A stretch of 64,000 bases of DNA from Simmondsia chinensis. Lineage: Eukaryota; Streptophyta; Magnoliopsida; Caryophyllales; Simmondsiaceae. The translations under genes and the position numbers were made by a program. Under the pieces are notes generated by a model. That model saw only the letters and a program-made list of their open reading frames with translations. It did not search any database and was not told where the DNA came from. Numbering within the stretch: the first letter of the stretch is position 1; each line of letters starts with the position of its first letter. Below are positions 1 through 64,000 of the stretch, one piece after another. The stretch is taken from contig JAGTTD010000002.1 of the NCBI GenBank assembly GCA_018398585.1, forward strand, positions 35,828,186 through 35,892,185, written 5' to 3'.

Positions 1-2211
1 GAAAAAACATATCTAATCAAATAGGAAAGTACTATAAAAATTAAAAAATGCGTTTAATATTTTTTTATCTTTCTTCTGCAATTAGCATTTTCTGTTGTTC
101 ACGCTCAAGTCTCTCGTGTTCTCTTCCCTCTCTTCAAATTTGGGCAATGTTCAAGGTACTCCTACCCGGAAATTAACGAGTGCACGTTAAGAGTCGGATC
201 GCGTTAATCTTGGAGGACGGCCGCCGGTTATACTATATGCACCGGAGCAGCGGCGAAATCGTCTTTTAGGACAGTGGTCTCTACCACAGTGCGGTATCAT
301 CGTTTAGTAAGATCTTTTTAATTACTCTCTCTCCTTCGTTGCTAGCTTGGATATTAGTCAATTTTTCTAACAATCTAAAGGACGATTTTGGGAGTAATTA
401 CTGTAGAGGTTGACCATGCCGTCTATGGATGACAATAATTGTTTACATCTGAAAATGGAAGCGAACAACTAAAGTAAAAAAAAAAAAAAAATGAGTCTGT
501 ATTCTGGATTCTTAGTTTGGTGCTTGGGGTTTTTTTTTTTTTTTTTTTGTAAGAAACTATTTATTGTTAGTTGTTAATTGTGTAAGTGTTTGAGTGAAAT
601 CGAACCCGCAACCCCCTATACGTGGGATATTGCTAACATGCAGACAACTATGCCATGGCGGTTTTCATAAATGAAGATCAAATATATGAGTGTGGGAATG
701 AACTCTGGCATTTCTAAATTTATTTATATTATATGATACTGTTGTTACAAAAATTCGTTTATATTATATGATATTGTAATCGTAGCCTGAATTTCATAGA
801 TTTCTCTAGGGCAATCCCTGTGCAGAGATGTCAATTTGGGCAGAAATTTTCTTCCATGGAGTTGAAATTGCAGAAGAGAATATTATACTTGTTAGGGTAG
901 AAGGGCCGAGAGAAAGAGAGAGGCAGAGAGAAGTAGAAGATTACTGTAATTGAGTGAATTAAGTAGAGGAAGAAGAAGATAAAAAACTAGGAATTGAAAA
1001 AAAGAATTAATTTTGTTTGGTAATAAAATAATTCAGATCTATACATTTGAAATTAGTAACAAAAACATGTTCAAAAAATTGAGAAACCATCTTTTTCATA
1101 AAATGAATTTTGATATTTATCCATGTGAGATACTTGTCATTTGTATTATGATTAGGACAATGTTAGCTAATTCATTTGGATAAATTTTCACATGTTCATA
1201 TGAAGTTTCATCCCCGTGTATGTAGTACAAAATTGTTGTATTCGATATTGATCACTTTTTGTAATACTTCTAGTGATGATTTCATCTTTTGATTACTGTT
1301 ACTGTATATGTATAATTCACCAATTGTTTATGTTTGGAACTCGGGGGTTTTAGGATAAAGTTATACTTTGATATTGGAAATTGTTTAAATAAATGCCTTA
1401 TTTGACAATGAACCATTTCAAGCTAATTTCACTGTAATGGACTGATGTGGGGTTGGTTAGAAATTCGAAAAAAAGGGGGGAATTCTTAGGAGTTATCATA
1501 GTGGAGAGTGCTAGGCATCCTGCACATCAGTTTACGTCAGAATGATCTTTTAGAGATGGGTCAGTATTTACTATTTGACAATCTAGTATCAACAACGGAG
1601 AGGCGATAAGGTGGAGAAATAACTCACTGTTGTTCTGTCTGTGGACATCTCTTGTGTTATATTAAATGGATTGCCAGTTACATATGGTCTTCAATTGTTG
1701 CTCTTTATATAATCCACTACATTGCACTGTCCAATAGTATATGCAATGGATCAGGTGTGGTTTTACATTTTTGTGGTGCCATACTTGAAAGTATGTGGTT
1801 TTGTGGTGTTGATGCTACGTTAAGGCTGTCCGTTGTTTACTTGTTTGTCCAGGCATTACTTATGAGAAAATCTCAACTACTTGACAAGGTGGACTTACTA
1901 GTTTTTCTGACAAGACGGACTTACTACTTGTTTGTCCAGGCGTTACTGGACATCTCCTTAGTTGTTAGCTTGGATATTAGTCAATTTTTCTAACAAAGGC
2001 AAGTATCTTCAGAGGAATGACTTTCTCACTCTACATTCCAAAACTCTATGATTCTGCTTGGAAACACATTTTAGGTCGTAGAGAGCTAATTAGGAAGGGT
2101 ATTTGATGGTTATGACAATGGTAGTCATATCCCTTTTTGGTATGGCAACTAGCGACTCAATTACTACTTGCGGAAATGGTGATTGATCCCTGGGTTATTA
2201 AGGTACCTAAT
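1..2211. other. AT-rich stretch without a recognisable gene
   Basis: No conserved protein or spliced gene is recognisable. A GC-richer patch at about 150-300 looks unlike its surroundings but matches nothing I know. A 31-bp segment beginning TAGCTTGGATATTAGTC occurs at 343-373 and again, identical, at 1966-1996, so the intervening 1.6 kb may be an old insertion or duplication. A 113-codon open frame at 1652-1993 has low-complexity, hydrophobic composition and overlaps the second repeat copy; I do not regard it as a gene. Confidence 0.5.
531..665 (-). mobile_element. Candidate tRNA-derived SINE with poly(A) tail
   Basis: Read on the minus strand there is a tRNA-like A-box region (TGGCATAGTTGTCTGC), about 40 bases later a B-box-like GCGGGTTCGATTTC, then about 70 bases of unique sequence ending in an A run (the T run at 531-548 on +). 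This head, body and poly(A) layout is that of a tRNA-derived plant SINE. No target site duplication was found, so the boundaries are approximate. Confidence 0.4.
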
Positions 2212-2602
2212 ATGAATGTCACAACCCCCAACATAGCAAACAATGAGTCAATGACTTAGAAGCCAACAAGGAAGCCAGTGGTTATAGTAGGTGAAATACT
2301 AAAAATACTATGAATGTCACGACTCCCAACATAGCAAACAATGAGTCGTTGACTTATAAGCCAACAAGGAAACCAATAGTTATAGTGGTGAAATACTAAG
2401 AATACTAAGAATGTCACGACCCCCAACATAGCAAACAATAATTCAATGACTTATAAGGCAACAAGGAAACCAATGGTCATAGTAGGTGAAATACTAAGAA
2501 TATTATGAATGTCACGACCCCCAATATAGCAAACAATGAGTCAATGACTTATAAGCCAACAAGGAAACCAATGGTCATAGTAGGTGGAATACTAAGAATA
2601 TT
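2212..2602. repeat. Four-copy 98-bp tandem repeat
   Basis: Units begin at about 2212, 2310, 2408 and 2505 (periods 98, 98, 97). Each carries ATGAATGTCACGACCCCCAA or a close variant, a segment like AACAATGAGTCAATGACTTA, and a segment like AGTAGGTGAAATACTAAGAA. Divergence between units is a few percent. No coding meaning is evident; an open frame on - across the array is simply the repeat read through. Confidence 0.9.
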
Positions 2603-3385
2603 TATTCTAAATATGCTTTATAATACAATGGATGACACGCAACACAATCCCTTGGAATTCAAAACTCAAACAAATGGCTGATACTTCCAAGAAGTAAACA
2701 TAATCCTATATAACTGAACTACTAACTAATAAAACGTAAAAGAAAGTCTTCTAAGGTTGTAACCACTTCAACCATATAGAAAGTAAGTTCCTTAAATTTT
2801 TTCATTCAGCTTACTATGCCTTGGTTGAAATTGTTAAATAACTAGGTGAGCATAAATCTTAGCAATGATAGATTCATCAACAAAATAAGGATCAAGCATT
2901 ATTTAAAAGACATGGAACATATTTCAAAAGCATAGCCAAAGTCGCTTACTAAAAGTTTATACGGAAAACTTAAGAACTAATCAACTGAACTCTTAGGCCT
3001 TAAGCTTTTTAGTTGTGACAGCATATAATCCTTGCAACCGGGCTCACAATTAGCTATCATAATTGGGTCCTTGGCCAACTACAGGTTCTAAGTAATGTTT
3101 CCAAATAATACACCATTAACAAAGATAGTATAATCCTCATCGAGGTCTCAAAGACATCTTTTCCCATCATTTTAGGGCCCAACTCACAAAGCAAAGTATA
3201 AGAAATGTATTCGCATATTTGCACATCATATAACCCGATTCAAATCATTTCCAAAATACCATAAATCAAAGCAATATAACATAACCAATGTTATATTCCA
3301 TATTCTATAAACTTAATCAAACATGTTTGATCCCATTTTAATTTCAAACACATAGAGGGGTAAACATGTGATGTGTAAGGGTAAG
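2603..3385. other. No feature recognised
   Basis: AT-rich single-copy-looking sequence. I see no gene, terminal inverted repeat or tandem array here. Confidence 0.4.
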
Positions 3386-4954
3386 TGATGTGGCTTATAT
3401 TTACATATTTTATTATTTATTCTTGCGACATATTCGGCTTTTACATATGTGTTTTGTTGTGATTTAGATACATTTAAGCTTGGAGTGCAACAAAGCAAAC
3501 AAAGGTTGAAAAGTGACAAAACAAGGGTAATCGAGGCATATTTGAAGACTTTTATGAGAATCCTGACCACTGTGCCCAAGAAGGACCAATCGGATTGTAA
3601 TTCGGTAACTCAAATAGGTCTCGTAAAGTTTTAGGTACAAAATGATCCATCGACATGAAGTACCAATCGATCAGTGACCCGCAGCAGTATGAAGCTTACA
3701 GCGGGGCCACCAACCAATTCAAAAATAGGGCCGATCAATCGGCTGGCTACAGAAAGCCAGTCGATTGATCCGTACCCCCAGCCGACCAATCGACCCTCTT
3801 GGCCAATCGATTGGCCCAATACCTGCAGTGTGACCACGAGGTTATGCCGTAAGTATAAATAAAGAGGGAGTGAATATTTTTCGGATCTTTGGCCACGTCT
3901 CCTCTTCTCATCTACTTCCTGAAGCCGCTACGAGTTCCAAGGGTTCTCAAACGCTAAAGCGCAGGCGATCGGAGTATAGAGGGAATCAAAGCAAGGATCA
4001 ATATCAACGTCAATCGAGAGAGTCTTTGCTTTCAAGTTTTATTCATTGTTTTCTTTATTTTAGATTTTATGATGTATAAAACTCTCATTGAGGAGTAGAC
4101 TCTTTTAGTTTCGGCATGAAGGACAGGTAGCCGTCTGTGCCCTAGATTTATATTATGCTTTTGACAATGGTTTTGTTATGTTATTCACGCATCCCTCTAG
4201 AGAATTTATGATTGTTGTTTGGTTTTTTTATGTGTGCTTGTAGCCATGTCAAGATCTCCAAATTATTACTGTTTGTCTACAAGCTTGTAGCATAGACCAT
4301 AACATAACTGGTTTTCACGCTTGGTCAGGGTTAAGGTTATACCCAACCTTGAACACAATCATTTATATAAATTAATATTTAATTAGGAGTGACAAAGGAA
4401 TTTGTTAGTGCTATTGAGAGAATCCTTACTACACGTAGGGTGATAAGATGGGTTATACTCTTAGACTAATTCATTATCCTAAGCCCTAACTTAAGTATTA
4501 ACTCTAGTTTAATATTAAATTAGGAGCAAAATAGGAATTAAGTAGTGCTAATGAGACCACATATGCTACACGTAGAATGATATGATAGGTTATATTTTTA
4601 AACTAGTTCATTACGCTAGCCCTAGATTAAATATTAGCCCAGGCTTAGTACTTGTAGCCTAAGCCTCCTAAATTATTGTCATAGTATAATATAATGACGA
4701 AATATAAGTAAAGCTACCCTAAATTCATTCACTGAACTAACCTCAATTGAATTGACACATTTAATATAGATTTTATTGTTTTCTTTAGTTAATTATCCAA
4801 ATAATCAACAAAACCAAAAATTCCACTCACTCGTTAATAATGAATCCGACTTAAATCCAATTCCCTGTGGAGACGACTCGTATACACGATTTAGCTGCAA
4901 CAATCTCATACGCTTGTGAGTACACGATTTTAAAATACACTTTAAAACGCATCA
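3386..4954. mobile_element. Probable solo LTR of a gypsy-type (Tat/Athila-like) retrotransposon
   Basis: The segment begins TGATG and ends CATCA, a perfect 5-bp terminal inverted repeat. A TATAAATA box lies at 3854-3861. The 3' part (about 4850-4954), with a CCCTGTGGAGACGACTCG motif and a run ending AAACGCATCA, resembles the LTR end of large plant Ty3/gypsy elements. No primer binding site or polypurine tract follows, so this looks like a solo LTR. The flanking 5-mers (GTAAG on the left, GGAAA on the right) do not match, so either one boundary is off or the LTR arose by recombination between elements. Family assignment is inference. Confidence 0.55.
3665..3816. promoter_or_regulatory. Palindrome cluster upstream of an LTR TATA box
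   Basis: Variants of CCAATCGATTGG recur. A 16+16 bp hairpin with one mismatch and a 6-base loop occupies 3733-3748 and 3755-3770, and a perfect 16-bp palindrome, GGCCAATCGATTGGCC, lies at 3801-3816. Related half-sites sit near 3664 and 3785. The cluster ends about 38 bp before TATAAATA (3854-3861), which places it where a U3 enhancer would be. An enhancer role is inference. Confidence 0.5.
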
Positions 4955-5400
4955 GGAAATCTCTTTAAAAATTTGAAAAAAACTATAAAACTTTGATATA
5001 AATAAATATATCAAAATCACTTAGAGATTTAAGCAAAAGAGTGGAAGAGTTAATGAATAAGTTACTTACTACAAGAAACAAAGCTTTCTTAAAATTTCAA
5101 GCACCAACTTTGGCTCTCTCTCTTCTCCCTCAACTCTTGCTCTTAGTTTCACTTAAAGTAAAGAATTATTAGATTTAGTGATTAAGGAAAGGGGTGAAGA
5201 GGGGTATTTATAAAAGAAGGATGGTGTTCAAAGGATGTTCTAAGAAATTTTTCTTAGTTAAACATGAAGGGCTTGATTTTCAAGTCAAAAAGCAAAGTTT
5301 ACTTAGTCAAAAAAAGGAATTTCCTTTGCAAATACGGTCGCCATGCTTTTCAAAAAATAAAGCTCGCGTTTTGATCCAAAATAAAGGGCTTATTTCATTT

Positions 5401-5611
5401 AAGTATAGGAAGGTTTAAAACTAATAAAATGAGTGAATAATTTGATCATTAAGTATAGGAAGGTTTGAAACTAATGAAATGATTCAGACCTTAACGACTA
5501 TAAACCAAAAATAAACCTTCCTATACTCACAACCCTAACCCTGATGAGTATAATAATTCATTAGTTCAATGATATGCTTAGTATAGGAAGGTTTGAAACT
5601 AATGAAATAAG
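5401..5611. repeat. Dispersed 32-bp repeats, one inverted
   Basis: AAGTATAGGAAGGTTTGAAA followed by CTAATGAAAT occurs at about 5401-5433, 5451-5482 and 5579-5611. An inverted partial copy (AAACCTTCCTATACT) lies at about 5513-5527. The unit may be a relic of small insertions. No gene is present. Confidence 0.7.
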
Positions 5612-5619
5612 TGATTATA

Positions 5620-5682
5620 CCCCCCAGACCTTGCTTACGCGGGAGCCCTTTAGGCATTGGAACTGTTGTTGTTGTTGTTGTT
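5620..5682 (+). mobile_element. Truncated SINE/LINE tail (TTG-repeat family)
   Basis: A fragment of the tail shared by all retroposons of this family in the window: CAGACC..GCGGGAGCCC..GGCATTGGAACTG followed by TTG repeats. The head is missing. It lies at the left edge of a decayed MITE. Confidence 0.7.
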
Positions 5683-6285
5683 TATAGTCATTTTACTTTT
5701 TATTATGTCTATACAGTTTCTCTATAATTAAAATAGTCTTAATAAAGTCTGATATTCAAATTAATCTTAATTTATAGTGGAAATTTGAAGCTTAATAAGT
5801 ATTTAGAAAGAGGCGTCGTTTACAAAGAGTATTGTTTCAATTTTTGTAGAAAATTAACATTTATTTTAATATTGTACTTGACTGATGGTTTATCTGCAGG
5901 AACTCAACCACTTCAGGTTGGGGGTCCCCGGAAACAGTCTCCTTTCCTGCTGGAAGGGGTAAGGCTGCGTACATCACCCCCCTAAGACCCTGCGTTATGC
6001 GGGAGCCGCAAGGCACTGGGACTGTTGTTGTTGTTGTTGTTGTATTGTACTTGACTGAAATGATTGTAATAGTATAAAACTAAATTGACACAATTAATAA
6101 TATAAAGACTAAATTGATTATAATAATGTAAAACTAAATTGATATAATTAATAGCACAATGACTAAATTACTATAATAAGTAAAATATAGAGATTAATGA
6201 TATAAATAATCTTAAAATTCAACTTTTATCGTATTTTAATCTTAAATATATTTGCACTATAATTAACTTTAAGTACTATCACGTT
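5683..6285. mobile_element. Decayed foldback-type MITE with a SINE tail inside
   Basis: The left side contains TATAGTCATTTTACTTTTTA and the right side contains several ACTAAATTGACACAATTAA-type segments ending near AGATTAATGATATAAATAA. These match, in inverted orientation, the arms of the clearer MITEs at 21748-22125 and 34782-35407. The left terminus appears disrupted by the tail fragment at 5620-5682. Boundaries are approximate. Confidence 0.45.
5886..6043 (+). mobile_element. Headless retroposon tail with perfect 15-bp TSD
   Basis: The segment carries the common tail (GGTTGGGGGTCCCCGGAAAC .. AAGGCTGCGTACATC .. GCGGGAGCC .. GGCACTGGG) and ends in TTG repeats. A perfect duplication, ATTGTACTTGACTGA, flanks it at 5871-5885 and 6044-6058, which shows it inserted by target-primed reverse transcription as a 158-bp unit. 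Instead of a 5S head it starts with about 30 unrelated bases. It could be a very short truncated LINE or a SINE with another head. Confidence 0.85.
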
Positions 6286-6375
6286 CAAAAAATATCCTAT
6301 CACTGTTTATAACTTTTCTTGTTCACATGCACATGGTCGAAATTTCCAGGATAATACAAAAAAATAGAATAAATT

Positions 6376-7385
6376 AAGGTAAATTATATATTAGTATCTT
6401 AAGATTTAAGGGTTCATTTACCAGACACTAATACAACCGAATTTCATTAGAAATCCAAAGTTAAGTGTGCTTGGGCGACAATAGTAGCAGGATAGGTGAC
6501 CTTCTGGGAAGTCCTCGTCTTGTCAATCCTATAAGTTTGGAGGTCCTTGGAAACAGTCTTTCGGCAGGGTTACACTTTGAAAGGGTAAGGCTGCGTACAT
6601 CCACCCCTCCTAGACCCCAGTTATGCTAGAGTCCTTGAGGCACTAGGTCTGTTGTTGTTGTAGTATCTTAAGATTTGATGTATTAATCTTAATTTATAAT
6701 TTTAAAAAAATAATTTTTAGTCAAAAATATAATATGTATTTAAAAAGATAGAACAAATAACAGTGCGTAAGAATGTAGAATAGGTCCGTATTCCAACTCT
6801 TTTTCATTAGCAATATCACAAAATTGCATTCCGTGAGTAGGACGAGGGAAATAGCGTGCGAATAGTGGAGTAATCAACAAATAACAAGAAGTTTATATTT
6901 TCTTATACTGTTATTCAAATCAATTAACTAAATACATATAACTTTTAAATTAAAAAAATATTTTACTAAAATTATAAACTAAAAAAAATAATACACCACA
7001 CCAAAAAGTAATGAATTACAATTTTAGTACTATAAGGTTTGGTATAATAATTTTTTAGTCCGTAAATTTTATAAAATAATTTATTGGTCCACGGGTTTTA
7101 GTATAAATATTTTTTAGTCCAACTTTAGGTAAAATAAAGTGCCGGAAAGACAATAAAACATTTATACCATTATTCAAAATGTTGTCATTTTTTCAAATTA
7201 AGTACTTTTCTTGAATTTTTTTATCTATTCACGTCAGCTTTTAGTCGAAATGCTGATGTCATATGCTTGAAATTGGACTAAAAATTAATTACACTAAAAT
7301 CATTGGACTAATAAATTATTTTATAAAGTTTCTGAACTAAAAAATTATTAAGGTACTGATGTGTAACTTACCCTACAATTTACCT
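6376..7385. mobile_element. Long-TIR foldback MITE hosting a 5S-SINE
   Basis: The left end (AAGGTAAATTATATATTAGT) and the reverse complement of the right end (AGGGTAAGTTACACATCAGT) are related. Extended inverted similarity also runs between about 7025-7120 and 7265-7365 (ATAAAATAATTTATTGGTCC against its inverse). Without the SINE at 6408-6660 and its duplicated target, the element is about 740 bp. A shorter relative lies at about 47270-47580. Superfamily is not assignable. Confidence 0.55.
6408..6660 (+). mobile_element. Full-length 5S rRNA-headed SINE (copy C)
   Basis: The first about 115 bases align over their whole length with plant 5S rRNA: TTTACCAGACACTAAT near the 5' end, AAGTTAAGTGTGCTTGGGCG (A box and intermediate region), and GGTGACCTTCTGGGAAGTCC (C box). 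Then come the linker CAATCCTATAAGTTTGGAGG, the common tail (GGAAACAG .. AAGGCTGCGTACATCCACCC .. GGCACTAGG) and TTG repeats. A perfect 16-bp TSD, TAGTATCTTAAGATTT, flanks it at 6392-6407 and 6661-6676. Pol III transcription from the 5S internal promoter and mobilisation by an RTE-type LINE are inferred from this layout. Confidence 0.93.
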
Positions 7386-7391
7386 TATAGA

Positions 7392-7766
7392 TTGAGCTAT
7401 TTACACAGTTGATTCTTCTTGTTTCTAACTTTGTTCAAATTGGCCCCCATCTTTTGTTTCATTCAAATTAGTCCCTCATCTTTTTAAATTTATCAAAATT
7501 AGTTTTCCATCTTTTATTTTGTTCAAATAATCTCTTACATCTTATTTTATGATAAAGTTAATTCCTCATCTTTTTTAATTTTACTTAATTTTAGTCATAA
7601 TATAAATATTAATTTTATTATAAAATAAAATAAAATAAAAACTATTTTAAATAAAATAAAAAATAAGAGATTAATTTAAATAAATTTAATAAGTTAAAGG
7701 ATCAATTTAATTAATTTAAACAAATTTAAAAAAAAAAAAAATAAGGGACTAATATTGTAAATAACT
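7392..7766. mobile_element. MITE abutting the S28 core promoter
   Basis: Both ends carry inverted related termini: AGCTATTTACACAGTTGATT on the left, and AGTTATTTACAATATTAGTC as the reverse complement of the right end. The interior repeats TTCAAATTAGTCCCTCATC-type units. Flanks CCTTATAGA (7383-7391) and CCTTATAAA (7767-7775) look like a 9-bp target duplication with one mismatch, which would suit a Mutator-type element. The right copy overlaps the TATA box of the S28 gene. Confidence 0.55.
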
Positions 7767-7769
7767 CCT

Positions 7770-7777
7770 TATAAATA
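7770..7777 (+). promoter_or_regulatory. TATA box of the S28 carboxypeptidase gene
   Basis: TATAAATA lies 88 bp upstream of the ATG at 7858, leaving room for a start site near 7800 and a 5'UTR of about 55-60 bases. It is the only good TATA match just upstream. Its first bases lie within the inferred duplication of the neighbouring MITE. Confidence 0.65.
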
Positions 7778-7857
7778 AGGAGGTGGAACGGCGAACGAGG
7801 CTTGAAACTTGGAGAATAAACTTCCAACCCCAACGGCTTGTCCGAATCAACGACGCC

Positions 7858-10800
7858 ATGTCGCCGTCGACAACCACCACGCCACCGGCAATATTCGCCG
7901 CCGTTGTTACCGCCGTGTTCTGTATGTTCGTGCTTTCCGACGGCTTCATCACATCGCGGCTGCTGCACCGCACGACCAACAACAACAAGTATCTGACCAC
8001 TGACGCGCTCTGGCTCAACCAGACTCTCGATCACTTCTCTCCTTACGTTTGCATCTTCTCTTCTCTCTCTCTGTCCCTCTCTCTCTTTCTTGCAGTTTTT
8101 AGTTGATTTGATTTTTATTTCTGTTGTTTTTGTTGAGGAATTGATATGTAATTGAGTGCAGTGACAAGTCTAATTGGATATCTTACCTCATGTTAGTTGG
8201 TGTGATTGTGGAATCTCATCTATTTGTAGTATAAAACCATTGATGGGCCTTTCACTCATCAACTTAAGTTTTTGGAAAAGTTAATTTTTTGACATGGTAT
8301 CATAGTCTTATTGATCAAAAGGTTGTAAGTTCGAATCCCAGTAGCCACCCTTTCAATGTTAACATAATTTAAGCATAAGGTTTGAGATAGACCTTTGCAA
8401 TATCTATGTTTCAACCCCAATGGCCATTTGCGTGAGGGGACCTGTTAGAGTATAGAACCATTCATTGGCCTTCATTCATCATCTTAAGCTTTTGGAAAGT
8501 CGGTTTCTTGACATCATCCAAGCTTGTACTTGATCTTAAGACTCTGTTTGACAATAGGTTAAAGGAGGGTGAGGAGGAAGAGGTACGGGGTTATCCCTAT
8601 CCTTATTTGGCTATCTTTGATAAATGATAAAGACAAAGAGAGGTAGATGAGTTATTCTTGTTTGAAAATTTGATAGAAATATAGAGTAAGTAGAGTTATA
8701 ATTAAAACGACGACAAATTATCCAAAATCACTTAAAATTTTTCCCTCTTCCTCTTTTACCCCATTACCCCCTTATCTCTGTTTACCCTTCGCGCTCCGTT
8801 GCCAAACAAGGGTAAGTGTCAAATCCTTTGTTAAAGTTTGGGTCCATAAAAATTGAACAATTTTCAAGTATTGCCTGGATTTCTTTCACAGTACTGGATA
8901 CAATATAACTGCTCATTGGCGAACCTGGTATGAACGTTATTGATGTTTTGCGGGAAGAAAATTGGAATTTGTTACCTTTGTATTCCATTAATTTACACTT
9001 ACAAATAAGAAAGTAGAGAGATGTTCTCCTGAACTATGGATATGAGGCTATTTTTTGCAATACATGTAGGATAATGAGAAGATAACTGCAAAGTTTTGTG
9101 AGGATTGGGTGCATGGAATATTGGAAATATTGTAGAAAATAATGATATGTCTGAACCAGAGATAACTAGGAGTTTCGATAGGGGATTGAGTCTATGCATT
9201 GACAGAATATGTTAAGTTTAACTAGATGGTTATTGTTGATTCCATCGGAATGAGTTGTAGCATCAGTCACTGACAGAAGATCTTTTTATTACATGCGCTT
9301 ATGTTTGATGTGAAGATCCCCTGTCAAACCGTCTGAATACTATTGTGATTATTGTCGCCAAGCCCCTATTAAATGTGTCATTTATTGTTGCACATAAGAT
9401 GGTATTGTTCCTAGGGCTAAAGGCATAATCCAACATTGATTCGCAATGTGCAAGAAATGTATTGCTACTTTGTGTATTACATGTAAGCTTAATAATTCTA
9501 TGCTGAGTTCTTAACCTTTTCCGAATCTCTAACTACCAAAATTATTTCTTCACTTTGTTGTGAACAGATTTGTCTCTTTTGAAATGTTTTTTTGATGCCT
9601 GTTGGGTGCATGTGGTGTACAAAAGAATCACTTGTGGTTGAGTGTTAATATTCATTAACTCTATATGCACTTGATGACCTAGGAACTTATCCTTCTCTTT
9701 ATTTTGTAGGATCATCGGCAATTTGAGCAGAGGTACTACGAATTTCTTGATTATTTTCGAGCGCCTGATGGGCCAATCTTTTTTAAACTCTGTGGTGAAT
9801 CTACATGTTTTGGGATACAAAATGACTATGTTAGCGTGAGTTGACTTTACCTTTCAACTTAGTACGTCTCTAATTCTTCTATGGATGAACATGAAGGTTT
9901 CCTTTCTATAACATTAACATACTCCATGCGCTACTTGGCAAGCATCTTGCCGCTTGGAGAATGCAATGTAATTGATTGTAAATAATTTGCATGTTTATGG
10001 TACCATTGTCCATTTGACATACAAGTTCACTCATATAAATATGCCCCATGACCGGACATAACTCCAAGTAGCCTAAACAATAGCTCGGGGCACCCGGGCG
10101 CCCCCCCCCCCACCCAATTTTTGGGTTGTGATTCTTAAAGTATCAATTGTTAATATTAATAAGTTTTATAATTTGTTGTAAATGAAGAGTCCTTTTTAAA
10201 ATTTTTGCTTGAAACCCCGAAAATGTTAGGACCAGTCCTGATATGCCCTAGACTACAAATTCTTGATTGAGATTCTTCAAACATCATGATAAGAAGATAA
10301 CAAACAGAAATTACTGTTCTGCAACTTCTAATTCACTGTCTAGTCTTCATTATTTAGATTTATGCGTCCAATGGATCAAGGATATTTGACAACCAAATGA
10401 CGTCAGTTTATGGCACTCTGAATCGTATGATTTGGGATTCTGCCCCAGTTGACCGTACTAATCATCATTTATTGCACTAATGTGTGATATTTTTCTGACA
10501 CTTGATCATTTGTAACTTCATCCAGGTTTTGGCTAAAAAGTTTGGAGCTGCTGTCGTCTCTCTTGAACACCGTTACTATGGAAAGAGCTCCCCCTTCAAA
10601 TCATTGGAAACCAAAAATCTTAGATTTCTTTCATCTAAGCAGGCACTCTTTGATTTCGCTGCATTCCGTCAATATTATCAGGTAATCACCCTGACACGTA
10701 TATTATATTTTTTGATCCATGCATAAATGAACTAGGAGTAAGAATGGTTTCTCAAAATCGCGTTCTGCATGCACCAAATTCATGGAAACATCAAGTGCAC

Positions 10801-11866
10801 TTTGGTTCATGCATGATGCATCCCTTTTTTCTTCTTTTTAATTCTTTTGTCTACAACTAGACCGTGAAAGGTTAGTAGAGAGCAGGGCCAAAGGAGTTGA
10901 GGCTTTTCTTTTTCTGATTTCTCTAGTTAGACACGAAATGTAGACTATTTTTGTCTGTGATGATGGATATTTATTATCCATTCCACCCCCAAGTAAATTC
11001 TCTTTATGGAATGTCCTCGAAAAACTGGCCTTTCTAAAATGTTTTGGTTAACTTGTACACCTTAACTGCCGTTCTTCTAATTGTTCAAGGAATTCAAATT
11101 TTGATAGTAGAGCTGGGAACAATTACTTGTCACGTGGGCCCTCTCATTCCTGTCAAATCTAAAGATTATAGGGTTGAGGACATCATACTGGATTTGCTAG
11201 TATATCTTTTCGGGGGCACAGGGAATACCAATATTAACCAATTAACCATCTTGAAGCCTCTTTTCCAGTATCTCAGAGTACATACAAACTGATAACTACT
11301 GTGCACAGAGGTCTCTTGGCCACATATTGTGCATAACGTTCATGCATCTGTTTCATGCAGACAGCCATGACAAAGTGGGTTTGCTGAGTTATCCTGCCAG
11401 GCACAAACTACCAAACTAACCTACCAAATGGAGCCTTTTATTGCACTATCTTTGGGCAAGCTACGTGGAACTTTTGCATCCATTCTAGAAAGATCTAGAT
11501 AAGCAAGATAGTGACAGCTTACTGCCAACAGTTAGACAATTTCAGAATTTGCAACTATGGAATAACCCCTTTTTTTTTCCCTGGTTGTGGGAGGGAGTGC
11601 TAATTACTCATAGCCTGTATGTATTCTTTTTTCCTTTTGTTATTTGCCTCAAAAATTTGATGTGTTTGCTGCAATTGGAAGGCCTGTTGATCTGGTAGTC
11701 TACACTTTTGATTTAGAAGGTTTAGGTTTTATCTCTTGAAGTATCGCTTATCAAAATACATTGATGAGATAGTGTAGTGTGTACCCTTTTACATTGTTAT
11801 TCTTCTTATGCTTTTAGTTGCGCCTTCTTGCTTGTGTATTTACGTGTTGAAGGTGTAAACCCCCCC

Positions 11867-11897
<31 letters not shown>

Positions 11898-14800
11898 AAA
11901 AAACAGAGAGAGAGAACAACTCATTGCTGTTTAGGTTGTTATTAGTACATGTGTTGCATTTTAGGTGCAGCATATTACAATGCTATTTCTGGAATAGTTG
12001 CCTCTCCTTCTAATGAATTCCTGTGTAAGGAATAAATTAAATATCAAATCCCCAGAATACCATTCAGTTTGAGTACAGTTGGTATTATGTTCTGGGGCTG
12101 CCCGGGAAAGGGAGAAAAGAAAACAGCTGTGTTGGGGATTGACTGCCCATTAAAGAACGATAGGATTCATTTTCTATTTGATTTATGCACTGCTTTTGTT
12201 ATTTTTGTTTTTTTATTTTTGACCTTAATGATGATCCTTGCTGGTGTATGTTTGTTTGTGTACTGATATCAAGGAGGCTTCTTTTCGTATTTTGATTTTT
12301 ATTGCACTTAGTTTAAAAAGAACATATTCAGCATATTTCTTAGGGTATTTGTTTAAAATTCCCTTGTTGCTAAAATTTTAAGTATTATATAGAAAGCTAC
12401 TGCTGTTCTAATGAGACCATTCGTGCAGGACTCCTTGAACCAGAAACTCAACAGGACAAAGCCCGAAAATCCGTGGTTTGTTTTTGGTATCTCCTATGCT
12501 GGAGCTCTGAGTGCTTGGTTCCGTCTTAAATTCCCTCATTTAACATGTGGAAGTCTTGCAAGCTCTGGTGTAGTTCTTGCTGTTTACGACTACACTGAGT
12601 TTGATCGACAGGTGATTATCATAAATGAAAGATTTGTCATTTTGCATTTTAGCTTTTCTCTTGCCTTTTGTTTTGTCGTTTAGTGATAGATCTGTTGAAC
12701 TCCGAAGTTAAATGTGCTTGGGCGAGAGTAGTACCATGGGTGACCTCCTGGGAAGTCCTCATGTTACACCCCTTAGGTTGGGGTTTCTCGGAAACAGCCT
12801 CCCTGCACCTGAAGGGAGAAGGCTGCGTACATCCACCTACCTAGACTCTACTTAGGTGGGAGCCCTTGGGGCACTAGGAATGTTGCTTTTTTTTTTTGGA
12901 TAGGCCTGTTGAACTTGCTCTTCATATAGTGATGTCCAGTCATTCCAAATTTTTTGCAAATTTACTTGAATGCAGATTGGTGAATCAGCTGGCCCAGAAT
13001 GTAAAGCTGTACTGCAAGAAATTACACAAATTGTTGATAACAGACTGGAATCAAACTCGAACGAGTTGAAGTCAGTTTTTGGGGCAACTGAGGTAGGAAT
13101 CACCTTTCCTTTTCCTATGATCAAACTAAGGGTCTGTTTGGCTTAGCTTAATTTGGGGAAAATAGTATTTTTTCTAGAAAAAAGCACTTTTCTAAAATTT
13201 AGAGAGTATTTGACAATCATGAAAAAGCATTTTTTTATTAAAAGCAAAAGTTGTTTTTCTGCCTTTAAGGAGAAGCAGAAATTTGGTGCTTTTCCTTTTA
13301 AACAGAAGCAAAAGCAAAAATTAAACAATTGAGAAAACTTGGTGTAGGTCTCCTAAACTTTGTTAATATATTTTTTAAAAAAATGTTAAATATGAAAAAA
13401 ATATTTTAATAATTAATAATATATTTATAATATTTAAAAAATATTTTAAATATTTGAAAAATATTTAATTTTTAAAAAAATTAAAATATTTTTCAAATAT
13501 TGAAAGATATTTTAGAAATATTAAAAAATATTTTAAAAATATTAAAAATTAGTTTAAGTATTTAAAAGATATTTTATATATTTGAAAAATATTTTAAATA
13601 ATGAAAAAATTATTTTAAATATTTAAAAAATATATTAAATGTTTGAAATGGTTCTTGGGTGATTGTTTCCAACTATAAAATACTTCTGTTAATGTCCTTC
13701 CGTTAATTTTATAGAAAAAAGCACTTTTTTAAATATTGGCCACACACTTATAATATTGCAATAAGGCTTCTTTACTAGTTGGGCCAAATACAAACTGCTT
13801 ATTTGAAATAACACTTTTGACAAAAGTGCTTTTACAAAAAGTGTTTCTAAAAAAAGTAATTTCTTTCACAGCAATGTCAAAAAGGTTAAATGCTGGAATG
13901 GCAACCTGCTCTTTCTTCATGATTGATCAAATTTTACAAAGTGGGAAATCCAAGACACCTTGGCTGCCCAGGGCATGAGCTTTCCCTCATTGTGAGCTTC
14001 AAGAAGGGGTGTATGCTTTTGTTTGATATGACCTATAGTTGGCTCTATATGGCTCTATAGTCTGTTTTCTTTTCTTCGCTTATTATTAGTACTCCCCATT
14101 AACTATTGTAATATATTCGTCATCAAAATTGTTGCAGCTCAAAAACGATGGAGACTTTCTGTATTTTCTGGCTGATGCTGCGGTGATAGCGGTAAGAATG
14201 TTCCATATTCTTATTAAGATCACCTCTGACTGTTTTATCAAGCCAATGGTCTCTCCCCGTTTGAAATTTGCAGATCCAATATGGAAACCCAGATAAATTA
14301 TGCCCTCCGCTAATTGAAGCAAAGAAGGCTGGTGCAGATCTGGTGGTATGTATATCTGCCACACTTTATTATTCTGTTTCATGATGCATAGTTTCTTGAA
14401 GGTTGCTCCCATGCTGGGTGCATTATTGTTAGTCCTAGTTAAGAGCGTTGTGATTAATTAAAAAAAAAAAAAAAAAAAAAGGAAAGAAAGTTGAGTTCCG
14501 GGGTTCTCATCTGTCATCAACATCTTGAACTTGGATTTTTGCTACAATACCAGGACTGAGATGTCTACTTAACTTTTTGCTCTATATTAGAGACACAAGT
14601 TGTTTCTCGTTATGATGTAGAATGGTGGAAGTGAAAGCAGTGTAAAAAAACTAAACCTGATATTAGGATCTCCAGTTGGCCCTGCCAACGAAGAAACTAC
14701 CTGAGAAACTATTCAGTTCAAGCTGCAGTTGATCCTTAGGTATGAGGAACTGAGGGCAGGACTTTTGAGGAAGGTGTTGATGTAGTCTCTGAGAACTAAA

Positions 14801-17789
14801 TGAAAATTCAAATGTAGTTGACTCTCTTAATCTTCTTAGAAAGGTTTTTGGGTCTGCCTCAACTGAACACATCGACTTTATATCTTATATGGTAAAACAA
14901 TCTTTAGTTGCATAAATGAGTTTCCTGCAGAAAGATGGTGCATTATAAGTAACTTTTTAACGCATAGAGGGTGAGATGGATCCACCAATGCAAGCAAAGT
15001 GATTGGATTCAATGCGATTAGGATTGATCCAGTAGTTATAGGATTTAATTTTACTTTTCTTAACAGGTTCTGTTAGTGGTGGCAAAATTGATTGAGCATG
15101 GTACATGCTATGTTATTATCTTTTAAATGTTTGTTTCTTGCCTTCTGACCTATTTAGGCTTTAAATTTGTTCTTCCATGCAACATTTAGATAGAGTTGAA
15201 CACGGATTGGAGTTCTATGAAATCCGGGTTTCTGTACATGTTCTCCGATATCATCTTCATCACCAGTTGAAATATTAGACAGAAGTTTACATTGCATACA
15301 AGTTTCATGACCTTATTTGTCTAGCATTCTAAAATAAGCTTACTGAAATCATCTTACCTTTTATCCCACTATGTGGAATTGGCTACGTGAATTTTATGGT
15401 AGACTCCATGATGAAAAAGATACCAATGAAGTTTTACTACTAGCTGTCGGACCTTCTGCAAACCTCCTCAATGGGTCAGGGAATATAGAAATTACAGAGT
15501 GCAGCGAAAATGCCCCCACATATTAATCAAGTAGAAGATATGAAGCCAAAACACGCACTAGATGAATTTTAATTAGGTAAGCAGGCAAGTATTAAACGAG
15601 TCACACAAGCAAAACGAGGGCAAATCAAGGGGGGACAGTTAACAAAAGGGAGCCAATGAGGCTTTGGTTCAGTAGTTAAAACGCATAAATGTTCAGGCCT
15701 TAAGACAAAAAGGTCATAGGTTAAGATCCCCATATTCCACTTCGATCCCCCACAAAAAAAAAAAAATAAATAAAAATAAAAATAAAAAAAATTTCCATGT
15801 AACCTACTTACCTTTGAAAAGAAGTTAATGAAATAATAAACCGCTATAATAGGCAAAAAATCAACAAAGGAATAGAAAAGAGAAAGGAGATACAAACCCC
15901 CTAAAAATTGACCAAATATCGAGAGCAATATAGAGTATGGTCAACTACGTGGATCGTGCTTGCTGTTCTACTGTGTCCAAGACACCATTTCTGTAAGGTC
16001 CAAACAGGTAAACTCATATTGCACTGTTTGTTTTTATCTTTTCTTTGGCTTGCCTCTTCTCCTTTACCATTGAATATCCTCCCAAGTATTCACATCTCCA
16101 CAGTGCTGCAGTTGGTGTTCTCCTTACAACATGTTACAAACCCTATGTAAACATATTTTTCTCATTCTCTGCTGTTGATGACATCTCTATCTTTTCCCTT
16201 ATCATGGAACCTTCCCTGGTGGTATAGCCGTACATCCAATATAGCATCCTTATTTCAGCAACTTTCAACCTTTGGATGTTGCTGTATAACTAGTCAAAAC
16301 TCCTCCCTGACAAAAGGTCTAATAGTTTGTTGTCTTAAGTATATTTCCCTTTCTGCTTAAGTGGAATTCTCAAATTCACATGGTGTACCCAAAGCACTTT
16401 TCAGCTTCAACCAATCTGTCTGATGTGCTGTTGGTGATATCCTCCACCAGTTCCCCTATCCTTGTGGACCTGTTATCCAAGATACTTGAAATACTCTTCT
16501 CGTGGTATATTTGCGTTCAACCCTCATATCCACACCATTATGTGTAGCTAAATCTTCTGAAGTTGTATTCCACGTACTGGGTCATTTATCTTGGTTGAAC
16601 ATTCATTTGACATACTTGGGATGGATTTCTGGGCAATGTTTTCAATATGTTATCACTAATGTTTAGGGGTGTAAATGAGCTGAGCCGAGCCAAGCATCCT
16701 AAGAATTAGTGTGTTCGAGCTGTTCTTATATTGAGCTTTCAAACTTTAGTTAGGCTCTATTCAATAAGAATTAGTGTATTCAACACTCGGCTAAACTTGA
16801 CTTGTTAGCCTAATTGAGTCGAGTCAGGCTCATTATGTGGTCGAGTTGAACTCACTATCGATTCGAGCTCGCTATTAAGTCAAGCTATTTAAGTTACTAT
16901 TAAGGCATTATTTCAAGTTAATATTGATCATTAACGAGTCCTTATCTAGTCTTTTACAAATTTTTAATGAGCCCTTATCAAATTGTTTTTGAACCTTAAT
17001 GAGTTGAGCGCCCCCCTTTGGATTAGGCTCATTAAGCTTATCGAGCTTACTTGAACTTGGCTTGATAAGCTATAAAGCCCCTGACACGAACAAAAATGAG
17101 CCCTATTTGATTTCGAACACGAGTAGTTCATCGTCGTTTGGGTCATTTACACTTCTACTAATGCTGCACTTGCAAATATACCTGCTTCCTCTTTTCATAG
17201 AGCAAGAGCAAGGCCCATTGACATCCCATTCATACTGTGAAACTGGTGCCTTTTGCAGGATGCGTATGCCACATATGTAAAGGACTATTATGTTGGTACC
17301 TTTGGCGTCAGCGTCGAGTCGTATAACCGGGAACACTTGAAGAACACTACAGCTGGTGAAGATAGTTCTGCCGATAGATTGTGGTGGTTCCAAGTTTGTA
17401 CTGAACTTGCATTTTTCCAGGTGGCTCCTGCAAATGATAGCATTCGCTCCCCCAAAGTCGACACAAGGTATGGTCCATGGTACATGGCCCTCTATTTATA
17501 TCCATTTCCGAGTGCATCAACACTAGGGGCCCTTTTTTCCTTAAAAAAATGGATTAGATACCATGGCATATATAAATCTAAATATGCATACTGGTGGCTA
17601 TAATATGCAGATACCATTTGGACCTTTGCAAGAATGTGTTTGGAGATGTTGTGTATCCTGAAGTTGATACAACTAACCTTTACTATGGAGGCACAAAGAT
17701 CGCCAGTTAGTGTTCTTACCCTTTTGTGTTCCGTGTCCTTCAATCTGATCATCTGCATGAACATTTTCATGGTTATCCTTTATGCTTGT

Positions 17790-17828
<39 letters not shown>

Positions 17829-19000
17829 CTCAATGCTAAGTTGAGCTATGGATTCATATAATTGCCATTCGTAATATTATTACTAATGTGATGCACGTAG
17901 TGTAGAAAATTTGCCTTTCCATCACTACCTCAAGCACTCCTGCGGGATACCAATTTGCAGTATTGTATTGTTGTTGTTGAATTTATGTCTCAATTCCAAA
18001 ACGAAGGTTTATGATGGTAGTAAAGGGCCTTTCAGGCATGGGACCGTAGCCCAACCCCGTCTCCATTGGGTGCTGCAGGAGGCGAAGCCCCCTTGTGTTA
18101 TGGATTTATTTTTCTTGAGTCTGCCTGGTATACCCATATTTGTGAGGCTCTGATATTGTGCCTCTATATATGCATTGTAGGGTTTTTGTCCTGAGTTGCT
18201 TATATCCTCCATTTCATATTTCATAATGAAAGCTTTCTACTTCCGTCCATGGTATTTTTTTTTCATTTGAAGATTTTCCACGTAAAACTCTATATTTTCC
18301 ACGTAAATCTCTATAATACAGTAGTGAGATCGACTATGTGATACAGTGTGGAGTGTTGGCCTGTTGAACGGTATCATACTCAAGAGTTGAAGGTGGCGGA
18401 GATGAGGATGTTGCGGTAGATGTGTGGATATGATCAGAAATAACGTTATAAGAAATAACGTTATTTCTTATAAGAAATATGGACACACAAGGAAGGATAT
18501 GATCAGAAATAACGTTATAAGAAACAAATTGAGAATGGCTCCAATCAAGGATAAGTTGAGGGAGCAACGCTTGCTGTGGTTTGGCATGTTAGGACGAGAC
18601 CGACCACTGCCCCGATTAGGAGATACAAACAACTCCATACTACAAACGGGAGGAGAGGGTGAGGTAGGTCTAGGAAAAGCTGGATGGAGACGAAACGATA
18701 TGATCTGACCCACCTAAACCTAAATGAGGAGATGGCGTTAGATAGAGCTGAGTGGAGGGTTAGCATAGGTGTAGCTGATATAGCAGTTTAGAATAGAGGA
18801 GCACAATTAAGCTAGCACTAGCGACCTTAGGCTTATATGCATGCTGTTTGCTTATACTTGCTATTGCTGTGTGCTGGTGGATGCTTGTTGCTTGGTGCTC
18901 GCTACTTGTGCAGGGTTGTTGCCTTGCGGAGCTTTGTGCTTTGCGGCTTGTTGCTTGTTGCTTTATTGCTTTACAACTTATTGCTGCTTTATGCTCTCTC

Positions 19001-19037
<37 letters not shown>

Positions 19038-21739
19038 TGTTTGTCAAGGTGGGGGTCCTCGGACACAACCTCCCTTAGGGTAGCATCTTAAGGGGTAAGG
19101 CCGCATACATGTTACCCCCTACCCCCCCCCCCCCCCCCCCCCCCCGGGGGAAAGACCCGGCATTGGTAGGAGCCTTTGAGGCACTGGGTGTTTTGTTGTT
19201 GTTGTTTGTTTCTCTCTTCTCTTTTCATTTTCTTTCTAATTTGTTATTTGGTATATAAATCGAACCCAATTCTTGGGTATTTTGCATAACATGCAGGTTC
19301 GAAAATAGTATTCACAAATGGCTCACAAGACCCATGGCGACATGCATCCAAACAGACTTCATCTCCAGACAGTGAGTGTCAGTGTTTAAGCATCTTTTCA
19401 CAGTATAATTGTTTCATCCAGTCTCCATGCACACTGCAACAGATAAGCATAAATATGCTGTTTTTAATATATGATAACTCGACTTCGATTATCATATCTA
19501 AGAGGTTATCCATCATGTAACTAATGAATAGTAATGTTGATTTTGCACTGATCACAGAGACAAGGGGATGCTATAGTTTCAGATACTAACCAGTTATCAG
19601 AATACTATGATCTTCACTATCCTTACGATAAATTTTTCTTTTAAAAACATGTTGCTATGATGTGATAGATGCAGTGTCTATTCATCAAGCCAAGTAGAAT
19701 TAGTTGATGAGCAGAATGCAGTGCAAAACATAGTTACTTCGAATCTCCATTCCTACCTAAAGTACATGTGTCGATAAAGACGCTTAGAATGTTAATATGT
19801 GTGAAGCTACAAAACCATTTCTGGGTCTTGACCCATCAGTTTAAACTTTTGGGATTGTTTTTCCTTGGTATGATATGAGAGTATTGTTGAGCCAGAAGTC
19901 ACAAGTTCGAATGCTCACCCCCCACTCTTAATATTTCTGTAGAAGGTATGAAGTAGGCCTATGCATTATTCACGCTTCAAGCCCAATGGGCATTCACTTG
20001 AGAGGCATGTTAAACCATTTCTACACCTTCACTCATTAACTTAAACTTTTTGGATAGTTAGTTCCTTGACAGTATGACATTTAGACACTTCAAATTAGAT
20101 TGTGAAAAAAATCCTAGAAAAAAGCCGAGTTAGACACATACGCGTGTCCAACTTCAAACAGGAGTGCGAGCAACATAGGTGCAGACGTTTTGAAATGGAA
20201 AGCATTCTTATGAAACATGGTTTACAATAAACATGGATAACGTCCCGAGGTTACCATGATATCAAAAACATGTCCGTTTCATTAGGACATACGACGTGCA
20301 TGGTAAAGTATTGTTAGTGGTATGTCTCCAATGTGGATCTGCACTCTGTTGATGAACACTTTTGTTGGAAACTACAGTGCCGTCTTATATCATTACTTGC
20401 AATAACTGTGGCCATGGTACTGACCTGCGTGGCTGTCCTCAAGCACCTTTGAACCCTGAAGGTATGTTGCTCTTGTAAACGCTTCTTTTCTTTCTTTTTT
20501 TATTGTTACTTGATGCTAATGAAATTTTCCGGGCGCCTGAATAAATAGATGGATTTGTTTTATCCCAAATTTTTTTTTTTTTTTTTAAAGGATGAGTACA
20601 TAAAAATTATGATGTTCAATGCGAGGCTAAAGTGATATGAATAAGTGCTTGTTTGGACATGCTTTGAAAATAATTATTTCTTTTCAGAACCGCTTTCTTT
20701 ATAATTCACTCTCTCAAATTACAAATGCGGGCGTTTTTGTCTTGAATGTTCCTAATTCTCCTTCTGCTTATGCTTTGGAAGATGAGCATTATTTTTTCAC
20801 TTCTACTTAAAAGTAGAAAAATAGTTTTTGTTTTCACGTAAAAACATTTATGTATTTTGGCCAAAATACTCTGAAAAAAGAATTTTTAGTGCAGAACACT
20901 TTTTTAACCGCAAATGGTTGGCGGAACCGGCATGATTTCAGAACATGAGCATTCATTGTATATTGCTCGCCCAAAAAATTGTCGAGCCATGTCTTTCTTG
21001 TCTGAGCAAGCGCGTCATATAATGTTGCCATTTATTTGTGCAATCCTATGAATGAGGGCGTGAATGAAATAACTCAGTCTGGAGCTTGTTAGGTTTGGAT
21101 TCAACTTGCTTGCACTTATTGCATGCCCAAAACTCACCAAGCTGGGAGAATTGGACCTCGAGTGAGGCTCAGCATAAGTTCAACTCGGCTCAATTAAGCT
21201 TGAATTCAGCTCAGTGAATTTCAAACCAAGTTGAAAATCGTTCAGGCTCATTTATCCTCTTATCTGAGTTCACTGGGCTTATCAGCCTTGAGTTGGGTTC
21301 ATATCTACGCTCATTTAACTTTCTATTGAACTCTCCTTTGTTGAAGTATAAAACTATTTCTAGACCTTCACCCATTAGCTTAAGATTTTGGGATAATTGG
21401 TTCCTTGACATGGTATCAGAATCTTATTGACCAAGAGGTCAAGAGTTCAAATCCCAATAAACCCCACTTTCAATATCAACATAATTTCATACACATCAAG
21501 CTCAATGGGCATTTGTGTGAGGGGCATGTTATAAGTATACAGAGGTTGCTAGTTCATATTGTTCTTCCATTTGATATTGAATGCCATGCTTGCTAACAAA
21601 TCAATCTTCCCTTTCAGGCAATGACAAAAACTGCACGTCTCCTGATGCGGTTAACAAAGTGAGGCAACAAATCACTGAGCACATAGATCTGTGGTTATCC
21701 CAGTGCCAAGAAGCGGGTAGGGGATGGAGTTCTGTGTAA
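7858..21739 (+). CDS. Serine carboxypeptidase S28 family protein (prolyl carboxypeptidase-like), 12 exons
   Basis: Exons: 7858-8046, 9710-9835, 10526-10681, 12429-12611, 12976-13092, 14138-14191, 14274-14345, 17259-17467, 17611-17705, 19297-19371, 20378-20461, 21618-21739. All introns are GT..AG, all phases close, and the product is 493 residues, close to plant homologues as I recall them. The N-terminus has a hydrophobic segment (about residues 11-30), a signal peptide or anchor pointing to the secretory pathway or vacuole. The catalytic set of family S28 is visible: nucleophile Ser179 in FGISYAG, Asp412 in NGSQDPW, His438 in NCGHGTDLRG. Known members cleave after proline near the C-terminus of peptides; the natural substrate here is unknown. 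The first ATG of the conserved frame was chosen, following TATA at 7770. Introns are bloated by mobile elements (introns 1, 4, 5, 7, 9, 10, 11), but no exon is damaged, so the gene looks functional. Confidence 0.95.
8221..8513 (+). mobile_element. SMART/TRIM-like miniature LTR element, copy 1 (intron 1)
   Basis: Two related about 71-74 bp terminal repeats (8221-8294 and 8443-8513) share GTATAAAACCATT-type and CTTAAGCTTTTGGAAA motifs and end TTGACA. Directly after the first comes TGGTATCATAGTC, resembling the initiator-Met tRNA primer site. A purine tract, GTGAGGGGA, precedes the second repeat. A 5-bp duplication, TCATC, flanks the element (8216-8220, 8514-8518). At 293 bp with no coding capacity it fits the smallest plant LTR elements (SMART/TRIM class). 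Confidence 0.8.
12702..12898 (+). mobile_element. 5S rRNA-headed SINE, 5'-truncated (copy D, intron 4)
   Basis: It starts inside the 5S part (CCGAAGTTAAATGTGCTTGG), keeps the C box (GGTGACCTCCTGGGAAGTCC), then the linker CACCCCTTAGGTTGGGG, the common tail and a T-rich end in place of clean TTG repeats. Imperfect 17-bp duplications flank it: GATAGATCTGTTGAACT (12685-12701) and GATAGGCCTGTTGAACT (12899-12915). It lies in intron 4 of the S28 gene in the sense direction. Confidence 0.88.
13130..13890. mobile_element. AT-rich MITE-like repeat (intron 5)
   Basis: The segment begins AAGGGTCTGTTTGGCTTAGC and has an interior of TTTAAATATT-type repeats. It contains GAAAAAAGCACTTTT early and CAAAAGTGCTTTTAC late, in inverted relation. 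Related sequence recurs at about 44760-45480 and 59430-59770. The right terminus is not clear. It sits in S28 intron 5. Confidence 0.45.
15655..15790 (+). mobile_element. Candidate tRNA-derived SINE (intron 7)
   Basis: A tRNA-like A box (TTTGGTTCAGTAGTTAAAAC) is followed after about 35 bases by a B-box-like CATAGGTTAAGATCCCC, then about 30 bases and an A-rich tail from 15752. No target duplication was identified. It is in sense orientation inside S28 intron 7. Confidence 0.4.
16664..17157. mobile_element. hAT-like MITE, GAGCC/CGAGC-rich family (intron 7)
   Basis: Termini TAGGGGTGTAAATGA and the inverse of TCATTTACACTTCTA form a 15-bp terminal inverted repeat. Flanks CTAATGTT (16656-16663) and CTAATGCT (17158-17165) form an 8-bp duplication with one mismatch. 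The interior repeats GAGCC, TCGAGCTT and related words. 8-bp duplications and this terminus fit non-autonomous hAT elements. Relatives are at 36710, 41222 and 52104, with a partial copy near 30676. Confidence 0.8.
17790..17828. repeat. (CT)n microsatellite in S28 intron 9
   Basis: A run of about 18 CT units beginning near 17790. It yields no gene. Confidence 0.9.
18320..19209 (+). mobile_element. 5'-truncated RTE-type LINE with the SINE-family tail (intron 9)
   Basis: The left part translates in patches to the C-terminus of an RTE-clade reverse transcriptase (near VAEMRMLR, then KDKLREQRLLWFG), with indels and stops. About 350 bases on, after a T run (19008-19035), come GGTGGGGGTCCTCGGACAC, GTAAGGCCGCATACATG, GGAGCCTTTGAGGCACTGGG and TTG repeats, which is the tail shared with the SINEs. 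A C run (19123-19145) interrupts the tail. It is dead and inserted in S28 intron 9 in the sense direction. Confidence 0.8.
19800..20071 (+). mobile_element. SMART/TRIM-like miniature LTR element, copy 2 (intron 10)
   Basis: Terminal repeats of about 64-68 bp (19800-19867 and 20008-20071) share AAACCATTTCT and TTTAAACTTTT..TTCCTTG. A diverged primer-site region follows the first, and TTGAGAGGCA precedes the second, as a purine tract does. No coding region. It lies in S28 intron 10. Confidence 0.65.
21343..21540 (+). mobile_element. SMART/TRIM-like element, truncated copy 3 (intron 11)
   Basis: The first repeat (GAAGTATAAAACTATTTC to CCTTGACA) is followed by TGGTATCAGAATC, the best preserved primer site of the three copies, an internal part, and GTGAGGGGCA. 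The second repeat is cut off after about 15 bases (TGTTATAAGTATA). It lies in S28 intron 11, 78 bp before the last exon. Confidence 0.65.
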
Positions 21740-21747
21740 TAAATCAA

Positions 21748-22125
21748 GGGTTTTTTTAAGCTATTAGTCCTTATACTTTGCCTATCGTGTCAGTTTTGTC
21801 CTTGAGTTTCTATTTATGTTTTCATGTGCAATTGAAATTGCTCCCATCAAGTCCAACATTAAAAGCCAATATTTAATTTTGATTGAAATAAGAATGTTAA
21901 TTAGCATATGCAAAGCACGTTCACCATATGTAAAAATCTACCCATACCCCCTCGGTGTGAAAAGCATATGCAATTACTAATTAACTTTACTATTTCGGTC
22001 AGAAATTAATGATAATTTCAATATTGAACTTGATTACCAAAATTGGCACAATTAAAGTTTAGGGAATAAATTGACATAATATGTAAAATACAGAGACTAA
22101 TGGCATAAATAATCCTAAAATTAAA
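21748..22125. mobile_element. Foldback-type MITE just 3' of the S28 stop codon
   Basis: The left arm (GGGTTTTTTTAAGCTATTAG then TCCTTATACTTTG) and the inverse of the right arm (AGGATTATTTATGCCATTAG then TCTCTGTATTTTAC) are alike for more than 50 bases. The element starts about 10 bp after the stop at 21739, so it probably supplies part of the 3'UTR. The same family occurs at 34782-35407 and, decayed, at 5683-6285. Confidence 0.65.
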
Positions 22126-23340
22126 ATCGAGGTAAATAAATCTCGTAGAGATATGCGTAAATATGCGTAAACTAACCTTAATCGTTATGTATCTTATTAT
22201 CCACAGATGTATAAATAAATCCTCATCCTCCTAAGGTACGGCCTACCTACACGATGTCGATACTCTTCGAGATTCTGTATTTTTTTCCTCTATTATGTCC
22301 CGAAATTACGAATAAATTATTTTACAAGCATGCGAGTTATTTTCGCATCTGTGTAAAATCGGGACGATTAATCGATTGAGCTTCTCGGGTTTGCTCGGTG
22401 GTTAATTCCCCACCCTCAACTGGCTACATCCAGAGTCTGAAGCTCAACGGACCCCTTGTTCGTTAAGGGACCTTGTAATGATTTTTTACCTATTTAAACG
22501 GGAAAGAAAACTAGGACGATGATTGTTGTGTTTAATACTTTACGTGATTATTATCATGTCATACGTGGATTTTTATAGTTAATCTGAAAGGCGAAGATTG
22601 TTATTGTTGTAATAATAGCAGCCGATAATTAAATGTGTGTGTCTGAAAATTTGACCAATCTGTTTGAGTCTCGGTTGGAGAATTCAGGTGTGTACTTAAT
22701 TTGGGAAGTTTTCATTTTGTTTTAGTTTCTATCTTTATTTTTTGTAAGTGGTTGGTGAATATGGAAAATTGGAGGACTTTTGAAAATGGGAAAATATAGA
22801 ACCCTTTAACTATGGGGATAAATCTGGAAAACGTGTTCTCTGGCATTCAGTTTAAAGGGTGGAACTTTTTGAAATCTTGTTTTGTTTCTTAAAAAAAGAA
22901 ATCTGAAAAATAAGGTCTTGAATGCAATTTTTTTTTTTAAAATACAAGATTATTAGAAAATTTTCTTGGTCGTCATTTTGATGGAGAAACACAAGTAAGA
23001 TAGTGATGCATTTTTCTTGCTATTGTTGCTCGCTTTTTTCTGTCCACTTCCCTCCCTGGGCTTTTCTTTCGTGAAGCTCTTGCTTGGTGGTCATTCTTCA
23101 ATGATTAGTGCTGATTTTTGCGACAGCTCATCTTCAGCTAGCAGTGCCAAGTTTCATTTTGGTTTCTAGGTGAGTTTTTCCATGTTTTGCTCTCAATTTT
23201 GATTGTGTAGTATGGTCTCAGTTTTATCCGTTTGGTTTGGGCCTGATTGTGGTGGTTCAAAGTGGCAGCTGGTGGCCGTGTGGTGGTATGGCTGAGGTGG
23301 GTGGCGGAGTGGATTAGCTGTGGTGTGTTGGTCGGGGTTT
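22126..23340. other. No feature recognised
   Basis: AT-rich and GT-rich intergenic sequence downstream of the S28 gene. No conserved reading frame or terminal repeat seen. Confidence 0.4.
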
Positions 23341-24960
23341 CGATTAATGCAGCCTCTGCGTGGCATGGTGGGTGTCCTCCTCGAGAGTGTCGACCATGCT
23401 GATGGATAAAGACGGAGGAAGATGGAGAAACCGAGTTGAAGAGCGTTTGTTCACATTATTTGTTGATGGGTTTCTAGAGTTTACTGGCGATGCCTGGTTG
23501 AAGAAAAATTTAAAAGAGTAAGGTTGTGTTATTGATGCTTTTGTTCCTTTGAAGAAAAAGAGGGAAAGAAGCTTAAGATTTACTTTTATTTGATTTGGAG
23601 CTAAAGTGAAGCTATAAGAGCTATTAGAGTAATTTATAGTTATAAGCTTGACAAGTTTCAAATTAAAGTAGAGGTGAGGTACAACAGAAATTGTTCCTAT
23701 GACCTTTCCTCAAGTAGGGACGAGGTGCGAGGTGTTGCTCATCCTCCTCAACAACCGCTTGGTTCTTGTATGGAGGGGTTCAAGACGTAGAGTAGTGGGT
23801 TGTCATCACCACCATCGCCAAGAAACTAGGCATTCAAAGGAAAGGCTTCAGAGTTATCAATGGTTGGCCACTAGGGTTCCCAATGAGCTATCGAATGAGA
23901 AAGAAGTAGATGGAGTGATCAATTAAAGAGGTTGTCGATTGGCTTCATAGATCCATATTAGCTTCAACTGTTGTTGACTCATCTCTTAATGTTATTATTC
24001 GGCAACTGGGACAGGCTGGATTGGGTGGTATTGGAGTTAAAAACATTAGTAGTAGATAGTTTATTTGCGTTTGCCGAAATCTGGAAGATAGGCACAGATT
24101 GCGTAAGAAGGATAAAGTTTTAGTGGATCACTTCTTCAGTGACTTGGTGATGTAGGAACACTTGACTCCAGCTACTACTTGTAAGAGGGGCATGGTTTTC
24201 GTTGTCGGTTTCCCAGTGGAAGCTTGGTTTGTTCCGAATTTTCGGAATGTAGCAAGTTATGGGGGGAGTTGATCAATGGTTAATTGTAGGACATCAGCCG
24301 CTAGATGTTTCGACGTAGGATGTGCTCTAGTCTCTACTTATTGTATGCCTGGGATTGAGGAGTTGGTCGCCTTGCTAGTAAGCGATGTCTCCTACTTTGT
24401 GTATGTTAGGGAGGAGCTTATTGATGAGGTCGAAGGCCTCTTTGGTGAATGTGGCAGTAGCTGCTACATTGGCACCCGGAAGAATATGCATTTCGATCTT
24501 ACTCCCTCGGAAGATAACTTTTGGCAGAATCAAACAGGCTGGAATGTGCTCGTGGATAATGATGGGATGGCCAAGTTGTATTTCCTCTTATGCATAACGG
24601 TGATGGAGTCTAGGATCTTAGAACTTCTAATGCCCTCGGGCTCTAGGGGCGAGCACGAAAACGAATGATCAATTATCAATTGGATCAAGGTGATGCGAGG
24701 TGTTCTCTTGGGGCTACGTTGCCAGCTAGTTGGAGTCCACCTCGTGTTGTCGTTTTTTCTTGGTTCCTCGTGTTTCTATGGTTTCCCGATATGGGTGAGT
24801 CTATTCCGGTTGTATGTCCTTTTGTGCTGGTGCTTCTTGTTTGTCTGGCTCCTAATCCTTTGGCTTCAGTATCTTTTTTATGGACATGTTTGTGTGGGGG
24901 ATTACACCGCCATACCTTTTCTTGTTCTTGGTTCCTCCGGTTTCTATGAGGCATTTTGTT
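23341..24960 (+). pseudogene. Decayed open frames of unknown origin
   Basis: Broken frames on + have a more protein-like composition than the surroundings; the longest is 24276-24668 (130 codons). An upstream patch (about 24000-24270) reads near CKRGMVFVVGFPVEAWFVP, reminiscent of the RNA-binding, gag-like N-terminal proteins of plant LINEs, but I could not assign it firmly. Several stops and frame changes are present, so no functional protein is expected. No flanking repeats were found. Confidence 0.3.
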
Positions 24961-25100
24961 GCAATAGTATGGTGTCAAACATTACGGGTTTGCTTGGGTT
25001 GGTTCGGCTTCTCTTGGTGTTGTCAGGTTTGTATAGTAGTGGCAGCTCTTTTCCGTGATATTCTAATTTTTTTTTCCTTTGTTTGTTTCTCCCTTGAACT

Positions 25101-25348
25101 ATCAAAGAGGGCACCAACACCCCGTCATCAGATACCATTAGAATTTCGAAGTTAAGTGTGTTTAGGCGAGAGTAGTACCAGGATGGGTGACCTCCTGGGA
25201 AGTCCTTACCCTCAGGTTGGGGACACTGGAAAATAGTTTTTTTTTCAGGTTAACACACTGAAGGGGGGAGGCTGTGTACATCCGCTCCCCGAGACCCTAC
25301 GTAGGCGGGAGCCTTTGAGACACTGGGTATGTTCCTTTCCTTTTCTTT
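25101..25348 (+). mobile_element. 5S rRNA-headed SINE (copy F)
   Basis: Head starts GAGGGCACCAACACC, then GATACCATTAGAATTTCG, AAGTTAAGTGTGTTTAGGCG and GGTGACCTCCTGGGAAGTCC. The linker is short (TTACCCTCAGGTTGGGG), then the common tail and a T-rich end. A perfect 19-bp duplication, TTTGTTTCTCCCTTGAACT, flanks it (25082-25100 and 25349-25367). It belongs to head subfamily 2 with copies at 28596 and 42173. Confidence 0.92.
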
Positions 25349-25545
25349 TTTGTTTCTCCCTTGAACTCTAGTGTGTTTTCAGATGTACCAATTATTGAAA
25401 AGATAGGTTGAATCCTAGTCTAATGCCTATCCTTAGATTTCTTTGCTCTTGCTACGTGGTTCACACATGTATAGTATATATTACATTCTATTTTATTATA
25501 ATATATATTTATATATTATGAAAAATTACAAACAAAGGCGATTTA

Positions 25546-26528
25546 GACTCTGTTTGGAATTCGATGGGGGAATTATATGTCCAATTTTGATTTTAATGGA
25601 ATTAAAATTAGTATAGAATTAAAATTATATTGTTTGAATAATTAAAAGAATTAAAGGATATTATATCAATCAGGATAGGGCATATTGAGTTTTGGGTCAG
25701 CTATGATGGGTTTTCATTTTGTCAAATCATTTTGAGTTCAAGTTAAAGAGTTTCAGGTCAAAATAGGTCAAGTTTAGTTCAGCCCGATCATTTCATGTTT
25801 GAGTCATTTTAGATTTTGGTGTTAGTTGAGGTGGGTTATTTTAGGGCTCGAGTTAGTATGGATTAGGTTTGGGTTGAATTAGACCACTTTGACATTAAGT
25901 TATCTTGGTTTTTGGTCAATCACATTGCATCATTTTAGATTTGGTTTATCTCAATTTAGGTCAAATTTTGGCTGTAAGAGAGTTAAGTCAAGTCATTTTG
26001 GGTTTTATGTCATCTTAAATTTCGAGTTAATTAAGTCAGATGATTTTGATTTTTAGGTTATTTTAGTTTCACATTGAAGTTAGGTAAATTCATTTTTGAA
26101 TTTGAGTTATCTTGGGTTTCAGGTGAATCAGATTTAGTAACTTTAGAGTTCTAGTCGGATCAATTCGGGTTTAAGTGGGGTTGTGTTATTCAAGTTTAAA
26201 TTGTTGGAGTTGGGTTATTTCGAATTTTAGATCAAATTTAAATCCTGTAAGGCCTTTTGGCCTCAAGTCATCTTGTTTTTTTTTTTTTGGGTAATTAAGT
26301 TGGGACATTTTCGGACATCAAGTCAATTTAAGTTGATATTGAATTACAATTCGTATCCCCGCCTAAAGAATGAATATACAATTTTAGTAAAAAATAAATT
26401 CTTTAAAATTAGATAGTAAAATTATTATAATCTTAATTTCAATGGCGATCCAAATAATAGCATTAAAATTATGAACTCTAATTTTATTTTGAGTCTTGAT
26501 GCTCCACTTTTATGTTCCAAACAGGACC
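25546..26528. mobile_element. PIF/Harbinger-like MITE, about 980 bp
   Basis: Termini GACTCTGTTTGGAA and the inverse of TTCCAAACAGGACC pair, flanked by TTA at 25543-25545 and 26529-26531. The 3-bp TTA duplication and the CTGTTTGG motif are typical of Tourist/Harbinger elements. The interior repeats degenerate GGTCA..TTTTGG..TTAGGTT words and has no transposase. Confidence 0.65.
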
Positions 26529-26988
26529 TTACCAATTATTTTAAAATATAAATTCAATCACCACAACTACCATTATGTAACATCTACAAAAGCATGTAAT
26601 CATGTGTGGTGGGCCTCTCTACCATCAAAACTGTGTAATGCTCTCTTTTTGGATGTTATCTTTAATGAGGAAGCCTAGGGCCGTCCTTTGATGATCAAAA
26701 AAAAAATCTACAAAAGCACTAGATTTGTCGTATTATTTGACGTGTTTAAAATAATAGAAAGTACCGAATCAAAAATGCAGTTACGGTTCATGATTTTATG
26801 CATTTTGGTTAATCGAACTACAGAGATACAACAATATTTTGTGTAGGGTGGTGGTGTTGTCTCAGTAAAATTGTTAATGTCAAAGAAATTTTTTTTGTGA
26901 AATTTTGTGCCTGTTCACTATAAATCACGTCTTTACTCTGATAATAACAAAATCTTATGTGTGTGTGTGTGTGTATATATATAGGACA

Positions 26989-27414
26989 TGATGCAGCTCA
27001 GATAAGAAATTTTAGGAAAGCGGAAGGTTCGACAGTCTTCCTTTAAATTCTTATTGCTAAAGTAATTAAGAACAAAAGGAAAAATAAGTTTATTCCTGAT
27101 TCTCACTATTCAAGAAGAAGAAAGAGCAAATAAATGAATAAAATCTATGAAAATTGAATCCTAAAAACTCTAGCCATCCTCTTCTTTAAATAGAGGAGCT
27201 ATTTCACATAGAATAAGAAACTAAAATTAAAAATAAATAAATAAAAGATAAATAATTAAATCTACTAATCTAAATTACGCTTCCCTAATTGACGTGAACT
27301 TCTAATTCCCATTCACCGCTTTCGCGTCTCTCTCCCATCTCACTAATCTCACCAACTCGCCAAGACCCGACCTGCCAAGTGACCCGAAAACATGTCAAAG
27401 GTGCGGCTGCATCA
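26989..27414 (-). repeat. 3' LTR of the gypsy element
   Basis: Begins TGATGCAGC and ends GGCTGCATCA on +. It is alignable along its length with the right LTR once the Harbinger insertion is removed (shared TTCCTTTAAA, TAGCCATCCTCTTCTTTAAA, GCGTCTCTCTCCCATC). Confidence 0.88.
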
Positions 27415-27619
27415 TCTTCCCCGGGTTGGAGAGAATTCACCCTTGAATTCGTCAAGGGATCACCTTGATCATGTCTGGCACGCCTGTCCTCCATCTCGCC
27501 AAGCTATGTCTCCGTATGCCCATCCTCCATCCCGCCGAGCTCCATCTTGCCATGCTCGCCCAAGCGTGAACTGTTGACCCGACTAGCCAAGATGTGGGCT
27601 GCATCTTCCTCCCTGGCTT

Positions 27620-29046
27620 GGAAAGAATTCACCCTCGAATTTGTCAATGATTCATTCTGATCATTCTCGCCAAGTTAGGGGTTGCATCACTCTCGCCAAT
27701 GTCTCCATTTTCGACAACGACTTCCAGGAATGGAGCACAAAACACACGACCCTCCCCGACACAATGTTGGGAGTTATGACATGCTTACACCCCTCATATA
27801 ACCCTTCTCAGGCTTCAAAGTCAGTCTTCCACTCACCTTCGTGCGAAATGCGACTTGAATAGTATCCATTCTTCATACCCAACTTGCTAGACACCATCGA
27901 ATTCTGCAATTGACATAGAAAGTCATCCATCCTTGAAACGGGCAATCGAAACTATACCATGATCTTACTGATGGTCCAGTTGTCAAGGCACATCCGCGAA
28001 GTCCCATTCTTTGTTGGCATTAAGATAGCTTATCCACTCTTCAGGCTCTCACGAATGAGGCCCGTGGCAAGTAGCTTCCAAACTTGGCGCCTAAGTTCCT
28101 CACACTCCATAAGGTCCATTCGATAATATGGCCCTAACGATAAGGCAACTCCTGGCACCCGATCAACCCAGTGCTGAGTGCCTTGTGATGAGGATAACGA
28201 GCTTCGCAACCTTTTTGGGCAGACTTCCTTTGACAAATTTTCCACCACTTCTGGTACTTTTCTTTGTTCCTCCTGACACTACTTGTCAATCAACACAGAC
28301 TCTACTCTGTCCACGCCAACTTCTTTGGCGATCATGGCGCAAGTCCGGCTGTTTGTGTTCTTGGCTACCACCGAAAGTGGTGCTTCATCCTTCTTAAGCA
28401 ACAAGACTATCTCCATGCCTTCAAACATGAAGCTATAGGTATTCCACTTTCCATCATGGGTGGCGCCTCTGTCGAATTGCCATGATCGTCCAAGCAACAA
28501 GTGACACGCATCCATGGTAACCATATCACACCATACCCCATCTCCATATTTCGCCCCAATTGAAAAGTTAACCATACGATGTTTTGATATGGTTAACCAA
28601 AGAAGGTACCAACACGTCGTCATCGGATCCCATCAGAACTTCGAAATTAAGCGCGCTTGGGCGAGAGTAGTACCAGGATGGGTGATCTCCTGGGAAGTCC
28701 TCACCTCAGGTTGGGGGCACTCGGAAACAACCTCTCTTCAAGGGTAATACCCTGAAAGGGAAAGGCTGCATACATCCACCCCCCCAAACCCTGCTTAGGC
28801 AGGAGCCCTTGTGGCATTGGATATGTTGTATACAATGTTTTGATACGGTTACCTGGTGTCCTTTACCGAGCCATGACAACTTGTAAGGGTTCGGATGTTC
28901 GAATGCTCCTCCGTCTTTAACCCTAGCTTCTGGACTGCTTCCTTGGAAATGGCGTTCTCACAACTTCCAGAATCAATGACTAGGCGACAATATCCTTCTG
29001 CCAATCGTACATGTCGTATGGAAAATGTTATCTCGAAGCCAATCAT
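27620..29046 (-). pseudogene. Gypsy pol remnant: protease and N-terminal reverse transcriptase
   Basis: On - from 29046, a retroviral-type aspartic protease region reads LVIDSGSCENAISKEAVQKL. After the SINE (28834-28596) the frame continues with DACHLLLGRSWQFDR and TYSFMFEG. From about 28248 comes the reverse transcriptase entry (near YYRMDLMECEELRRQV and LIRESLKSG), then a decayed palm start near 27850-27950 with stops. Frames change several times. The catalytic YxDD box is absent, so it cannot encode an active enzyme. Confidence 0.8.
28596..28834 (+). mobile_element. 5S rRNA-headed SINE (copy G) inside gypsy pol
   Basis: Head GAAGGTACCAACACGTCGTC, then CGGATCCCATCAGAACTTCG, A-box part AAATTAAGCGCGCTTGGGCG and GGATGGGTGATCTCCTGGGA. 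The short linker CCTCACCTCAGGTTGGGG and the common tail follow. Duplicated target ATGTTTTGATATGGTTA (28579-28595) versus ATGTTTTGATACGGTTA (28835-28851), one mismatch in 17. It splits the protease-reverse transcriptase remnant, so it is younger than the gypsy insertion. Confidence 0.92.
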
Positions 29047-29167
29047 CTCCTTCTGCTACCTTACGCGTGAAGTCAACCCGCCGGACCGTTTATAGGTGGC
29101 CCTCCTCAGTTCTATCATCTTCTCCCACTTTCGATGGTTGTTGAGGCGGAGTCGTAGTCGTTTGGTT

Positions 29168-29996
29168 TAGGGGTGGCAAATGTGTCATGTCGTGTGGTGT
29201 TCATGTTCGTGTTATGCGAAGGGTCTTAGAAATGAGGTCAACCCGAACCCAACCCATTTATTATACTGGTTAGGAACTCTCAACCCTGACCCAACCCGAT
29301 TGTTAAAGGGTAACCCACGGATTATCCATTTAATTATATCAATGATTTTTTTTTCCAATAAATACTTTTTTCTAACTTACAAACATGTCAATAATACATC
29401 TAATGGTTAATACCAGCAATAAATACATGACATACAACAATAACAATACCAGACCCAGTGCCTCAAGGGCTCCCGCCTAAGCGGGGTCTGGTGGGGGTGG
29501 ATGTACGCAGCCTTACCCTTTCAGGGTGTACCTCTGCCAAGAGGCTGTTTCCTAGGACCCCCAACCTTATAGGGTTGGCAACACGAGGACTTCCTAGAAG
29601 GTCACCCGTCCTGGTACTACCAATCTCCTGAGCACATTTAACTTCTGAGTTCTAATGGAATCCAGTGCATTAGGGCCTAGTAAATGAACCCTATAAGTTT
29701 CATTTATAATAAAGTGTCAAATTAACATTACTAAATATATTTAAATTATCTTATGTGAAATAGGTTACCCAAAATCTATATATAATAACAATAATGGACC
29801 ATTCAAATACCTAATATAATTATATAAACAGATCAAGCGGGTTAAAAACAGGTTAAATGGGTCAAATCCAAATACAACCCAAATACCTAAACGGGTTAAA
29901 CCGGTCGACCCAAATTTAACCCGACTTCAAAAACCCCAACCCAAACCCGCTACCTTCGTGTCGTATTATCGTGTAGCGTCAGATTTGTCAGGTCTA
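29168..29996. mobile_element. hAT-like MITE inserted in gypsy gag
   Basis: Ends TAGGGGTGGCAAATG and (inverse) TAGACCTGACAAATC, flanked by a perfect 8-bp duplication, GTTTGGTT (29160-29167 and 29997-30004). It carries a SINE at about 29435-29692. A second, SINE-free copy in opposite orientation lies at 42454-42990. Confidence 0.85.
29435..29692 (-). mobile_element. 5S rRNA-headed SINE (copy H), nested in a MITE
   Basis: Read on -: AGGGTTCATTTACTAGGCCC, CACTGGATTCCATTAGAACT, a damaged A-box region (GTTAAATGTGCTCAGGAGAT), C box GGTGACCTTCTAGGAAGTCC, linker CAACCCTATAAGGTTGGGGG, tail and TTG/TTA repeats. Head and linker match copy C (subfamily 1). No clean target duplication is visible, but the second MITE copy at 42454-42990 shows the same place without the SINE. 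Confidence 0.85.
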
Positions 29997-30178
29997 GTTT
30001 GGTTGGGATTCGCACCCAATTGCTCCAAATATAGCTCGATTTGCCGGAATTTCTCCTCCATATCCTCGAGTCTCCTCTTGAACTGTCGTTGTTGACCACT
30101 CTTATACACGTCACCAACGGTGGCACACCTCTGACGCCCACGGGCCATCTCATAAAACATTATGAGCTTTGATACCAA
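29997..30178 (-). pseudogene. Gypsy gag N-terminus remnant
   Basis: About 60 codons on - beginning near MVSKLIMFYEMARGR just after the primer site, with a charged coiled-coil-like stretch (EDMEEKFRQIELYLEQLG). The rest of gag is cut by the MITE at 29168-29996 and has decayed. Confidence 0.6.
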
Positions 30179-30476
30179 CTAATGCACCATAGATAAGGAA
30201 ATTTAAGGGATTGGAAGATTCAACAGCCTTCCTTTAAAGTTTTATTGCTAAAACAATTAACAACAAAGGGGAAAATAAGTTTACTCTTGATTCTCACAAC
30301 CGGAGAATAAGAAAGAGCAAATAAAGGAATGAAATCTATGAAAAATGAATAATTGAATCCTAAAAACCATAGCCATCCTCTTTTTTAAATAGAGGAGCAC
30401 TTTCACCTAGAATAAAAGACTAAAATTAAAAGAGACAAATAAAAAACAAGTAATGAAATCTACTGATCTAAACTAA

Positions 30477-31671
30477 GGGCGTGTTTGATAGTAGAAAACA
30501 GTTTTCCTTTTCCATCTTTAATTTTCTTTTTCATCTCCAGTTTTCCTTTTCTAGTTTTGCAACATGAAAAATTAGAAAATGCGTTCAAGTGATCCCTATT
30601 TTCCAATTTTCTGAAAATTGAGAATGATACAGAAATAATGTACAACAGGATATAGGGATCAACCTTTTCACCAGTAAATGAGCCGAGCCGAGCCGAGAAT
30701 CCCCTTGTTTGAACTCGAGCTTGATAAAGCTTATCGAGCTTAAGTTCGAGTCAAGCTCTTATTGAGCTTTTCAAACCCTTGTTCGAGCTTGATAAGATTT
30801 TAGTGTATTCAATAATTGGCTTGACTTGTTGGACTTATCAAGTTGAATCGAGCTTGTTATCGAGCAGAGTCAAGCTATTGTCAAGCCTAATTGAGCTTAA
30901 AACAGAGCGGAGCTTGCTATCGAGTCGAGCTCGCTACGAAGCTTTTTAAGTTACTATCAAGCCATTATCGAACCAATATCAATTGTTAACGAGCTTTTAA
31001 CGAGCCCTTAATGAGCTCTTATCAAACTATTCGCAAATGTTAACGAACCGAGGACCCCCATTTCAAACTTGGCTCATTAAGCTTATTGAGCCTGCTCGAA
31101 CTCGGCTTAATTACACGAACGAGCCCTAATCGATTTCGAACATAAGTTGTTCATTGAATGTTCTGTTCGTTTATACCCCTACAGTAGCGGATAGTACGGT
31201 GTCACGTTTAAAAAAGGAACCTAGCCTTAAGTATCCCTAAAGGCCGCTCTATCACATTCTGCAAAGATGAGTATATATAATTAAACAACTCTTATGATCC
31301 TCTTATTTGTCATATGCCTTAAAAATCATTTATAACTTTTTAAATTGGGAACCTAGTCTTAAATACTCCAAAGTCATTTATGTAAGAGGAGGAAAAGATG
31401 GGGATATAAAGAAAAACATTATAAAAAGAGTAAGTAGTGAGAAAATGTGAAATGGGGGGTGGGGAAAAAGTTGGAAAATAAGGTTCCTATTTTGTAAAAA
31501 AAATTTGAAAAACAATTTAAAACTGTTTTGCAAATTTATGAAAGAATAGGGGAAAGTCGAAAACTATTTTCCAACTTCTCCAATTAGAAAATTAGACTGT
31601 TGAACACGTTTTTCAGTTTTTTAGGAAAAGTTTTCGGGACACTGAAAAATTCTCTACTATCAAACATGCCC
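30477..31671. mobile_element. PIF/Harbinger-like MITE, 1195 bp
   Basis: Termini GGGCGTGTTTGATAGTAG and the inverse of CTACTATCAAACATGCCC pair with one mismatch, flanked by TAA at 30474-30476 and 31672-31674. Comparison with the intact left LTR confirms the insertion point. Inside, 30676-31183 is a piece of the TAGGGGTGTAAATGAGCC hAT-like family, so a third element probably entered this one. No transposase frame. Confidence 0.85.
30676..31183. mobile_element. hAT-like MITE (GAGCC-rich), nested, left end incomplete
   Basis: Starts TAAATGAGCCGAGCCGAGCC, contains many TCGAGCTT/AAGCTCGA words, and ends TTCGTTTATACCCCTA, the inverse of the family terminus. The outer bases of the left terminus are missing, so no 8-bp duplication could be read. 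Confidence 0.6.
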
Positions 31672-31995
31672 TAAGCTTTTCTAAATGATGTGAACTTCTA
31701 ATTCCCGTTCACCCCTTTCGGCGTCTCTCTCCCATCCAGCCAATTTCGCCAACTCATCAAAACCCGACACGCCAAATGATCCGAAAAAGTGTCAAAGGCG
31801 TGGCTACATCAGGACATAACTCAGACGAAAGGGTAAGAGTAGGAGGGAGGAGAATGATATCAACATGTTTCAGTATAAGACATCTAATTGATAAAATACT
31901 AAAAGGTGGACATCTTATTCTACATAGAAAAATGCCGTACACCTAACCTCATAATATAAATTTCTAAAAATTTTTTAGGACAATAAATACAAAGT

Positions 31996-34215
31996 TAGGG
32001 ATGACAATAGTGCAGTATCTGCCATTCAAATTTATACTCATACTCACCCTGAGATCCATGGGAAGGGGTAAAGCAGTTGATCCAGATGGCATCCCTGTAG
32101 AAGCGTGGAAGTGTCTTGAACAAAAGGGCGCCATTTGGCTGACTAACCTATTTAACCAAATCCTCCAGGGGGACAAGATGCCTGAGGAATGGAGGAAGAG
32201 TATATTGATACCGATATATAAGAACAAAGGCGACATTCAAAGTTGCGCCAACTATCGGAGTATCAAGCTAATGTGCCACACTCTGAAGTTGTGGGAACGG
32301 GTTATAGAGAGGAGGTTAAGGCAGCTGACTGAGGTGTCCGAGAATTAGTTCGGATTTATGCCCGGGAGATCAACAATAGAAGCCATCCACATCCTATGGC
32401 CTTCATATGGTCTTCATTGATTTAAAGAAGGCATATGATAGAGTGCCAAGGGAGGTCTTTTGGAGAGTTTTGGACAAGAAAGGCATCCTCGTACCATACA
32501 TCCGAGCCATCAAAGACATGTATGATGAGGCACAGACTATGGTGCGTACAGTGGATGGGGAGTCAGACGCTTTCCCGATAACAGTGGGGGTTCACCAAGG
32601 GTCTGCCTTGAGCCCCTATCTGTTCATTTTGGTTATGGACGAGCTCACTAGGCACATCCAGGAATGTGTAACTTGGTGCATGCTTTTTGCAGATGACATA
32701 GTACTGGTGGGGGAGTCGCGGGAAGAGATCAATGAGAAACTGGAAATATGGAGAGGGGTTCTAGAGTCGAAGGGTTTGCGACTAAGCAGAGCCAAGACCG
32801 AGCACATAGAACTCAAATTCGATCCATCTACCACGCCTAGCCAAGAAGAAGTCAAGATTGGACACGAGGCCATTTCGAAGACGGAAAGATTCAGGTATTT
32901 AGGGACCACGATACAGCACAACGGCGAAGTGGACGAAGATGTCAACTACAGGATCAAAGCAGGTTGGCACAAGTGGAGGATGTCCTCTGCGGTACTTTGT
33001 GATAGGAAATTCCCCTTGAAGCTAAAGGGAAGATACTATAAGATGGTGGTGCGGCCAGCCATGGCGTATGGGGCGGAGTGCAGGGCGATGAAACAACAGC
33101 ACACTCAGAAGATGAAGGCGGCGGAGATGCGAATGCTGAGGTGGATGTGCGGACACACAAGGAAGGATAGGATCAGAAACGACATCATAAAAGGCAAATT
33201 GGGCGTAGCTCCCATTGAAGATAAATTAAGAGAGCATCGTTTGAGGTAGTTCAGACATGTCAGAAGGAGACCGGACGAAGCTCCAGTCAGAAGATGGGAA
33301 CAGCCTATTACTACATTAGGCAGAAGAGGCAGAAGCAGACCGAAGAAGAGATGGCTTGAGACGATCCGAGAAGACCTCACCCACCTAAACCTTCGGGAGG
33401 AGATGACCTTAGATAGGGCCCAATGAAGGGCTAGCATAGAGGTATTAAATGACCCAGTTAAAATAGGGTAGTCTTTATCTCTATTTGTCTATCCCTTTCT
33501 ATCCCTATCTCATCCTCTCTCTCTCTCTCTCTCTCTTTTTTTTTTTTTTTTTTTTTATGGTGTGAGCTATACTTATGCTTTTTAATGTTTGCCAGGTCTT
33601 TTGGCTGATGGATGCAAGACCATCATCTTAGGCTGGGGGTCCTAAGAAACAGCCTTTCTTCAGGGTAGCCCCCTGAAGGGGGAAGACTGCGTACATCTAC
33701 CCTCCCCAGACCCTGCTTTTGGCGGGAGCTCTTGGTGGCACTGGATTTGTTGTTGTTGTTGTTGTTGTTGTATGAAGTTGATACCCATATTCGGATACAA
33801 ATATATATCCATACCTATACCCGTCCCATTACTTGCGGGTATCAAATGAATATCATTACTTGCCCCATACTCACTCTAATGTGAGTACTAAATGATTATT
33901 CATATCCACATATATTAATTATTTAATACTATGTTTAAAAATTAAATTATATTTTGTTATAAGATTGATAAATAATTTAAGTAATTAAATTTAAATACAT
34001 AATTTTTAATTACAAATTATTTAGATACAAAATAAAGCGGATATGGTGAGAATAAGACAGGACATGACAAGTATGGAGTGAGAAGGGGGTAGAACACTGT
34101 ACCAATACCCGCCTCATATGTCCTGTACCCGCTGCACGTTTTATTTATACCCATATCCACCTCAAATAGGTCGGATATCCGTGGATAATTGGTTTTACCG
34201 TCCCATTGCTATCCT
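31996..34215. mobile_element. hAT-like MITE split by a LINE
   Basis: 31996-32044 begins TAGGGATGACAATAGTGC, the terminus of the family seen intact at 48421-48878. 33775-34215, with GATACCCATATTCGGATAC, CTTGCGGGTATC and CCCATTGCTATCC, fits its remainder. The LINE at 32045-33770 separates the two parts. The right terminus is diverged and no 8-bp duplication is evident, so this is a moderate-confidence reading. Confidence 0.45.
32045..33770 (+). mobile_element. RTE-type LINE, 5'-truncated, with reverse transcriptase and SINE-family tail
   Basis: Reverse transcriptase motifs in order: [82 protein letters not shown], the active site LFADDIVLV, then [13 protein letters not shown] and [19 protein letters not shown], which are typical of the RTE clade. 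No endonuclease domain is present. Damage: stop at 32346-32348, a deletion after the FMPGRST motif that changes frame, stop TAG at 33247-33249 where the family has Trp, and a further stop near 33424. The 3' end has a CT/T run, then GGCTGGGGGTCCTAAGAAAC, CTGCGTACATCTACCCTCCC, GGCACTGGATT and TTG repeats ending at 33770. That tail is shared with the 5S-headed SINEs. Confidence 0.88.
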
Positions 34216-34219
34216 TGAC

Positions 34220-34361
34220 GGGAATCGGAATCTGAAAGGACGAAACTACCCTAACATTCCTGAATTCTCCATCTCCGAAGAAAACCCTCGCTTTCGTGAT
34301 CAACGCCATTTCCGCGCCGGAGCACCGCCGAGCAGAGTATTACATTACCTTGCCGAGTCCA
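34220..34361 (+). other. Possible 5'UTR exon of the ABCF copy
   Basis: A short GC-richer segment with UTR-like composition (CATCTCCGAAGAAAACCCTC) ends TTGCCGAGTCCAG before GTATGG, a good splice donor. A good acceptor (TTTATATTCAG ending at 38122) lies 29 bases upstream of the ABCF ATG. If correct, the intron would be about 3.8 kb and filled with mobile elements. This is inference; no transcript data. Confidence 0.4.
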
Positions 34362-34781
34362 GGTATGGAAGAGGACTAATTTTGTTGCCATTTTCTGATT
34401 TTCTAATGATTTCTGTATGATTTCGGTTTTATTTTCTAATTTCAGTATGATTAGTGTGATTTCGTGATATTGATCTGGTTTTGGTATATTTTTAGATTTT
34501 ATGAGTTCTTTCTGTTCATATTAGCCCTAATTTGTTGAGCCTAACATGGTCTTCTTTTGGTGGGATAGCAATTACTAACATTAACAATCAAATAAACCAT
34601 TATTTGAGAACAACAATTGGATTTTAATTTTATTTCCTTGAAACTGCGACGTTTTATGGTTCAATAGGGTAGGGCCGGTCCGGACAACTTTGAGGCTTGT
34701 AGCAAACTTTACAAATGGGACCCTTCATATGCCTTAATATTTTTCTTTATAACACAATACTAGTATAACAATTATAAAAGA

Positions 34782-35407
34782 AAGGGTTTTTTATGCCAAA
34801 GGTCCGTGAACTTTATCCATTGTGTTAATTTAGTCCTTGTACTTTTAATTGCGTCAAATTATTCCCTGTACAATTTAAAATGTGTCAATTTAATCTGCTA
34901 TTTCTCTACCTTTATTGGCCTAGCCTTGCCTTGCTTTTATACTTATTTGCTCTCTTGTTGATAGGCTGCCAGACTTTACTGACACTGACAAGCTTTTCAG
35001 GTTGGGGGTCATAGGAAACGTCCTCCTTTCTGGGCAGCCCCCGGAAGGGGGAAGGCTGCATATATCTACCCCCAGACCCTGCCTGTGCGGGAGCCCATTG
35101 AGGCACTGGGTGGTGGTGGTGGTTGTTTGTTGTTGTGAGAAAAAAATATGTTAAGTTTTTAATGAAATTTTTAATGGTTTGGCCACGAATTGGGTTAAAT
35201 TAAGTAAACATATGAATTTATAATAAGTTACTTGTATCTAACATAATTTTACAATTCAAAATTACGTCATTCACATAACTTAAATTGGACCAAAGAACTA
35301 AATTAACACATTTTAAATTATTTAGGAACTAAATTGACACAATTAAAAGTACAAGGACCAAATTGACACAGTGGGTAAAGTATAGGAACATTCGGCTTAA
35401 ATAAACC
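34782..35407. mobile_element. Foldback MITE with about 110-bp arms, hosting a retroposon tail
   Basis: The left arm (about 34782-34905: GGGTTTTTTATGCCAAAGGT .. TTAATTTAGTCCTTGTACTT) and the inverse of the right arm (about 35280-35407) agree over most of their length, e.g. AGTCCTTGTACTTTTAATTG against GGTCCTTGTACTTTTAATTG. Long arms suggest a Mutator-type or foldback element. A retroposon tail at about 34994-35136 lies inside. Confidence 0.65.
34994..35136 (+). mobile_element. Headless retroposon tail (copy J)
   Basis: Common tail only: GGTTGGGGGTCATAGGAAAC, GGGGGAAGGCTGCATATATC, GCGGGAGCCC, GGCACTGGG and an irregular TGG/TTG repeat end. No duplication found, so the start is approximate. Confidence 0.7.
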
Positions 35408-35592
35408 TAAAAAAATTTATCGTAAAACTCATTAATATTGATAATTGAGATTTAAAAAACTATAATTTCTAAAATATAGGGTCCCTAAAATTTAGAGACC
35501 CCTAAGCGGTTACTTGGGTTGCTTGAGGTTATGTCTACAGCCCTGCAACAAGGCCTGGTTTGGATTTTACTAGGACATGGTTTCGCTTTGAT

Positions 35593-35739
35593 TTTAGGCT
35601 GGGGGTCCTCGGAAACAGCCTCCTTTCAGGGTAGTCCCCTGAAGGGGGAGGGTTGCGTACATCTACCCTCCCCAGACCCTACTTTTACTGGAGCCCTTGG
35701 AGGCACTGGGTTTGTTGTTGTTGTTGTTGTTGTTGTTGT
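35593..35739 (+). mobile_element. Headless retroposon tail (copy K) with 16-bp TSD
   Basis: Starts TTTTAGGCTGGGGGTCCTCG, ends in about nine TTG units. Duplication ATGGTTTCGCTTTGAT (35577-35592) versus ATGGTTTCAGTTTGAT (35740-35755). Its sequence is closer to the LINE tail at 33620-33770 (GGCTGGGGGTCC, CATCTACCCTCCCCAGACCC) than to the SINE tails, so it is probably a 147-bp extreme 5' truncation of the LINE. Confidence 0.85.
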
Positions 35740-36009
35740 ATGGTTTCAGTTTGATAATGGGATTTCACTAGGGTATAGATTCAATTTGATTAGTCCGTTC
35801 AAACAATATTAAGTATTAGAGTAGCTTTGTCAATGTCCTTTTTGATAATTTGATAGGGGAAAAAAAAAAAAAACATTTTTTTTGAAATACTAGCCAAACA
35901 ATCATAATAGTAACGTAAGGGCTTCCTAGGTGATTTGGCCTAACAAAAACTGCTTCACTGTGGCAAAACATTTTACAAAGTACTTCTTTGAAAAGTGCTT
36001 CCAAATGGC

Positions 36010-36700
36010 TTGGTGATACATATTTTTGAGGATTCTGGAGTTGATTTAGTTTGGACTTCAGTTAATAGTTTAATTAAATTGACATATATATTTACTTGCA
36101 TGGTGCAAGGATGGAGAACTTCAGTGCACAATTTATTTTTGTCTAACAATATCGACACTTTGTTTACTTTGTCCGGAGAATTATGATTTCATTGAGGCGG
36201 GTTGATCATGAATTTTTCAGTTGATGATGGAGGTGGTGAGGGGTTGGTCCAGTTTGGTCAAAGTGGGAGGGTTTGTATTGAGTTTCAGAGTGCGAATGGT
36301 GTATTTTGTTTTCCGAGGGTGTTTGGTGTGGCGGTGCAAGGATGAGTAAGGTGGTGATGGTGACATGATAGAGATGCTTATGGTTCAACAAGGTAATGCT
36401 AGTATGGTGATGTGGGTGTTTCTGTAGGCATTTGCGATAGATTCTGTAAGCGGGTTTTATAGTATAATGTGTTATCCATTTGTAGCCATCAATAGACATC
36501 TGCTTATATGTGCCGTTTCTGCTAACTAGTGAGTATCTAGTTCCCCCTCCTCTTCTGCATATTTGTGTGTTGCATTGTCTTATTTTGCTTGCCTTTGTGC
36601 CGTGCCTTGCACGCGTAGGATTTTTAGGGTTGTGTTCAAATTGTGAAAAGAAGGGGCAGGTATGGAATACCTGCGCCAGAGCATATATGAGACAGATAAC
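36010..36700. other. No feature recognised
   Basis: AT-rich to GT-rich sequence within the possible ABCF 5'UTR intron. The short frames here show no family resemblance. Confidence 0.4.
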
Positions 36701-36709
36701 GAGGACTTG

Positions 36710-37163
36710 TAGGGGTGTATTTGAGCCGAGCCGAGCCCAGCCCAGCCCAAGCCTGCCAAGCTCGAGCCTTGGCTCGTTCGCTGAGCTCGGAAAGTTCTAG
36801 CTCAAGCTCGGTGAGTCAAAAGCTTAGGCTTGGCTCGGCTCGGCTCAATCTAAGCTCTGCGAGCATCAAATTAAGCTTGCAAAGCTCAATCTAGGATCGT
36901 TTGGGCTCGTTTAAGCTCAAGCTCGGCTCATTTAGACTCAAATTTGACTTTGTTGGGCATATTTAAGCAAATATATTATATTAAGAAAGGCTTGCTTAGG
37001 TTTGTTTAGGCTCGTGAGCCTACAAGCTCAAGCTTCACTAGGCTCGGGCTTAGCTCGATAAGCTAAAGGAGCAACCTTGGCTCTGCTTGAGCTCAAAGCA
37101 AGCCGAGCTTTTCAAGCTTTATATATGCCCTCGCGAGCTAATTCAGCTCATTCACACCCCCTA
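36710..37163. mobile_element. hAT-like MITE, GAGCC-rich family
   Basis: Begins TAGGGGTGTATTTGAGCC and ends CATTCACACCCCCTA. 8-bp flanks AGGACTTG (36702-36709) and GGGACTTG (37164-37171) differ at one base. Internal GGCTCGGCTCGGCTC-type repeats. Confidence 0.8.
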
Positions 37164-37171
37164 GGGACTTG

Positions 37172-38120
37172 CGGGTGCCTGTGGTTAGTGGAGTGGGTAT
37201 ATGGGTATGGTTATTCATTTAATACCCATGTTGGCTGATAGAGCAACTGGCAAGTACGAGTATGGGGAGGCACCCTGCCCCTTACCCGGTCTATCCTATT
37301 TCCATTCCTACTCTCAAAGCAAAAGAAGCATAGGCAATATGGACTAAAGGTCTATATGTCGAGATGAGCTTAGGACACCAACTGTGTCTCGTTTAAGTGC
37401 ATGCAATAGATGGCTGATGGTCAAACCTCATTTGTCCAGCGAAAGAAGGGACGAGGATGGTTTTTTTTTGTAATATGGAACGCCAGGCGAGCTCAATTGA
37501 CTCTAGGATCGGATTTGATGGCAATTTGCACCCCGGCGCTTTATTGAGCGGAAACATAATATCCATGTGCTTTGGAGAAATGTTGAGTAGCTGCGGGTGC
37601 AATAATTAGTTTTAAGTAACCTTGTGCTCAAAGAAAAAGAAATACCTAATCTGATAAAGATAATTTAACCTAAAAGACAATAGATCAAGTTGAATGAAAC
37701 AATAATCCTAGGAGCCACCTACTTCTAGTTAGGATACTACTAACATTTCCTAATAATATGAAATATTAAAAGTTACAATAATCATAGTTCTTTTTAAGTT
37801 TGTTGGGCAATTGTCCTCAAGTACAATTCAGCTGAGGATATTTAACAATTTGGCATTTTTGGTATGGTGAAAGCTATGGTACTGTATGTGTTCCAATGAA
37901 ATGTGCATATTGAGGTCGTTATGAACATCTTGTCACGTCATGCTACACAAGTTGAGCTTTTTAATTCAGTGATCACTGCTAAGTGTTGCAATTTTCCTCG
38001 TTAACTTTGGTTTCTGTATTTGTTTGTATCTTCGAATTGTATGAAATGTCTCTTGTATCGTATCTGAAATGCATCTGTTTTTCACCATTATACTGAATGG
38101 CTATAATATGCTTTTATATT
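37172..38120. other. No feature recognised
   Basis: Sequence upstream of the ABCF copy, AT-rich toward 38000, ending in a pyrimidine-rich splice-acceptor-like stretch at 38110-38122. No other gene seen. Confidence 0.4.
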
Positions 38121-38150
38121 CAGCCATTTGTTGACTTCATTGGCTGCGCA

Positions 38151-40284
38151 ATGGGGAAGAAGAAGTCTGATGAAGCCGGTACTAATATGAAGGCTCAAAC
38201 AAGTGGAAAAGACGGAAAGAAAGAGAAGCTTTCAGTTTCAGCTATGCTTGCTAGCATGGACGAAAAACCCGATAAAGCAAAGAAAACATCCATGTCTAGC
38301 AAGCCTAAACCCAAAGCCGCTCCTAAAGTGTCATCTTACACTGACGGGATTGATCTTCCCCCTTCTGATGGAGATGATGATGATTATGGTTCTGAATATG
38401 AGCAACAACTGAATGATGTCCAGAAACGTCGAGCTTTGGACCAGAGGACTGAGGCCAAGGCACTCGAGACTTCTATAACTGACAAGAAAAGAAAGACATG
38501 CTAGCTGCTCAGGTTGCCGAGCAGGTCAAACGGGAAGCGCTTAAGGATGATCGTGATGCTTTTAGTGTCGTTATTGGTAGCCGGATTCAGCCCTTGATGG
38601 TGGAGATGAAGCCGATGCTAACATCAAAGACATCACGATAGAAAACTTCTCGGTGTCAGCTCGAGGAAAAGAACTCCTGCAGAATGCATCACTAAAGATA
38701 TCCCATGGGAATAGATACGGTTTGGTCGGACCAAATGGTAAGGGGAAATCAACGCTTTTGAAGCTTCTGGCATGGAGAAAGGTTCCTGTACCTAAGAATA
38801 TCGATGTGCTTCTCGTTGAACAAGAAATAGTTGGCGATAACAGAACCGCACTTGAAGCTGTTGTTTCCGCTAACGAAGAACTGATGAAACTCCGAGAGGA
38901 GACTGCGTCTTTGCAAGATTCATCTGAAGAAGATGACGGTGGAGAGAGACTTGCTGAGGTGTATGAGCGGCTGCAGCTTTTGGGCTCCGATGCTGCTGAA
39001 GCTCAGGCATCAAAGATTCTTGCTGGGTTAGGATTCACCAAGGATATGCAGAGCCGCCCCACCGTGTTGTTTAGTGGTGGATGGAGAATGAGAATCTCAT
39101 TGGCTCGGGCGCTTTTTATGCAACCGACACTTCTGCTTCTAGATGAACCCACAAATCATCTAGACCTAAGAGCTGTTCTTTGGTTAGAAGAGTATTTATG
39201 CCGTTGGAAGAAGACACTCATTGTCGTCTCTCATGACCGAGACTTCCTCAATACCGTTTGCAATGAAATTATCCATCTTCATGACATGAAGCTCCACATG
39301 TACCGAGGAAACTTTGATGATTTTGAAACCGGGTATGAATAACGGCGCAAGGAAATGAACAAGAAGTTCGAAGTCTACGACAAACAACTCAGAGCTGCAA
39401 AAAGGTCAGGTAATCAAACCCAGCAGCAGAAAGTCAAGAAACGAGCAAAGTTCGTTGCTGCCAAAGAAGCCTCAAAAAGTAAATCAAAAGGTAAAATTGT
39501 TGATGACGACGAACCATTGCCAGAGGCTCCAAGAAAATGGAGAGATTACACAGTAGAGTTCCACTTCCCAGAGCCTACAGAGCTCACCCCACCTCTCCTT
39601 CAGCTCATTGAGGTCAGCTTCAGTTACCCAAACCGACCCGACTTCAAGCTATCGAATGTTGATGTGGGTATTGACATAGGAACCCGTGTAGCCATCATAG
39701 GGCCCAATGGCGTCGGGAAATCTACTCTACTTAACCTCCTTGCCGGTGACTTATCTCCTACCCATGGCGAGGTTAGGAGGAGTCAGAAGCTGAGAATCGG
39801 AAGATACTCCCAACACTTCATTGATCTCTTAACAATGGATGAAACCCCGGTTCAGTACCTCCTCTGTCTGCATCCAGAACAAGAAGGGATGAGCAAGCAA
39901 GAGGCTGTAAGAGCGAAGCTCGGGAAATTCGGGCTCCCCAGTCATAACCATCTGACACCTATAGCAAAACTATCTGGAGGGCAGAAAGCGCGAGTTGTAT
40001 TCACTTCAATATCGATGTCAAAACCACATATTTTGTTGTTAGATGAGCCAACGAACCACTTGGATATGCAGAGCATTGATGCTTTGGCTGACACGCTTGA
40101 CGAGTTCACCCGTGGGGTGGTGCTGGTTAGCTATGATTCGCGGTTGATTTCTCGGGTTTGCGAGGATGAAGAGAGGAGTCAGATATGGGTGGTTGAAGAT
40201 GGAAGTGTGAGGACATTCCCAGGAACATTTGAAGAGTACAAAGAGGAGTTACAGAGAGAGATCAAGGCTGAAGTTGATGATTGA
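38151..40284 (+). pseudogene. ABC transporter F family member 4-like (GCN4 type) pseudogene, intronless
   Basis: Family members are soluble twin-ATPase proteins linked to translation control, not membrane transporters. The copy runs from MGKKKSDEAG to the end EIKAEVDD, covering the whole protein (about 710 codons). NBD1: GPNGKGKST, FSGGWRMRIS, LLLLDEPTNHLD, VVSHDRDF. NBD2: GPNGVGKST, LSGGQKARV, ILLLDEPTNHLD. Damage: a frame shift near 38485 (about 10 bases short in a Lys/Glu/Arg-rich stretch, giving stop 38502-38504), a second -1 shift near 38585, a TAA at 39340-39342 where the family has Gln (tyE-Q-RRKEMN), and the NBD2 H-loop reads LVSYDSRL, with Tyr instead of the catalytic His. The last two are compatible with C-to-T changes. 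The 5' leader seems to keep a splice acceptor, so it may be a decayed gene copy rather than a processed one. Sequencing error is a weaker alternative because four independent lesions are needed. Confidence 0.88.
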
Positions 40285-40557
40285 GTTTAATGTTATACGA
40301 CGCTGTTGTATTGTAAGATTTTGCCTCTATCTTCGCTTTTGTTTTTTAAAGGGTTTTTTTTTTTTTACTTAGAATCGCCTTCAAAAATAGTCATTTTTTA
40401 CTTAATTGAAGCAACATTTCAAATTTTCAGAAAACTGCCTTCGAAAGTTTAAACATTTTAATCAATCACCTACGTTCTCGCCATTAGTATTCCGTTTGGA
40501 TTATACGTGTGATTTTGCTTGTGTTATATATAAAATCTAGAAAATATAACATACGTT
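40285..40557. other. 3' flank of the ABCF copy
   Basis: AT-rich; contains a T run at 40357-40366. Nothing else recognised. Confidence 0.4.
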
Positions 40558-40640
40558 GGTTCTAGCTCAGTTGATATAGCATTATACTGCGTGGCTCTGT
40601 GTGCAAGTTTGAAGCTCTGAGCACACAAGCGTGTAGTGAG
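40558..40640 (+). mobile_element. tRNA-like SINE head
   Basis: GGTTCTAGCTCAGTTGATAT resembles a tRNA 5' end and A box, and GTGCAAGTTTGAAGCTCTGA, about 45 bases on, resembles a decayed B box. There is no complementary acceptor stem, so it is not a tRNA gene. It is probably the head of a tRNA-derived SINE whose tail I cannot define. Confidence 0.4.
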
Positions 40641-41213
40641 ATTGAACTCGCATATAGAGATCATATAGAGACCACTAAGAGTATATTGCTTTACCAAGTG
40701 AGCTTATACCAACATTTAGTTTATATCCCTGCTCTTTATATAAGAAAATATAAATTTACACGTGTAGCCTTAGTGAGAAACTAATGGCGTCAATGCGGTG
40801 GCTAATCAGAAAATTTTAGACTTTTGAAGATGATTTTTTAAAAAATTAAAATGTTGTGATAGTTGAGTGACAACTAACTACTTTTAAAGGTTAATTTTCT
40901 TTTTTATTTTTATTTTTTTGTAAAAAGCTCTTCTTTATAATTTATATATTTGTTCTGAGATGAGAGTGTTGATGTTGAGTTTATGAAAACATAATGGCGA
41001 AGCGTCTTGTTTTTATAACACATTTTGTTGTCTTTGCAAGAAACCTAAGCATTCCTTTAACGTGACAGCCAATCTGCAAATTGTGACACTAATTTCTGGA
41101 TGTAAGGCTCAATATCATGAGTTCATTTTTTTCATTTGTTTAAAATAGTTTCTAATGTTTATATGTTTGTTTAAATTGATTCTTTTCTTTTCTTTTTCTT
41201 TTTTTTGGGTTTG
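40641..41213. other. No feature recognised
   Basis: AT-rich intergenic DNA between two small mobile elements. Confidence 0.35.
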
Positions 41214-41221
41214 TTCAAACC

Positions 41222-41367
41222 TAGGGGTGTACACAAGCCTGAGCCTAGCACCCCCTGTTCGAACTCGAGTTTGATAAGTTATTGAGCTCTTATAATGAAC
41301 ACGAACGAGCCCTAAACGATTTCGAACATGAGTAGTCCGTCGAGCGCTTGATTTTTTTACACCCCTA
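41222..41367. mobile_element. Short hAT-like MITE with perfect 8-bp TSD
   Basis: Begins TAGGGGTGTACACAAGCC, ends TTTTTTACACCCCTA, flanked by TTCAAACC at 41214-41221 and 41368-41375. At 146 bp it is an internally deleted member of the family at 16664 and 36710. Confidence 0.88.
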
Positions 41368-41715
41368 TTCAAACCTACAGAGAAGCAAAATAACAAGAAA
41401 ACACTTTCTCGAGTTTTTTAGTCATGTAGTCAATATGTAAAAAGCGTTTTTAAATGACAGTAGATTTCATATTTTGCTTTCAGAGATAAGCATAAACATA
41501 AACTTATTTCTTACTCTTAATTTTAAAGAGCTTAATCTTAAAAGAATAATTCTAGAAAGTTGCCAATTTTGACCAAATAAATGTCACTAAGAAAGCCAAG
41601 GGGCAAAATAAAACAAATCAAGAATCCATAAGTTGAGCATGAAAGTGAAATTTTCAATTTTGACTTGGATTTAGTTCAAAGAGATGACATATAGGTATTA
41701 AGATCTACCTATAAA

Positions 41716-41838
41716 TAATATCAACAATAATAATTCAGTACCTTAAAGAGATTTCTGTCAGAATAGGGTTTAAGGATGGTAAGATTAAGATATACGCAGC
41801 TTATTCCTACAGCAGGCTAAGATCCCTATAAAGTCATT
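41716..41838 (-). mobile_element. Degenerate retroposon tail (copy Q)
   Basis: On - it still shows a CTGCGTATATCTTAATCTTA-type segment and ends in TTATTATTGTTGATA, matching the tail layout only weakly. An old copy. Confidence 0.35.
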
Positions 41839-42172
41839 AGAAAAAGCGCTAAACTAATTTTTTTTTTTTCTTTTTCACAAGTCTAACGTTCATTTTATTA
41901 CTAAATTTACGTATAAACTATTTAAAAGGAAGAGATGAAGAAAAGTCAGAGATTGATTAAGCAATACCTAGGATGAGCGTTAAATAAAATTATTTTAGTT
42001 TATAATTTTTGTAAAACAATTTTTTGGTCTAAAATATTACATATATTTAATAAAATAGCTTAAATAATGATGTTAAATGGTGTAAAACTTGTTATTATGT
42101 ATCGGCAAACCCACTATACCTTCTCTATTCCCCACGTCCCACAACTGAACCACACTACTGTGACACTTCTAA

Positions 42173-42416
42173 AGCAACATTCACAGTGCCCCAAGGACTC
42201 CCGTCTAAGCAGGGTCCGGGGGGTGAATGTACGCAGCCTTCGCCCTTCAGGGTGCTACCCTGAAGAGAGGTTGCTTCCGAGAACCCTCAACCTGAGGGGT
42301 GCAACACGAGGATTTCCCAGGAAGTCACCCATCCAGGTACTACTCTCGCCCAAGCATGTTTAACTTTGAAGTTTTAATGGGATCCGGTGCTTGTGTGTTG
42401 GTACCCTCTTAGGTAT
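42173..42416 (-). mobile_element. 5S rRNA-headed SINE (copy L)
   Basis: On -: GAGGGTACCAACACACAAGC, ACCGGATCCCATTAAAACTT, AAGTTAAACATGCTTGGGCG, GGGTGACTTCCTGGGAAATC, CTCGTGTTGCACCCCTCAGG, then the common tail ending GGGGCACTGTG with weak TTG repeats. Perfect 14-bp duplication TGTGACACTTCTAA (42159-42172 and 42417-42430). The 5S head runs to its last bases (CTCGTGTTGC). Confidence 0.92.
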
Positions 42417-42453
42417 TGTGACACTTCTAAGATAGATATTTTACGCTTTAGAT

Positions 42454-42990
42454 TAGACCTGGCAAAATCTGACACAACACGATAACACAACACGAAAAAG
42501 ACACGAAGATAGCGGGTTTGGGTTGGGTTTTTTGAAGCCCGGTTGAATTTGGTTCGACCCATTTAATCCGTTGAGGTATTTGGGTTGAATTTAGATTTGA
42601 CCCATTTAACTTATTTTCAACCCGCTTAACCTGTTTATAATTATGTTAGGTATTTGAATGGTCCATTATTGTTATTATATATGATTTTGAGTAACCTATT
42701 CCATATAAAATAATTTAAATATATTTAGTAATGCTAATTTGACAGTTTATTATAAATATATCATGTATTTATTGCTAGTATCAACCATTAGGTGTATTAT
42801 TAACATATTTGTAAGTTAGAAAAACGTATTTACTGGAAAAAAATATACCGATATAATTAAATGGGTTACCCGTTTAATAATCGAATTAGGTCAAGATTGA
42901 GGGTTCCTAACCCGTATAATAAATGGGTCAGTTTTGGGTTAACTTCGTTTCTAAGACCTTTCGCATAACACAACACATTTGTCACCCTTA
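42454..42990. mobile_element. hAT-like MITE, SINE-free sister of the 29168 copy
   Basis: Begins TAGACCTGGCAAAATCTGAC and ends ACATTTGTCACCCTTA. It is the inverse of 29168-29996 over its length except for the 5S-SINE, e.g. shared ATTTGAATGGTCCATTATTG and its inverse. Flanking 8-mers do not match clearly. Confidence 0.75.
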
Positions 42991-43058
42991 CACCAAGGAA
43001 TATCTAGGTAAAATTGGAGATAGAATAAATATAACAAAGGGAGGCGAAGCATCAGCAA

Positions 43059-43130
43059 TCCGTTGTAGTCTAGCTGGTTAGGATACTCGGCTCTCACCCG
43101 AGAGACCCGGGTTCGAGTCCCGGCAACGGA
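43059..43130 (+). tRNA. tRNA-Glu (CUC)
   Basis: 72-nt cloverleaf without intron. The acceptor stem 5' strand TCCGTTG pairs with CAACGGA. D arm GTCTAGCTGGTTAGGATAC (A box). The anticodon stem-loop CTCGG-CTCTCAC-CCGAG has anticodon CTC at 43093-43095. T arm CCGGGTTCGAGTCCCGG (B box). A TTTTTT Pol III terminator follows at 43140-43145, and CAA, typical of plant tRNA starts, lies at 43056-43058. Confidence 0.97.
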
Positions 43131-43139
43131 AACCCCTGC

Positions 43140-43145
43140 TTTTTT
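43140..43145 (+). terminator. Pol III terminator of tRNA-Glu
   Basis: Six T residues 10 bp after the tRNA 3' end, with a second T run at 43151-43157 as backup. Confidence 0.8.
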
Positions 43146-43275
43146 CAACATTTTTTTGGCATTTTTGCACAATGTAAAGCGCGTTATAAATATTGGACGT
43201 ACAATTTTTATGGTTAATGTTGGATGTTATCAAATGTCATAAAAAATTAGATAATATGTAAAAGACTTACGTATA

Positions 43276-43467
43276 CAACAACAACAATCACAGTGCCTCA
43301 AGGGCTCTCGCAAAAGCGGGGTCTGCGAAGGGTAAATGTACACAGCCTTCACCCTTCAGGGTGTGAAGCTGAAGAGAAGCTGTTTTCGAGGACCCCCAAC
43401 CTGAGAGGAAAGTCTTCGTCGCCTCATGGAGACTTGTGAGCAATGAGTTGTGAGTAATATGTCATAA
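43276..43467 (-). mobile_element. Retroposon with the common tail but a different head (copy M)
   Basis: Flanked by AAAAGACTTACGTATA (43260-43275) and AAAAGACTTACATATA (43468-43483), one mismatch in 16. On - the 3' 125 bases are the common tail (CAGGTTGGGGGTCCTCGAAA .. GCACTGTGATTG and TTG repeats). The first about 66 bases (CTCACAACTCATTGCTCACA, AAGTCTCCATGAGGCGACGA) are not 5S and match nothing else in the window. Likely a template-switch chimera or a third head type. Confidence 0.85.
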
Positions 43468-43982
43468 AAAAGACTTACATATAGATAAACAGATATATAA
43501 TATATGTATATATATAAAGCAGTGAATTTACGTGCGAGCCACATCTGACAAACCGTGGCAAAATATTATATATTATAATATGACTCATGTTTTGATATTT
43601 TGCCCTATAAATTGGGGTCATGCACATTATTTGTAGACAAGAAGAATTTGAGCATATTTGAGGAAAAGAAAAACTTTATCTGGTTCTTAAGTTTTAAAAT
43701 AAAATACTTGCTATCTTTTTTAATTATATTTGAATTTGTATTTTTTTTTTCTGATGAGTATAATATGTATCTAGTTTTATAACAATACTGTCTTAGACTA
43801 AAAATCTAATTTTGATGAAGCTCCTTAGATTATATGGGTTCAATTTTTCACATCATGCCCCAATTTTTGTCCAGTTTTGATGTTGCACTTTTTAGTGTCT
43901 TATTTGCGTTTGCAATGCCAAGTTTGTTTCGATGGAAACTGTTTCATATCTCAATTCAATTATTTTTCTCCATAATTTATAG

Positions 43983-44045
43983 CAACAACAACAATAAACC
44001 CAGTGCCTCCAAGAGCTCCCGCAAAAGCAGGGTCTGGGAGGGGAT
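43983..44045 (-). mobile_element. Very short retroposon tail (copy N)
   Basis: On -: CCCAGACCCTGCTTTTGCGG, GAGCTCTTGGAGGCACTGGG and TTG repeats. Possible short duplication ATAATTTATAG / ATAATTTCGTAG. About 60 bp. Confidence 0.65.
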
Positions 44046-44759
44046 AATTTCGTAGCGATAACTATAAATATAAAAAATATTTTTCTCTGTTGAGAGGAAC
44101 TTAGCTTCCCCTCAACGAAAGAGAACATTTTCATTCATAAAGGGAAAAATATTTTTCTTCATAATTTCATGTCATATGTCTCACTTTAATCTCAACTTAG
44201 TCAAGTGTAAACTTTATATAAATTTATATAATTGAATAATTTTTTTAGCCAGAGAGATAAAAATGGTTAAGAATATTTTTTTTGATTAAAAATATTTTAA
44301 AGAAAAATTTAGCATATGAAAGACATTCTCCGTCGAACCAAATGGAGCTAAGGGGAATTTAGTGGATCAATCGCGCTACGAACTAAAAGCGTAAGAACAA
44401 TGAGCATTTAATTGCACGTATCCTCACCCGAAATTTTTGTCCATTTTTGCTCTTGCACTTTTTGGTATATTATTTAGTGTTTGCAATGCCATACTCATTT
44501 TGAATATTAAAGGTGTCTTTGAGGGGAACTTATTTCATCGATTGTGCTTCCAGATTACCTAAAAGAATAACAACGACGATCATTGCATCGATCTTCACCT
44601 AAAAGTTGTCCATTTTTGCTCTTGCACTTTTTATTATGTCATTTATGTCTAAAATGCAAGCCCTTCTAAATAATAGAGGTGCTTTTGAAGGGAAATTATT
44701 TGACTGAGAATAATATATGGGCGAGCATTCAATTACGTGCTTTCTGACTCCAAATTTGG
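44046..44759. other. Intergenic, weak internal repetition
   Basis: The phrase TTTTGCTCTTGCACTTTTT recurs near 44446 and 44615, each with GCAATGCCA or AAATGCAAG nearby; a related phrase is at 43885. This may be an old tandem duplication of about 170-500 bp. No gene recognised. Confidence 0.4.
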
Positions 44760-45492
44760 ACTATAGAGTGGGAATGCTTTTCCTGTAGTAGAGCCTGCTT
44801 GATATTGCTGTGAAAAAATTGTTCTGTTGAAAAGCATTTTTGGTGAAAACATTTTTGTAAAAACTATTGTTTCAAAACAACAGTTTATGTTAAGCACGTG
44901 TGAAAAAAAATTTATGGTAGTACTATTTGTATTTGGCCAAGGTTTAAGAAAAGTGCCTTTTCTATGACATTATCAGAAAAGACATTAATATAAATCTTTC
45001 ATAATAAAAAAAAATAACCTAAAAATTATTCTAAATATTTAATTTATTTTAAATAGTTATTTTTTTAATATCTGAAATATTTTCTAAAATATAAAATATT
45101 ATAAAAATAATTTAAAATACTTTTTTAGTATTTTAAAATACTTTAGAATGATTTTTAAATATTTGAATTTTTTCTAAAAAATTTAAAATATTTTTCAATA
45201 TTCAAAATTTTTTAAATATCTTAAATATATTATTAAATACAACTTTTTTTTTTTTTTACATATTTACTATATTTTTGATGTATAAAAAATTTTTAAAATA
45301 TATTTCTAAGTATAAAAAATATATTGCCAAACTTTTGAATACATTCAATAAGTTTTCTCAATTATTTAATTTTTGCTTCTACCTCTATTTAAAAAAAGAA
45401 GCGCCAAATTTTTGCTTTCTTAAAAACAAAAAAAACAACTTCCACTTGTAATAAAAAATACTTTTCGATTTTGACCAAACACCCAAAATTTT

Positions 45493-45523
<31 letters not shown>

Positions 45524-45540
45524 GTGTTTCAAAAAAGGCA
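44760..45540. mobile_element. AT-rich MITE-like repeat with long T run
   Basis: Contains GATATTGCTGTGAAAAAATT, ATTATCAGAAAAGACATTAA and TTTAAATATT-type filler shared with 13130-13890 and 59430-59770, then GACCAAACACCCAAAAT and a T run of about 35 (45488-45522). Boundaries uncertain. Confidence 0.45.
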
Positions 45541-45948
45541 GTCCTAGACAAGTCCTTAGGCTTTGGTCTAAATTTGGACCACGATCTAAACCCTAGATGA
45601 CATTGCAGCATTTTGTAAAGTACAAGCTCGACAAATATAATTAAAATTATAAAAAAGATTGTTCATATTTTAATACCCTAATATTTTTAAAATTATAGAA
45701 AAAATCCTAACATTTTTAAATTATTAAAAGGATTCTTAAATTTTTATCGTATTAATAAAAAGACCCTTTATAAGTGTAAATAAAAATATGGATATAATAT
45801 TTTTTCTATTTTTTTCACTTCAAGTGTGAACAAAAATATGGATATAATATATTTTTGGTATTTTCAAGTTTAAAAAAGAACCAAAAATACACTTTACTAT
45901 CAGTCATATTTTTTATGATTAGCTTTTAATCTTTGTTACTTTAAAACA

Positions 45949-46075
45949 GCAACAGCTTAGGGCCTTAGAAAGGCTCCCGCTAAAGTAGGGCCTGGAGGGT
46001 TAAGATGTACATGACTTACTCCTACAAGGGCTACCATGAAAAGAAGTTATTTCCAAAATGTCTAAATTTTGTTAC
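45949..46075 (-). mobile_element. Decayed retroposon tail (copy O)
   Basis: On -: ATTTCCAAAA-complement segments, CATGTACATCTTAACCCTCC, AGGCCCTACTTTAGCGGGAG and CTGTTGCTG. Flanks AATCTTTGTTACTTT and AAATTTTGTTACTTC suggest a worn duplication. Confidence 0.55.
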
Positions 46076-46101
46076 TTCCATGGTATAAAAAATACTACGA
46101 G

Positions 46102-46668
46102 TGCGTTTGGTTCAGCTTATTTCAACTTATCTTTCTCCAGCTTATTTGTTTCAAAAAGATGTTCATCTTTTCACAGTATCATTCTGATGTGCAATGAAGA
46201 ACGGTCTTACTTTACAAAATAAATTGTTTGAATACAAGTTTTAAGGGAAAAAAACTTATATAATAACAAAATGACTTAATAATATAAATCAAATAACATA
46301 ATAGATAGGAGAAAATCATGTTAACAGTTGGTTATCTTAGTGGAGAGGGGTGAGTATAACGACCTATGGGCGCAAAAAAGGTAGTGATAGATAGGGGTAC
46401 TAATAACAAGTAAAAATAGGTCATTGTGGTAAAAGTTTAATGTTAATATAATCTTTTTAAAACATCTGAAATAAGTTGTTAAGAAAATCTAATTTTGCAT
46501 CTTTTTCTGCATAGTTATAAAATAACTTTTCATCTTGCCATTTAAATTGTGAAAAAGAAGTAAAAAAAAAAAAAATTCTTTTAGGTCAACCAAACGTAAG
46601 CCTTATAATCAACTAGAACTTTTTCACAGCTTTAAACTGTTAAAAAGCTGAACCAAACGCAACGTAGA
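46102..46668. mobile_element. MITE with TIR GCGTTTGGTTCAGCTT
   Basis: The left end GCGTTTGGTTCAGCTTATTT and the inverse of the right end (AAAAAGCTGAACCAAACGC) share about 16 bases. Interior non-coding. The motif and size suggest a Tourist-like element; the 3-bp duplication is not clear. Confidence 0.6.
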
Positions 46669-47100
46669 AAGCAGTTCGTTAAGTAAATTTAGGGAGGTGG
46701 AAAATTTTTATTCACTCAGGCCACAATGAGTAGCCTATGGATGGGAAATACGAGTTCCACACCCAAAACCTGAAGACCTCATGCTTAGGCCAGAACATGT
46801 AGCCTAATCCGATACAGAACTCAACAGCTCAAGCATAAGATATTAACATAAAACAAGATACACATCACAAAAGTGCAGCTTATCAGGGATAAGTTTATGA
46901 ATCTTTTCTTTTTTTTTTTTTTTTTGAATAATACATGTCTCTCTCTCTCTCTCTCTCTCTGATGAAATTAACTTCGGGACGAACTGGTGAGACGCAGCTT
47001 GAATAGATTTTTGTTGAGAGCAATGTTAATGAAATTAAATAACAAGCATATCATAGGAACATACTTACATGTCATAGTTGTAAATTAACTGTACACTACA
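46669..47100. other. No gene; simple repeats
   Basis: A T run (46908-46925) and a (CT)n run (46938-46960) lie here. This is just beyond the inferred 3' end of the PHAF1-family transcript. Confidence 0.5.
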
Positions 47101-47164
47101 CTTTCAGTATTTGCACCTCCATCCCCTCCTCCTTTTGTCAACTGTACAAAGTTCATCCACCTAC
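47100..47164 (-). other. Possible last (3'UTR) exon of the PHAF1-family gene
   Basis: A good acceptor on - (CTTCTGGGCCTTGCAG before GTAGGTGG, exon start 47164) pairs with the strong donor GTAAGT at 49015-49010, just after the stop codon at 49029. The 3' end is not defined. Inference from splice signals only. Confidence 0.4.
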
Positions 47165-47269
47165 CTGCAAGGCCCAGAAGCAGAATGATGTATCAACTTC
47201 GATTTTGGGTACTTCTTACAACTCCAGGATTATACACCTTGATCTTAGTTGAAAGGCTAGAAAGGTATA

Positions 47270-47580
47270 TAGTGGTGCGAGTTTAGTCTAAAAAGTAAAA
47301 ATTTATTTAATAAAATAATCCAAATAATAGTATATAAGGGTGCAAAATAGGTCCCTTTTCCAACTGTTCTTCATTATAATGCAAAATTGCGCTTCCTGTT
47401 AGGGTGAGCGGATAGTAAGGGGATGGGGTAAGCTTTACATCTTCACACACCATAATTTGAGCTAGTTTATTAAAATACATATAACTTTTGAACTAAAAAT
47501 TTATTTCGCAAAGTTTGTGGATTAAAAAATTAATATATTAAACCTCATGGTACCAATATGTAATTTACCCTATATTTGAT
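47270..47580. mobile_element. Short relative of the 6376-7385 MITE (3'UTR intron)
   Basis: Shares AATAGGTCCCTTTTCCAACT, AAAATACATATAACTTTTGA and a right end ACCAATATGTAATTTACCCT with the 6376-7385 element. Confidence 0.45.
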
Positions 47581-47619
47581 TCATATGACATCAGGTTTAA
47601 AAGCAACTTATGTTCCGTT

Positions 47620-47653
<34 letters not shown>

Positions 47654-47707
47654 CCAACTTTTGTTTTCCAAAGAAACCCACTGCGATAACCACAACTTGT
47701 TTACATG

Positions 47708-48360
47708 GCATCCTAAGAAGCACCGATACTTTTTTTTGGCTAGAGTATAGGTGTCCAACACGTATCCAACACCTACACGCTTCCGATACGTGAAAAAAGT
47801 ATCCGATACTTCTTTTTTTAAATTTTGAATTTCCGACACGTTTCCGACATGCTTCCGATACATCCCGACAGTTTTTGACGGCTTGACTTTAAAATATATT
47901 ATAATAGTTATATTAAATAGTTAAATTACATTATATAAATTTTAATATGATTATATTTAAAGATTTTAAAATAAATTAATATTTTCAAATGTTTAATAGT
48001 TGTATTTGTAAAAAAAAATAGTAATAATATTTTTTTACAATTTAAAAGAGAGAGAAAGTGATGAAAAAAAGGAGAAAGAAGCCTATATTAAGTTCCCCCG
48101 GGGGGGGGGGGGGGGGGGTGGTGGCAGCATGGCTTGAACCTCTATTAATTTTTTTTCTTAATTGTAAATTGCGCTATTTTAGTTAAGCTTTACTTTCTGA
48201 TTTTTTAAAGTTTATAACTCAGCCCCCCCAGATACATGGATACATATCTAAGAAATACAAAATTTTTAAGTAACGTGTCTCCAATGTGTCATATCCTAGT
48301 TTTTTGAACAATTACGTGTCGGTGTATCAGTATCGTATTGCATCCGTGCTTCCTAGGTAA
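47708..48360. mobile_element. MITE-like repeat with CCTAAGAAGCACC ends (3'UTR intron)
   Basis: The left CCTAAGAAGCACCGATAC and the inverse of the right end (CCTAGGAAGCACGGATGC) match at 15 of 18 bases. The interior has GTATCCGATAC-type words. A G run (48099-48118) lies inside. Superfamily not assigned. Confidence 0.45.
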
Positions 48361-48420
48361 CATCAACAACACATGTTATATTTTCTAATCATGATCCTCT
48401 AGAGTTAAACAGACATAAAC

Positions 48421-48878
48421 TAGGGATGGTAACAAGGAGGGCCGGGGATGGGGGGTGCCTCCTCCATACCCGTACCCGCCACCCAAATTTTACACGTATA
48501 CCCGCCACGAGTATGAAATGCATACCCATACCTACCCCGGCGGGTACAAACTCATACCCATACCGGCTCCATTACCTGCGGGTATCTAACGGGTATCCAT
48601 TATCCGGCTCAAGGAGGGTACAAAACAATTATCCGTATCCGCCATATTTATAACATAATTTATAAATAATTTTGATAACTAAATTTAAGTACGTATTTTT
48701 CAATTTCAAAGTTAATTAGATAAAAATAAAGTTGGGCGGGTACCACACTATACCCGTACCCCCCATACCCGTGGCGGGTACGGGTTGGGTGCTACCCGCC
48801 TCACTTATACCCATACCTGGCCCAAACGGGGCAGGCATCCGAGGGTAACGGGTTTTACCCGCCCCATTGTCATCCCTA
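48421..48878. mobile_element. hAT-like MITE, TAGGGATG family (3'UTR intron)
   Basis: Ends TAGGGATGGTAAC and inverse TAGGGATGACAAT. 8-bp flanks ACATAAAC (48413-48420) and GCATAAAC (48879-48886) differ at one base. The interior is rich in TACCCGCC/GGCGGGTA words. A relative is split by the LINE at 31996-34215. Confidence 0.8.
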
Positions 48879-49028
48879 GCATAAACATCCAGTGGCAATA
48901 TTTGCAATGGAAAGATATCACGCTTGTCCTCAAAAGGCTCCAAAGATACAAGTGAAACATTAACAAATAAACTGAGATTATAAAACAAAAATGGAGAAAT
49001 ATAAGACAGACTTACCTACGTCAGTTTG

Positions 49029-58021
<8,993 letters not shown>

Positions 58022-58631
58022 TTTATCGCGGTTACCACTATATACAATCGGAAACTTGCGATTTCGCCGGTGATCGGAGTTTCGTGAAGAATTAGGGTTG
58101 TTGATGATGATTGAAGGAGCGGTTACGGCGGAGATTTGGATATGTGCGGTGCCTCAGTGCACACGGAAAGTGGTGTGTGAGACAGGTAATGATGGAGTGT
58201 AAGGCATCTATATGGGTTTGCTTGTCGTCGCTTGTCTCTTGCTCTGGTGGTTGACCATCTTCTCCCTATGCTAGGCTGGTTAGCAATCAAATCAAAATAA
58301 TTTTATTTATTTGAAGTCTTTAATTTATTAATGGCTTTATTATTGGGGCCTATTTGGTAACAAATTGTTTTTTTATAAGCATTTTTTATAAAAGTATTTG
58401 TACATAAAGTTTTATTTTAAAAAAATAGTTTGTATTTGGCACAACTTAGAGATGGCCTTGGGAGCAATAGCTAGTGTCCGTTTAGGCACTATAACTTATT
58501 TTATAATTATAATTTTTATTTATAGTATTACAATTGTATGTTTTTAATAAGTTATAATATATTTTATTTTATAAAATATATTTATAATTTTATAAGGCAC
58601 TATTATGATTGTATTATATGATATATTATTG

Positions 58632-58640
<9 letters not shown>
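58022..58640. other. Upstream region of the PHAF1-family gene and AT-rich spacer
   Basis: 58022-58260 is the likely 5'UTR and promoter on -. A weak CATATAGAT lies near 58209-58217 and there is no clear TATA box. Beyond it, 58340-58440 has ATAAAAGTATTTG-type words resembling the AT-rich MITE family, and 58480-58640 is plain AT-rich DNA. Confidence 0.4.
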
Positions 58641-58642
<2 letters not shown>

Positions 58643-58694
<52 letters not shown>

Positions 58695-58747
58695 GTATAT
58701 GTATGTATGTATGTATGTATGTGTGTGTGTGTATATATATATATATG
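58643..58747. repeat. Compound (TA)n/(GTAT)n/(GT)n microsatellite
   Basis: About 20 TA units, then GTAT units, GT units and TA again. Reading frames across it on - are artefacts of the repeat. Confidence 0.95.
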
Positions 58748-59046
58748 TATGGCACAATTCTTATAAGAAAGTGAGAACATGAGAGGGGTGAGAGCGAGGA
58801 AAAACAGGGTCGGTGGCGATTGACTAGAGGTGGCAACGGCGATGAAAAGATATGGGGGAGAGAGAGGGGTATTGGAAAAGACAAAAGAGGGGCGGCAGTA
58901 GCGGCGGTGGCGGTGGCCAGTAGAGGCAGGTGAGAGTGAGAAAGTAGGGGGATCGGGAATTTTTTTTTTTTTTCATCCCATAAAAAAGGGGCCAATCTTG
59001 GACAGTCAAGATTTGTCCCTCTCACATTTTCATAAGAATTGTGCCA
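58748..59046. mobile_element. Foldback MITE inserted in TA microsatellite (1)
   Basis: The left GGCACAATTCTTATAAGAAA and the inverse of the right end (GGCACAATTCTTATGAAAAT) continue to GAGAGGGG, giving an inverted repeat of about 35 bp. (TA)n tracts flank both sides (to 58747 and from 59047), as in MITEs that target microsatellites. Confidence 0.75.
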
Positions 59047-59068
59047 TATATATACATATATATATATA

Positions 59069-59362
59069 GGGTAGCATTCTTATGAGATGGTGAAAGCGTG
59101 AGAGGGGTGAATCTTGGCCCTCCATTATAATGGACGATCAAGATTTATTGGACATTAAAAAAATAATAATTTACGGCTAAGATTTGTTGAGTATTAAAAA
59201 AAATAATTTTCTTCCCTTACCCCTTCTTTCTTTCTGCTCCATTAAGAGGTATGGGCCGTGCAAATTTTTTTTTTTTAATGTTTAACAAATATTGATCGTC
59301 CATTATAATGGAGGCCATGATTCGCTCCTCTCACGCTCGCACCCTCTCTTAAGAACGTTACC
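59069..59362. mobile_element. Foldback MITE inserted in TA microsatellite (2)
   Basis: Arms of about 95 bp: GGGTAGCATTCTTATGAGAT .. CGTGAGAGGGG .. CCTCCATTATAATGGACGAT on the left, with the inverse on the right (GGGTAACGTTCTTAAGAGAG .. CCTCCATTATAATGGACGAT). It is related at its ends to the neighbour at 58748-59046 and is also bounded by TA/GT repeats (59047-59068 and 59363-59402). Confidence 0.8.
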
Positions 59363-59429
59363 CCGTGTGTGTGTGTGTATATATATATATATATGTATAT
59401 ATGGACAAAAAAAGAGGGTCAGGCCCAGG

Positions 59430-59900
59430 TAGCACAATCTGTAAAGAAACGCTTATGGTATTGTTGTTAGTCTTTGGCTAATATTTAAGAAAATATTTTT
59501 TTATTAAATTATCAGAAAAGATATTAATATAAATCTTTTGTAACTGAAAAATGACTAAAAAGTTATTCTAAATATTTAAATATTTTTTTATTATGTAAAA
59601 TATTTTCTAAATATATAAATATTATAATAATATTTTTAAAATATATTTTAAAATTTTTTAAAATATTTAAAATATTTTTCAATATTCAAAAATTTTTAAA
59701 TATCATAAATATATTATTAAATATTAATTTTTTTTACATATTTAATATATTTTTTTAATTTCAAACAACCTTCATTTTTATATTATATTAATATAATTTT
59801 ACCAAAAAGTATGAGATATGTGGAAGGACATATTAGAGTATAAAACTATTCTTTTGATGTTCACCCACCAGCTTAAGATTTCAAGATAGCTGGCTCTTTA
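59430..59900. mobile_element. AT-rich MITE-like repeat and a possible solo SMART-type LTR
   Basis: 59430-59770 repeats the ATTATCAGAAAAGATATTAA and TTTAAATATT words of 44760-45540. At about 59830-59900, TTAGAGTATAAAACTATTC .. CACCAGCTTAAGATTT .. CTTTAGCA resembles one terminal repeat of the SMART/TRIM-like elements, without a partner. Confidence 0.4.
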
Positions 59901-60775
59901 GCAACTGCTATTAGTTACCAAAAAGGACTTCACTGATTAAATTTTCCTTGAACCCCTGAAATCTCAAGATCAGCTCTACCCCTATGAACACGAGCCTAAG
60001 TGACCCAATACGTGCCCGAACTCATCATATTCAAGGTTCAGTGTGCCATTGTTTTACTTGACTCCGGCAGATTGCTGTCATTTTGTCAAACTATGTTCAC
60101 TTGGTTTTAGCTCATTTAAGCTTGATACAGTGTTGTTTCGACATAATATGTTCTAAAGCAACTCATTTAGGCTAGAAGCTAGTTGATTGGTTATATTTAA
60201 ACTCGTGATTTAGCTCGAAATTAGCCTAATGAAACTCATCTAGTTCGCAAATTGTGGGCTCAACCTATTGTTGCTTTGTTTGTGTTTGTATGGTCACAGT
60301 GAATTTAAGGAAACAACCTCGTCAAAGGATTTACCGCAACATGGAGGTAGGTCAAGTTTGAATCCGCACGTGATTGACCTCAATACTCTAATTGAGGAGA
60401 CTTATAACTTTTTTTTTTAATTTTTTATGTCTTATATGCCAAAAAAATAAAGATATGGACTTAACCCAAGCAGCATTTCATGGAGCAGCATAGAATACTC
60501 CTCAGTCATCTTACCTTGAATGCTTATAAGGTGAGAATGAAGGCGTATATAAGCTCAAAGAGCTTAGTAATCTATCTTAAGCTCAATTCAATTAGGCCTA
60601 TGTCTAACAACCTTGACTGAAAATAACTTGAAATACATCAAACTTAGCAAGACTGAGGTTAATTGAACCAATTTGGATCACCAATATCCAATGATCAACT
60701 CATTTTAGCTCAAGGCTTAGTAAGCAAAACCTTGGCCCCTCGCAAGTTAAATTCATTATAAGGGTGAATGTAAGA
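59901..60775. other. No feature recognised
   Basis: Intergenic sequence rich in AGCTCAA/TTGAGCT words, perhaps an old GAGCC-family MITE. No clear ends and no gene. Confidence 0.35.
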
Positions 60776-60780
60776 GACTA

Positions 60781-61433
60781 TGTTAGAAAGTATACAGAGA
60801 GCATACCTTCTTAAACACCATTTCTAGCACTCTTATTATATTTGCAAATGTAAATGAAGGCTATGGTTACACCGACTCCAATAGAAAAGAAAAAAAAAAG
60901 AAAAAGAAATAAAGACACAAGTGTGCATAAGGATAAACCAAAGAGTAGGTAATGTGGTTGTGGAAAGCTATCAGCTTCTTATTTGTAGGATAAAACTTAT
61001 AAATGTTGTCCTGAATGTCATGCAAGCACACAAGCATGGAAGCGCGTTTCTAGTCCTCAAACCTTCCATAATATGATGGGATTCCTCCAAATTGGATTAT
61101 GTTTGGAGCCTGATTATGCCGAGTTTTGTTTATAAGGTAGAGGATTGGGTCAATCTAATTTAGACCCATTACATACTAGGATTTTAGTATGGGAGACTCT
61201 ATATATACACTAGGGATGTGTATGTTAAAATTAAGGTTGAGGAAAAGGTTTAAAGTTAAGATGTCTCATGTAAACTTTCAATAATGTAATGGATTTATTG
61301 TGCTTCCCTCCGTAAATGTAGGCTTTGGTTGAACTATATAAATTCTAGTATTCTTGATTTTAGCCCTCCAATATCCTTTGTGTGTGATTGCTATTTGATT
61401 TAGGGTTCCAATATTATGTGTGTAGTCATAACA
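60781..61433 (+). repeat. 5' LTR of a + strand copia-type retrotransposon
   Basis: Begins TGTTAGAAAG and ends GTCATAACA: TGTTA/TAACA terminal inverted repeat. A TATA-like CTATATATAC lies at 61199-61208. The initiator-Met primer site TGGTATCAAAGCC follows at 61436-61448. The left flanking 5-mer is GACTA. The other LTR is not in the window. Confidence 0.75.
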
Positions 61434-61435
61434 AG

Positions 61436-61448
61436 TGGTATCAAAGCC
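61436..61448 (+). other. Primer binding site of the + strand copia element
   Basis: TGGTATCAAAGCC, matching the plant initiator-methionine tRNA primer pattern, two bases after the LTR end. A near copy (TGGTATCATAGCC) lies at 61456-61468. Confidence 0.75.
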
Positions 61449-61997
61449 TAATAAGTGGTATCATAGCCTTATAGGTGGAACCTAATCAAATGTTTAGCAG
61501 CCAGTGGGAGAAAAGAACCGGTCACTAAGGTCTGCGGTGATAACATCAGACGGTGGTTCCAGTGGTATACCAGATCTCAACGATAAAGGGCATAGTGGTG
61601 GTTGATTCATGTATGTCTCGTGTTTGATCAGCAAACTAAAGCTGTAAATTGTGGTGGTGCCATTGGGATGACAGTTGTGCCTTAGTGAACAAGGTGGTGG
61701 CTGAGCATTAGTGTTGGTGATTTGGTCCAAGTAGAGGAGCAAGAGACTTGATCGGTGTTCCTAAGTGGTAAATCTGGTGGTTCTTGGTGCAGATTGACAT
61801 CAGAGAAGATGGATTCGAACACTAGCGGGAGAATTCGGCGTTGGCGCGTGGCTCTAAGAGCACTTGAGAGACACGAACGATGGTAGTTCTTATGCCAGTG
61901 GTCATCAGAGAATATTCGAGTGAAGCAACCAACGAAGGCTGTGTCGAAGCTCTGTGGTGGTGGCCTGAGCGAACAGAGCGATGGTGGTCCGCGGTGG
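61449..61997 (+). mobile_element. Internal start of the + strand copia element, interrupted
   Basis: GTGGTGG-rich leader-like sequence after the primer site. No gag frame could be recognised. It is cut at 61998 by the LTR of an opposite-strand copia element. Confidence 0.5.
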
Positions 61998-62832
61998 TGT
62001 TAGGAAAAATTCAGAAAATACTTGCAAAAAGCTTGCAACCGGGTATCCAAACGATCTCAGGTGTTGAGGCGTGTAATCACTATCCTTAAGGTTTATTTCG
62101 GTATACGAAATATCCTCGGGGATACAACAACTACCAAAATATGGAGTGAAGAAGTATATGGGAAGAGATTGATGAAGATGTCTAGAGATTGGTTGATTTA
62201 GAGAACTCACCCTTTGATAAACTCACATAGAACACAAGAACCATGAAAATGTTCTTCAAATTTCTTTCTTGTGAAATTCCACTTCAATTTATATGTTTTC
62301 TTCTTATTGATGAGAGGGGAGAAACTCTGGTCTATTCTCTTCTGTAAAAACGTCCCAAAACCAAGAGCATCAATATATAAAAGAACTGGGAAGAAACCGC
62401 GCAGAAAACCGTCAAAACCGACCTGTGTGTCGAAGTTGTGTGTCGACACACAGGCTTGTGTGTCGACACACAGCTTTCTGTAAGCCTGTGTGTCGATACT
62501 GTCGACACACAGGTCGACACACTGGCTCACTGTAAGCCTGTGTGTCGACACACAATTTCTGTGTGTCGACACACAGGTTCCTCCGTGCGCACCCGAAACG
62601 GGCTGTGTGTCGACACACGGGCCATGTGTGTCGACACACAGCTATCTCCCCTGCGTTCTATAAGATTTTGTGTCGACACATATGACCCATGTGTCGACAC
62701 ATACTCCCAATGATGGCCTAATCACTCATACAAGTATCGGGACAATCTCAAATACATCTTATATACATATAAACAATATTTAACACACATATATCCATTT
62801 TATACAACCAATATTTTGAAAATACATCAACA
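61998..62832 (-). repeat. 3' LTR of the minus-strand copia element
   Basis: On - it begins TGTTGATGTATTTTC and ends TTTTTCCTAACA (835 bp, TG..CA). Purine tract GGTGGGGGA precedes it. A TATATATT box lies at 62379-62372 on -, about 450 bases into the LTR, and the palindrome array lies just upstream of it. Confidence 0.8.
62415..62705. promoter_or_regulatory. Array of ten GTGTCGACAC palindromes in the copia LTR
   Basis: TGTCGACACA lies at 62441, 62461, 62500, 62543, 62564, 62608, 62629, 62671 and 62692, plus a GTCGAC core at 62513; partial units lie near 62427 and 62490. They come mostly in pairs spaced 20-21 bp (62441/62461, 62543/62564, 62608/62629, 62671/62692), with pairs 50-65 bp apart. 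On the element's strand the array ends about 40 bases before the TATA box, an enhancer-like position. Function is inference. Confidence 0.85.
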
Positions 62833-62846
62833 ATCCCCCACCATTT
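62833..62846 (-). other. Polypurine tract of the minus-strand copia element
   Basis: On -, AAAATGGTGGGGGA directly precedes the LTR start TTGTTGATG. Confidence 0.75.
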
Positions 62847-63399
62847 TAAAAATACAACCAATCTCAAAGTGACATCTCGTTTAAAGGAGGCCTTATTGTG
62901 CATCAACAAGGGTGTCTCACGATTGAACCCCCAGCTAGTGAAAAGACCATACAGTTAATCGGATCGAAAATGGTAGTCCAAGCTTTGAACCATACAACCC
63001 ATTTGACTAACCGACAATCTAATCACGCACAAGGCGTACTCCCCGTACACTCCCTACACCTCCCAGATCGACACATTTATGGCCTTGTGTCCTGTACCCT
63101 TCGTGAGTGTTTTAGGGCCAAACCCTTGTCAAAAATCACCCCTTTGAAGCGGCCAAACTTCAACACTCACTAAGGTGGACCTTATTGATCATGCCCCTAC
63201 GATACGATATTCAATAAGTTCTAAAACCAGGTCCATTAAGAGCATTTGCTCATCCTTTTATAATCACTAACGTAGGTATCAAGCACTTCACACTCGGGAT
63301 GGAAACTAACTCATTTAGTGCTTGCAGTCACACAGATGACAAGTCTCTCTCATTGAACCCGAGACCTAGCGTCATACTAGACGTCGAGTTGAGGGCCTA

Positions 63400-64000
63400 T
63401 CATGGGCGACTAATTATGACAGGTTTCAACCCCATCCCTTCATTTGTTTTCAAAACCAAATCTCTAGTCAGGCCTTTAGTAAACGGATCCGCTAGATTCT
63501 GACAGGTTCTCACGAAGTCCACAGTGATAACACCTTCCCGAATAAGGTGTCTCACCATACTATGTCTCACACCAATGTGTCTGGACTTCCCATTATACAC
63601 TTCACTGTATGCTTTAGAAAGCGTAGCCTGACTGTCACAATGGATAGAAATAGGAGAAATCGGCTTCGGCCACAAAGGTATCTCATACAAGAGATCCTTT
63701 AACCACTCGGCTTCTTTAGCCGCAGAAGCAAGAGCTATAAACTCCGCCGCCATTGTAGAGTCAGATATGCAAGTTTGTTTCTTGGAACCCCAAGAAACCG
63801 CACCCCCACCAAACAGGAATACCCATCCACTCGTGGATGCATGATCCTCCACATCGGAGATCCAACTTGCATCAGTATATCCTTCCAAAATAGGAGGATA
63901 CCCAACATAATTGAGACCATAGTCCATAGTCTTCTTTAGGTACTTCAGTACCCGGTGCACTGCATTCTAGTGCAACTTACTCGGTTTGCTGGTATACCTA
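63400..64000 (-). pseudogene. Copia pol C-terminus: RNase H domain, broken
   Basis: On - the last about 200 codons of a Ty1/copia polyprotein: HRVLKYLKKTMDYGL, GYTDASWISDVEDHASTSGW, SWGSKKQTCISDSTMAAEFI, HCDSQATLSKAYSEVYNGKS, RHIGVRHSMVRHLI, NLADPFTKGL. The RNase H acidic residues (D in GYTDASW, E in AAEF, D in HCDSQ) are kept. Just upstream (about 63966-63968) a TAG interrupts the frame where the family has Trp (H-W-NA). The rest of pol lies beyond the window. Confidence 0.88.

Follow-up and report, generated by a model that had tools for sequence, protein, structure and literature searches.

Six 5S rRNA-headed SINE copies in one window

The window, by which we mean the whole 64,000-nucleotide stretch of Simmondsia chinensis DNA analysed here, contains an ABCF4-like host gene, a tRNA gene, the remains of LINE retrotransposons and six short elements with a head resembling 5S rRNA (Table 1). 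The ABCF4-like gene, whose best named matches among the 120 listed are from Nepenthes gracilis and Ancistrocladus abbreviatus (89%), contains an in-frame stop codon TAA (39340-39342) and shifts frame between 38504 and 38581. The tRNA gene (Rfam, 66 bits) lies about 640 bp from SINE copy 6, and near the end of the window there is an open frame that reads like the end of a Ty1/copia polyprotein.

Table 1. Positions of the SINE copies, LINE-derived sequences and other features in the window
Feature	Position	Strand	Remarks
SINE copy 1, type A	6408..6660	+	16-bp perfect target duplications, 6392-6407 / 6661-6676
SINE copy 2, 5'-truncated within the 5S part, junction of copy-6 type	12702..12898	+	17-bp duplications, 2 mismatches
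SINE copy 3, type B	25101..25348	+	19-bp perfect duplications
SINE copy 4, type B	28596..28829	+	22-bp duplications, 2 mismatches, 28574-28595 / 28830-28851
SINE copy 5, type A	29435..29692	-	Rfam 5S match
SINE copy 6, complete 5S 3' end GTGTTGCACCCC, then tail TCAGGTTG	42173..42416	-	14-bp perfect duplications, 42159-42172 / 42417-42430
LINE, 5'-truncated, broken reverse transcriptase	31968..33764	+	RVT_1, E 5.2e-25, in 32380-33249
Older LINE remnant of the same type	18553..19206	+	peptide matches weak, E 0.056 and 0.29; 3' region alignable with both other LINE copies
Headless tail	5884..6038	+	16-bp perfect duplication; 21 extra bases before the tail match at 5907
Headless tail, truncated near the head-tail boundary	35594..35729	+	flanked by a near-repeat of 16 bases, noted by eye; not in the computed list
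Headless tail	43276..43409	-	preceding bases resemble the LINE 3' region of locus L030
Headless tail	34986..35111	+	tail match
ABCF4-like host gene	38097..40284	+	
tRNA gene	43059..43131	+	
Open frame resembling Ty1/copia	63400..63966	-	

An earlier reading of the window, made from the sequence only, had proposed that the six elements are SINEs headed by 5S rRNA, and position, alignment and Rfam matches all confirm this. The copies, 197-258 bp in length, were each found where they had been placed, and they align as a 5S head, a linker and a shared 3' tail. The Rfam 5S model (RF00001) matched five of the six heads (copies 1, 3, 4, 5 and 6; E 2.6e-9 to 1.2e-3), reaching 57.1 bits for copy 6, 56.9 for copy 4 and 44.4 for copy 3 against a curated cut-off of 38, which copy 5 just reaches (38.1) and below which copy 1 falls (35.6); the 5'-truncated copy 2 gave no Rfam 5S match. 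Target duplications with scores of 11 to 19 were found around five of the six copies, and a comparison of its flanks revealed none around copy 5. Among 300 random flank pairs, which served as the null, the 99% score was 9 and one pair reached 18. Of the five long duplications reported previously, those of 16, 17 (with two mismatches), 19 and 14 bp were correct, but that of copy 4 is 22 bp long with two mismatches instead of 17 bp with one; similarly, the start of this copy had been placed correctly, but its proposed end at 28834 runs into the duplication, the element itself ending at 28829.

The flanks of copy 4 resemble antisense Ty3/gypsy pol. Joining them at the duplication yielded an open frame that reads like Ty3/gypsy pol; other join points, however, gave frames equally long or longer, so the open frame by itself proves nothing and we discarded it as a sign of the empty site. 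No empty site was detected for the joined flanks of five copies in the window and the retrieved loci.

The SINE tail is shared with a LINE

The tail had been described as a fixed segment of about 125 bp belonging to the SINE. We found that it is indeed common to the headed copies, but also that it occurs without a head at ten further places in the window, two of which are the 3' ends of LINEs. The longer of these LINEs has its reverse transcriptase split over two ORFs with a stop in the C-terminal motif, and the SINE tail, here terminating in (TTG)n, makes up its 3' end (33623-33764); its 5' part (31968-32348) gave no Pfam match, and no target duplication was found around the element. Among the 120 of its 1,505 relatives that were listed, the named ones are nearly all from plants, the best being from apple (62-65%), and one is labelled Vibrio. 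The 3' end of the older remnant (19044-19206) is likewise the SINE tail, here with an expanded C tract.

A C-terminal LINE peptide taken from upstream of the tail at locus L030 was searched against the window and the retrieved loci. It matched 320 bp ahead of the tail at 33623 (E 7e-6) and, more weakly, 420 bp ahead of that at 19044 (E 0.056 and 0.29), with further matches to L030 again, L076 and L029 (E 0.62). It also matched at 40421-40486 of the window (E 0.001), where no tail lies, and this match was taken as chance. The three LINE 3' regions, two from the window (at 33.3 and 18.6 kb) and that of L030, can be aligned from the end of the ORF through the tail, and the SINEs join this alignment at AGGTTGGGGG. 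Judged from these alignments, the SINE tail is the 3' end of a LINE in the same genome, and a candidate for the partner LINE lies within the window itself, a relationship absent from the sequence-only reading. Since the tail belongs to the LINE, tails without a head are to be expected, and we counted 14 of them in the window together with a 210-kb sample of the genome (described below); inspection by eye upstream of 13 of these (all except that at window 45945-46056) revealed no tRNA-headed sister SINE. We call the putative partner an RTE-type LINE on the basis of its motifs, which we take to be of the RTE type, its TTG ends and the insertion signature. The tail of the SINE may also resemble the conserved 3' domain of Au SINEs and of the Angio-SINE superfamily (Seibt 2020), for which the 37-bp Angio-domain is diagnostic. 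For plant RTE LINEs, (TTG)n ends have been reported (PMC3747384).

Copies throughout the genome have been mobilised as units

A DNA search of the whole genome (831 Mb, 35 contigs) with copy 1 gave 8,654 candidates, the best 40 of which were scored; all 40 cover almost the entire query, and apart from the window copy, which is among them, the 39 others match at 85-87%. A parallel DNA search with a type B copy gave 5,873 candidates, of which again the best 40 were scored, and ten loci were cut out. The scored matches are dispersed over many contigs. All 39 retrieved A copies contain head, linker and tail, a result in which full length is partly built in, since the copies were retrieved as the best matches to whole-copy queries. 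Divergence from the A consensus ranges from 2 to 12% with a median of 5.9% (41 aligned sequences, the 39 together with copies 1 and 5).

The view that the elements were mobilised as units, previously based on the window copies, is borne out by the genome-wide loci. In addition to five of the six window copies, duplications bracket the entire unit in 28 of the 39 A copies at a score of at least 10, the highest score in 39 mismatched flank pairs being 9, and in eight of the ten B loci at a score of at least 11; 11 of the A copies have no duplication of score 10, and none was found at the B loci L073 and L076. Duplications of 5 bp and LTR structure flanking the 5S part had been named as an observation that would speak against a SINE; the well-scored duplications of the A copies (score at least 10) instead span 10-24 bp. 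The 5S part starts at the 5' end of the element, adjoining the duplication.

Usual separation of head and tail had been named as a second such observation. We therefore give the counts from an unselected sample, consisting of 21 stretches of 10 kb each at round-number positions (210 kb in total), which contained four headed copies (L032, L033, L037 and L068), a head fragment on its own (L038) and tails on their own at four places, so that the tail is present at four of five 5S-like matches; together with the window, 10 of 11 5S-like matches carry the tail. Four copies in 210 kb suggests about 16,000 headed copies per genome, the Poisson limits lying at roughly 4,300 and 40,500. As a separate observation, the same SINE insertion with its duplication is present near both ends of one contig (L018 at C34:41.05 Mb and L019 at C34:0.20 Mb), reflecting either a segmental duplication or an assembly artefact.

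The copies fall into at least three types

The single layout that had been ascribed to all copies did not hold up; instead, at least three types can be told apart, namely type A (copies 1 and 5), type B (copies 3 and 4) and the type of copies 6 and 2. In the last, the 3' end of 5S rRNA is retained in full; A has an altered version of it and B a shortened one. Consensus A comprises 253 bases, with a 5S-derived part of 126 bases before a tail of 127 bases, and the B consensus has about 114 bases of 5S-derived sequence before a tail of 145 bases including a C tract. The 78-base promoter cores of consensus A and B are identical (0/78 differences) while 11 of 122 aligned tail sites differ (core versus tail, Fisher P 0.0075), and the first 28-29 bases of the two differ so strongly that they hardly align. 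Identical cores beside diverged tails would follow if multiplication is confined to source elements whose promoter works. Regarding the 3' terminus, the reported TTG repeats are typical of A, but four of the ten B loci (L070, L071, L073 and L078) end in TTGCTTTT or TTCCTTTT; (TTG)n ends are seen in the A consensus and the LINE copies, and B ends are mixed.

A variable C tract of up to about 30 C, sometimes followed by runs of A or G, occurs at one and the same tail position in type B copies (L069-L073, L075-L078 and L032) and in the tail of the LINE remnant at window 19044-19206. At L073, a partial second B head of about 40 bases (G000:C2:29109625-29109664) directly precedes a full B copy and is possibly part of a dimer. 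In single-sequence folding, the A head adopted a three-armed, 5S-like shape, and two B heads gave no three-armed shape. The difference between A (AGGGUU:AACCCU) and B (GAGGGU:ACCCUC) in helix I seemed to be a compensatory, covarying change, but arms combined across the types pair equally well and we rejected it.

The head derives from 5S rRNA and its promoter boxes are nearly intact

The host 5S array, whose repeat unit measures about 435 bases, was located near 4.69 Mb of contig C8, and its best genes are 97% identical to our 5S query. Alignment of the SINE head with host 5S, a check suggested by the sequence-only reading, was carried out with the first of the five array genes read (L079), and revealed 3 differences over the 78-base core for consensus A and likewise 3/78 for consensus B; the core of copy 6 differs from the same gene at 11 positions. 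The promoter boxes had been called nearly intact, and with box limits as generally given and box letters taken from the SINE consensus we observed 1-4 changes in the 17 bases of the A box, 0-4 in the 12 of the intermediate element (IE) and 0-3 in the 26 of the C box. At the C box, consensus A and B both read AGGATGGGTG, the canonical plant C box (PMC10853983), and copy 6 reads TGGATGGGTG. All five host genes read (L079-L083) have AAGATG there, four of them as AAGATGGGTG and L083 as AAGATGTGTG. At a further position, A, B and copy 6 have TACC in common and all five host genes have TACT. From the Rfam matches and the likeness to the host array we conclude that the SINE head derives from 5S rRNA; the tRNA-derived head of typical plant SINEs is absent and the 5S head identified by Rfam stands in its place.

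Insertion sites carry an upstream T-stretch

In the published plant pattern, a T-stretch precedes the target duplications of RTE LINEs and their SINEs by about ten bases, and the duplications begin with T followed by A; legume SINEs with an RTE partner end in Tn and their LINEs in (GTT)n (PMC13295347). For comparison with this pattern we used the 41 of 57 elements that have a duplication score of at least 11, less L019, which repeats the L018 insertion, and L069, whose copy is also contained in L037 (itself not entered), leaving 39 with the types pooled. T accounts for 112 of the 195 bases at positions -12 to -8 before the duplication, against a background of 0.369 in the rest of the 30-base flank excluding -14 to -6 (P 4.5e-9). 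This five-base window was picked after viewing the base table; the rotation control takes the best of all five-base windows, and none of 20,000 random flank rotations reached the observed T level in any of them. Similarly, TTT is present at -15 to -6 in 22 of 39 flanks as compared with 16, 11 and 13 of 39 in three windows farther out. Duplications begin with T in 54% of cases, with TA in 9/39 and with TT in 8/39, boundaries beside TTG repeats being ambiguous. Thus, the insertion sites carry a T-stretch like that of the published plant RTE pattern, and the TA part of the pattern is weak.

Origin and mobilisation of the family

Taken together, the data make us confident that the family is a high-copy plant SINE in which the 3' end of an RTE-type LINE follows a nearly complete copy of the 5S gene, and that it is probably transcribed by RNA polymerase III and mobilised by the RTE machinery. 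Transcription would be driven by the internal promoter boxes (A, IE and C), and the RTE LINE protein would recognise the tail of the SINE RNA and insert it by target-primed reverse transcription. On how the family arose our belief and doubt are evenly balanced: it may have been an independent plant invention, founded when a reverse transcriptase engaged on RTE LINE RNA switched to the 3' end of a mature 5S rRNA. Source elements would afterwards have altered their 5' ends and tails, where the lineages drifted, and kept the 78-base core with the C box AGGATGGGTG, the host having since changed to AAGATG. The junction in copy 6, where GTGTTGCACCCC passes directly into the LINE-like TCAGGTTG, fits a jump to the end of mature 5S rRNA.

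Other origins of the same arrangement have to be weighed against this composite SINE. The 5S parts could be those of Cassandra-type LTR elements or fragments of them, Cassandra being a known 5S-bearing plant retrotransposon, a TRIM that is like our family in its 5S promoter but is an LTR element with the 5S sequence inside the LTR (PMC10853983). In the copies described here the 5S part is at the 5' end of the element beside the duplication, with the LINE 3' end after it, and the well-scored duplications (10-24 bp) are longer than those of Cassandra. The target duplications of Cassandra are short, with a fixed length of 5 bp. We regard this explanation as very unlikely. That scattered 5S retropseudogenes came to lie beside a LINE tail by chance would agree with the tail-less fragment L038; the junction, however, recurs within each type and one duplication brackets the whole unit, leaving hardly any room for such coincidences.

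More thought is needed for a 5S-headed SINE moved by another LINE, such as L1, with its tail merely inherited. It would accommodate the T runs in place of TTG at the end of four of ten B loci, and p-SINE and Au-like SINEs, too, end in T and have no known partner according to PMC3747384. T ends, on the other hand, fit RTE as well, given the Tn ends of the legume RTE-paired SINEs (PMC13295347), and another LINE, which we consider improbable, is argued against by the T-stretch of RTE type some ten bases before the insertions (types pooled) and by the tail common to the SINEs and LINEs of the same genome. A somewhat better case, still an unlikely one, can be made for several independent captures of 5S by the LINE tail in place of one capture followed by 5' change: A and B differ strongly in their first 28-29 bases, and the 3' end of 5S, complete in copy 6, has been altered in A and is shorter in B. 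Against this stands the TACC shared by A, B and copy 6 in the face of TACT in the five host genes, which suggests a single origin of the core. We prefer the one composite SINE of 5S gene and RTE-type tail, and compare it below with systems already described.

Relation to known elements and significance

In combining a 5S head that has an internal Pol III promoter with a LINE-derived 3' end, the family is like the SINE3 class of 5S rRNA-derived SINEs (Kapitonov and Jurka 2003, as cited). The 5S-headed animal families in Table 1 of PMC3747384 have CR1, RSg-1 or BovB tails, whereas here the host is a flowering plant and the tail plant RTE-type. The same table contains a family with the same pair of modules, Ped-1 of the springhare, a mammal, in which a 5S head is joined to a BovB tail of the RTE clade; likened by description, Ped-1 is taken as an unrelated, convergent case. 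From its plant-type 5S head and tail, the Simmondsia family most likely originated independently of animal SINE3.

Within plants, the head sets the family apart from the tobacco TS SINE, which is a tRNA-type plant SINE. The two are similar at the other end, as TS, by its description in PMC3747384, has its 3' end in common with an RTE LINE (RTE-1_STu) and ends in (TTG)n. The legume SINEs, again likened by description, are alike in the RTE LINE 3' end and the T-stretch signature and end in Tn (PMC13295347). Plant SINEs are described as tRNA-derived in the review PMC9033089, 5S-headed SINEs have been published for vertebrates and insects (PMC3747384, PMC10886601) and for Aspergillus (PMC5063351), and the plant case named beside SINE3 in PMC3095306 is Cassandra. 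No plant 5S-headed SINE was among the matches listed from the open literature, covering titles and the beginnings of abstracts, with subscription papers and repeat databases outside this scope; an existing name for such a family is possible.

If our reading is true, flowering plants would join the hosts of 5S-headed SINEs, and the short list of plant SINE/LINE pairs, of which a 2013 review gives three (PMC3747384), would gain another. The family would also be a clear case of module swapping, in which a LINE tail has been joined to a different promoter head, and would provide a natural test of which parts of the 5S promoter stay constant when they drive a mobile element.
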